From positions 10,612,234-10,676,233 of the forward strand of contig NC_049984.1 in assembly GCF_000003815.2 (NCBI RefSeq): DNA of 64,000 nt, written 5' to 3'. Positions within the stretch are counted from its first letter, which is position 1; each line of letters begins with the position of its first letter. The DNA is from Branchiostoma floridae (taxonomy: Eukaryota > Chordata > Leptocardii > Amphioxiformes > Branchiostomatidae). Both the position numbers and the translations under genes were made by a program. The notes below the pieces were generated by a model. It was not told where the DNA came from. It did not search any database and worked only from the letters and a program-made list of their open reading frames with translations. Shown here in pieces: positions 1 through 64,000 of the stretch.

Positions 1-18
1 TAACTTTCTTGCTTCTCT

Positions 19-1932
19 TCAGTGTGATTGTACAACTCCTGATAAACAATGTGCCTCGTGTGTTTCACAAAGCTCTACATATCCCTCGCTGCTGTAGGCC
101 ACATGCCTACAAGGGTAACACAGATAAAGAGGGTTGTGATCTCCTTTTTTTTCAAGATACCTTACTGCATGTTTGTACAGGTGAGATGCAGTGGAAAAGT
201 CCGTGTTACAATACTTGCATGCAAGTTTCTTGCCAACTTTCACACGTTCTCTGTACTTCTTCCTTTTTCGTTTAAGCTTTGCATGATTGGGGGCAGTTCC
301 ATTATTTCTTGCCTTCTTCCTGTAAACATTGTCATCTGATGCTTCAGGGTGCTCATCAGGATCTACAGCTGAAGAACAATCAGAATTATCAATCTGAGTC
401 AATTTCTTCTTCCTTTTCTTTCGTTTCTTCTCACTCCGAACCCTGCGATCATTTTGCATGTTCCTTTCCGTGGTGACATCAACATTGGTCTCCTTACTGG
501 CTTCTTCCCTGTTACTCTCTTCTTTCACGGCTTCCCCTTGATTTCTGGTTGCAGATTCCTCAACATTTTGCATGCTGCTTTCCGTCTCTGACTTCATGCC
601 AGCTGTCTCATTGGGAATGTCTGTGGTGGCATCGGGAGAGTCTTCATCATTGACTGTTTCACCAAGGGCTGCTGCTGCTCTCAGGTGTTTCTCAGTTTTA
701 AGGTGTGCTTCTAATCTAGATGGATAACTGTACTCATATTTACATATGTCACAGTAGGTATCCTGTCCTTCATTGCCTCTCTTGATATCTTCCCCCACTT
801 TGACTGTTGTATCCTTGTTAGACTTCTCCCTGGTATTGGTTGTGGCTTTACCGGCTGCTTGGATATGTCTTTTACTAGAAAGGTGTTTTTCCAATTTCGA
901 ATAGGACCAAAAATCCTTTTGACAAACTTCACAATAGCTCTCACTTTGGGCTGTACCGCCAAGAGCTGCCACTACTCTGAGGTGCTTTTCAGTCTTAAGG
1001 TGTGCCTTTAACCTGGATGGATAACCGTAATCATATTTACATACGTCACAGTAGGTATCCTGTACGTCAGTATCCATCTTTGAAGCAGAATCTGTGGCAT
1101 CAGGAGTGTCTTCATCATGAAGTCTGTCTCCATCCTCTATGTCTTCTGGACCAAATCCACAACCGTCGTCAGAGCTGAAATCATCATTGACACAGTCCAC
1201 TGTCATGGCCATGGAAGGACTCCTGGATCTTTCACCTTCTCCTGACCCGTTCTCCTTGGTTTTCTCAGCATTCTTTTTAGCATAGCCAACTTTTATATGA
1301 TGTGCTTTGCTGGCAAAATGTTGCTTGAGTTTGAAGGTGTTGCTAAACTCCATTGCACACGCCTTACAGGAAAAGTCCATCCTTGATGTGTGTTGTTGTA
1401 GAAAGAATGGAATCTTCCTTGGTTCTTCAGGTTGATCCTCCACATCCACACATTCCACAGTCATAATCATTGGAAGTCTGTCTGATTCTTCTGTGTCCTC
1501 AAGGGACTGGCTATGCACATTCTCAGCATCATCTCTTTCACTTTCAGATATTGGACTCTGGAAGGAGCTTGATCCAGGGTGATTTTCATTCTGTGTGCCA
1601 GGACCAGTTTTGTCGGTGCATGTAGCTGTGAATGCCTCCGATAATACGTCTACCTTGTCATCTTCTTCTGAATTGGCGACCCTAAAATAGTCAGAACATT
1701 TTGAGGCACTGTCACTGGCCACAGGAATGTGGCAAGTTTTACCTTCATCTATCTGAGACTTTTTGCCCGCCAGACGAACACAAGAGAACTTTCTGTGCTG
1801 GACGTAGTTGTCCAGTCCTTGGATGACCATTTTGCAGGCCCGACACTGATGGGTATCATCGTCCTCCTCTTCCATTGTTACTGCACCTACAGTCAAAAGA
1901 TGGTGTTTAGTCATGGTTTCATTAGATATCAT
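19..1932 (-). CDS. C2H2/C2HC zinc-finger protein, 637 aa, single long exon
   Basis: An uninterrupted reading frame of 637 codons runs from ATG at 1932 to TGA at 21..19. A second in-frame ATG at 1914 or a third at 1875 could also serve as the start. The N-terminus carries a C2HC finger (C30, C33, H46, C51; spacing CX2CX12HX4C). About six more fingers follow, near residues 186, 290, 330, 391 and 567 and at the C-terminus. Those at ~290 and ~391 share the motif YPSRL[KE]AHLKTEKHLR and are an internal duplication. The mid fingers have the short H-X5-H spacing typical of U1/matrin-type fingers, which often bind RNA or nucleosome-free DNA. Acidic, Ser/Glu-rich linkers separate the fingers, and a basic KKRKKRKKK-like stretch near residue 500 may be a nuclear signal. 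The product is probably a nuclear nucleic-acid-binding protein; no orthology is claimed. It is divergent to the zinc-finger gene at 5517, which has the same N-terminal finger. A downstream exon beyond the window edge cannot be excluded. Confidence 0.85.
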   Translation of the reverse strand: MISNETMTKHHLLTVGAVTMEEEDDDTHQCRACKMVIQGLDNYVQHRKFSCVRLAGKKSQIDEGKTCHIPVASDSASKCSDYFRVANSEEDDKVDVLSEAFTATCTDKTGPGTQNENHPGSSSFQSPISESERDDAENVHSQSLEDTEESDRLPMIMTVECVDVEDQPEEPRKIPFFLQQHTSRMDFSCKACAMEFSNTFKLKQHFASKAHHIKVGYAKKNAEKTKENGSGEGERSRSPSMAMTVDCVNDDFSSDDGCGFGPEDIEDGDRLHDEDTPDATDSASKMDTDVQDTYCDVCKYDYGYPSRLKAHLKTEKHLRVVAALGGTAQSESYCEVCQKDFWSYSKLEKHLSSKRHIQAAGKATTNTREKSNKDTTVKVGEDIKRGNEGQDTYCDICKYEYSYPSRLEAHLKTEKHLRAAAALGETVNDEDSPDATTDIPNETAGMKSETESSMQNVEESATRNQGEAVKEESNREEASKETNVDVTTERNMQNDRRVRSEKKRKKRKKKLTQIDNSDCSSAVDPDEHPEASDDNVYRKKARNNGTAPNHAKLKRKRKKYRERVKVGKKLACKYCNTDFSTASHLYKHAVRYLEKKGDHNPLYLCYPCRHVAYSSEGYVELCETHEAHCLSGVVQSH

Positions 1933-2314
1933 ATAACATCATGGGTATCAATTGATAATGCTATGAATGATATATAACAGACATGAATGATTCAGGTGTG
2001 ACAAGATGTTCAGTGTGATAGTAACCAGTTGTTGCTGCAAAGCTGGTGCGTTATGCCTAGACTTAATAGCAGTTAAGAGTAGAGCAGAGTAGAGTACTGG
2101 TTGAACCATCCATATACAGGTATGATCATAGTTGACAGAATATATATGGCCATGTCATCATAACCTGGTTTCCATCCTATTTTTTCCATGCTATGGCCAC
2201 CAAACCTCAGTGACTGATGTATGTTACTGAAGTAGTTGATAAAAAATATAAAAATTACCAGTCACAATTTAGTATACTGTCTGGAGCAAATATACAAAAG
2301 TAACGGTCTCCTCT

Positions 2315-2538
2315 GTCAGCACTGGAACACCAGTGCTGAAGTGGTCGTCAGCACTGGAAGTCCAGTGCTGAGCCGGCGTCAGCACTGGAAATCCAGTGCT
2401 GAGGCAGCTTCAGCACTCGAAGCCCTCCTGTCAGCACTGGAAACCGAGTGCTGAGACTACAATCAGCACTGGATTTCCAGTGCTGAGGACATTTCAGCTC
2501 TGGAAATCCAGTGCTGACAAATATTCTGCACTGGAAAC
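2315..2538. repeat. Left array of ~8 short hairpin units
   Basis: Each unit is an imperfect palindrome with the 10-nt arm TCAGCACTGG, a loop of about 4 variable nucleotides and the complementary arm CCAGTGCTGA. Units recur every ~31-36 bp with short unrelated spacers. Several units have compensating or one-sided changes, for example CACTCG or CCGAGTGC. The array lies just inside the left terminal inverted repeat. Confidence 0.85.
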
Positions 2539-2626
2539 CGAGTATAAAATGTATAAAGTTGGTGAAAAGAACTTACATTCTGTAACAAAATATAAATGGA
2601 CAACTGTATTATACAATGTTTTTAAA

Positions 2627-3062
2627 TGATGCTTCTTTGCCGCACAAGCAGAATGTGTCGTCCACCTGTAACTACCTATTCTTTGTAAAAAAAAACAAAA
2701 AAACAAGCGATCTCTTTACCACACAGATAGACCAACTGTTAGTTGTCTAACTCTGACTACCTATTGTTTTTTAAATGATGCTACTTTGCCGCACAAGCAG
2801 AATGTGTCGTCCATCTGTAACTACCTATTCTTTGTAAAAAAAAAAAAACAAGCGATCTCTTTACCACACAGATAGACCAACTGTTAGTTGTCTAACTCTG
2901 ACTACCTATTGTTTTTTAAATGATGTTACTTTGCCGCACAAGCAGAATGTGTCGTCCACCTGTAACTACCTATTATTTGTAAGAAAAAAAGCGATCTCTT
3001 TACCACACAGACTAACTGTTAGTAGTCTACCTCTGACTAAAAAGACACTACTTTGCCACAAG
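2627..3062. repeat. Three tandem copies of a ~147-bp unit
   Basis: Copies begin at about 2627, 2776 and 2921 with TGATG[CT]T[AT]CTTTGCCGC-like sequence. Periods are 149 and 145 bp, differing mainly in A-run length. The third copy decays after ~3000. The repeat separates the two hairpin arrays of the 2291-3794 element. Confidence 0.85.
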
Positions 3063-3312
3063 TATAGAATATGTGATTTGTTGATTTAAAATTTTCGTAT
3101 CAATTGACCAAACGAAAAGAAACTTGAGTGCCATTAACTGTATACACAATTAACAATATCACAAGTGTCTACTCTAGTCTAAAGCTAGTAAAAGCTAGTG
3201 CCACGCAAGATCTGCTTGGAGATTAAATAACACGCATAGATATACCTAAGTCTAAAGGAAATAACTCAGACAGCCGTACGGACGCATGCTACTAGTACAC
3301 GAATATTACGTT

Positions 3313-3780
3313 CAGCACTGGAACGTTCCAGTGCTTTATAAACGTCAGCACTGGAAGCCCAGAGCTGAAGTTTTTACAGCACTGGTCTTCCAGTGCTGAA
3401 AAGTTCCAGAGCACTGGTAAATCCAGTGCTGAACCCGTTACTTTTGTATATCAGCACTCGGTTCCAGTGCTGACGGCGGTTTCAGCACTGGGTAACCTGG
3501 GTTTCAGCACTGGGTAACCTCTGCCGCGAGTTCAGCACTGGTACCCGAGTGCTGACGGCAGTTCAGCACTGGAAAACCAGTGCTCGGAGAAGTTCAGCAC
3601 TGGAAATCCAGTGCTCTCATTGGGTTCAGCACTGGAATTCCAGTGCTGAGGGAGCTTCAGCACTCGAACAAGGCCGTTCCGCACTGGAAAACCAGTGCTG
3701 ACGTTTCTTCAGCACTGGAAAACCAGTGCTGAGGCCGATTCGACCCATTGATTCAGCACTGGAACACCAGTGCGGAACCC
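3313..3780. repeat. Right array of ~15 short hairpin units
   Basis: The same palindromic unit as at 2315-2538 (arms CAGCACTGG and CCAGTGCTG) recurs about 15 times up to the right terminus. Loops differ between units and some units have lost one arm, for example the two at ~3480-3520. A copy of the terminal repeat at 3435-3450 interrupts the array. Confidence 0.85.
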
Positions 3781-4007
3781 GTTACTTTTGTATACTTGCC
3801 TGTCTGGACGACTGGGGTTCCCATACTGCAATTTTTGTTTAACGGTGGCTCACATATGCACTCCCTCAGTAAACACTGTGCAGGGGCCCCTGGGTGAGTA
3901 TGACTACAATAGGATGGCACCCTGGCATGTTTCATCAGGCGATTGCCCCAAACTTACAGTTTCTCTGCAAAGATTGATGCTTGCTAGCAATTATACGCTT
4001 GTTTATA

Positions 4008-4105
4008 GGGCCTTCACACTGAAACAGAATTAACAGGAATCAAGCAGAACCAACCGGAATTAAGTATTTGCAAATATAAATTTTCTTGCCCTCGTGTGAA
4101 GGGCC
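4008..4105. mobile_element. Small MITE-like inverted repeat (98 bp)
   Basis: Ends GGGCCTTCACAC and GTGTGAAGGGCC are inverted repeats about 98 bp apart. GG-starting termini resemble PIF/Harbinger elements, whose duplications are usually TWA. Here the flanks are ATA and TTA, so a clean duplication is not seen. No coding capacity. Confidence 0.5.
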
Positions 4106-5495
4106 TTATTTTAAATAGTAAAAACATTGCATTTGACCACAATACCAGACTGCCAATACCAGTAACCACAAAGCAGAGAATGGGTTCCAACACACAGAAA
4201 ATACATTTAACGTTATCTTTGTAATCAATGAAAGCTAATCCCAGCAAGGAAGTCTGCAAAACCATTGTTTGGACAAAAATTACGGTCCACGCCTAAAGCA
4301 ACCCCCCTCCCCATAACATAAAATAATCGTTAAAAGATTGCCGTGATTCTAGATAAATGTAGCCTTCGACATGAACACATATGTCTATATGTTTACGTGG
4401 TCTCGGCATGAATAGTATTTTAGCTTTATCGTTTATCATAGCGAAGAAAACTTCCAAAACTTACCCTGAACCCTGAACGGGTCGCGTCACTCCAGTTGAC
4501 CTGGCGAAGGAAGGAAACATAGCGCATCATTTGACGACATAAATGATGTTTACAAAAGTAAGCCATTTGAGCATTCCAACACATAATTTCATAATTTTTT
4601 ATTATAAAAAAATGATTAAACTATACAAAGAAAACTTTTACTCATTTGCTATGATCTAGGTCGCTTTTGAAGCTCATTCAGTTATTCGAATCTTCGGAAA
4701 ACAATACCCTACTGTTTGTATACAGGATTTCAGCTGGGATAGCTACAAAACATTTTGTTCCTTGCTTGCAAGGCTGAATTGATAGTCAGAGGCCCTCTAG
4801 AAGACGCAGAAATGTCCAGATCTTGTGTAAGTTGTTTTGGAGTTATAAAACTAACCGCTGTAAACTAATGATTCCACATAGTCAATGATTAGTCACCCTT
4901 TGTATCTTTGCCCCCTTCTCATTCTTCAAGTTCAAAGTCAAAGGAAGTTTTTGTAACCTCATTGATTCTTCCAACTAATCCAAGGACGTTATATGAGACC
5001 TTGATTTTACTTAAAAGGACAGCACATAAGGTCTCTACTATGGTCCTTATTACACTTAAGGAGGTTATGACATCCCTATTGCTCCTTATTAGTTGTACAT
5101 GTGCAAAGTGAAACTGCCTGCCAATGTTTTTCCTGGGATTGATAATGAATGTCATTTGAAAGAAGAAAAAGTCACATTTAATTCCAGCTCAATTATTACC
5201 TTGAAGTTTGTGAATCTTGTAGCAATACCCCCGGTAGATTGCAATGTGAGTGTTTGCAGTGGTTTTAAGTTTGTGATAGCATTACACTTACTATATAGTC
5301 ACATATTGTATGGTAATACTTTGCAGTGAAGGGGTCACTGCGAAAACATATCAAAAACCACAAAAATTTAAAGAATTACAGTAACATGTGTTTTGTTCAG
5401 AGATTAACGTCACCCTCTGAATTACCTGTATTACATGACTGTTTTAGGGACTGTTTTACATGTAACAGACAGATTTTTTTATACATCATAAACAG
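4106..5495. other. Intergenic/5' region upstream of the + strand zinc-finger gene
   Basis: No convincing gene or RNA was seen. The short open frames here lack domain content and look random. A splice-acceptor-like site ending at 5495 (aacag|aacctg), 21 nt before the ATG at 5517, suggests that a noncoding first exon of the zinc-finger gene may lie somewhere in this stretch. Confidence 0.4.
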
Positions 5496-5516
5496 AACCT
5501 GCCTTTGCTGGAGGCA

Positions 5517-8074
5517 ATGGACAAGCATCACTGTCTGGCCTGTGATACCGTGGTGAAAGGGCTTGACCAGTACATTCTTCACAAAAGGCAAAACTGTCCA
5601 GCAATACTGTTGGTCAGGGGTACTTCCAATGATGCAAGTACAAGTTCAATGCAAAACAAAGAATCAACAACAGAAAATGGACATCCCAATCAAACAGCAA
5701 TTTCAGCCACTGGCAGTTTTCAAGATGGCAGCAGTCAAGAAAAGAACCAAGCCAATGAAGCATCCGATGAGAAAGAATTGCTCAGCACTGCTCTGGACAC
5801 AAACAACCTTCCTACAGTAGACCAGAGGTTGCTATGTACAAGAAGTAATAGTCACAGACTGTATAACATAGAAGGGTTTCTACACATGACCACAGAAACT
5901 AAGACTGGCAGTCAATGTAAGGAAAGTCAGAAGACAGACAGTGACAGAACAGTCAATGTGGAAGGTCCTAGTTCTCGGTCTGATAAAATCCGTCCTTACA
6001 TTGATAGGGAAAGATCAACAACAGACCAAAGTTCAAAGTTGCAAGACGAGGCATTAAAGACAAGTATTGAAACCAAGCCACAAGAGGATGAAGACAAGGA
6101 TAAAAGTACAGTAAACAAGCACTGGTGCAATGTTTGCAAGACATACTTGTCAGCTACAGCACTAAACAGGCATTTTACGAGTAAAAGACACAAGTACCAG
6201 GTTTCCTCTGTAAATAACTCAAAGGAAAAATTAGATAGTTGCCATAGCCCACCAACTGATGCCACAGTCAATGGAACAAAGATGTCTTCAAAGGATGTTA
6301 AAAATCAAGGGAGTGAAGAACATATTACAAAACTAGCAGCTTCCTTAAATGCACCAAAAAGGATATGTAGGCAGAGAAGGAAGAGAAAGTTGCCATCAGA
6401 GGGAACGCCAGCAGAGAACAACTTCAGACGAAAAAGAAATGCCCAAAGGTCAAGCACTTGTCTAGACAAGAAGATTGATTCAGAACAAAGTGATGACTTA
6501 GAACAGCAGTATTGTTGCAGTGAATGTCCTTTTAGAACTGCCTACAAGGCTTCCCTACGGAGACACTTTCAAACATTTCACAGCCTCCACCTCTGTGGGC
6601 AATGCGACAAAACGTTTGTAACAAGCGAGGATTGTGCTGCCCACCAGAGGGAAGTGCATGGTACTATAAGGCGTAGAACTGGACACGAGTGCAGTGATTG
6701 TGATGCCAAGTTTTCCACAGAAGAGGATCTTAATATTCACAGGCGTGAGAGAAGGCACATGCTGTACTGGGGAAGCACCTGTGTGTTCTGTGGGAAGACA
6801 GTATCTAAAGGTCCATGTTTAAAAGGACACATTCAGGCAGTCCATCTGGGTGAGAAGCCACACAAGTGTCAACACTGCTCCTATTCTACAGCATGGGTGG
6901 CCGATCTTCGCATGCATGTCAAGCGCCACCTGAACATCAAACCCTTCAAGTGTCCCGAGTGTGACTACACAGCAGTCCGTATGGCAGCAGTGAAAAAACA
7001 CCAACAGACGCACGGGGAGGGGGAGCCAAGAAGACTGTGCGACATTTGTGGGAAGAGCTTTGCTGGGAATCTGCAACGGCACATGACTCTCCACGAGGGC
7101 CATAAACCTTTTGAGTGCCCCCACGACGGTTGTACCTATGCTTCCACTTTCAAACAGGGACTGACTGACCACGTCCAGAGTGTTCACAAGGCAGACAAGA
7201 GTATTGTGTGTGAGGAGTGCGGCTTTGCAACCACCACGGAAAAACTGATGAAGTGGCACAAACGGAGGAAACACAGTGCTGAGAAACCACACAAGTGTGA
7301 CCAGTGCAACTATGCTACCACCTGGCAGCCTCATCTCATCAGGCACAAGCGCACACACACAGGTGAGAGCATTGTTGCTATGATTCCAGAATTTACAGTA
7401 ACATGTATGAATTCGTATCTAACATTAGCTTAAAATATGTCCTTAACTTCTTATTGTGTATCTGAATAAATGCTCAAATATTGTCTTGGAAATATTGTAC
7501 AATTAAAAGTGTACATCAAAAGCAAATGTCACTTCTATTGTTGATTAGATGAGGTTTAGTTTCATAATTCAGATCATTTGGTTACCACATTCTGCTGATA
7601 GTTTAACTGCCAGTTTCTAACAATGATATTTCACACACATTTACAAGATATTGGTATACCTAATATCTCTTTCTGTATATCATTCTGTCATGTTTTACAG
7701 GAGAGAAGCCATACAACTGTCCCCACTGCCCGTACCGTGCCAACAATGTGGAGAACCTGCGTAAGCACATTCTCAAGACCAAGAAACACGAAGGGTTGAA
7801 GCAGTACGTCTGTAAGTGGTGTCCCTACAACACCAACAGTCAGTACGACTTCTCCCACCACCTCAGGAATGCCCACCCAGGGGAAGACCTGGGGATCAGG
7901 CCGACATTTGTCCTCGGGATCAACAGAGGGGTTGCCAAAATGAAGTCTGTACGAAGCCAGGATAAGTTAAGCCAGTTAGCTGCAGCTTCAGTAGTAGAGT
8001 TGGAGCATGATGATACTGTTTGTGCAGAGGAGCAGGGTACCTTGTCAGATATGGTGTCTTCACAGCAAAAGTAA
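5517..8074 (+). CDS. Poly-C2H2 zinc-finger protein, 739 aa, two coding exons
   Basis: The coding sequence is join(5517..7362, 7701..8074), 2220 nt including TAA. The intron 7363-7700 has GT...AG ends and phase 1; splicing restores the inter-finger linker HTGEKPYNC, strong support for the junction. The ATG at 5517 has a good context (G at -3 and +4). The N-terminus MDKHHC starts a C2HC finger (C6, C9, H22, C27) with the same spacing as the divergent gene at 1932. A single U1-type finger lies near residue 201. About twelve tandem C2H2 fingers run from ~331 into exon 2, some joined by TGEKP-type linkers (GEKPHKC, AEKPHKC). That array predicts a sequence-specific DNA-binding nuclear protein, probably a transcription regulator. 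The N-terminal third is Ser/Gln/Thr-rich and low complexity. Without the splice the first exon would read only a short unrelated tail. No ortholog name is claimed. Confidence 0.9.
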
Positions 8075-10247
8075 CAATACCAGGTGGAAAAAAAAATGAA
8101 AATTGTCTCTGAAAATGGGGAAGGTTGAAAGTAATGTTAACAACAATTTGAACATGATAGTTGTTTTCTTGAGATAATGACATGACTCATAGCTATCAAT
8201 TTTTCCTTGCGTACAAAAGGCTGCAACATGATGGTTTTGTTGGTTTGACAGCAATATCAATGGCTGCCTAAGCCTTCATACATCTCTTTATTTGTATGAA
8301 GTACTGTGCGAAAACAAACGTACAGATAAAATTTTACCCGAGATCCCAATTGATCACACTTAAGCTCAGGAGTGGTTCCAATTATTTGGTGACTAGGAGA
8401 CCCTGAGGGAGGCAAGTCCTGGGAAGGGCATTCTTGGGGCTGCACCCATCTAAAGAAAGGGACACAAAGTGGGAGTCACGTGTTCGAGGGGGTGTACCGA
8501 GCATTTTAGAGGGGAAGGGCTAGCCACCCCTGCCTGTAAAAATATACTCAGCTACTGAAACAGCGAGGAAAATTGCTGATCTATGTGCCACCAGGCACAA
8601 AGATGATGCTTCCTGTATTTTTCATGAAACTCATACAAGTTTGATGAAATTCATACAAATTTTATTTAATTCTTAGGCACGCCAAATGCAATGTACTTGA
8701 GTGATATTTTATCATGTGTTGCATTTTTACAATAACATGTAATTGAAAAGAGAGTGATGGGCTCTCCTACTCTGTAAATTAATCCTGCATTATAACATAC
8801 AAATCCTTATCTACAATTAAATTCATGGAGCAACATTTGTCAAAGTACTTCTTTTTTCTTGTTCATTGTGTATGTAGTTCATATCAGTACAACTGGAACA
8901 TTGATATATGATGGAGTATGGATTACTTAGAAGCAAGACTTTGTGATGTATGTTAGATTGTTGAAAACGAAGCAGTTTGATGTATTATAGCCCATAGAGT
9001 GTTCCTAAGCACCCATATTGTAGAACTGTTCAAGACCTGGTCTGAACAGGAAGACATATTTGCATGCCTAAAAGGTCCCTAATGCAAAGTCAATACCTTA
9101 GTCAAGCATCAAAAGAATGATAAAATATATCTGACAAAAGTCACAGTGCAGTATCTATCATGCCTGAACAAAGTAGTCATGTGGCCATACATCACCTACT
9201 GTGCATTGAAGCTGATACATAAGCACTAGACTAACACAATGGAGCAAAATTTCATTATATAGAATGAGAAGTGGCAAAGTAGAAAGACAGTATTTCCTAT
9301 TTCAGATTGGAGATATGTGATTCATGATCATAGGTTTAAAAGTAAGTGATTCTGACTTTCTGGATATAATTAAATTCATAAATACATCATATTCCTGACA
9401 GTGGGGAACTAATATGTTATACGCTGGTAAGTTCAATCGAAATATGTCGGTGTATATATATAATATAGGCACAAACAAAGACGGTACCTGCACATGTAAA
9501 ATGAGGAATTCGAGTGCTTACGTGTCTATTGCTTTTTATGAAGATCCAATTACGAGTTCGCTCCAGGCCGCTACCAGTGCGCTGGTTCTCCGTTTGTAGA
9601 GCTCTTCACAATGAACGTCATCAGGGTAAATCATTACCTGATGCTTCCTCACTTAGGTAATTGCGCGACAGATTGCCAAAACGTTACCGTAAAAGCAAAG
9701 GGTCTTCAAAACATGCGATTTCTCGGTCTGTTATCGATCTGTATTGTAGCATAGTGCCGGGTTTGGTGATCTTGTCCCGCCCTCCCGGATTTTAATTGTT
9801 TCAAACTATTTCTGTACACACCATAGCCCAGAGGGTGTATTTTATATTTGATACGTGACATTTTTTCAAGTGTTATTTTCCCTAGTGCCGGATTACGATT
9901 AGTGCGATCATTTATGACATGGAGACCACATACTACATGAAGGACTACGTCTGTAAAAGTGCATGTAATTCAACCAAGTCTCATTTCGTGAGATCGTAAA
10001 GTAGGGACTTTCCGAGCAACCTGTGAATTTTAATTCACAACACTGCCCTAGCCTAGAGCTTTACGAGGAGGTATTCACGGACGCTGCCAGATGCTTCCAA
10101 TTTTCTACACCGTACGTTGGACAAAATCATCATCGAAGTCTGTATAAGCATCGCTCAGGTCGTCATCAGAAGACATTCGACCAGGAACCTGTTGAGTCCA
10201 TCGTGGTATACAAAGAAGCCGTTGAAGGTATAGAGCTGTGGAGAAAC
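8075..10247. other. Intergenic and 5'UTR region before Ca8 exon 1A
   Basis: This stretch holds the 3'UTR of the zinc-finger gene and the promoter/5'UTR of Ca8 isoform A. The frame leading into exon 1A stays open from ~10023, but it contains no ATG before 10248. No other gene, tRNA or clear repeat was recognised. Confidence 0.4.
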
Positions 10248-10311
10248 ATGTCGGGAGCGGCAGAGGCGGGTGAGACACAGCTGGAAGAGGACTGGGGATA
10301 CTATGGTGAAG
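10248..10311 (+). CDS. Ca8: Ca8 alternative first coding exon 1A
   Basis: This exon encodes 21 residues ending [13 protein letters not shown] plus one base, followed by the donor G|GTAAGC. Phase 1 joins exon 2 at 22325 to give GEGLSEWGL, matching the vertebrate Ca8 order WGYEEG-VEWGL. The ATG has A at -3. It is the first ATG in a frame that is open for 225 nt upstream, so the upstream part is probably 5'UTR. Confidence 0.8.
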
Positions 10312-13300
10312 GTAAGCCACTGATAATGATTCTCTACACACTTTGTTTGTACCACGCATTTTCAACAGCGCTGTTTCAACTACCAACATGGACGCTGTGG
10401 ATAGCTCGACCGCCGCGGATTGTACCTTCACTTCAGTAGTGACGGCTCAAATCATCGGCGGTATGTCTCTGTGCCATGACCGATATGTCTAGACACCAGT
10501 ATCTTAACGCACTAGTAAACGGTACATTATTTATGTGCAAGAGATATAGACATATCTATGTCGTGCAAAAATCGAACAAACTTATACAGAAGCTCAAAGG
10601 TGAAAAACAACAGTAGAAGGCCTAGGCATTTGCAACTACTAGTACTTTGTTTGGTAAGCAAGTAAATGCGTTGATTTCTATCACAACCCACAACACTGTA
10701 ACACCATAATCCCCTGGTGTTATTACAGCGTCATGTACAAGTGTCACTGTACTCCCAACTAGTGGAGCTAGAATTGTAACATTTTCGCGTAGCCTTTTGT
10801 CTAGCTATTCGCACACAGTGCTTTACCATTAGACCCGCCCTATAGTATTGTGTGCGAGAAAAATAAATCTTAAAAAATGTTCATGTTTAGAGTAACGGCT
10901 AATATCCAGCCTATGCTCTGATAACCTGATGATAAAATGATAAAAAAGAACACACCGACCAAAACAATATGTATTCCTGTATTCCCCTACTGGGGGAAAA
11001 CTTAATCAAATAGTACTCGAGGAACCGCCTCTCTTTAAAATTAGTGAGTGGGGTTTCCGTGGCAGGGGGTAGACAGAAGTAGACAGACACGTCTATTGTA
11101 ACTCAGCGACACATGGAACGCACTATGAGAGATGTTACAATCTTGTCTGAATCTGATGAGCAAAAGGGAAGCAAACAAACTATCAATCCCTATTATTCCG
11201 CCAGAGCCCCTGTTAGAATTTAGCCACAGAAAAGACGACCATTGCGCCATATATCACAAATGCAGCATTCATTTCCGCATCCATTCATGTAAATGAGTCC
11301 CTGAGTTAATCATCAGCTATATCGAGACATCTGAGAACGCCTGTGCGTCCGATAATCTGGTAAATCACCGCCCTTTTAACTTTAAGTACACTGGAGGCTG
11401 AAAGGATGAGATGCTACGAATAGCCTTGGGCGTGATAACGCTGGAAATCTGCGCAGAAGCGATACGTTCTGAACTGATACATATCGTAACCGTTCTCACA
11501 GGGACCTGTTTATGGGTTATGTGTGCATGAACAAAGACTACAGAGTAACCCCCATTCTTTTTTGCAGCAATTCGTAGCCACTAAAGAGCCTGTACGTGCG
11601 TCATTAAACCTAGCTGAGATTCCTCGTACTTGGTGGTGATTGGACAGCGCTGATGGAGAGAAGACGTTTAGCCGGGAGTTATCTATATCGATCCCTCGTT
11701 ATGCATCGTAAATTGTGTTTTGGCTCCTACAAAGCATCAATGAACAGCAAGGAAGCCTTTATCCCTTTTGTATTGCTGATCCAGAATAGTCCTAGCCATC
11801 AATCGCTATCAGTACCTGCTCTGTGACATATCTAAACAAAAATCACTACTACTAATGAAGAGTAGTGCGCTTATTTAGGGATGCTTTCACGTCTTTATAT
11901 CCCCGGGCGATGGATATACTGTGGCGCGCAGAGCTGATCAACTGTCTGCTAAATGGTAGTTATAAATAACCCTTTCAGCACCGCAACGTTGAAAGGCTTA
12001 ACCCGGGAGTGGTGGGGCTCATTCATTGGCTGGCTACGCCATTTGAATAACGTTTTTTTCTGTCATTACGTCTACTCACAAATGTTGGACTTACTGTTAA
12101 CCCCAGTTTTGATGGATTTGCATGTTGTTGGCGCTTATCTAGTCTGTGTAACACAAACTCTGCTGTCCAGGGCTGTAACTGGCCCCTCCCCGCAGGTCAG
12201 TCGGATGTTGGTCGGGCTGCTTTAAGTGATATTTGATCAGGCTAGCGTTTATCTATGGCCGGGAAAAGTTAATGCAGCTGTGTTCCCTATTACGGTCCAG
12301 AAGAAATAGCTGTTTTCAACATCATATTGTAATCATACCTATCTAAGTATGTATAACGTGCAATCGTGTAAAATACAGGAAGCCTTTCTTTTTGTGGCCT
12401 ATTGGTGCCACCGTAGGGAAGCAATTGGGGTATTCTTGCTAATGGTGTTGGCAAGTCGTTAGAAGAATCATGAACTATTTACAAAATTACTAACGTATAC
12501 TCAGCACGGTCGGCCGCACGTGTTTGGAATCCACCAGGGCGCTATTTTTACTGGTACTTTTAAAGTGCGAGGATATTAGTGGCGCGTTATTTTCGGAGGC
12601 GGCTTCACGAACCACATTTTCACGAACTGTGTAGAGACTTGATTTTTAGCACGTATAGTGGCTATTGATAAAGTTGAATCACCCAACATATAAGTTGTAA
12701 GTTGTACATGTAACTACATGTATTATAAACACATGGTCATTCCAGAAAGTGCAGAAATGGCACCAATACCAGTCTACGAAGAAAGAACTCATGGAAAGTC
12801 AGGCATGTACTACAACTAAATTTATATTGAGTATCAATTACAGCACAAAATAGGCTCTTTATTTAATTTCTTAGACCTATCCTACTCTTTCAAATTCGAC
12901 TATACCCAGTACTGTTCGAAAGTTTGTCGCAGCCAGTATCAATTGGCCTGTGTTAACAGCCGAGCCTTGGAGCAACTCCAACTGACTGATTGCTGCTACC
13001 AACACACCTAACGTTATCTGTAGGTTGAAGCGGCTTTTATCATGAATGTTGATGTGCGGGCGTTTCCAGGATCAGAGGCTCAGAAACTGTTACACATGGC
13101 CCACACAATCCTTTAGACTTATCATGTCCCAGAGAATGGGATGAAGTGTCGATTTGGTAGCGTTTATTGTGTCAAAAACGACAACGTAAGCAAGGGTTAT
13201 AGATAGTATCAGATTAGAGCGGTTGTCATTAAGTGTTCTGAGAGGTTGCCTCTAGCTCTTTTTTCTTTTCTTTTTAAATCCAGGAAACCGCGGGTGCATT

Positions 13301-16300
13301 CGTTAGACACACTGCCACACATCATTCGCACATCATTTCGCAGCATTATTCTTCTCTTAACACTCCCTCTCTTCCACGCAGATATCCAAATGTGTGGATG
13401 ACAAATTGTCCCCTCGTCCTCGACCTATCTAGCTGCACGTCCGACATATTTGATATCAATATCAACAGAAATGGTTTACTGTGGAATTATGATCGATGGT
13501 GCATGCTGTGAGCCCCGAAGGGAGACAGGTTATGGAAACTGTCGTTCTTATCACACGATCAATAGACACGCGCCACACAGTTAGAAGGAAGCTGCTACGG
13601 TGCCAAACCTACACCACTACACGCTGACTAAACCATAGCTCCATTTATTTGTTTCATGGAGGTTACACGTTTACTGCTGACAAAGTAAACCAATAACTCA
13701 CGCAATCGCTATCAATAAAACATAGCATTATTCGCGATATAACGAAGCTGCGCAGCCGACATTTCAGTTTCCTTTTTTCTCAGAAATAATCGCCCCGAGC
13801 GTGCAGGATGCTGTTAACGGAGATCCATTAGAAGCGGGGGAGAAATGCTTGGAAGTAATGTGTGGGAATGGCGATGATTGCCCCTTGGGAAAGTGGAGAT
13901 AAAATAGCTATTCTTATTGCCGGGTCCATTTAAGTTAGGCACGATCTACACACAGTTTTTCCCGATATCGGCGAGCCTACAACCATTCGCCGACAGCTTT
14001 TTTTCATCGTCTAGATGGAACTGCTATATCGCCATTACGATATCGGGAAAATTTCTCCCGAAAGGTCCGGACCATTCGTACGAAAGCTTAGCAGGGGTCC
14101 CCGATAGCTTAGCAGGGGTCCCCGACAGCTTCCGCGCGCGTGTAGATGTGTCCCGACTTCGGGAAGGCTCATTAGCATACAACGCGGGCTCATTAGGCTA
14201 TATAGCTGTTTATGACTGCAAGCGCCACGGGTGTCCCGCGGCCAGCGTTCCAGATCCCTCCCGACACATCCACCGATATCGGTAAAAACTGTGTATAGAT
14301 TGGGCCTTAGATTACCTCATATCAAACCGGCTCCAACACATTATTCTGCAATTAACTACTCCAAACTTATGACAAGTCATTATATTAGCAAAGGCTTTTA
14401 CAACTAATGCAGAGGGTCGCACACACATATAATCTAGTTATACCCAGCAATATCAAGTGCTAATTTACAACGTATCGACATCGTTCATGCCATACGTCAG
14501 CGGTATAACATGAAATAATGACGCGGCATTTTACTGCAATTTACAACAAGCGACCTAGTGGTGATAACATCTTCAGCATTTATTTCTACTGTCCGTTATT
14601 ACGACAGTCTCACCGGGTATTCAACACGCTACACCCATTTTCACTAGAAGTTTTTCCCTAGAATTATCATAGTGTGGAACCCGCTGCTAGAAAGTACAAT
14701 GGAACATCCTCACTAGGTAGGTTTATGTGACACTTTCAGCTAGATGTGCAAAGGCTATGTGTGACAGGTCATTCGATGTAATACAACCAGCTGTGGCACT
14801 GCGCGCCTGCGAAGCTGGTGTGTTTCTTCGAAAGTCAGTTTTACCTGCTGTATAGATTGTGCAGTGACCACCTGAACTCCTCTAGACATAGACTTAGTTC
14901 CTCCAGTCGCAATTGGCCTACTTTGCAGTTATGGCATTTCTCAACATAACTTTAATCTCGAAATACCTTTATCAGTGTTGACCTCTATCTCTTTCCCTGA
15001 TAGTAGTTTTATACCTTTCTTATCATTGCCCCCAGATCCACTGTTCCCTCCCTCTTGGCAAACGGAACACGAAGTGGGGCCCATCTTCCACGCACTTCTC
15101 CAAACACACACTGCGAGAAAGGCAATATACTCTATTCCTTCTGATAGGATTTGCGCCTCCACGTTTATTGGGGTCAAAGCGGAGAAATACCTCTTGCGCA
15201 GACTGACTACGCTTTGGCAAGAATGCCATGGATTTCCAAAGATTTCACCCGTCGTCGAAGGTTAGGGACATGACATTGAAATGATTTCTGTGTTCTTGAG
15301 AATTGGCAGCCAGCCTGTGGGGAAGCCTGTTTGGAATGTATAATATATTGCATGTCCCAAGTGTGAAGTATGGTTGATTTCTGATAAGGATCAGTAGCGT
15401 AGCAAGCCTTGAAGTTGACAGCGCTTTAGATTGAACATTGCCCTTCGGCACAAAGCACATACTTGGGCAGAAAGCCTCATCATGATCTACAATATATGTA
15501 AGAGGCACGGGTACGTTGCAACTGTTCTCTTTCTGAACTTCCACCAAACGTCTTGTATGTCGCTAGTGCCTGTAAAACATGTCGACGCGCCTCCGTACAA
15601 TGCGTGCGCGTGCAGAAAGAACACGCGAAAGGCTGTTACCAGTAAGACATCGCTATAACTTTCTGATCTCGTGGTTAGTCGCGAGCTTAAAACAACTATG
15701 GAAGATAGCAAAGGTTCTACCACTTATAAAGAATAAATCCGCCCCGCTTAGCGGACCTAACAGTCGCCCCATCAGCCTGTTACCAGCAATTAGCAAGGTC
15801 ATGGAAAGGATATGCCAGAAACAAATTCAAACTTACCTTGTTTCCAATGACATAATTTCCGAAAACCAACATGCGTATAGAAAATCACACTCTACAGCTA
15901 GTGCCCTTATACAAATGTCTGACTACTGGTTGGGGGAGATAGATAAAGGGAATTTGGTTGGCGCCGTTATGCTAGATTTTAGCGCGGCATTTGATGTCAT
16001 TAACCACGATATTTGTTTAGCCAAGCTTAAGAGCTATGGTTTTGAGGAATCGGCAATCAAGTGGGTACAGAGTTATCTTGGCAACAGGAAACAAGCTGTA
16101 TTCGTTAACGGTAGTTTTTCCTCTTATAAAGAATCCAGGTGCGGCGTTCCCCAAGGCAGCTGCCTGGGTCCATTGCTTTTCTCTATATTTGTCAATGATC
16201 TCCCCGCAGTTACAAATAGTATAGTAGTCATGTACGCTGATGATTCAACGCCCTCAGCATCGGCTCCCACCGTCGCAAAATTGAAATACAAATTGCAGAC

Positions 16301-19300
16301 TGACTTGGAGCGAATCTGGAATTGGGTACAAACTAATCATCTTGTTCTCAATATTGGAAAAACTAAATCAATCATGATGGGTACGCAACAAAAACTAAAA
16401 CGTAATCCCAAATTAGAACTAAGAATAGATGGAACAGACATTACACATGTAGAACAGGCTGAACTGTTAGGTCTCACTATAGACCAACGTCTCACATGGG
16501 GATCGCATATTGACAAAACGAAGAATAAAATGGCAGGCATACTAGCCACAATAAGACGACACAGGAAGTACTTCACAAAAAGTATATTGAGATCTGTTAT
16601 TCAGGCTCTGGTTTTGTCACACATTGACTATGGCTCAGTGCTGCTATCCTCTGCACCACAGACACACATAGATGGTCTTCAGGTGGTCCAGAATCGCGCT
16701 GCTCGCCTGGCCACAAACAAGCCCTTTGACACCAACCTGGAAGACCTACACATGCAGTTAAAGTGGCAAACCGTTAAAGAAAGACTCTTCACAAATACTG
16801 TATGTACATTCCACAAAATTGTTAAGGAAAGGCAACCCCAATGCATCTTCAAGCAATTACAAACAATTCAATCCACACATGAGCATCACACGAGGCTGTC
16901 TACTAGAGGAGCATTCACTCAATCAAAACCCAAAACAAACGCCAAAACAAGGACATTTGGCTACAGATGCATCAAAACCTATAACACATTGCCAAACACA
17001 ACGACATCATACAACAACATTGAGTTCAAATCTAGGATAAAAGAGCTTGCGAAAACACGAGACAAAAGACAACCCCTGAGCACATGGTGGTAATGATTTT
17101 TATATTTCAGTATATCTAAGTTATATATTTATGTTGTGTTATTAGTACACTTTTGATTGGATTGTGTTTCCAATCAATTAAGTTAACTTCTTCTGCTATT
17201 CATTATTCGTTATGTATGATCACTTCTTTATTTTGACCTCTGACCTCTGCTTATTATTTTGCTTATTATTTTACGCTAATTATCCGCTTTTGATGTTAAG
17301 TTGTTTCTTTTTCATTTAATGTATTTCATTTATTATTATTATTATGACTCCAGGAAGAGTAGTGGCATGATTTTATGATGTACACTAATGGAGATCGCAA
17401 TTAAACAAACAAACAAACCAAATCTAATCTATCAAAAAGCAAGCTTAAAAACTAGTCAACTGACACATTACACATATGTGTATATATCGTTTATGTTTTA
17501 AGACTTAAATCGACACCAAAACATAAAGTGGAGGATAAATAAACCAAAAAGAGTTGGGGTTGATAGCAACTCGTATTTTCTTTCACACAGGCACAGACCC
17601 TACTGGTATTTTCTTGCCTTTTTCCCCCGGTAACTATCACAACGTACAATTTTCATTATCAACGACAACACCTTACTCGGGTCACCTTACCCGTCATCCG
17701 TGGGCGATCCCGAGAGAAGTAAATTTATACGCCGCCTCATGTTTTCTCGTCATAGATTACAGTACCCCCACTCGCAGCTTCCCGTGTTCGGCTAAGGTTT
17801 TCACACAAGTTTCCGGCGTGGAGGTTTCCTCTTAATTCACCGAACCGTGAATATCGAACGGGTTCTAGCGGCTGGAAGGAAGACTAGTGGGCGGTGGTGG
17901 TAAGGTATATAATAGCCCATCACGGTGATTATAATTGCACAGGCGGTAAGACGCTTCACCAGTCCTGTTCCCGGTCCGCGGTGCAGTCGGTACTGTTGCG
18001 TCACCGCGCAGAGCGTTCAGCTGCGGTCCCCACACGGTGATCTTACAAGGCTGCCGTCTTCGGAAGCTGTCAAATAGAATTAGACAGCAAGGACGGCGTG
18101 ACTGTCTCTCACAAAGATGGCCACAGCCAGCCCGCAGGACAAGCAGTGTGAAGACTGGGGATACACAGGAGCCAGTAAGTACGGCGGGCATGGGCAGGGG
18201 CGACAAGTCCAGTTGTGTATGTAGGGTTCATTGCACCTTAATATAGACAGATGTACAACATTACCACCCACTTGTTTTAAATTGTGTCCGCAGATATCAT
18301 TAGCTCATATCATGTCACCCTGGCTGGCTCTATCGTGAGCTTCGCTGCCGCGGCCTCTAGTCTAGGTTTAGAAACAGCTTTTTGAGTCACGACACGTTTT
18401 TTTAAGGCTGCTTGATTTGTTTACAGATTGAAAGCATTTTTATTTCAAGCATAGCTCTTAATTTACCACATGTACATTGATGTTTGCTTCTATAGCTCCA
18501 GGCTTGTTCATAAGGGTAATAAAGTAGTAAAATCCCGTGAGTGCTGACGTTCCAGCCAAAAAAATCTATAATTGTTGGGCCGATATTGAAATGAGGGTTG
18601 CCTCACATCTTCCCCCATATGCGCTGCATGGCCTAAGAGCTTTTTATACTGCATTTGCAATCAGGCAAAGGATAGGTTGTAGAGCCCACCCGCTGCCTCT
18701 GCCCTAATTAACACTCTACAGATGCTATCATCACGTCTCTTCTGAAGACATTACAGTCGACACAGCGCGCGGTCCCGCAGGATATTGTTCATTAATGTTC
18801 ATGTGTGCGTGCAATTTCTTTGATCAGGCACGGCTAATACAACATTGCCTCCCACCCTCCAAGATGTCTCGACCCTGACTCAAGGATAGTCACACAGATT
18901 AAGTCTCGACTAACGCACTTAAGACGGCTGCTTCTTGTCTGTACAAAGCTGTACACGTTCATCCTCTTTGTATAAACCATAAACCCCACAGATGGGCAGA
19001 GTTGGCTCGGTTCTTCACGCTTTGTCGCGTGCCACGCTTGGAGGCATTAGGGCTATGTTAGGGCCATTGAACTTGGCGTAAATAAACAGACATTACATAG
19101 AAGGCGTGTCTTGCTCGGGTTAACTCAGTATATCAAATCACTTCGATGATACAATTGTAGCAGGATCAAACGCAGCTGCATATGTTAAGATACCACCAAA
19201 GCGCATTAATCTTAATCCTTAGGCATAAGCCATCTTATTTCCTCAACGAAATTCTGAAGAACAGATATTCATAGGTCTATTGTACTAACCTTTTTATTCC

Positions 19301-22300
19301 TGTTCACAATATTGAAGCTACCGAAAGGTATAGGTTTAATGGATTGCTCTCAGTAACAAAGACAATATGAGTTAAGTCGGCAATATTCACTTTGCTGCAA
19401 CCTCAGCTTTGATACACGTCAAGTCTTTCATGCTAAGGCTGTGTTGACGTATAATATCCATCAAAAAGATGAAAAGGCTTCAGAATGTTTCATACAAACG
19501 CTTGCCTGACGGGAAGAGAAGTAACGAGCAGTCAGGAAGAATCATAATCTTCATTACGCACAGAGCGAGGAGGGGATAGAGTAGTATAAGCTTTCTACTA
19601 CTCCAATCTAGAGACCGTACCATCTTCAGATCAAATTCAAAGTGATACAAAAAACGTACTACGATACCATAAAATGTCGCCAGGGGACGTTTTGAGATCT
19701 TATATCCCACTCACATGCCTAACATCAAGAGTTCAAGACAAGTAATTTTTGCCATCTCCATGTATCATGTTGTTACAAAGAAAGACATAACTCTCTCCAC
19801 ACTAACTGTACCCAAAACATAACCTTCTGGCGAAGGTAACTGCGGATATCCCACACAGCATGGAAACCGTCGCAATATTCGTGAAGGATGAAAGGGACTT
19901 ACAACGGAAACCGGCATGACTGAATAACAACATTGCTGACGTCAATATGTGACCACGGTACACTCCAGTGTGAAACACCGTGAAATGAAGGTTCCTTACT
20001 TCCTAGCCACAATATGCATATGGCCCTGGGCATACTTTCCGCAGTTTACAGATGCATAATGCGCATATAAATGGAGTTGACCGCCGTTGGACAATCCAGT
20101 TTCTTTGTATCCGATGTGTCAGCGATTCCAGGTGAGATAGCTATAAGTTTCCACAATAATGCACGATGTGCGCCATAACAGCACGTCTGCTTGGAGATAA
20201 GAAAGAGCTGACGTTGTTGCGATTGGCAGAGTTCTCCCAGACATACTCTATCATTGTCGACACAGCTGTCTGAAGGACGGCCGACATTTTTCACTCAAAG
20301 TCAAAGAAACACTCAGCCATGACACAATTCGTGTGTACAAGAGTAAAACATGCTATAAAGTTGTCTTCGCCGTTAGCGTAAGAAATGATTAGCGTGAACC
20401 ATTTGCACACCCGACCAGTATCCATACATACTAATACGCTCGTACATGTAACCCCTCGTCGGCAGGAGTCCAGGTCACAATCACTACGTGGGGATTAGTG
20501 TAAAGGTCGAGCCATGAGAAAACTGCAGGTGTCCCAATATAGCGATTTCTGTAAAAGGGAAAATCTTCGCAGATATTACAAATGGAGTGGTCGCTTTTAT
20601 CTTCAAGTTGAGGTCGAAACAGTGGGTAGGCGAACAGAAGACGAAATAGAAATGTTCGCGGTGGTTTTGAGTCCGCGGTAAAGAGATGACCGCGAAAACT
20701 CCGAACATAAAACAACTACGACAATGTCCACTTTTACAGTACCAGCCAGCACCGTGACGGATCCAGTTTGTACACATCATTGACTGGTAATCATCTTGTG
20801 CAGGTGTTAAAGCTATACCCAGAGATACAATATTTGTCACATTATGAAAGGAATTCTGAATATATCATGTGTTTTTTAAATCTTACCTACTAGTATTTGA
20901 ATGTCATTTGGCATTTTTGATAAACGATACATGAAATGACAAGACACTTTCGTCGCGAGTATCACAAAGGGATCATTAGTATTCCACGCCGGTTTCCCGT
21001 AAGACGTTTTCTCTACAAGCAGGTCCTAGAGGACTTTTAAAACCTCTCCAGAGTCCTCATCTCAACCGTGTACGATGGATCTAATTAAAGTGCCGGCAGG
21101 AATATGTTTGAGTGCTTCTCGTACGAAAATGAAAATCAATTTTCATCCTCACAGCTTTTCGTGCTTGCATATGCACGTTTCTGCCCCAATTCATCGGACA
21201 TCAAAACTTGCGTAAGTGACCGAAGCATATATCGGATACCAGTTCTATAAATATTTTCAATATAATCTGCGTTTCTGACGTTGAAGCGTACAAATCCTCA
21301 CATGAAAGAACGGTATTCTCCATATACTGCTATCATGTTCAACTCATATATCCGCCTACGTAGATCAACTCATTTATACTTTATTCCAAATGCGACACCA
21401 GATCATTCATAATGACCGTGCTGTTATCGATAGTATTTTGTTGTTATGTATGTAGCCTTGTAGAACTATTGTCTATATTAGCTAGTAGTTGTTATTGGTT
21501 GCCATACATTGTACCTTGTGCAATTGTTGAGCAATAAAGTTCATTCTTTCATCATGCATTTCTTAACCTTTTATCACATCATTCTTCTTCACAATTTGCT
21601 ATATGGCAGACGGGTAATTTGCTGTCTTCATAGATTAATGACTTTCAGAAGCAGATCAGTCTGACGGGACGCAATTTTCGGATGCTGAATTCTTTTGTTG
21701 TAGTTGTTGATTAGCATATTCTATTATCAACAGATTCTAGCATTTCTAATATTAGATATAAGGGGTATTAACTGTCAAATTACGATGTAATTTTAAGGGA
21801 ATAGTCCTGTACGAGGAATGCTGTTGATATAAGAAAAGACTCGGCGCCACATGCAGATTGAACCTATCTTAAGATGTGACAGCTTTCACAGATGCAATGC
21901 AACAATAGGTTAATACACGAACATGTTGCTGCTATTAGGAAAGATGCTGAAACCCATGGCCACGATTAGCCTCGCCTGATTGTAGCATGTTAGATGTTAT
22001 GTCAGCCTTTATTGCTTAGTAAGCTTAATTGTAAGCTGTCTTGATATTTCTATCTTGTATTTTGTAGATGACCGTTAGAAAGTTGCGTTGCTGTGTGCTG
22101 CGAGAATAAAACTTCTTGATCTTGTAATGAAGCATTTTATACAAATGGGACAAGACGAAATTTCTGAAAGTCTCTCTACTCATCAATGGCTCATCATAGT
22201 GGAGAGAAGCATTTTTTGTGTACAATTACTGTCCCTGATAAAGGAGACATGTGTCGACTTGGCCTTCCTCTTGGATTTGAATCAAGGAGTCACTTAATTC

Positions 22301-25017
22301 AAGTTTGTAACAATGTATTCACAGGTCTATCCGAATGGGGACTCAACTGGCCATATGCGAACGGCGACCAACAATCTCCGGTCAACATCAATTCCCGGAC
22401 GGCAACCTTTGACGAGACGCTTGCGGAGCGCCCCCTGCTGATTAGCTACTGCCTCTGCAGGGAATGGGAACTAAGCAACGATGGGCACGCCGTCCAAGTG
22501 GTACCCAAACCAAAGACCGGTATCAAAACAATTACACATACTACTACACAGAGAAGACTGGTATGCATCCTATTTTGCAGAGGTGTGATTGTTGGAGGGC
22601 TTCTTTTGTATGCAGTCTTATACTGATAGTCCAGGATACCAGACTAACACAAAGCTGTTATACTAATCCATTCTAGAAACAGGAGAAACACTAATGATTG
22701 TAGACGATACATTTGTTGTCAATGAAATTCTGTAGGTACAGCGTTAAACTGTCCAGTTCGTCTTTTTCAGCGACATTTGAAAGCAGCGCCGCCTTCCGAG
22801 ACAGTAGATCGGAGCAGGTCCTTAAGTTAGGTACGTTCGGTGCTGACTGCTAGCATGATGATGATGCTAATGCATAAGTGTTTTTGACAGTCTGCGTACA
22901 TCAGTTTTAATAACGTGTTTTTTATCAGACACTTACATTCTAACATTTCTTCCGTATCAGTCACCTCAGGCGGACCACTTCCGGAAGGGCATGAGTTCGA
23001 GCTTTGTCACCTTCGGTTTCACTGGGGACGAGAGGACGACCGTGGGTCTGAGCATACCGTAAACTTTAAGGCATTTCCGATGGAGGTAATTTGTGAAAGC
23101 ATCAACGTGCTACCGGCTTAAAATATGTTTTGATGGAGTTTTTGTGCGCTTTTTATGACATTGTAGAGCGACCGGTTATCTTACTGGACTGTGCACCGGA
23201 TTGGACCCCAGTCCTGTGAGATGCTTCAGCCACCAATTCGCCGTGACACATACCTGTTTTTTTCCCTTTCCAGCTTCACCTTTTACACTGGAACACGAGT
23301 TTATATTCCAACTTGGCAGACGCGATGGGCAAACGCGATGGGATAGTTATCATGTCCGTCATTGTTCAGGTAACTCTGGCTTCTATTCATTTTTTAAATT
23401 TATCTGCCAATAACACGACCCACGTTGTCGCCTATACTCTAGATAATACGTAAACTCTAAGTCTCAGTGATACATAAATTGGATCGTGTATTGTAATAAT
23501 GGGGCTCATTTATGTAGTGGCTACTCAAGTATTACTTTAAAAAACTATATATCATCAACGAATGCGCAAACGCTCGACATACATTCATGTCATTATCATC
23601 ATATATGCATGATCCTTGTTTTGCTCTGTACTTCACATACAGATTGGCAGAGAAAACGCGGGAGTTAAGAATTTTACGGATCATTTAGAAGACATTCAAT
23701 ACAAGGTAACGTTTCTCCACCAGTGTCACGCTGTATGTTGAATACACCAAAGGCTATATACTTTGTCTGACCCTTGCCTCTTCCCTCATGACCTCAATGA
23801 CAAAGCGGCCTAGCGCCTGGAGGCCGATTTGAGCTTTCATGAATAAATAAAGGTTCAAACAAACAAATAAAACAAAGGATTGGTACAATACAACGGGATG
23901 CATTGTCTTGTAAACTTTAAGATGGTTTTTACAGCATTTGACAGAGATGGCTAGATTAATCTGCAAGTCAGAACCATTTCCGGACATTCGTTTGTAGGCA
24001 CTGCCTCGATGGTGATAAGTACCACAGTCAACAACGGCCATAGTTGGAGACTGACTGCTTCAAACCGATCGCGACATTCATTGAGATTAGTAGCACTGTG
24101 CGGTTGGAGTTTCCATCCTATATTTGTATATCAAACTTACAGTATTGCACGATTTTGTATTTACAGGGGAAGTCCAAAACTATTACCACAGCCTTTAATC
24201 CTGCCGCCTTTCTACCCGGTAAGACCCTGGTATCAATGTTAAAGATGCACTTATATCAATCTAGGTTTGGAAGTTTGCAGATAGTCGCAGAAAAAGCTGT
24301 CGTTTCTCAGTATGATTTCATTATTTCATGCACTGGTTTTTACTATATTGTTTTCAGATCCTGCGCTGAGGGAATACTGGACCTACGAAGGGTCTCTGAC
24401 GTCACCGCCATGCTACGAAAATGTTCAGTGGATCATATTTCGTTACCCGCTCACAATTTCTCACGTACAGGTGAACTATCGTGTCTTTAAATTTATGAGA
24501 TTTTTTGACCGAAACCTTACGATTACGGGGTAATATCATAACAATAAACCCACCACCAGTAAAGATCTCAAAGGTATGTTTCACTGTAAATTTCTCGGTG
24601 GCAGCACTACGTATACATGCACATATGTCGACAACGTTATCTGTCTAGTTACATGCATTGTAAGCTTCGTACGATGCTCTACTAGAAATCAATCATAGGG
24701 GAATACAACGACTGGGACAAAGAAATTCAAAGCGCATTCTGAAAATAAAGAAGTACTTACCCTTAAAGCGAAGTGCTTTTCTTAGAACTGGCTTGCAATT
24801 ACTATCGTTCCTACTATTACTTGCACCGTAACTTTACACGTGATGGTCACTTGGTGAATACATACGTTTTCCACACGTTCAGATGGAGGAGTTCCGCCGG
24901 CTACGGTGCCACGCCAAGGGCCAGCCCCCGCCTCCGGGAGAAGAAGGTATGCTGTGTGACAACTTCAGACCGACGCAGCCGATCAAGAGCAGGGTCATCC
25001 GAGCGTCCTTCCAGTGA
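10248..25017 (+). CDS. Ca8: Carbonic anhydrase-related protein VIII ortholog (acatalytic)
   Basis: The main coding sequence is join(10248..10311 or 18117..18174, 22325..22519, 22961..23085, 23274..23369, 23643..23705, 24167..24218, 24358..24470, 24883..25017). It gives 280 aa (isoform A) or 278 aa (isoform B), close to the ~290 aa of vertebrate Ca8. Every intron is GT-AG and all phases match. Diagnostic stretches are [77 protein letters not shown] and DNFRPTQP. In isoform A, Arg105 replaces the first zinc ligand (His94 in CA2), while His107 and His130 remain. This Arg substitution is the hallmark of CARP VIII and predicts no CO2 hydration. Vertebrate Ca8 is cytosolic and binds the type 1 IP3 receptor; that role here is inferred from homology. 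The vertebrate-type long Glu-rich N-terminus is mostly absent. Intron 1 (up to 12 kb) contains a LINE and a MITE. Confidence 0.95.
10312..10774. other. Start of Ca8 intron 1A
   Basis: Intronic sequence directly after exon 1A. No gene or repeat was recognised. Confidence 0.5.
10775..10858 (-). repeat. Dispersed hairpin repeat, copy 1
   Basis: Read on the minus strand, this begins CTCGCACACAATACTATAGG and continues to ACAAAAGGCTAC. It aligns at roughly 75% identity with 50844-50930 read on the plus strand. The consensus contains a stem of CACACAATACTA with TAGTATTGTGTG, so it is a foldback element. It lies in Ca8 intron 1. Confidence 0.6.
10859..13934. other. Ca8 intron 1A, unannotated
   Basis: About 3 kb of intron between exon 1A and the MITE. 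No protein-coding exon, RNA gene or clear repeat was recognised, although regulatory elements could be present. Confidence 0.4.
13938..14306. mobile_element. PIF/Harbinger-like MITE, 369 bp
   Basis: Terminal inverted repeats of ~34 bp begin GGCACGATCTACACACAG on the left and, reverse-complemented, GGCCCAATCTATACACAG on the right. Both run into a GATATCGG palindrome, with about 29 of 34 matches. The element is flanked by a 3-bp TTA duplication (13935-13937 and 14307-14309), the signature of PIF/Harbinger insertions. An internal ~21-bp direct repeat (AGCTTAGCAGGGGTCCCCGA) lies near 14087-14130. The 122-codon open frame across it is not a gene. Inserted in Ca8 intron 1. Confidence 0.8.
15670..17420 (+). 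mobile_element. 5'-truncated CR1/Jockey-like LINE with reverse transcriptase
   Basis: An open frame (to TAA at 17091-17093) encodes a non-LTR reverse transcriptase. Visible motifs are [18 protein letters not shown], motif [15 protein letters not shown], motif [21 protein letters not shown], catalytic motif C VMYADDST, the GKTK block, and the [12 protein letters not shown] thumb segment. Similarity starts near 15670 ([12 protein letters not shown]), so ORF1, the endonuclease and the beginning of RT are missing. Such 5' truncation is typical of target-primed reverse transcription. The copy keeps its ~300-nt 3' tail and ends in AAACAAACAAACAAAC near 17400-17420. The remaining RT frame has no stop or shift, so the copy is fairly young. 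It sits in sense orientation in the Ca8 intron, between alternative first exons 1A and 1B. Confidence 0.9.
17906..17913 (+). promoter_or_regulatory. TATA-like box upstream of Ca8 exon 1B
   Basis: TATATAAT lies ~205 bp upstream of the exon 1B ATG in a locally GC-rich stretch. It could set a start site near 17935-17945. This supports a separate promoter for isoform B but was recognised only by motif. Confidence 0.45.
18117..18174 (+). CDS. Ca8: Ca8 alternative first coding exon 1B
   Basis: This exon encodes [19 protein letters not shown] plus one base, with donor A|GTAAGT. It has the same phase (1) as exon 1A, and joining to exon 2 gives [15 protein letters not shown]. The ATG context is strong (A at -3, G at +4). 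The shared EDWGY core with exon 1A is what supports both being real first exons of one gene. Confidence 0.8.
18175..22324. other. Ca8 intron 1B, with a probable LINE 3' tail near 21.4-21.55 kb
   Basis: No exon was recognised in this 4.1-kb intron. Around 21430-21550 the sequence ends GTGCAATTGTTGAGCAATAAAG followed by a TTCATTCTTTC-like tail. This resembles the 3' ends of CR1/L2-type retrotransposons, so a remnant is likely. The rest shows nothing definite. Confidence 0.4.
22771..22830 (+). CDS. Ca8: Candidate Ca8 cassette exon (60 nt, in frame)
   Basis: A pyrimidine-rich acceptor (tctttttcag) precedes exactly 60 nt that end in TTAG|GTACGT, a good donor. In the required phase 1 the segment is open and would insert about 20 residues ([20 protein letters not shown]) between PKPKT and TSGGPLP. 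It is symmetric (phase 1-1), so inclusion or skipping keeps the frame. Vertebrate Ca8 has no insertion at this point, so this is either a lineage-specific alternative exon or a chance match. Confidence 0.4.
   Translation, partial: RHLKAAPPSETVDRSRSLS
23755..23885 (+). repeat. Retrotransposon 3'-tail remnant in a Ca8 intron
   Basis: A stretch with GCCTGGAGGCCGATTTGAGC ends in TGAATAAATAAAGG and an AACAAACAAATAAAA tail. The form matches the 3' end of a LINE or SINE insertion. No coding part remains. Confidence 0.4.
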
Positions 25018-25868
25018 CAGGTGTCAGACCTGGTCTTCGTAGGGACTTCGCTAGATGGCGCTTTCGTACCACCGTCATCATTACACATTACTCAGCTGGA
25101 AAATGGTTCAAACTTCAAACGGAATCCATATCGCTACATAATATATATTTACCCCCCCCCCCCCCCAACACTGCAGGTGCAAAATAAAATGAGAGCATTG
25201 TATGTGCTATTTGTGGTGTATACTAGTATTGGTGAATGCATGGGTCAGTTAATCACTAGTACTCAAGAACAAACAATACAATCTATGTTTGAACAATGAG
25301 ACTCAATCGCTACGTGAAATATTCTATTATATAGTGTTGAAGTAATTCCATTTGTATATGTACATTTTCTCTGACACAACAATTGTGCAATGTTGACCAT
25401 GCTGATACTTGTACGTTTATGCTTATGATGTGGTATTGACCAAGTCAGTTGGAGTGGCTACTGCGTCTCTGTCAGACTTTAAAAAACATTAAACAAATAC
25501 GCTTGGAGATAGTTGGCAACAATTAACAAGCTGTCTGATTAACAAATGTATATATTGAGAAGGTAAGCTATACGGAAAACAAAATGCTGCTCTTCAACCG
25601 AGCTTGCAGGTGCAGTACGAACAGGAACCACAAGATGTCTCCCCATATCCATCTCCAGCCTTTCTCCGACCACTTAAACTATATACATTTGTAGTATAAG
25701 ATTTGCAATTTATACCGTCTGTGTTGCATTCAATTGCTCCAAGAGGTTGATTTGAATTTGGAACAGGACATAAAATGAACTAACCTGCCGTAAACAATGA
25801 ACTGCTTGTCTGTGAATGATATAAGATAGTTGCTGTATTGTTTTAGACAGAACTGTCATGTCAAGTGC

Positions 25869-25874
25869 AATAAA
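25869..25874 (+). terminator. Possible Ca8 poly(A) signal
   Basis: AATAAA in the context gtgcAATAAAgatgtttt lies 0.85 kb after the Ca8 stop codon. An earlier AATAAA near 25184 is an alternative. Confidence 0.4.
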
Positions 25875-26002
25875 GATGTTTTATCAGAGAAGGATACAAG
25901 GCCACTTGTAAGTAGGTTAGGGTGAACCCAAATGAATCAAGTCACACTTTTCATCATGGTGTAACAAGCTTTAGTGGGGAAATTGGAGACAGAGATGCTC
26001 TA

Positions 26003-26390
26003 GAAATGACATGTTGCTATCTCAAAACCAAGTTAGCCTCTGACATTCTCACACTTTCATTATGTGAAAAGTCAGAGGGTCCTTAAACAGATTACATCAG
26101 CGAGCTCATCTTCTAAAGAGCAGCCTATCCAATACTAATCATGTCAGCTACTGCTGAGATAAATAATGGCCCAAGATATGGCACGACTGCTTTCACCATG
26201 TAATTCAATCTAGTCCTCATCACAACCAACCAGCAACATTTCCATATCTTGAATTATTCAGACATGTACATTCATTTTCTGGTTGTAACGACAAGAAAAA
26301 CAAGCATCTTCACAGACTGACAGCCCGCTGATAATGGTTGAGACAGCAGCGCCATTTTGATACCATCTGATTTGATTAGAGCGGGAAGAG
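26003..26390. promoter_or_regulatory. Duplicated conserved noncoding block A, copy 1
   Basis: This ~390-bp block aligns co-linearly with 50044-50446. Shared words include TTCATTATGTGA (26057 / 50098), CTAATCATGTCA followed by AGATAAATAATGG/AGC (about 26136 / 50186), and CTTGAATTATTCAG (about 26247 / 50299). GCTGATAAT..TGAGAC is shared near 26330 / 50389. No open frame is conserved, and the alignment has indels that are not multiples of three. The AT-rich homeodomain-like cores suggest an enhancer; function is inferred. Confidence 0.65.
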
Positions 26391-27216
26391 AAATCCTAAT
26401 ACTATCTTGGATCAGGGATAATGGCTTTCCAGGCTCCTAAGTGCCATTCCCCGCTGTCTGTTAAAGACATCCTCTCAGGTATCATACGGTCATTCCACTT
26501 CAAACTTTCAAGTGTGTAAAAACATTGACATGCTTACCTTTGGTTAGGACAGGTGTTTTCCATTTCAGCCTACAAGAGGATTCAACACAAAGTATCCCCA
26601 ATTCTTTATTTTCCTATTCCCTTTACATGTATGTCACTTGATGATATCTTCACGTACTTCAGCAAAGCCAGTCACATTGTATCTCTCCTTGGTGCTGAAA
26701 AATTGGTTATCATCAGTTAGAAGGTGATATGAAAAATAATGAGTTTGGCAATAATGTGATGTATTTTACGTTTAACAAGCAAGACTCTTTATTTATCAAG
26801 TACTACTGTTCCTGGACACTGCATTGATTGTGAGATAAAGTCAAGAAACAATTTATCAAATGATTCTATGCATTTTTTTGTTTTGATATTTGAAAAACAA
26901 ACGAACTTGGAGTCTGTGGTGTTGGCATGTTTGAAAGACAATTCAATCATGAGGAAGTTTGCTGCTGTCAACATAGGATCGATGTGCCTATCAGTTAGGT
27001 TCAACTATGGGGGCAAAACTGAACACTGGGGTCATCCTAGGTACTGCAGTATAAAGCCTAGCTGGGGGGGGGGAAGGAGATAAAGCTCACAGAGGGATTG
27101 TGCAGGTCAGCAGGAGGAAGCAACAGGCTGGACCCTGAGGAGGAAGGGTGGAGGTGAGAGAGATCCACTCACAGGTTAGGAGAAGGTGCAGCACTCCATC
27201 AATGTCAGGGGGTGAT

Positions 27217-27464
27217 CACCTGAACCACAGGTGGACAGATCACCTGAACCACAGGTGGACAGATCACCTGAACCACAGGTGGACAGATCACCTGAACCAC
27301 AGGTGGACAGATCACCTGAACCACAGGTGGACAAATCTCCTGAACCACAGGTGGACAGATCACCTGAACCACAGGTGGACAGATCACCTGAACCACAGGT
27401 GGACAGATCACATGAACCACAGGTGGACAGATCACCTGAACTACAGGTGGACGGATCACCTGAC
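27217..27464. repeat. Minisatellite, 24-bp unit, ~10.3 copies, E-box palindrome
   Basis: Ten nearly identical 24-bp units start every 24 bp from 27217, plus a partial eleventh at 27457. Each unit contains CACCTGAACCACAGGTG, an inverted pair of CACCTG E-boxes around a 5-nt loop. The period is a multiple of three, so frames on both strands stay open; these are not genes. Confidence 0.95.
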
Positions 27465-28371
27465 CTGATTTAGAAAGGTGGGACACCATGTTGGACAGAT
27501 TTGTCTTGTCCATGTTGGGTATCACACACCTACCCTGTAGTGTCAGGTAAAACACTGTTTCACAAGGCCCCACATGTCCCAATTCTAGCACAGTAAGAGG
27601 AAACAACATGCCTACACAAGGCCCCACAGGTAAAGATAAGGCAGCCTGCTCCATCACTGTCACAGGTCTGACAGGGTGATGACCAGCCTGCCCTGGGCCC
27701 AACATACACACACATATTAGCTCTTACATGGACTGGAACGCTTTATTGCAGCCACAACTAATAACAGCGATGGGCTGAGGTGTTTCAGTAGTGATAGGGA
27801 GGTGGGCACACACATTAAGAGACACACCCATGGGGTCATACAGGTGACAACAGACAATCCCTGGGATCTCACAGGGTCAGAAAGATATAGACATCTTTTC
27901 AAAATACGCCTCTAACAAGCTCAATGATGTACCTATCTCCAGTAACAGACTGTAAAACTGCTGCTGCATTTCCTACATAATGTTGTACACCCTGCAGCAC
28001 AACTTTAACTTAACAAAACGTAACATTTCATGTAGGAAACAGTCATCATGCACAGAAAAGTTTTCTTTGAAAAGAACATTAGGTTAAAGCTCTGAACCAT
28101 TTCTTGGCAGTTGACACATAAATCCTCCCTCTTCACAGAGAGCAGTTACCACTCTCGGAAGTTGTAATGTTGGACATTTGTGCAGCAACAGTATTCTGCT
28201 GTTCCAGGCAGTTAGCAACATGATTTTACATGTACATTTTAAGCTGATGACATATGCTCCGTCTCCTGCCATTTCCTCTGTAGATCCCGGTACCCAGTAA
28301 TGACCAGCCATTACGCTTATCTCTCCAGCCCATGTCCCCAGCTTCCCCTGATCGGAGGAGCCCACATCAAT

Positions 28372-28905
28372 TTTTTGTCCAACATGTGAAAGGTTAATAA
28401 TCTCCCGTTGTCCAGCCATGTCCGTATGACCACGGCTGCATGTAGATATCACCCGGCCTTTGTAATCAGCAACTATCTAGACTCGCAGTCCCTGTGTAAT
28501 TTTCACCAATCAATTTCCTCCCTGGCTCAAGCCAAGAGGCGGCCAAAGTTCTGCCATCAGCAGGTGTTCAGGCATGCGGCGGCCGGAGACTTTCTCATTT
28601 CCAGTAACGGCACATTCCGTTTGGCATTAGTCTGAAATCTAAAGACCATCAGTGCCGGGGGTGAGCGGTGTGATTGTAACACTACTGATAAGTTATCGCA
28701 GCCATTTCTCACTGTCAGGACAGGACATCAACATTATCTGCCCACCAACACCTTTGGTCAGAGAGCACATCATCACCAGGATCGATAGTGAGGCACGCCG
28801 AACCCACACCTCTCCCGCCAACTTATGAACCGCCGGCTGCTTTATGAAGACGTATCCCCCCGGCACAAACTTGATGGAAAATTAGCTCAGTTTGTCTAAA
28901 TCGTT
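28372..28905. promoter_or_regulatory. Duplicated conserved noncoding block B, copy 1 (101-bp identical core)
   Basis: Positions 28372-28472 are identical, base for base, to 52662-52762. Similarity then continues with gaps to ~28905, for example AATCAATTTCC, GATTGTAACA, GATAAGTTATC, CACCTTTGGT and GGAAAATTAGCTCA. The core holds ACATGTGA (an Iroquois-type ACATGT site), TTAATAATCTCC and CTTTGTAATCA. A short open frame (HVRMTTAACRYHPAFVIS) crosses the core but has no ATG at its start, and downstream the two copies diverge with frame-breaking gaps. A cis-regulatory element is more likely. Confidence 0.75.
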
Positions 28906-30949
28906 GCTGATTTTGCAGGAAGCCAAGCATTGATTTCCTGACCAGACCGTCCATCCTCCTCATACATTTTCATTACTTCACTTCTACAGACCAAGAATGA
29001 TTGAAGTTGTGAAAACAGTTTTCCTTCTAATTGTTTCTTGATTCTCCCCCAGCAGCCCTTATCTCCCAGCAGAAAGGCCCAAACAGATGTAATCACAGTT
29101 CTGTAGAAACATGCTTATCTGTGTAATAATGTGGAGGGGCTTTATCCTGTTACAGCCTCCAAGGCTACAGCTAAACAACATTAATCTTCACCTCTACAGA
29201 CCACATACTTACACCTTGGGGCAACATGAAGGGTTCCCAAGTCAACTGGCATGATCATTATCTACTTCTCCCTCTAGGAATTTTTTAGTAATTGAAATAG
29301 TTATAGTAATATCCATGAAAAGTCAAAGCACAAAAAAACAATACACAAAGACTTTGACTTTATTCAGATCCACCTTTAGCCTAATATACAAGTATATTGT
29401 AGCTATTCTTCCTGTAGTCTTTTTAACAATCTAAGAGGACAACACGACAAACAGGTACAAACCATACAATGTGCATAAGATTCACACATAATAAAAATTA
29501 AGGTTACTTGAGGTTGTAAGAGAATATTGGGTCCAGTTTTGGGTTCAATAACCTTGTCGCATCAAAGTTGGAGTTAATTGTAGACAAAATTTCTGTCAAG
29601 AAAACAAATAATGAAGACAATGCTGTACAGCATTTGAATCAATAGACCAGTCTATTACATTTGTTGGCTGTGTTCCCTAGATTCTGTATTGTTGCTATAA
29701 CACACTATATAACATGCATCTCACTTGTAGCAATAAACCATTTATGAAGACCTTCACAAGAGAGTGGCTTTGTATTGGTGATTATTCGCCATCAAATACC
29801 TATCGGGACCGCAATCAAAGGGCAACTAAACGATCTGATTATGGTTTTATATTACAGTACTGTTAGGAACCAAATTGGTTTTATAGTTCAGCTGACATTA
29901 CAATTAGACACAATGAATGGCTCAAAATCATGTTATATGCCAAAGGAACCTAAAAAAAAAGTACATTAAGCGCTGAAGAGGTTAGGGCACATGTAAGAGG
30001 TTTGTGTTAATCTGCTTTTTCCTGGCATTTATTCTAGTCAAAAAGATTTGAATACTGATCATTTTGAAGATAACATTTAGCCTTTAAAGTATGGTGGACG
30101 ATAGAGGCATTTTCACATTAGTATGTCCATGTTATCTAGATCTAGACGAATAGAAAGAATTTTTATAGCCATGGCAGAGATAATTGTTTTACAGTCAAAG
30201 TAAGCTGCAAGGAACATTGTATACATCAATCCATGTAGTCATAAGAATGATTGTTTCATGACAAAACATATATTTTCCTTTCGCAATGGTGACCCATGAA
30301 CAGTACCTCTCCCTCCAGCAGTTATATAAAAATCAATTACTCCGTCCTGTAATGCCTGCTTGACCCCCCTGACCAAATGTCAGCCACACCAAGTGGTGCA
30401 GCAGCCTGGGACCAGGGAGCGCCAGTGATGACTGCTTGACTTCTGACCCAGAAAGTGCAGGTTTTGTGGGCTGCACAAGCATAATTATCTTATGATTTAT
30501 CAGGTTCTAAACTCTGGGGGTGGGTCAATCACTGCGCCTGGGGTGGGGTAAAACTGTTTGTCCTATAGATAAATTCAGATCCAGCAGAAAGTGTCACAAA
30601 TGTATTTAGATATCATTGGGAAAGTATAAACAAGTAGATTGGAATCTGTGCTACATGTAGGTTTGTTTCATAAGTTAGCACACAATGGATATAGGCCTCG
30701 GTACTCAACAGTTATTTGTGTAGAATTTAACGTTATGATCTCCAGTATTTTATTGGGCAGATCAGTATACCTAGCTACTGTCCTTGGCACTGAATGTGTT
30801 ATCATATCTAGCTCCTGTCCTTGGTGCTGATAAGATCTCAATGCCTAGTTCCTGCCTGTGACAATGAATGGATTGTAATACTTTGGTGTTGAACAGGTCC
30901 CCATACCAAGCTTCTGTCCCGGGTGCCAATCAGATCGCCACACATAGAC

Positions 30950-31575
30950 CTGTCCTTGGTTCTGAACAGATCCCCATACCAAGCTCCTGTCCATGGTGCT
31001 GAAAACATCACCATACCTAAACCTATCATTGGTGCTGAAAACACCACCATACCTAGACCTGTCCTTGGTGCTGAAAACACCACCATACCTAGACCTGTCC
31101 TTGGTGCTGAACACACCACCATACCTAGACCTGTCCTTGGTGGTGAACACACCACCATACCTAGACCTATCATTGGTGCTGAACACACCACCATACCTAG
31201 ACCTGTCCTTGGTGGTGAACACACCACCATACCTAGACCTATTATTGGTGCTGAACACACCACCATACCTAGACCTGTCCTTGGTGGTGAACACACCACC
31301 ATACCTAGACCTATTATTGGTGCTGAACACACCACCATACCTAGACCTGTCCTTGGTGCTGAACACACCACCATACCTAGACCTATCATTGGTGCTGAAC
31401 ACACCACCATACCTAGACCTGTCCTTGGTGGTGAACACACCACCATACCTAGACCTATTATTGGTGCTGAACACACCACCATACCTAGACCTGTCCTTGG
31501 TGCTGAACATACCACCATACCTAGACCTGTCCTTGGTGCTGAACAGATCACTATGCCAAACCCCTGTCCTTAGTA
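30950..31575. repeat. Minisatellite, 36-bp unit with 72-bp higher order
   Basis: A 36-bp unit containing CCTTGGTGCTGAACAC and ACCACCATACCTAGACC repeats ~16 times. Two variants (CCTGTCCTT and CCTATTATT/CCTATCATT) partly alternate, giving a 72-bp super-period. Degenerate copies extend outward to about 30780 and 31690, so the centre is homogenised and the edges decayed. Long open frames on both strands arise because 36 is a multiple of three. Confidence 0.95.
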
Positions 31576-31990
31576 CTGAATAAATCCCCATACCTAGTCC
31601 CTGATGCTAAACAAAGCTTTATTCTAGGGAATAGCCATGGGACTGAATAGATCACCATAACTAGGTACTGTCCATGGTGCTGAATGGATCTCAATTACAA
31701 AGATCCAACTGATAGATTACAGTTACAGATCTTAAGTTTTAAGATTTAGATAAAAGTTAGGACCCTATCACCATTATCAGCATCAACTTCTGCTTCAGAT
31801 GGTTAGAAGTATGCAGACCTTTCCTTAACCACTGGGAGGTCAATGACCTGGGACCTCATGTGATTCTAGTAAGCCTGGGCAGGCAAATGAACTAAATTGT
31901 AATTACAATATCCAAGAAGGAAACTGAATTATCACAAATATTTGGACCATTGAATATACATCAATTCATCTCTTGGCTATTGATGTAACA

Positions 31991-32139
31991 CCAGTTCCCC
32001 TTTATTTGCGGGGTAACCTATATCCATTGTACCTAAAACAGGATATTTAGGGATATCACGTTGATGGACTTGATATCCCAAAATACCCTAGTGTTAAATA
32101 CGACGGATAAAGGTTACCCCGCGAATAAAGGTGAACTAG
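31991..32139. mobile_element. Foldback MITE, ~149 bp
   Basis: Inverted arms begin AGTTCCCCTTTATTTGCGGG on the left and, reverse-complemented, AGTTCACCTTTATTCGCGGG on the right. Pairing continues through GTAACC to TATCC, ~36 bp in all. The middle also has a GATATC/TATCCC palindromic part. No clear target duplication and no coding capacity. Confidence 0.65.
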
Positions 32140-35100
32140 CATTACACAGTATTAGAATCTGTGCACCTTTTCAGAAGCCAACAATAGCATGCACTTCACT
32201 TAACTTCACTTAGTTCAGTAGTATAGTATTCTTGCTTTACTGAACCGGAAAAGGGTTAAGACTAGGTACAAGCCTCTCAAGATCCCCTCAGGACTACTGT
32301 AAATAACAACCAGCCTGCAGGATTTCAACACTAGCTTAACTGCAGACAGCCTGGCATTCCAAGCATTCCTTCAGCACAGTAGTTATGCCTGTCAGATGCT
32401 GGGTCCCTGAGATTCCTGTGAGTGAGGCATTTCTCGGTGACAGGAGGGACCCCATTATTACCACCTTCCTGCTATCCCACATCAGTTTTGATGGAGTTTT
32501 GATACGTATCAGTGCCAAATATTTGGCCTTGCAGTGGGGCTGTGACATGGGCCGGCCTAATGGCGTATTACGAGATAGGGGTCGACGTGAATGATGTCAG
32601 CGGGGTCAACATGGCGGAATCCTAATCTTGTACTAACATTGACTTCCAATACACCCCAAAATGGCGCCGTTTCTCCGGCCGACCAGTTTCTGTGTTAGTA
32701 TTCCGTGTCTACACGCTCCGCCTTGTCTCATCTCCCACCCGTGGCGCGGCAGGCCTCCGGATAGTCGCTAAATCCACAGAGTACGACATGCCGGCCCCTG
32801 TAGAGACCCGCAGAAATAATTCATAATTCCTCCCAGCCAAGACCAACATCTACCGGCCTAATGGCAACTATGCAAATAATTCCTCTAATTTGCCAAAAGC
32901 TGGGAGGCATGTTTATATGGAGTGTAGGGGGTTAAGGGTTTATCCTGACCCTCTTGTGGAGTCATTAAGGCCGTTCCGAGCTCCCTAGAAACTACACAAC
33001 CCTTAATGGTGAATTCCAATTCATTAGGAAGACTGCCGACTTGAGACCAATCTCAGACTGGACCAAGTCAAATGCTTTTGAGATCCCTCGGACCAGAGGA
33101 CCGTCTAAAGCTCCTTTTAGTTTTAGCTTTCAATATTCTTTCGCTCAGGCAATTTGTGTAAAACAGCTTTCCTGGTCATCTTCTAAATCATATAAAATGT
33201 ACCTCTGCTGGACATGGTCATTCTAGCAATGAAAGAAATACTTTATAATAACTCATATTGCCCACTACTGGCCACAAGGGACATCTGGACTTGCTCACGT
33301 CTCTGTAAAATCTACTTTAACATCAGTTTCCAATAACCTTCTTGCCAGCTTACATCAGCCACTCTGTAATGCCCACATTTCCTCAGGGTCTCTGTCCAAC
33401 CAATGAAATATTCATAATGGTCAAGCTGCACTGATCTGATTTGTGATCAATTTTTAACAGAACCTGTGTTAACAGTGCAACATTATTGCAAGGGAGCCAA
33501 TCCTGACAAGGTGCAACATCAATAACTCTACAGACAAACAGGACAACTTCTCTTGGGCTAAAACTTTGTACAACTGAATGCAATGTCATACCTGTACTTT
33601 TTTTACAGGTAAAACACACTATTGTCCTCAATCACATAAAATCTGTCCCCTCTGGCCCTCTGACTGGACCAAAAGGGAACATGACTATTTTTCAAGAACT
33701 GAGGAGAAGGACAGGTCCTGTAAATAAGGAGTTAGGTCCACTGATATCCGCCCCTCCACACCACAGGTAGATTAGAACACAATCTTGGCACAAAGATGGA
33801 AGCCAACATCCGATGCCTCCTGCATCAAGAGCAGCGTAATGAGAGTCAGCCCTTGAAATGCCAGCATTGCACGACCACTCCTGCATTTTATTATCCAGGA
33901 GACTTACATGATGTCAGCAGTGGTCAGACCAAAGAAGTACAAAGTGGAACAGGCATCAATTTGCTGCTGCCCTTTGGTCTTTTGGCCTGAGTGCTTCAGC
34001 AGATTTCTTCGTTAATGCTGCAGCCACTGAGGAAATCTTCAAAAGCTGGTCCACAAATGCAATAATCCATAACTGATGCAAGCAATAACATTGTGGGCAA
34101 GTGTATTAGTGAGGTGCTTTCTGGTTGGGGGAACTGTGTGTAATCCTTCATGAAAGATTCACCTCGTGGTGAGGACGGTCAGGCAGAGGGAGCGGAGGCT
34201 GAAGTACAGAAGTGCTGGCTGACCTCAAGGTCAAGGGGCAGGCAGACAGTGGGCGCTGGAAGGCTGACCAGTCAGAAATATTTACCACTGAGATGTCCAG
34301 AGGTGTTTTGACAATGTAATATCAAACCTTAAGCTTGATGCAAATGTGTTTTTCTGCTGACTTTAAGCTTTGGTCATTGTTGGAATAGATTTTCTAAGAG
34401 GAAAGGTTATGTAGTGCTTAGATTGAATCCTCAAGTTTATCATACAGTCACTACAACTCAACTCAAGCCCATCAATTCCTTGGACAATCATTCCAGTATA
34501 TCACTATGTACAATAAGGTGGTGCTAATGTGCAAACTGCAGTTTTCAACATTACTGATAGATGGTGTAGTGTGACTATTGGTATATGTTTACAAAAAATG
34601 TAGGCAGGATGAGAAAAACATTTTGATTGAGAATCAGCAGATAGACTGATTTCCCCCTGAAAATTCACCCGCATTAATTTGACTAACTTTGTTATTTGTG
34701 GTATTGGTTTTATTGACATTATGAGACAGAGGTAAGAGTTATATGCTCCATTGAGTTGTTGGTTGATTAATATTTTGTCTTTGTAAAGCAGATACCTGGT
34801 AACAGAAATAACAATATAAATAGTAAATTCTACATTTTAATGTACCAAACTACCTGCAATGTATAATGCAAGTTGAAAAATATGTGCATGTAAAAGCTTG
34901 GCTATTGGTCATTTTAAGTTAACAGATGCATAGTAAAATATAAAAAGAGCATCTGAAAGCCTGTTGTTGCTGTTGGCCACTTTGATGTCTGAGCTGCTAA
35001 GCAAAGACAACTTTAGCATGATAATGTCAACCCTGTAGGCCACCCTGACCACACAACCAATTGTCCCTGAGAAAACGGCATCTTTGTCCACCAGTGTGTG

Positions 35101-37548
35101 CGGACATGTATGCGATATGAGCCGCTTTGATCCCCCCAACAAAGCCCTGCAAAATATGCAGCTGCAGAAGAAGGGAAGAATCAGCCCCACACAGCACATC
35201 ATTACACAGGGGTCAGGAAACCCTCTTATCCAATCAATTACACGCCATTTGTCCTGAATCCCAGAAACATATCTGCCCACCTCCAACCTGGGGGACTGTA
35301 CAAGCACACAACAATCATGTCCAGCCACATCTGGACCACATTGTCACTTCACATTGCTGTGCCTTACCAACAAATTACAAGGCAGCAAGGTGAACCTCAC
35401 ACTTCAGCACAGGTTGGACCAGTCAAACTTCACCCAAAGCCAACAACTCTAACACTGAGACTCAACAATGACATCAAAACCAACTACTCCTGACAGTTAG
35501 ACTGTACAATATAAACTTCTAATGTTAACTACCACAGAGTAGGCAATCTGAAACAATTTCCAACCCTTAAATGACTTCAACTGTTATTGCTGCCAAATCA
35601 ATTTCAATCTTAAGATTTTTTATCACTTATCAGAGTATAGGCGGTAGACCAAAGAATTGTTGTCAGGTTGCCTGTGCTGAAATGCCTGGATGGATGTTCC
35701 GTGTGTAAAAGTACATATTGTTGGCATCACAACCAGCACAAAAAGGAATAAAGTCAACAATTCGCCTATGATCAGAGTGACCCTGTCCACCGATCATGTG
35801 TGTCACAAAGACGTTCCATCCAGTTGTCCAGTGGAGCAGGAGTGGCGAGGAGAAGGGAAGACAAAAGAAAACAGTTAGGTTTGATCATAGGAAACACGGC
35901 TATTGTTCCAGCTTGAGATGGTGACTGAAATCTCACAGAGATTTGTTCACTGGAGACTTGTTCTCTTTGTTTGCCAGGAATGTATTTGTCCCAACATTGA
36001 TTAGTAGACATAGGAACTACACACCAATGATTGCACTGCTTCTGCGCAGCCTCTACAAAATAACTGCAACATCTTATAAAACAAAAGGTTTTCGTTCAAA
36101 TTTGAGTATTGAGTGTGATTTTCATAGCTTATATTGTACTTACTCACTTACTTTTCATAGCATGTCACTAAAATATCTTTGTTATCATCATCACATTTTG
36201 TCATGTTGTTTAACTTGTTATAAGTTGTGCATAAAAAAAGTGTACAATTATGTTTTTGCAGGTCAAGGGTGATGATAAGTGACCCACCCACATGTATATC
36301 ACATTAAGAAATATCCCATTCTTTCAATAACTCTTTACCTTCTAGAGTTTCAACTTTCAAGTTAAATTCAGTCTTTAATCCATAGGAGCCTGAGAGATCA
36401 TATCATACCAGATGTTATCCTGTACATATCCAACTCTGAATGGAAGATAATCCCACCCTGACTTTTGTTCTACACTGAAGGGGATTAAGGGTGATTGGGA
36501 CTAATCCCCCATGTAATCCCTTTCTTTCACTTGATCTGACATCAAAGTCTGCCAGAAGCCATCATCCTTATTAAACATGATCCACAGGTGTCATCTAGTT
36601 AACTGGAAAATCAGATTAAGACAAGACACTGTTCCAGATTCTTTAAGGATGACATAGGGGTCATCAGATAGAATGGTCTGAATAGCTTGGGGACAGGATA
36701 TACATGTTGTAGAAACAACTGTAATTGCACAAGCTACATAATGAGATTTAGGGTTTTGAGATAAGTTGTGGCGGCCGTTCTCTAGGCTCAGGTACGGACT
36801 CACCATGAATGTTTCAGATTGATAGTATTTTGTTTGAAAGTTTCTACCAATGAAGGCACTTGCCAGGACACATCTTTGGTATGTCTTTTGACATACAAAG
36901 TCTTCTGTATAAATCTTACATTAACGTAGATGAGCTATAAAAGAAATTAAGGTTATGCATCTCAGAAATGGGCTAAATTAGTCTAACAAACCTATGAATA
37001 CCACAGTTCATTTGATAGCTAAAACTGGAAAACTATTGCGATATATATGCGATTAAGTGATATTATAATTGATGTTTTATGACAAGTTTCTTCACAAGTG
37101 TCTGTCCATAGGGCCACTCAAAAAGCCATCTGTCATGTCAGCAGGTTATAAATCAGGCCATAGAGCCTGTCACAAAACCTCCCCTGCCTCCCCTCTCCTC
37201 TCAGGACTGGGACACATGTTTGGACCTTCTGTGTGGTTACCATGGTAACAGGCCTGTGTAGGGTGTGACACCACATTTCTGTATCCTGGTAACCAAGACC
37301 TTATCTCCATCCCTCTATGTAAACACCACAGAGCCTGGGGAGACCATAAAGATGTAGGACTTCATGTCTCATTGACTTCACACTGGGAACAAAGCTGGCT
37401 CATCATCACTCACAATTCTCACCTATTTGTCAATCCAAAATTCTCTTACTTCAATGCTAATTACCTCCATTACCCATAAAAAGGGAAATCTATAGGATGG
37501 AGGAGTAAAAATCTTTGATAAGAAAAAATTTCAAAGTGAGGACACAAC
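32140..37548. other. Gene desert segment with a possible regulatory patch
   Basis: No gene was recognised. The stretch 32700-33100 is more complex and locally GC-richer than its surroundings. It holds an octamer ATGCAAAT (32870-32877) and several TAATT cores, so it may be an enhancer. The remainder is AT-rich without clear repeats. Confidence 0.3.
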
Positions 37549-37628
37549 CTGGGTACCATCCTCCATAGTAATTGCTGACTCAATCTTGAGCCAGCAGTGG
37601 TTAGTTACTACTGAGGATGGTGCCCAGG
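37549..37628. repeat. 80-bp near-perfect hairpin (short MITE)
   Basis: The arms CCTGGGTACCATCCTC...AGTAATT and (reverse-complemented) CCTGGGCACCATCCTC...AGTAACT pair almost to the centre, which carries GCTGACTC / GAGCCAGC. No target duplication is clear. The element has no coding potential. Confidence 0.65.
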
Positions 37629-40172
37629 CTTAGAGGACAGATGGTTTTCATCAAGTACAGAACACAGTGTGGTGTTTATACACATTATCATCAGTTACAA
37701 TAACACAATGTGTATCTGTTGAAAGATACCAGATAAGAAGAGATTTGTTTGGACAGTATCAACTTAATGATTATCTTTTCTGTTACATTGTAGTTAGAAA
37801 GTGATAGAGCTCGAGGGTTTTCAGTTACTGTAATGGAAAGAGAAATACAGAAATAGAAAATGGAAGAGATCATGGGCTACACAGCATAACAATGTTGTTA
37901 TTTCTACAATTCAAATCATTGTTTGCACATGGTTGTAGATCGAATATGGTCCATCACACAGCTGAGGAGGATATCTGAGATATCTGTCTAAATCTTATTA
38001 AAGGCTGAAAGCTGCAGATTCCCTCTGGGTTCAGACTTAACTGATAATGATGAGGATCTCCCCACTCCAACATTGTGCTGGTCCAACACCCTGGATAAGT
38101 AACAGATGGCACCACAGGCAAAGTTAAAAGGATTACAACAGTCAGACTGACATTTTCTCATCTGTGCAAATTGATTACAAACTTATCACAAGTATGGATG
38201 GTTGGGACTCAGCAAAGCTCATGCTGGGACTTCGGACAAAGGAAAGTCACAACAACAACAATAAAGAACACAATGAAAAGCCCCTTTACTGCACATACTC
38301 AGCTTTATATCAAAAGCCTTACATAAACATTCATGGCCCCTGACCTGCACTTTTCTGATATTGACCTTTAAAAGACCACACAAAATTGGACCTGCATGTG
38401 TACAACACAATGACACATAATCATGGCATGACCTATACATAGATTAATGGAAATTATAACATCCCAGGCTACATTGTGCAGCAAATGTACCGTGACTGGA
38501 GGTTACACAGGCACAACCACAGGATCATCAGAATGGGCAGATTTGTCAGGACCTGGGCAGGGAAACGATTCACACTCCACAAACTTCTACCATTATTCAA
38601 CCTTCTAAAGACACTTTCTCCAGTGCTGTGGTATGAAACTGTGTGATGATAAAGTTGCAGATATTGTGGGTTCCCTGATCCTCTGACCTTACAAATGTTT
38701 CCATCAGGAGCCTGACCACTCCAAGTTAGGGCTGGGCACAACGTTGTTATTGGAAAGTGTCACACTCAATTCATAACAAACACAGCTGCAATAAGTAAGA
38801 TGTAACAGTAGATGTGATACTAATATAGCTCATAAAGTGGTCATCATGAGGGACATAAGACACATTAGATCCACCTTAACACAGGCACTTTTACACACTT
38901 AACACAAAGGGCTTTTCACTTAATGTGAGGAACAACATGCCATAAATCTGTGGGCTGTGTGCAGGGATTGCTGCAGGCAAGGTTTTAGTGTGGAGATGAT
39001 GAATACATGTCTGACAACTCAAGCCTTTTTATGTTCCATAGTAATTATGAAGCACACCTGCAACCCCAGACACCTTTTCACACCACAAAATTAGAGACTG
39101 AAGTAATTATCAGACAAATGGGACCATCAATATCTATTGTTGTCACCAATGATTTCTGCTTGCACTGTCCCTTAATTTCCAAAGGTAATAATTAAGGATG
39201 ATTAAGAGAGAGAGAGATACATACTATAATCTCAAGATTGGATTAAGACTTTTTGCACACACCTGTTTTCATTTTCATTGTAAGATATTAAACAAAAGAC
39301 CATTGGCAAGCTGGTTCAAATGTTAGTTTAAGACAATTAAGCAGTGGGTAAAAATCTTCCCCAAAAATGATCTACCATTTCTCTAAAAGTCTCAACTTTA
39401 TTCTACCTAGATTTCTACAGACATGGAGATAACTGTTACATCTATTATGATACGGTCATATACAGTAACAACCGTGACATGGATGGCAGACATTTAAAAA
39501 AAGGTAAATCGACACAAGCAATGGTAGCGATTTTCCCTATGCTAATACACAGGAGACCGTTGAGGGAAAAGGTCCTGTTCATACTGTAATTAAAGGCCAA
39601 ACACTGTGCAGATCAACCATAACCTCCAACATTATAATTAACATCCAAGGTTTTGACCTATTTTGATAACACATTGTACTTTGTGGATTTTCAAAAGTGG
39701 GGCAAACAGGAACGCCACAGGGGAGCAGACACAGTACATGCATGAGTGCTGATATGTCCTGACAGTTAGCATGGGTTCAATGACTCCACTGTTACAATAT
39801 AATTACCAATATGAGAGAGCACCTGTGTAAATTATGTTCACTTCTTGACACCTCAATATGTTATAACAAACAAAGCAGTCTGTATGCTGTGCCTAAAACT
39901 GGGACAGGTTTTCTTGCCAATGGGTACATAAAGATAATGTTTGCAATTGTGGCCACCTTGGCTATCAATAACTAGAAAAAATGAGTTCGGGCACCTCATA
40001 TCTCTATGAAATATATAAATCTATGCTTGGTTATGTACACCTCTAACCAACTTACACAGGTCACAATGTTCACAATCCAATATTGTACTATTATGACACT
40101 TTCACATTAATCATGCAAATTAGGGACATATTGGTATATTTGTATCTTGACACACTGTATTTATAGATTAAC

Positions 40173-40676
40173 GTGACTTGCCGGTCATCTGCCAGATCCA
40201 GTGACCTGCCGGATCCGGTGACCTGCCAGATCTGTTTACCTGCTGGATGTGGTCAGTTGCCGGACCCGGTTTCCTGCCGGATCCCGGTTTCCTGCCGGAT
40301 CCCGGTTTCCTGCCGGATCCCGGTGACCTGCTGGATCATGGTGACCTGCCGGATCCCAGTGACCTGCCGGATCCCGGTTTCCTGCCAAACCCGGTTTCCT
40401 GCCGGACCCGGTGACCTGCCGGATCCCAGTGACCTGCCGGATCCCGGTTTCCTGCCAAACCCGGTTTCCTGCCGGACCCGGTGACCTGCCGGATCCCGGT
40501 GACCTGCCAGATCCCGGTTTCAGGCGGATACCGGTTTCGTGCCGGACCCGGTTTTCTGCCAGACCCGGTGACCTGCCAGATCACGGTGACCTGCCGGACC
40601 CGGTTACCTGCCAGACCCGGTTTTCTGCTGGATCCCGGTTTCCTGCCAGACCCGGTGGCCTGCCGGATCCAGACCT
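40173..40676. repeat. Minisatellite, 18-bp GC-rich unit, ~28 copies
   Basis: An 18-bp unit of the type CGGTTTCCTGCCGGATCC (variants CGGTGACCTGCC and CCAAACC) covers ~504 bp. Two main variants (TTTCC and TGACC) are mixed, with blocks such as 40330-40410 and 40410-40490 duplicated as a unit. Open frames across it (RIPVSC repeats) are artefacts of the period. Confidence 0.95.
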
Positions 40677-41989
40677 GGATTTATGATAAATGTGTATTGT
40701 TTTAGTTTGTTGAAAAGTATAGAAGAACACTCTTCTAAAGTAATAAACACCATCTAATCCATTCATTACATGCTTAATGTTTGTTACCTCCATGAAAAAA
40801 TGGAGATATTGTTTTGTGTATGTATGTAACGTTATATATGTGTGGTGGGTGTTTGTTTCCACATATGCTTGCCTTCAGCATAATCTAGAATGGCTGGACG
40901 GATTGTGATGATATTTTTTAATAATGCTTAATATGACGTTCGTGTTGACTCAGTTATTGAAATGAAATTTCTGACTACTACATAGATAAACTGTATTTTC
41001 TGTATTTGAGGTATGAAGCAGACCTGGCATTGTTTGATCTTCCAATGTTGTTCCTGGTTTAAAGATGGCTGTCGGCGAACAAGATCTGGTTGTTGGTAGG
41101 GCGGCTGCCAGCCGGCTGGAGATACACCCACTTCCTGCTCAGCTGGTGGTGCTGGAACATCCCAGTCTCTTCTCACAGGACTAGCCTGCATGTACAGAGA
41201 TTATCTGACATGATTTCATGCTGTACAACACTCAAATTACTACTGATTGATGCTGATCTACACACAGATTAATTCCTATCTTAGAATTATAACTAATTGT
41301 AAGCATGACTGCCACAATATTACATCTGATAATTGGAAGGTTGGATGGCTTCATTTGCATGTAGAGCTGAGACCTGGGTTCCCACCAGACAATTATAGCT
41401 TTGGTTAGAGGGAGCCTCTTGGCTCAATGCAGGATGCTGCTACACACCACAAGACCACTTTATTAACCAAAGCTACTGGGGCAAGTCTTCCCATTCTCCA
41501 GTCAATACTACATGAATATATTCAACACTGGGCCCAACATGAATAACATTACATGCTTGCTGATTCTGTGTGCGCCAGACTTAATAGTCTGTGAAATAGC
41601 TGTGTGCTCATCAAACTCTGTATCACATTGGTTGGACTCTCCCAGATTAAATCTTGTAATGCTACTGAAGTTTAATCTGACTTTTTATAATCCTATAATG
41701 TTTGACATTACAAGCCTTATGACTTCTCACATCTGTCAGCAGGGTAAGTTAGGCCAGTCAGGGTACCAGGTAATTACTTAGGGTAGAAGCCAGTCAGCTA
41801 TACCCACAATAACTAATCCAATTTCTCCTCACAAATGAGCTGTTGCTCCCTGCCCTCCCCATGGTACTTTTTCCTCTAAGAGACCTGGAGGGGAGACTTC
41901 CCCACACCTTTCTTCTTCTTATCTCTTCTCAGCCGAGATTCCATTAAGACAAGTGATCTCAGCTGAAACCTGCACAGGCAGCACTGCTT

Positions 41990-42262
41990 CAGGTGGAGTC
42001 AGGGGTGAAGACAACGTTGTCAGTTTTGTATCAGATAAGGAGAAGCAATGTCTTCTCTTACAAACATCTATATTACACGGAAACAGGTAGTAGGTCAAGG
42101 GAACACTACTACAGGTGGAGTCAGGGGTGAAGACAACGTTGTCAGTTTTGTATCAGATAAGGAGAAGCAATGTCTTCACTTACAAACATCTATATTATGT
42201 GGGAACAGGTAGTTGGTCAAGGGAAGGGTCAAGACAGTGTTGTCGGTTTTGTATCAGATAAG
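41990..42262. repeat. Tandem duplication, ~122-bp unit, 2.3 copies
   Basis: The segment beginning AGGTGGAGTCAGGGGTGAAG at 41991 recurs at 42113 with only a few changes. A third partial copy (GTGTTGTCGGTTTTGTATCA) follows from ~42236. It may contain a regulatory word, but only the duplication is visible. Confidence 0.85.
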
Positions 42263-45200
42263 AAAAAAAGAAGCCAGACTAGAAATACTAGAAATGATGT
42301 ATGATCGTCAACATTGACAACCTCCTTGAAATCAGATATAACCTCTTCAACTGAGTTGCTAGCATGCATGCCAAACACTTATCAGCATAGTGTTGAAACA
42401 GTTGCTAGAATATAGCATCCAAAATAGACTTGCTTATAACAAACTTTAGTACAATTGCTGAGATGAAAACACATTTTCAAATCTCAGCAAAGATGCTTGG
42501 ATATTCAAAATTAGTTTTCACTAAAAAGCAGAATATCTTAGAATCATGAGAAGGATGGGCATGCTCCAAATATGGATTGTTCTCTGATCTGATAAGATAA
42601 TACCTTGATTTTCAATTTTTCAAAGATTCCATAAAATTCCAGAAAAAAAAACAAATAAGGTGCAAAATGTAGAATTGATGTCTCTAATGAAGACATCATA
42701 TTATCAATAAAATCTCTTATCATCTAACTTGCCTTGAACAAACTACCAAGATGTCTGTAGAGATTTGTAAAGAGTTCCACTGGTCCAAACCAGCTGCTGC
42801 TGTGACATTGTGATCTCCAGTTGTCTAGTTGGTAAGTTTCAGCCTGGTGAATTCCCCCTTCTCCTGCTGCTCATAATGACCAGCTATCAGAAGGGATCCC
42901 TCCCCAGGGCTGTGCCCTGCCTCCAGTCTCACATACCAATTGCAGCATAAAGACACCACAGGCAGTAACTAATCCCACCCTGTATAAATCATAAACACAC
43001 CTTTGGCCTCCCAACCATCCATCCTGCCACCAACCTGTCACATACAACTTAACATGGTCCCCACTGGTCATGGCCAATGTTTGTCTGGACATCTTTCTTT
43101 GTTCAACAAGCCCAGCTGTCTGTCACCTGTCAGTCTCCCCATCAACATGCCGGCCCAGTTTATCACGGGGTAATAAAACATTTCCCATGTCCGACCCTTC
43201 CTACAGACCCTAACTGTGTAAGGAGGAGGACAAGATCAGGGGAGTGACACAAGGGCTCACTTAACACCTGGATGGGATATTATGGGTAATGATGAGAGGT
43301 GAAAGTTCAGTTCAGCAGTGCCCCAGACTAGAATAGAGTCGTTATATGCGTTCTAATGCGCTGATAGCATTCCTCTCTGGGGCGATTCTCAAAACCACAT
43401 TTAGAGGTGATGATGTGACATTATGACACTTCTCCCTTTCCATGCGCCCTAAGAGTGCCGTAAGTCATCATTCCCAAAGACCCTTATAGTCAAACTTTTG
43501 AAAATAACGTTAACGACTCAGTGACAACGAAGTTACCAATGCAAGTTATTAGCATTATTGGTTATCGTTATCTCTGATTGACAAATAATCATCTGAAATC
43601 GTTACCCACTACCGCTGGCGAACAAACTTGACGTCGACGTTACATCATAGAAGCCGGACAACGCACCCTGCTGTTGAACCCACAAAGGGACTGTGCGTTC
43701 AATGATCAAACAGTACTAACTTGAATCGCCAGGCGGCGTGGCTGAGCTGTTGTTACTTTGCTGCTACAGTACCACTACTACTAGTACGAGTAATCAGTGA
43801 TGATTATGGGTTACTACTTGAATCATGGCTTCGTCATCTTTTATTCAACGAATACTTATCATTTTTTATTGAACAAACACACATAAACAAAATACAGATA
43901 GCGGCCCAGTCAAGTTGAAACAACTTATGTTGGCGCCGCCAATAAAAAAAATTGAAAATGGCAAATAATTGACAAGAAATACAGACAGAAAGATAAATAT
44001 AAACACAAATAGAAATAACAACAATTGATTGAGTAACGAGCGGTTGACGCGCAAGTCCTAGTTCGGAAAAATCATAATTTGGAGCGAATGGTTTATGATG
44101 GTGAGAAACGGCTCATTTGTACAATGTAATTCTGGGTTGAGCACATCATTTACGTATCATTTGCAGTACAGTCTTTAGTAGTCTTAGTGTGGCCGTTTCA
44201 TACCATTATGAATGTTTCAAAAATCATCATCAGAAACTATACCTGTAGCATAAGAAGAGAAATGCAGGAATATTTCTCATATAGCCACCATGACGAATAT
44301 AGTTTGCACATGTCTCCACCAAACCCAAAACCAGAAAATGCCGTTGTATGTTCTGCTTAATGTATGTGGTACAGCATGTTGAGCTTTATTGAGTAATATC
44401 AGCAACAGCGAAAGTCACAGTATCTTGAAAGATGTAGTATGGAAAGACAACGCCGTAAATACAAAAGGCTATATACGAAAACCAGTCTTGAGATACTGAG
44501 ACAGAATCGGCGCCAATAACTCCCCACGAGACCAATTCTCCACAAATGGCTGTGGGAAGGCCTCCCCTCGTTCGGCACCAGAAGGGGCTTTTAATAAAGT
44601 GCGGGGCTCAGGAGAGAGGGGTCTTCCCGGGAACTGCTCTTTTGACAGAGAGAAGTGGTTGTCAGCCCGCCTGGGGACCAGAAGTGATTGATCGGAGCCG
44701 CCATTGTTTCAACAAGAAGCACTTAACCGCAAAAAGTAATTAAGATGAACTGTGTGGCACACACGCAGTCCTGATTGTACCCATCAATATGAATCAGTGC
44801 GTGGTTACAAACAGAAAGGAAAAGTAATTCACACGCTGGTGTTAATGTGTGAACTCGTAATGAGCACCGTTAGAGAAGATTAGATGAACAAGTACCCCGT
44901 TCCCTCCCCCCTCATCTGTTAATGGTGCATAAATCACGCTTGGTTTCTTTACCTTGACGTTGTTACAAGCGATTAAAGTTGCCCCAGAGGCAGGCAGGTG
45001 GTACCGCACAGCCAACAGATGCCCGGAAAATGGGAGGCGTGTAATTCCTCCGACCCAGATGGTAGCAAGCGTTCGCGTTATTTTCACACTTGTTAAATAT
45101 GTTGTTAAGGTAACAAAAGGACCGGTCTTTTAACAAACCGAATGGTAAAGGCTGTTATAGCCGTGGCTACACTACCAGCATATGCACTGCGCAGAAAAGA

Positions 45201-48200
45201 ATGGAGTGGAACATTTACGGGCCTAGCTACAAAGGAAACGTGCACATGTACAATGAAGGAAAGAATAATACAAAAATACAATTTATATCATAAACCAAAA
45301 CCACTGCGTCCTTGAACATATATTACATAGCACATATGGGCCAGCAATTCTCTATATACATCTACTCATACGCGTTATCAACACAGAACAATCATTTTCG
45401 AAAAGGAAGTAATTTCCTACAGTCGTACAGCCTGCTACAAAGAACCGAATAACCAGTTGTGTGGGCCGTAAGCACCGTGGATAATGAAGGACCATTGTCT
45501 GGCGCGTTTAGAAACAAGAGTATCTATTTAAACAAAAGGGCAGTCAAAGACATGGAAATGTGGGTAATTATTGTCTTGTTTTCACCAATTCTCCACGTGG
45601 TAATTGTTCTCGTCTATGTCTGAGTGCGTGAGAACTACAGACACCACAAAGGGAAACACTACAGATAAGCGGGCCACCAAGGGGGTCCAGGGAATCTCAT
45701 CAAATCGACCGGTCCCCCTGCTTCTTACCCATTCGAGGGTCTGAGGTACGTGAATACACCACTTGGCCAAGCCATACAGTGTAAAATACTACTTGAGTTG
45801 GGAAAGCAAAAGAAACAACAACAGAAAACGAAACACCTACGACGACTTTCCCAAATCCTCAGAAACAAAGACTGTAATTTTAGAAACTTAAGACGGGCGG
45901 ATTCGGTGCCCGAAAGTTTTCCATTTTTCCTAATCAAACCAAAGATTACCCGTTCATCCCAAAGTTTGAACATAGGAAAGAGTTTCCCTTGTCAAAATGC
46001 GGTACCAGGCGCCGAGCTACCCAGAGAGCTCCGTCCGTCGTCATATTGTCTCGCCCGGATCAAGGCCTTAATCTTTGTTTAACCAACAATTCTTCAATAC
46101 TAATACCCTACTCTGGAACTAAAAGAAGACTGCAATCCGCGTAAAATCTAGATTGGTGGTAATGGGAGATCAGATACCGCTACAAAAAAGATAACATATT
46201 TCTAATTGATGTTTACAAGATGTCCGGCCTCGTAGCTCGGGGCGAGACTTCAGACGGGGGACAAAGCGAGTTTTTATCTCTTGTCTTTTTCTCTTGTTAA
46301 AATGCCTCCATTAGTTGGTGGAAGGGCTTTGCACGCTCTTAGCACAGGATTTACGTGCCTCATGTTTGTAGCTTGACACCACTAGTGGCGTTTGGCCATC
46401 AGAGGTTGAAGTTTTAGAGTATCATATCTTTAAAAAGTGGCAGAGTTTTTATCGTAGATTTTGAAGTACCTTCCATATATATATATATATACACCTACAT
46501 AAGGAAGAGTTCCTTATGATTATTTACTCAGCGTCATTACAATGGACAAAGAGAGAAAGAATGATTTTGTAGATATAATTACATGTATACGGGAACCATT
46601 TGTCGTCCTCAACCGTTTGATAAGATACGAATTGTACATTGATATACATGTCTGTACAACTGTATTCACATTCTGTACTTTAGAGTTTAGAATGTTAATG
46701 ATAATGTATAATGTTCTTGTCTCGCAGGTTATACTGGAGGTGTATGTATAAGAATCCCTGTTTTAGTGAAGACCACCCACACCATGTTATCTGATAGGGA
46801 AATTCTATCTTCTACCTATCGGAACACCTTCGAACCCCGCCTTCCCAATAAAAGCCACCTTATCTGTGTCTACTCGTCTGCACCCTCCCCCGGAGACTTC
46901 CACACTAATGTGGTTGTCTTTGAATTGAAAGTACGTCAGAGGAAAAATGATGAAGCTTTCTGTGATAGGGTTCAGGTGCTAATGATTCCCTGTACATTGT
47001 TTTCTTACTCAATGTAATTGTTTTACATTTGTATTTATGTTCAAGAAGAGGGCTTCTCATAAGCATTTTTTTAAAAATTTTTGTCCGATCCTCAATAAAC
47101 AAGTGTGGACAATATAAGATATAATGATTCCGTTAAAAAGATGTTTGTCTGTACATGGCTAGCCTATGGCGGCTCGCTCTGTGCTGAGGTATAATGTTAA
47201 AGAATCTAGGTGTAGTAAACAAGAGATGTCACATTGGATTTAAGTAGGAGTATCCGTGATTCTATCACTACAGATGGCAGTTCAGAACAAACGAACCCCT
47301 CAAGACAAAACGCGCGACAATTTCACGGAAGGGGTACCTTAATTTTACATACTTTGCACGGCGCACTTAAGATCTTTTAAAAGATTTGTGTTTTATCCAT
47401 GGGTACATGATCTGGTCCTAGTTGGACATGAGTCAGTGTGTAATTGGGAAAGTACTTAGAATAATGTGACAGGTATTAGAAAGAATAACAAATTACTTGA
47501 AGGCAGGGATACACAAAGGGAGAAAAGAAACAAAGGGCACTGATATCAAACTACAACAAAATACCTTGGGTCTGAAAAGACACAGGAAGCAACACTAAAG
47601 AAATTCTCTAGTTTCCCATTTTATGTACATTTTGTACTTCATTTGTTGTCATTGTAACTCTCCGTGTCCGACGGTTGGCATGTTAGAGGACTGGCGCAGA
47701 GACAGGTGAAGATTTGTTACCACAGTAACAGAACACAGATCAGCACCAAGGTCAGGGTCAACCTTGTCTTTGGTCTTTATTCTGACTCTGAAACAGCAGT
47801 CATGTGCATATTGCAGCATCAGAACCATATAATGTATTTAAAAATCTATGAACAAGATATGGTTTTGATAAGTTATTCGGCCGACAGAGACACGGGAGGC
47901 ATGACACTAGCACCGAATATGAAACAGCACTGACTGTATCCTACAGCACTGGACAACCATTCAGCTCCGTGTTAACGGTTCATAACTAAGATATCCATTC
48001 GTTCTCTGAACAGGCACCACATAAGGTGGGTTATTTTTCTCAGCACTGCATTGAGCGCGTTGTCACATTAAGTATCAGTTTGTGAATACTAACCATAGCT
48101 TGTCTCCGTAGATTTACGGTGACTACAGGACTGCCCTGCAGTGTTATATGACTTCACTCTCACGTCCTGCCCCTCAGCAAGACTAGATTTCACCCCAGGC

Positions 48201-50043
48201 TGTACTTACCGCAGGATGTACCCATGATATATGGTACTCTCCTCTGTAATCGCTGTTACAAGTTTCCAAACACTGTCCAATTAGTACATACCTGCTTGGG
48301 CTACATGCAACTTTCTTGTAACAAATCACCATTACTGCTGGGCAATGGAGTCCCAGGGTGGGAATGAAGAGAGTTCCTGCTTCTATCATGCACCAAATGC
48401 TCGTTAGGAGCACAGGGGGCGCCCCAGCCAGGCCAGCTAATTGTGGCTGATGTATGGCCCAATTATCTTCAGGGTGCAGATCCACTTATTCTCATACACC
48501 TCAAGATCGTTAGGATCGTTAAACACTTGTAATGACAAGCCACCAATTGGCACACGCACAATTACAGCTCTGTTCAGATGAAACCTTTACAGCTTCTACA
48601 TGAACCTCTATCTTGTCAGGATAATTGACCTGCTTGTTACTGCCGACTTATCCTGGCAAACTGTCCAGTTGACTTTGTTCTTACAGACTGGACTTGACAG
48701 CAGAGGGTCCTGCTGTGGGCGGGCATCTCTGTGTCATCATCAAGATGGCGGCGGGGTGGCGGCAGGGCAGACCAACATGGCCTAAATGTCAGTGACCTGC
48801 TGAGCATCAAGTCCACTGGTTAATAGTGGTTCTGACACTTCCCTGCACACAGAAGGACTGGTGGACATTAGAGGTCTCCACACACCACAGGATCTGCCAT
48901 TAGTAGGGCAAACTCTGGCACACCATAAACCTGCTGACTTCTGTACTATGATTCTAGGACAAGCTTCATGGATGTTTGCTTTTTGATCCACCTACTCTTC
49001 GTGTGTAGTCAATACATACGTCTTTTTCAATATATCAGAGAAATGTAAACAGCTTTGAAAGATATGATATCAGTTACTGGATCTGTTCCAAGTAAAGTGC
49101 AGCCAAGGGAGCCAATTGTGCTGCTCCAACTCACTGGGCAATTTGTAGTGGTGTAATAACAAGCACAGTGGGCGGTGGAGAACAGCTTCTAATGACCAGT
49201 TGGATCTTTATGGCATCATTAAACCCAGAGAGTCGTCCGACACAAGCTGGGAGATTTATTTTGCTCATTTGCTGCCATTGATCCAAACAAATGTTGAGGG
49301 ATTCGGAGGGTTGCTGCGATGTGCAGAACAGATCTACCCCGTTTTACTTCTACCCAGGAAGCACCTGTGGGGTTGTTCATCACAGGTTAACAGGGGTAGT
49401 GTTTTTATGTCAGTGTGTTGGTTTGTTCAATAAATGTCCAAAAATTTGGACATTTTGTTCATTATCACTTATAAGATGTCTACTATCAGGTTAGCAATGA
49501 TGTATTACAAGTTCCCCACACAGTTGTATCTCCGTACAGGTCCGGTATAAATGGCGAATCCAACACTATGTCCATCGGTAATTTCCGGTAACTTTCGGAA
49601 AGTTAAAGACTGGGGTCCTTACGAAGAACTAGAATTTCTTAATTTCTTTTGACTTAATATCAGGGGAAGGGTCATTCTTTAGTATCATCCCAATGACCAC
49701 AATACAATGCAATAGGGATTGATGTTTACTTGTTATCTATACACGTACAACCAATAGAAATATTGTTGTTACATTCATGTTTATTAAGTGCATATTTTTC
49801 CTTTATCAAAAAGAAGAAGAACTGTTCCTATTTACCAATATGTCAGAAACACGCTGAAAGTTGTGATGACTGTTCAAACCAAACCATACAACATTCATTT
49901 TGTTTACTAGCCTGCTTCCCCATTAATGATAGCGTCACAAACCTTATGAACAGCGGCCATTAAAACAGCCCTACCAAATCAAATCAGCCTCTCCAACCGA
50001 CTGAATGCCTTCCTACAGGAAATGGCAGAAAAGAAAGTGCTGT
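42263..50043. other. Gene desert segment, no gene recognised
   Basis: None of the short open frames shows domain content or splice support. GC-richer, complex patches near 44520-45090, 48180-48490 and 49150-49420 look unlike the AT-rich background and are candidate regulatory DNA. A short (TA)n run lies at ~46478-46490. Confidence 0.3.
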
Positions 50044-50446
50044 AAATGACACCATTGCCATGAGAAAATCAACTTAGCTGCTGATATGCTTACAAGTTCA
50101 TTATGTGAGGAGACAGGAGCCCCGTAAAAAGATTAAAGCCTCCCATCCATCTCCTGATAAATGGAAAGAGCAAACCTGTTCAATGCTAATCATGTCAAGT
50201 ATTGGGAAGATAAATAATAGCAGAACATATAGAATGTCTGATATGGGCATGTAATGAAATTTGCTGGTAATCATACACAGCTTGGAACATATCCACAGCT
50301 TGAATTATTCAGCGTTCATCAATGTCTACAATGTAAGAACAATAGAACAAATGTCGGGATGTCGCCGAGATGACATCAAGCTGATAATACGTGAGACGGG
50401 ACCACAGTTCCAATGTCACATCATTAGATTACAGGGAGGGAAGTGA
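50044..50446. promoter_or_regulatory. Duplicated conserved noncoding block A, copy 2
   Basis: Second copy of the block at 26003-26390, in the same orientation, ~24.0 kb away. Conserved cores are separated by diverged, gapped sequence, as expected for an old duplication with islands under constraint. Confidence 0.65.
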
Positions 50447-50760
50447 TCACTGGAAAGAGCTATGTAATAACGTCACTGTCTACAGTCTGTCGTGGCTCCA
50501 GTCAAATAGACAGGCGACATCAGGGTGGGAGGGTAGATACCACGGCACAGCATCCGTTGTCATGCCCCGCTGTTGTAAAAAAACTTTTATTTTGTAGCGT
50601 ATGTATATTTGTTTTCTCCAATATTGAAAATATATTGTCTTTGCTTGAGTGTTCTTTTTCTTTTCATTTTATGTCAGGAGCCAATCAGAGCTTAGAACTG
50701 CCATGAACCAATCAGAGTTGAGGACTGCGTTATCATATTAGCTGAACAATTTTTTTAACT

Positions 50761-50930
50761 CTCACAAAATACTGTAGGGCGAGCCTAATGTTATTGTATA
50801 GTTGTGTTAATGATCTGGTCCAAAACCATGTAGATTTTTTTACCGACACACAATACTAAAGGGTGCGTACTGGTATAGTATTGTGTGCGAGTAACTTGAC
50901 AAAAGGCTACAGGAAAAATATTTTGTATTT
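50761..50930 (+). repeat. Dispersed hairpin repeat, copy 2 (with an extra half copy)
   Basis: Positions 50844-50930 match 10858-10775 in reverse orientation. The word CTCACAAAATACTGTAGGGC at 50761 is a further partial copy. An internal stem pairs CACACAATACTA with TAGTATTGTGTG. Confidence 0.55.
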
Positions 50931-52661
50931 TCGGGAAAATGTCGCCTTTCTGTTACATTTCGACTCGTTGACTATCATATGAATCTACATATCTTACTCG
51001 ACGAAGTTGTGACTTGCAGAAGCAAATACAACACAGTGAGAAGGCCGTCATTCCACTAGCCAGTGATCACGCTGTGATCTCGCGGTGACCTAGAATGGAT
51101 TTGTGTTGCCCTTGACTTCAGAATTCAAATATCATGCAAATTGTAACAGTATAACTGAAAAGAAACAAAACACAACAAGCGTAAAAAAATTCATTTTTAT
51201 CTATGAAATTCGTTGAATGTTCTGTCAAAAATTAGGTCGCAGTTTGGTCTCAGAGGTCTCCTCTCTCGTAGAACGAGGTCCAATCTCCCTCAACATCTGC
51301 TTGGAGACTAGAAATCGGAAAAGTTGACCTGTTCAACAATAGAACTATAGAAAATCAAATCGATCATCGATCACCAATGTCCCGACTAAGTACGTAAGTC
51401 GATTTTGTCACTCAGGTGTTGTTTCCTGAGCAAACAACTTTACTAGAAAAGGTGGCAAACAACACGATGTGGCAATATTTGAGTTTGATCGATCTGACGA
51501 AAATATGTGCAAGTAATATTTGCGATGTCGATAAAACAAGGCAAGGTGTCACTCAGAGACTTGTAAGGCGATAGACGATCTAGTTTCAACATGTTGACAT
51601 TTTGCCAGCTGTCAATCACCGCCTGGAAGGAAAATTCAAGACACTGTGTTGTTTTTTGAGTGATGAAAATCCGATTTCTTCTATTCCAAACAATCAATGC
51701 TGTACATTTTCCATGCATATCTTTTGAGGCTTTTTGTCATCAAACTATCCAGTGTAGGACATGTCTCTTGCCCTTCTTGTGTAATTTTTGCACATTTCAC
51801 TACAAAAATCCTTCTCCTTAAATCCCCCCACCCCCTGTTGAGTGATCCTACCTGGCCACCCTACCTGTGTTTGTTAAGTGTGTCGGAAGCGGCTCAGCCA
51901 CACCCTAAGCCCTCCAGGAGCCAAGAACTGTTGACCCGCCCACTGGCCCCCATCAGACCCTGACAAACCCAACACTGATAATTGGATTACAGACCCTACA
52001 GTTGTCTGGGGAGGGGTTACAGATGTCTGCAAGAGAAGGCAGAAATGTCTGGTAAACTGACATATTACTGCAAATAGCTCATTTCTGCTACCTATGTGCA
52101 TCGTGGTACATGCATTGTCTAAGTTCGAGCGAAATTACACACCGAAACGAGGCAGCAACTCGGTTGCGTTTATCCAGTGCACATGACATGTGCATTTCGT
52201 TCGAACGTACGTGGTATGTGTAGACTCTTACAGTATTGAAAAAAAAATCATTCGATACCTGTGTTGTGTATTGAATACACAAAACGCAGTTGTTATTCAT
52301 CGGTCTCACTACTTACGAAAAGAACCGAAAACAATCACAAATAGTCAATACAACCCGAAGAAACAACAACTCAAAAGCACCTGTTTTCGTTTCTTCATTA
52401 GTTTTTGGTTTGTCTTCTGTTGCTTTCGGTAATTGATGACACCCCCATTCATTAATTTTAGCAGTTTTTTAGTAGTTTATTTTATTTTGGGTGCCACAAT
52501 CTTCACAATCTACTGTGATGCACACGAATGCTGATGCTGTAGCCATCATATAAAGCAAGTTAGAATATGCTGTGAAAAATGGTAAGAAAAGCACTGTGGT
52601 GTATTATCGATATGATATATTAATAAAGGATTTATGATAAAAATTCCCTGATATCATGTGA

Positions 52662-53200
52662 TTTTTGTCCAACATGTGAAAGGTTAATAATCTCCCGTTG
52701 TCCAGCCATGTCCGTATGACCACGGCTGCATGTAGATATCACCCGGCCTTTGTAATCAGCAAATATCTAGACTTGCAGCCCAATGTAATTTTGGCAATCA
52801 ATTTCCTTTGTGGCCTGTGGACAAAAGGTGGTCACACCTTCCATATCAGACTAGGAACAGGGCAAATGTCCATCGACTTTTCCATTTACGGCCAGGAAAT
52901 TATGCCTGAATCCAACTTTTAATCCAAAGGCAATCGGTGGCGAATGTGTATCCCCCGATTGTAACAGTGTTGATAGGTTATCTGCTTAATTTTTCACTGT
53001 CACCATCAGGGCATCGGCGCTATCTGACCACCAGCACCTTTGGTTGGGGCAAACATTATCACTGCAATCAATAACCTCTGCTCACAAGCGGAACGTCAGC
53101 TCAGGCAATCTTATGAAAAAAGCTACTAAAACATGCATTACGTCTGGGAAACCTGCTGGAAAATTAGCTCATTTTGTTCCCAATGATTGCTTGGCTGGAA
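52662..53200. promoter_or_regulatory. Duplicated conserved noncoding block B, copy 2 (101-bp identical core)
   Basis: Positions 52662-52762 are identical to 28372-28472. Similarity continues to ~53200, ending near GGAAAATTAGCTCA and a TTGCTTGGCTGG-like word. It lies ~4.5 kb upstream of the Irx start codon, in the same order relative to block A as in copy 1. Confidence 0.75.
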
Positions 53201-56200
53201 GAACGAGTAATACTGCGTTTGCCCAGTCTTTCGGAATTAGTACTGGGTATAGGTAATAGTGTATTTTTCAATTGTTCAAAAAATTATTGGAAGGAAAGTT
53301 AACTGTGTAAATTGACATATACGGAAGAAGAGGAGCTCTCTGAAATAGAAATTCCCGGAGTTACAGAGATAAACTTCTTCATAGGAACTGATTTATGCAT
53401 TGTCGCTCTAATGTTTTACAGCTTCATCTTATTTTGTTTACAAGGATTCATCACATGTTATATCTCATAACGTGAATTCTACCTTGAAATATTCTAGACA
53501 TAATATCTTACGTCATTTACATTTCTTGACACATATTTGAAGACACTCCATGTCGTAAGTCTACTGAATACAGATATTGAAATTCATACAATGCAAAAAG
53601 ACATTAAAATTGCATTGTTAATAGAATACTGAAACTAACGATGCGTTACCTTGTTGCAACAGTACGGAGCCATATTAGTCTGTATTGCTCAGTAAACAGA
53701 ATTGCGAAATTTATCCTTTATGTCTATTCTGTAGCTTGTAGTTGACTCTGCGAAAGTCGCTGCACTTTCCATTATGTCAAAGAAGCTTCCTTTCTATCAT
53801 ATATCATGGCTGTACCATGTTTCTTGCAGTAATAATGTTTGTTCATCTTATATTTAGCAAGAAAACTTCACTAATGCCGTCACATGCATAGTCCACACAG
53901 GGCCACAGTCGGATCGATAGCGTTCGGACCGACCACATTGCTATTTGATGAAAGTTCTTGATTAAGCCGCCTTTTCGCGACACTGACAAATGAAGACATA
54001 TCTGTGTCCACACATAATAGTCGGACACATGTTTGCCCTACCATACTAATTGCCAGCAAGCCAATCCTTTGTTCAGTAAAAGTTTCATTAGGTTAAAAGG
54101 GCTGTACGGCAGGGCTACTGTGGGTATGTAAAATGCATGGTAATTCTGCTGTAGGCCTCTCCACTACTAACCCCTTGTCATGTCCACATCTGTCATAGCA
54201 CTGCAGACGTAACAAGTAGGGCAAACATTTCAGTAATCAATGAATGCGAAGATGCGAGGAGCGAATTCAAGAAAAGTTCTCGTCAACATTTTTACTTGGT
54301 GTTTGGAAACAGAACTTTAAATCCACTCCCATCTATCTAAGCTATGAATAGTTCAACGGATGAACCAACCGTGTACCAACCACGTGCGTAGGAATTTGAG
54401 TAATTTTCGTTTGGCAGGAAAACCTAATCAAACAGTAGTATCATTTACATGCTCCCAAACAATTACAAACAAACAGAACCAAAGAACAAATGGTTATGAC
54501 AGAAAACTTTTGCGGCCTGAAAATACCATACTGTGGATGGGGTTCTCATTTCCTATTTGAACGACTTCCGACGATGATGCCCCCCTCCCCAAACTCAAAA
54601 GTAGGCTGACCAACTGACTTGTGGAACAAGTCACCAGACGCTATCATACAAGAAATATGATGAATGATAAAATCCATATACACGAGGCTTTTCTACGTAA
54701 AAGCAAGTCGAATTCTGACATGTAGAAAGAAGTGAAACTCCCGTGTGGAATTCCGCCGCCAGAGAACCAATATGTCAACTCCCGGGAGAAATAGTAAACC
54801 CAACCAAGTGCACATGACGGACGACCCTCCGGCCACAGTAATTTGTTGAAGTAACCAGATATTCATTTTCAGCCTCATTACTTGTGTAATCCGGTATTTA
54901 TTTCCGATAACACCTTGTATTCCTGGGCAATAAATCCTAGTGGAAAGTCACAAAATCTATTGACCTTTGACACGAGTGTGAAATTACATTAGCTGAGAGT
55001 CCGATATTGGGGAGACTGGAACGATGAAATTTTCAGTACGCGTTAGCCTCCTGTAAAAAGTTAAAGTTTGAAACTTCATACATGCAACAATGTGGCACGT
55101 TTATGTTTTTGTGAAACTGGGTATTCATTTGGGTGCTTGAATATCTTTACTTCTCTTAGGTTTACAAAAAGACACAAATTTCGAACTACATATACATAAA
55201 TGTATATACGTTTTCAACGAGTTTGTAGGGTTTCCTATAAAATGAAACTACAATGTCAGCAAATTTGTTCAGAAAAGCTATACAAGTACACTTTTTAAGA
55301 CGTGCAATTCAAGCATAAGTTCAGACCAAGGTGAATTTAACTGAACGGCCTTTTTGTGTACAGGATTTTTTTTTCGCGCTGAAAAATAACTCAGTCCGCC
55401 GCATATAAGGGGCTGTCCCTAGTGCTGAAACCTTGGTGCATGATTACTCAGGAGAACTACTAATCTTTTGTTTGTTTGTTTGTTTGTTTGTTTGTCCGTC
55501 TCAGCTATAAGATCGCAAAAAGACGTCGGTTTATTGTATTGTGCGTTGACCAGTCAAGTTCAAACTTTGTTCAGTTCCCTTGTTTTTTTTTCCTTATATA
55601 CCTCGATTTATTCCTCCCTTTCTTTTTCTTTTTTTTGTAGTTTTAATGATCGCGTTTTAGACATGAATCACTGGTTGGCTTGTCATTACGAAATATTATC
55701 AAGGGCTCGATATTTCTCCCACCGCTGAATGAAACATGACAGTACAATATAATACACGAATCAATAAAGCGACCTGTGGTGTCAGGTACTCATGATCACA
55801 TGTATGACATGTCCTATAATATGTGTCTGCATGTGATATTGTCGATATGTCAGCGTACAGGCGTACAGCTGGGATGTACTGCCTTGTCTGCCTACCACGG
55901 CCAGGGATGGAATTTTACATGCAGAAGCCATGTCCTTCCTAATCGCTAGAGGCGCTGCTGATTGAATGAACTTGTATCTCTCCGTCCCTGCGTTGCCAGG
56001 TGAACCATGTGGTTTAGAGTAAAACATTTTAAGCTTTAGATCAAGACATAGGTATTACTATTATTTTACCTGAGGAACATTACTCAAGTTGTATTCTACA
56101 TGTATTCATAAGACCGCAAGTTGTGAATTTGAAACGTTCGAAACTGTCTCTGTATCCATTCACGCTTCAAATAAGACATGGTGTTAACCAAACCAAATGT

Positions 56201-57200
56201 GTTAGCCAAACCCCAGTACTAGTATATCTACCAGACAACTAGTAACGACCCGATGATTGGCATGTTTTAGATATGCGCGCCCCCAAGCGGCGGAAAGGCG
56301 CCAGGCCTCCCTCCTGGAGACCAGCCCATAAGCTCATCAATACTACCGACAGCCAGACAATGGGGGAAACAGGATAAATAAAAACTCCCAATCCCCTAGG
56401 ACATGGCAGAAAAAAGGCTCTCATCTCCCTACAGGTTGGGCCTGCCGATTGATCAAAGCTGTCATCATCTGAATAGACACTACTTAGCAACAACAAAGGG
56501 TGATAATTACATTTAAAGACTGCAGCATTTCAAGTCGAAGGGGATGGTTTTGTTTGTCCTAATTTGTATGAATTGCGGGAGGCGTGACAGACGAAACCTT
56601 ATTAGTTCGCAAGTGGGTGATAATGACTTGAACTGTACTGCAGTCAAACCATGATATTCCTTTCGGCAACCATTGCGAGACCATTTTTACGGTTACATGA
56701 ATATATTTCCAGAAACGTTTCTAAACTTTGATCAGCTCACATTCCATATGCTTTAGCTATATACACATAAGTACCTCTCACGGGGGATTGTACATAATGA
56801 GGCATTAAGCGTTAGTACTTGAACTGAATTTGGCAACAAACCGTTGCTTTAAGACTGTCCCATGATTTATGTTTTTATATCTTAAATAAGACAAAAAAGC
56901 GGTCAGTGAATAGGTAGAAATTTGGACGTGCCTGCGTTTTGGCAGGGAAGCTGTTTTCTTGGTTGGGAACAACCACCTTGTTAGCAGTGACATCGTGCGA
57001 CACACTGGAATATTGCATCACCTTTCATTACCGTTCTGTATCGAACTTGAGGTCGGTCGGCCACTTGAAAATCTGAACTTTACAGGTATTACAGGTATAG
57101 AGTTTGGCTGAAAACCAATTTTAGCAGTGGTGAAGGGATGTTGTAACGATCTGGGCAACTTTTCTTCATTGAATCAACATTGGACGCGTTGTGTGTTTTA
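53201..57200. other. Irx upstream region
   Basis: No gene was recognised. A (GTTT)n run lies at ~55469-55494. A cluster of ACATGT words at 55798-55812 could be Iroquois-type sites. GC-richer complex patches at 54700-54850 and 56230-56500 are candidate regulatory DNA. Confidence 0.3.
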
Positions 57201-57702
57201 TTGAGAGCGGGAGGTGATGGTAGCGAGTTGTCATGTCAGGCGTGTGTGTGGGTCCGTGACAGGTAATGTTGCTTCACAGAACACAGGACGTAAACTGACT
57301 ATAGCCTCAGTAGTGGCTGACTGTCGGACGCGCAGACTGGGAGACGTCACGGTCTCCCCAGCACCATCTCCTTGTCCCCTCTCTCCCCTACCCCCAGGAC
57401 CTGGACGCCCGTGGGTGGTGAGTGGTGAGGAGCACCGACAGCGATCGTTTACATTGTAAATCAACACCGGCGCGCTGCGCGTATTTTGCAGCCTTCTCGG
57501 GTTGATAGGCATCAGTTCAACTTATCTCGCCGTGAGGTGTGGATCGTGTACCGACACCCCGGCTACCGTGTCTAGCTACCACCACACCAAGTTTTCTGTT
57601 TTAAAGGGACATTTGGGCAGTGTTCTGTTATGGGAGTTTAAGACTAAATATTGAGACAATAGCCTGTGTTACGTGTAGAGGATTGTGTGGAAGCCTGTCG
57701 GG
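57201..57702 (+). promoter_or_regulatory. Irx: Probable Irx promoter/5'UTR, CpG-rich
   Basis: The 500 bp before the Irx ATG are richer in CpG than the desert (for example CGGCGCGCTGCGCG near 57470). No TATA box is obvious, as is common for developmental genes. The exact start site cannot be fixed from sequence. Confidence 0.45.
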
Positions 57703-60700
57703 ATGTCCTACCCACACTTTGGATACTCTTTACCGTCGTCTTCTCAGGTAAGTTGGACTTAAGCCCAAGTGATGTGGCGATGGAGTTTAACCTTCGTCCA
57801 CTTTCCTAGGCTTGCCCATCGACCCCTGCAACTCGTACCTATAAGACCACCTCCTCATTTCGATTTTTTGCTGCTCATTTGCATCGCCTGACCCGAGGAA
57901 GCCGGGCCCGACTCACTCTTTGTTGTGTTCTCTCTCCACGGCAGTTGCTCATGTCCAGCCACGCCGCGTCGTGCTGCGAGGCCGGGCGGCCCATCATGTC
58001 GGACCCGCACACCGGCCAGGCCGTGTGCTCCTGTCAGTACGAGGGCAGGGTGGCCGGGCTGGTGCCGCCACGGGTCGGTGAGATGTCCCTCAGCAGCGTG
58101 TACGGCTCGCCGTACGCCGGCCAGGGCTACATCGCCTCCTTCGGTGCCGACCCGTCGGCCTTCTATTCCCCGTTGGTGAGTACGCATTATGGCCCCCGGC
58201 CTGTCACCTGTCACTAATGGCTTCCGTACGTAAATTCCAACCTTTATGTACACTTTATGTAGCCACTTAAATATACGTGATTTTCGGCCAGAAGCTGGTG
58301 ATAGACATACACAGCACTGCTTTTAAAAGAAGATCGCTTCAGCATAGTTGGCATCTCCCAGTTCTGCTATTGAAAATCTGTATTCAATTCCTCAATCTAC
58401 GCTTTAGATAGTTTTTTAAATGTAAGAAATAACAGAATCAAATATCCTGAACAGAAAGTTATGTCTGCCTTTTAATTGACCATATCCTTTTATTGGGATT
58501 TCCTTTCTAGGCGAACCCGTACGACCCGTCGGCAGGTCTACAGCAGCCCACCGCCTACTACCCGTACGACCCCGCCACGCTAGCCGCCGGCGCACAGTAC
58601 CATCCTTACGGCGGGTACGAGCACTTCTCATAACTTCATATTCCCTAAAAACCTTGCTGTAACAGTCTAACTTCATACAATAAACATTAGACGCTGTGTA
58701 GCTGTATATCCTACAGTGCGTCTAGTTTCATCTCTGTGTAGGGAAATATCATACAGGTGGTTGGAACTGGCTGTAGGGGAAAGGTGACGTTCAACCAAGC
58801 GTGTGTTGTGTTCTGTGTAATTACATGTTTGTTTGCCTTTTTAGTTTATTAGTTTTCCGTGTTCTGTATACTGTATTCAAGTATGCGTCTTCCTTATCTT
58901 TTAGTTATGGTCCGATGGATGGAACGCCTCGGAAAAACGCCACCAGAGACGCCACCAGCACTCTCAAAGCCTGGCTGAATGAGCACAAGAAAAACCCGTA
59001 CCCCACCAAGGGAGAGAAGATCATGCTCGCCATCATCACCAAAATGACTCTAACTCAGGTGTCCACATGGTTCGCGAACGCCAGGAGGAGACTCAAGAAG
59101 GAAAACAAAATGACCTGGTCGCCAAGGAATAAGAGTGGAGACGAGAGGAGGGAAGACGGGAGCGACAGTGAGAACGAGAATGACGATGAAGATGGGAGAG
59201 AAGGCGGAGAAGACAAAAACCAGGAGGATGATAGAGGTAAGACTTCGTATCAAATATAAACACATTTATATACATAAAGATCCCCTGTACAAACGGGTCG
59301 ATCTCGACTGGATTAGGAAGATTGCGATTTACGTGACCTAGCTTTTAGTATGGGTTTCACCTAATCCTGTGGCGCTGTAAATATTTTAGGTGATCCTGAT
59401 CCCTCCAACATTTACTCCGTTTGACTGAGCTCTACTCATACATCTTCCCGCTTCTTGTCATCTGTTACAGGACTGGAGGGAGACAGAGACAATCAGGAGT
59501 TGGATGTGGGAAATCCTTGTGAGGAAAACCGACAGGAAGACAACGCCAGCGGTTCGGTATCGGACTATCGGCCGCCGCCTCAGTCCTCCAGCCCCGCTGA
59601 TTCCCTGGGATCTATTAGTGCTGCACCGAGACCGGCCAGTCCCGAGCCCAGTCCCGCTGCGAACTCTGTACCGGTCCCGCCGATTCCTTCCGAAAACAAG
59701 CCAAAGATCTGGTCCTTAGCCGACACGGCGACCAGCAGTAGTCCGGGGTTGAGATCGGAGCCCCCACGGTCCCTTCCTACCGGTGCTATCCCGACCATAC
59801 CTGGACAATTCCCCGGACACCGACCCTTTGACTCTGTAGCTAACCTCCGCCACTGGGTGAACGGTTTTTCCCAACCCATTCGGACTCACGCCATGTCTTC
59901 CTCGCAGCCTGGAGCCGCTACCTCCGTGTTTAGCTCGGGACAGTTACCCACAGGCGTATCCTTAGCGGGACTTCCCGTCAGGACTCTCTCGGCCACGGCA
60001 CCGACAGGAGTACATGCCTTCCTCGGGAGAGAGCACGCCTTCCCCGGAGTAGCCAGGACACACTCCCCCGCTACAAACGAAGGTGGGTCATATGCAACAA
60101 TTTCAACAGCAACATTATGCTTTGTATCATGTTAATTTAGCCATTCTTACACATTATCTTTTATGTATGATTTTATGCGATTTCAGTTGATCAATTTTAA
60201 GATTTCGATTTTTCCGCAATATGACCCTTAACTGTGACTAAGTTGTAGCGGACAGTCCATACTGCAGGCGAATAGAAAAAAAAAAGAACAAACACATCAA
60301 AGCTTTAACATTGCTATCAAGTGTTACATTCGTTATCGACATGGATATCTTTGTTTTTGCACAAAAATAAGAATCCGGGTTACCATCACATATAATAGCG
60401 TCTGTAAATAATGGTCTGTTTTTGTTACTACTCATATTGTATCACCCTCACTATTCATTGTGCCGCTGCCGATCTTGTTTGTTTTCATAATTAAGACGAT
60501 AAATGCATCAACAACAATATGTTACCGGGTGAATGAATGGCGAAAATTATTCCCTTTTCAACATGGGGTGAAAAGGTAGAACTAAACGGTTCATATGTGA
60601 ATTCGTGCCCCGGTAATAATGCCCAATAAAAGAGCATACAACTGATATATAAAAAGGTTATAGGGTCACTGTAAGTGTAACATTAAAGCGTCACTTTTCT

Positions 60701-62222
60701 TAACTTCCAACAATGTGCAGGCAAATTTGACACGCAAACTCCCTATAGAAAATAGGCGTAGTAATAAACCGTGACAACAACAATGATACATCAAATTACT
60801 ACATTTTTATCATCACCAGTTAAGCTTCCAAACGCACCCGGCCTGACAGAACTGTTTTTCAGATTATGAAAATACGAATGTTTCCATAGTAGTCTTATTG
60901 TATCTTTATTTTTTATTGCGTTTGTGCAGTGTCAAATCCAACAAACGCTAGATACAGAGAAGGGCCCTACAGCGAGGGCCATCCAACCGCGTTCAAACCG
61001 GTACAAAAGAGGTAAGCGAGGTAAATTGAATTTCATTATCTTCTCTCAATACCAGTTGTCGTCCCTGCTATGAGTTACCTCTTCAACTCTGTCTCTCCTG
61101 GATTTTTCTCTCGTAAATTTTCGGCTTTTAAAGTCCTGCTTTTCATTCCGTATCATTGCTGATTTTGCGTTGCATGGAAATGCATTAGACACAGTAGCTC
61201 CTTTATAAACAGTTGGTGTATGGAATAAAAGCCAGGCGAATTTATAAACCTAGAGTCGGAATAAAAAGTCAAAAGCCCCTTTTAGAAAAGAAACCATAGT
61301 GCGGAATATAGACGTGTCCATGATTGAATATAAATGTAGTTAGGTGAATGAAGAAAGACATTTGAATAATTGTAATGTTAATTGCGAAAAGTGAATATTC
61401 TACTTAAGGTTACAGTCTTAGGGTTCACTTGGAAATGTCCGATGGGAGTCCTAAGGTGACTTCTCAAAACCATTCAAGCCACCTTCGAATTTACAAATCA
61501 TCTCAGAAGAACGATAAGACGTTATAAATCAGGAGAAGCGACTGTTTCTCGTCTGGGGTGTTGGCGCTAAGCGCGGGGTTACAGGGCCCGGCCCCGGCTC
61601 GCTGATGTGCTTGCTTACATTTACTTACGCGCCTAATTGATTTATAATCACACGTCATCAATAATGATTGTTTGAGTTATGACATCCGGGACAGAGTGGT
61701 GCGCGTGGATTGACGTGGTACTCTTCGGTAGTAAGGACTGAAATACGCGGATATTGTGTAGTGAGAAAGGTTTCCTTTCGTACATAGCTGTTTCTTATTG
61801 CTTTCTACTTATTATTTTCCATTTTTCTGCTTTTCTTTTGCTCTTGGCATCTTCATACAATTTACAGCGAAATAGAACAAGACACAAGGGTCGAAATATT
61901 TTCTATACAGTATTTCTCCATAACATGTCACACAGATCTACAAACGATATTTAGGTATGAATAAAAAGGAACACTTAAAGACTAGGACTCAACTGAATCA
62001 AACGAGTCATGAGGCAATTGATATATCTTTGAAATTACACAGTTGTGACTGTGATACACATTTATGAGATTTCCATATATCTGTTGTGTTGACAGCACAT
62101 TTCATGTTTATTTATTTCTATTTTTGTTTTCGTCCCATCTCAGGAGTAATGCTCCAGAGGAACAGTCCCAGCCCCGGGAGTTTGACGCCGCCGTAGCTCT
62201 CACCAATCTGTCTTCAAGATAG
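57703..62222 (+). CDS. Irx: Iroquois-class TALE homeobox transcription factor, 494 aa
   Basis: The coding sequence is join(57703..57747, 57945..58175, 58511..58614, 58905..59236, 59471..60082, 60930..61011, 62144..62222), 1485 nt ending in TAG. All introns are GT-AG and all phases agree. The N-terminus MSYPHFGY resembles vertebrate Irx proteins. The homeodomain (about residues 136-195, [18 protein letters not shown]...) has the TALE three-residue loop (PYP) and WFANARRR with alanine at position 50, typical of Iroquois proteins. An acidic run (~205-237) follows, then the Irx-conserved motif [10 protein letters not shown] (316-325). The C-terminus is Pro/Ser-rich and ends ALTNLSSR. Irx proteins bind ACATGT-type sites and act mainly as nuclear repressors in neural and mesodermal patterning. 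Which amphioxus paralog this is cannot be told here. Confidence 0.96.
58905..59236 (+). CDS. Irx: Irx homeobox exon (exon 4)
   Basis: This exon contains the whole homeodomain plus the acidic region. The acceptor is ttttag|T (phase 2) and the donor AGAG|GTAAGA (phase 1). The [17 protein letters not shown] recognition-helix region is intact, so the gene looks functional. Confidence 0.95.
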
Positions 62223-63276
62223 CGCCCGTGGGGTTCGAACCCGTGTCCTCAAGTACCGCGCCCTCGTCCTGTCTTCAATCGGCTTCTGGGATATGGGAAG
62301 GGGAGATAAGTCGTTTTTACAACGCCTTCAAACAATGACATTTTGTCAGAGTATCGTCGTATCATAGATTAACTATACATCTGCTTCCATGTGTATCTGT
62401 AACATCTATTTTGCCAAGCATTAAGTAAGGCTTTTTGGACAATAACTGCGTGTTACTGTGGCTGAAACAGTTGCCGTCAAATAGAAATGCAATTTTATTG
62501 TCTCATAACTCTCATTAGACATTTTGACATCCGATAATGTCTTTCCTTTAACTTAAGACACGGCCAAAATACAAATCATTCCATTTAATATCTCCCCGTG
62601 TAGATGGTACAGTATTTAAACGATATGTGAGGATTTCATTGACTGCGAAAATTAGTATTGCGAATTGTTACGCAAATAGTAGAAATGCTGCTAAACTTGA
62701 GAGCGCAATAGTCCGGACAGCGTACATACGTACAAGTCGTGAATTCACATCCTGAGGGCGATTACATCTGTGTTTTGTAAGGGCTGAAAATGACCGTTCC
62801 CAGAAATTGAAGCCAGATTTCTGCCAAAGACTTATGTCTGAATATGCTGCACTTTGTATATTTTCTATGAGAGAACCACCTGTACATAATTTCGCGCCAT
62901 AGTTTGTGAATGTCGGTTCTTACTGAACCGGTACTGAAGTGAGTAGACTTGTCTTCTCACTTTATCCGGTCGATGTTATGTGTGTATTTGTTGTTTGAGA
63001 AGCACAAGTGTGTAAGATTTAGAAAGAGAAAAAGAGGAATACTCTGATTTTCTTTAACTACGATTTTTATAGTAATTCTAGAAGCCTGTTGTTGGGTGGC
63101 TTGCCCGAAAGCAGACGACCCTGTGTTTTTAGCAACGACAGTGTTACACGGATGAGATTGTTTGCTAACGGTTGGACCACAGGGGATAACATGTTGTGTT
63201 GTGTCGTCCTAACATCTCCTGTAAACTCACCACTTTCCCTCGACAGGGTTTTAGAACAAAAAAACAACCTCCTACA

Positions 63277-63282
63277 AATAAA
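63277..63282 (+). terminator. Irx: Probable Irx poly(A) signal
   Basis: AATAAA is followed within ~25-60 nt by a GT-rich stretch (gtgagtgtgttttttgttgtgcggtg), the usual layout of a vertebrate-like poly(A) site. This gives a 3'UTR of ~1.1 kb. Confidence 0.6.
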
Positions 63283-63319
63283 TCCATTTTTGAGAAGAAG
63301 TAGTGAGTGAGTGTGTTTT

Positions 63320-64000
63320 TTGTTGTGCGGTGTTGCGGGGAAGGTTTTGTGTAGTGTAGGTCTAGTCAGGTGCGTGTCAGATAATCTACTGGCACAATAG
63401 GCGGTGGAAAACTCTATACGCTGTAGACTTCCCGCTTGGAACTGTGGCTGTACTGTATTTCCGTTGGCTTGTGGCTCAGCATTGTATTCTTCTGCAGCAG
63501 AAAAGTATCATTTTGGGGTTAATGTAACCCTGTTGGTGTGGCGTTACCGCGCCCTCCCAGACTAACACAGACACAGACCCGAAATTACGGAGAACATGAT
63601 CTGTGATCTGCAGTTTTGATAACCTGATTTAGTGTTTCTACCAGTATTATCATGCCGGGGGTAATATGGTTAGATCTGATATTGTGTGGCGGTGCGCTCG
63701 GCACTTGCCTAACTGTGTGCTTCCACCTGCAAGTGTCGGGTCGGGTTACCGGTAACACTTGCTCCACGCCGCCTCACAGAAAGACAAATGTACAGGCATC
63801 TTGCCCCTGGACAAGGGGGTTGGAAGGGGCATGTACATTTGGGAGATTCGTTATTGACGAGGAAAACATCGTCTTGGGGGATGACAGAATTAGGCTACTG
63901 CCCCTTCCATGTCCACAAAACGCCTGGCCGATGGTGGCGGTATTGTTTGGGGGAAGTAGACATGTGTTTACTACGGCAACAATGTCTTTTCACGCCGTGT
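63320..64000. other. Downstream of Irx, no gene recognised
   Basis: Sequence after the presumed poly(A) site. No coding exon or repeat was recognised up to the window edge. Confidence 0.4.

Follow-up and report, generated by a model that had tools for sequence, protein, structure and literature searches.

The window, that is, the whole 64-kb stretch of Branchiostoma floridae DNA analyzed here, contains a gene of the Irx (TALE homeobox) family on the forward strand at positions 57996 to 60072, comprising three segments with approximate exon ends: 57996 to 58193, 58882 to 59235, which carries the homeodomain, and 59473 to 60072. The middle segment matched the Pfam families Homeobox_KN (E = 5.9e-18) and Homeodomain (E = 6.4e-8). 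The open reading frames (ORFs) holding the first and third segments had no Pfam match, and both segments are provisionally assigned to Irx by their position, strand, and content. A tblastn search with the three segments, at E values up to 1, detected no second homeodomain in the window. Branchiostoma is reported to have three Irx genes, which arose by lineage-specific duplications (PMC2674049), and in the neural plate of amphioxus, expression of IrxA, IrxB, and IrxC is described as lying caudal to the Fezf/Irx limit (PMC5396861).

Other coding features were found among the ORFs scanned. Two frames between 22168 and 24533 (22.2 to 24.5 kb) matched Carb_anhydrase and represent carbonic anhydrase exons, a 505-amino-acid (aa) frame at 15576 to 17093 with a reverse transcriptase domain (RVT_1, E = 1.9e-28) is probably retroelement derived, and a 655-aa frame at 5466 to 7433 contains C2H2 zinc fingers. 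Ten ORFs chosen as a sample of those listed between 28 and 55 kb had no Pfam match, and, as regards linkage of Irx to Sowah, no match to an ankyrin family was found among the 20 ORFs scanned.

Upstream of the Irx gene, which is the presumed target of the elements described below, lie two forward-strand copies of a 101-bp sequence, hereafter called the core, at 28372 to 28472 and 52662 to 52762. The two copies agree at 101 of 101 bases, with 0 bases of further exact match to the left or right. The core is the longest direct exact repeat with copies more than 5 kb apart in the 64-kb window; the only other direct exact repeat that reached 18 bp at a distance of at least 5 kb was itself 18 bp long. 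When a 22-mer from the core was searched on both strands with up to three mismatches, only two sites were found in the window, both of them in the cores, against 0.00 expected by chance from 100 shuffles. Together with the 18-bp length of the next direct exact repeat, this result rules out a chance repeat. Exact matches to a 40-mer from the core numbered 0 in viral contigs and microbial genome contigs, and the core had no match in plasmids, findings that argue only against vector or microbial contamination.

The surroundings of the core differed between its two sides. The left edge is abrupt, with identity stopping at a run of T, and the 1-kb left flanks did not align (local score of 13, equaled by 17 of 40 shuffles). 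Rightward, identity decayed gradually, at 1.0, 1.0, 0.8, and 0.56 in successive intervals of 50 columns. The near-identical stretch shared by the copies amounts to 148 bp at 94.6%. The right flanks aligned over ~430 bp, with 68% identity in ungapped columns (131 mismatches in 412) and 18 gaps. A preliminary description of this DNA had reported a perfect 101-bp identity between two copies, left flanks that cannot be aligned, and right flanks that align only with many changes and gaps, and all of these observations were reproduced.

The homology to the right extends the core to a full paralogous, noncoding element of ~540 bp, element R, of which the core forms the left end. R copy 1 (28372 to 28908) and R copy 2 (52662 to 53191), both on the forward strand, showed 69% BLAST identity over 549 columns (E = 1e-68). 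A second forward-strand pair, element L, at 25978 to 26391 (copy 1) and 50018 to 50446 (copy 2), matched at 65% over 434 columns (E = 5e-39) and is collinear with R: the L pair sits 2.4 to 2.6 kb to the left of the R pair, with order and orientation unchanged between the two places. The preliminary description mentioned neither the full element R nor the L pair. The starts of L and R are 2.39 kb apart in copy 1, compared with 2.64 kb in copy 2, and the offset between copies is 24.04 kb for L and 24.29 kb for R. The nearest gene to the left of L copy 1 among the ORFs scanned is the carbonic anhydrase gene, and R copy 2 ends ~4.8 kb and R copy 1 ~29 kb upstream of the first Irx coding segment; the proximity to an Irx gene mentioned in the preliminary description is thus supported by the homeodomain at 58882 to 59235.

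The L and R pairs were two of the five hits obtained at E ≤ 1e-3 when positions 4001 to 45000 were compared with positions 45001 to 64000 by sensitive BLAST. The other three hits were noncollinear: one was a match of 127 columns, and the remaining two were overlapping parts of an inverted repeat. The inverted repeat, at 10782 to 10976 and 50626 to 50917, is dispersed, with a best part of 79% over 89 columns, and the 18-bp exact direct match mentioned above falls inside it. The 127-column match, between 21962 to 22086 and 53638 to 53760 (65%, E = 6e-6), has an offset different from those of L and R; its second member lies ~450 bp to the right of R copy 2, and the match is possibly a dispersed repeat or a moved element.

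Homology along the offset was also examined across positions 18001 to 38000, which were divided into 40 tiles of 500 bp; one tile was fully masked. Five tiles were flagged. Three of them, all in L and R, scored 104, 117, and 62, against a maximum of 15 when these tiles were placed at control offsets, and the two outside L and R were flagged by margins of 1 to 2 points only. Given the 10 to 15 controls per tile, these two marginal tiles are no more than expected by chance; control scores in other tiles reached 29. In tests that compared alignments with dinucleotide shuffles, R and L served as positive controls, and their scores of 177 and 108 were reached by 0 of 20 shuffles each. The ~2 kb to the right of R were at the shuffle level (33 of 40 shuffles reached the observed score), and the DNA between L and R gave a borderline score of 17, which was reached by 3 of 40 shuffles. 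To the left of L, the score was 18 and the shuffle maximum was 17 (0 of 40), reflecting a match of 46 columns, offset by 25.8 kb, that is unexplained.

These comparisons place the core in a larger setting. Since the flanks on the left and right are at the shuffle level, a recent duplication and an unmerged haplotype are ruled out, as the preliminary description had argued for the former. The same description had singled out the core as a stand-alone candidate for an undescribed system, a view that finds no support here, because the core belongs to R, one of two collinear duplicated elements, and forms its best-preserved end. The DNA beside and between the pairs is essentially saturated with change while L and R persist, which suggests that both copies of both elements are constrained. 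Outside the core, the remainder of R retained 68% identity in ungapped columns and L retained 70% (122 mismatches in 407), which points to constraint on both copies beyond the core alone. The best reading is an old duplication, in direct orientation, of a regulatory block located upstream of Irx, both copies of which would still be under constraint, as judged from the sequence of a single genome.

Within R, the core stands far apart from the remainder. Differences at 0 of 101 sites give a 95% upper bound of 2.9% (Jukes-Cantor distance of 0.030), compared with 31.8% differing sites in the remainder (Jukes-Cantor distance of 0.414), so the core is estimated to have changed at least ~14 times more slowly than adjacent sequence that itself appears to be constrained. 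In 20,000 permutations of the columns of aligned element R, the longest identical run was 39, compared with the 101 observed. The earlier argument that a core of this kind requires either strong constraint or gene conversion is upheld by this difference.

Several findings bear on whether the elements act as DNA. Of the 18 gaps in R and the 13 in L, 14 and 11, respectively, have lengths that are not multiples of three, which indicates that the elements as a whole are not coding. The possibility that the core is a mobile element, a functional RNA, or a coding exon draws some support from the repeats and the reverse transcriptase ORF elsewhere in the window, from forward-strand frames of 80 to 81 aa that are open across most of both cores, and from a reverse-strand frame of 130 aa that is open across core copy 1. 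However, no Pfam match was found in the two frames tested on core copy 1, one per strand, and the gaps that follow the core break the frame; a coding exon is accordingly ruled out for the elements as a whole. There was no Rfam match in the window at the gathering score, and a permissive Rfam search of 28300 to 29000, covering copy 1 only, returned a single chance-level hit, far below the gathering score and outside the core. The folding of the core was unremarkable on the two strands (z = 1.58 and −1.36), and a known structured RNA is ruled out on these grounds; a tRNA reading of the element was also rejected. As for mobility, the window contains just two copies of the core, which lie within a collinear block of two pairs. 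We therefore regard a mobile element, functional RNA, or exon as highly improbable, the core looks noncoding, as claimed at the outset, and the function of the core is best taken to be exerted at the level of DNA.

Taken together, the features of the two pairs make it probable that R and L are duplicated Irx enhancers and that the core of R is ultraconserved, with near-absolute purifying selection in both copies. According to this proposal, a regulatory block upstream of Irx was duplicated long ago in direct orientation, and enough time has passed since then to make unconstrained DNA unalignable, while L and R would still be recognizable in both places because both copies have remained cis-regulatory. 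As enhancers active in development, L and R would most likely serve this Irx gene, and perhaps also neighboring Irx genes of a cluster that extends outside the window. In R, the first 101 bp would constitute a dense platform for the binding of transcription factors on which nearly every base matters in both copies, and near-absolute purifying selection would act on the core in each of them. The role of L and R as enhancers, the gene they target, the factors that bind them, and selection as the sole cause of the perfect identity are inferred from this pattern.

Even next to the remainder of R, a perfect run of 101 bp is exceptional (at most 2.9% versus 31.8%), and an additional process, possibly gene conversion, may have contributed. 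One alternative is that L and R are duplicated regulatory elements in which the core has been maintained at, or restored to, identity by ectopic gene conversion between its two directly oriented copies, which lie 24 kb apart. Such concerted evolution would fit a core that is identical while the remainder of R differs at 31.8% of aligned sites, and it would fit the abrupt left edge, but it would have to skip the remainder of R. At 148 bp (94.6% identity), the near-identical stretch is also shorter than efficient conversion usually requires. The decay on the right is, moreover, gradual, and the GC content is not raised: the core, at 0.455, falls between the two R remainders, at 0.502 and 0.436, and thus shows no sign of GC-biased conversion. 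Selection is favored over conversion because the flanking element is constrained, the right edge is gradual, the GC content of the core is intermediate, and the near-identical stretch is short, and we consider conversion of the core rather unlikely.

Errors of assembly must be weighed as well. A length of 101 bp is a common short-read length, and the coincidence with the length of the core raises the possibility that assembly or polishing duplicated one core or replaced its sequence with that of reads from the other. Manual curation might be thought to favor such an error, in that the Irx cluster was manually curated and placed by hand in a published amphioxus assembly (PMC9673378), which may or may not be the one that contains this window. 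The core lies, however, within 540 bp of diverged homology and next to a second diverged pair, which speaks for two real copies of the block, and the gradual decay of identity on the right also runs counter to an artifact. The window contains no N, so that no scaffold gap of Ns separates the copies, and the flanks appear to be too diverged for unmerged haplotypes. An assembly artifact is unlikely, and we give the overwriting of one core by reads of the other very little chance of being correct.

The preliminary description had also raised the possibility of Irx feedback through both copies by way of an Iroquois-type site. The spaced Iroquois motif is ACANNTGT, and it occurred 0 times in either copy of R, compared with 55 occurrences in the window. 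Each core contains a single ACATGTGA, and two additional occurrences were found on the opposite strand of the window, but ACATGT is common, with 46 occurrences in the 64-kb window. Irx autoregulation through both copies is thus possible but finds no support in these counts. The motif counts also covered Meis, Otx, Sox/Tcf, GATA, and Runx sites, from which no conclusion was drawn.

A duplication of the gene together with its enhancers would be expected to have left a second Irx copy near 33 to 36 kb. No relic was found there by tblastn; the sole hit outside the Irx gene comprised 24 residues at 33768 to 33697 (E = 0.10). Only one Irx gene was found in the window. Either the enhancers alone were duplicated, or a gene copy was lost, or the geometry changed later.

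Paralogous noncoding elements of which two copies are kept near a developmental transcription factor gene have precedents in the duplicated conserved noncoding elements (dCNEs) of vertebrates (McEwen et al. 2006, as described in PMC2781166). The present pairs likewise consist of related noncoding copies whose surroundings can no longer be aligned, with a developmental transcription factor gene nearby (the Irx segment 4.8 kb downstream of R copy 2). Vertebrate dCNEs lie near paralogous genes and mostly date to early vertebrates, before a genome duplication (PMC2781166), whereas here a tandem arrangement places both copies upstream of a single gene, the only Irx gene found in the window. For the region of IRX5, which includes SALL1, 20 dCNEs are tabulated (PMC2781166). 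Ultraconserved elements are defined as sequences of at least 200 bp with 100% identity in human, mouse, and rat (PMC2781166), and the core resembles them in being a perfectly identical, long noncoding stretch near a developmental gene but differs in its length of 101 bp and in that the identity is between paralogs in one genome rather than between orthologs. Clustered noncoding elements likewise lie beside Irx in the genomic regulatory blocks and shared enhancers described for Irx genes (PMC5585340), a parallel drawn here from sequence alone.

The literature also bears on how far the elements might be conserved. Irx is among the genes with regulatory elements conserved between a sea star and other deuterostome phyla, hemichordates and amphioxus not being separated for Irx in that report (PMC13317027). 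The study that covered the IRX5 region placed its five proposed amphioxus conserved noncoding elements (CNEs) near BARHL2, BCL11A, and ZNF503 (PMC2781166), and Irx is not mentioned in the main texts of two papers on deep conservation (PMC10735318 and PMC3410860). The location of the amphioxus CNEs near other genes and the lack of mention of Irx in those texts count against deep conservation with vertebrates. No published report of this duplicated element was found in the literature searched, although one may be in print.

Duplicated CNEs are a known kind of sequence, and it is the perfection of the core that is unusual. It has yet to be explained why certain noncoding sequences can change so little, and two copies in one genome, each with a frozen core and a drifting remainder, provide an internally controlled case. 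Constructs could pair either core with either remainder, and comparison with orthologs from related species would distinguish selection from gene conversion directly. It is conceivable, if improbable, that the two enhancer cores evolve as one, through ectopic gene conversion or selection for matching copies, while the remainder drifts; if so, the matched cores would represent concerted evolution of a developmental regulatory element. The case would also bear on the clustering and enhancer sharing of Irx genes. Genomic regulatory blocks and shared enhancers of Irx were reportedly described by Tena et al. in 2011 and by Maeso et al. in 2012.

Several further repeats were noted in the window. A 24-bp minisatellite at 27214 to 27463 (10.4 copies at 96%), in which several frames are open, lies ~0.9 kb to the left of core copy 1, and a 36-bp minisatellite with 18.3 copies occupies 30938 to 31597 and has frames of more than 200 aa open on both strands. 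It is followed at 31984 to 32146 by a palindrome-like sequence of 163 bp that matches its own reverse complement at 79%. At 2313 to 3799, imperfect repeats, including 31-bp units, are clustered and match one another in both orientations.
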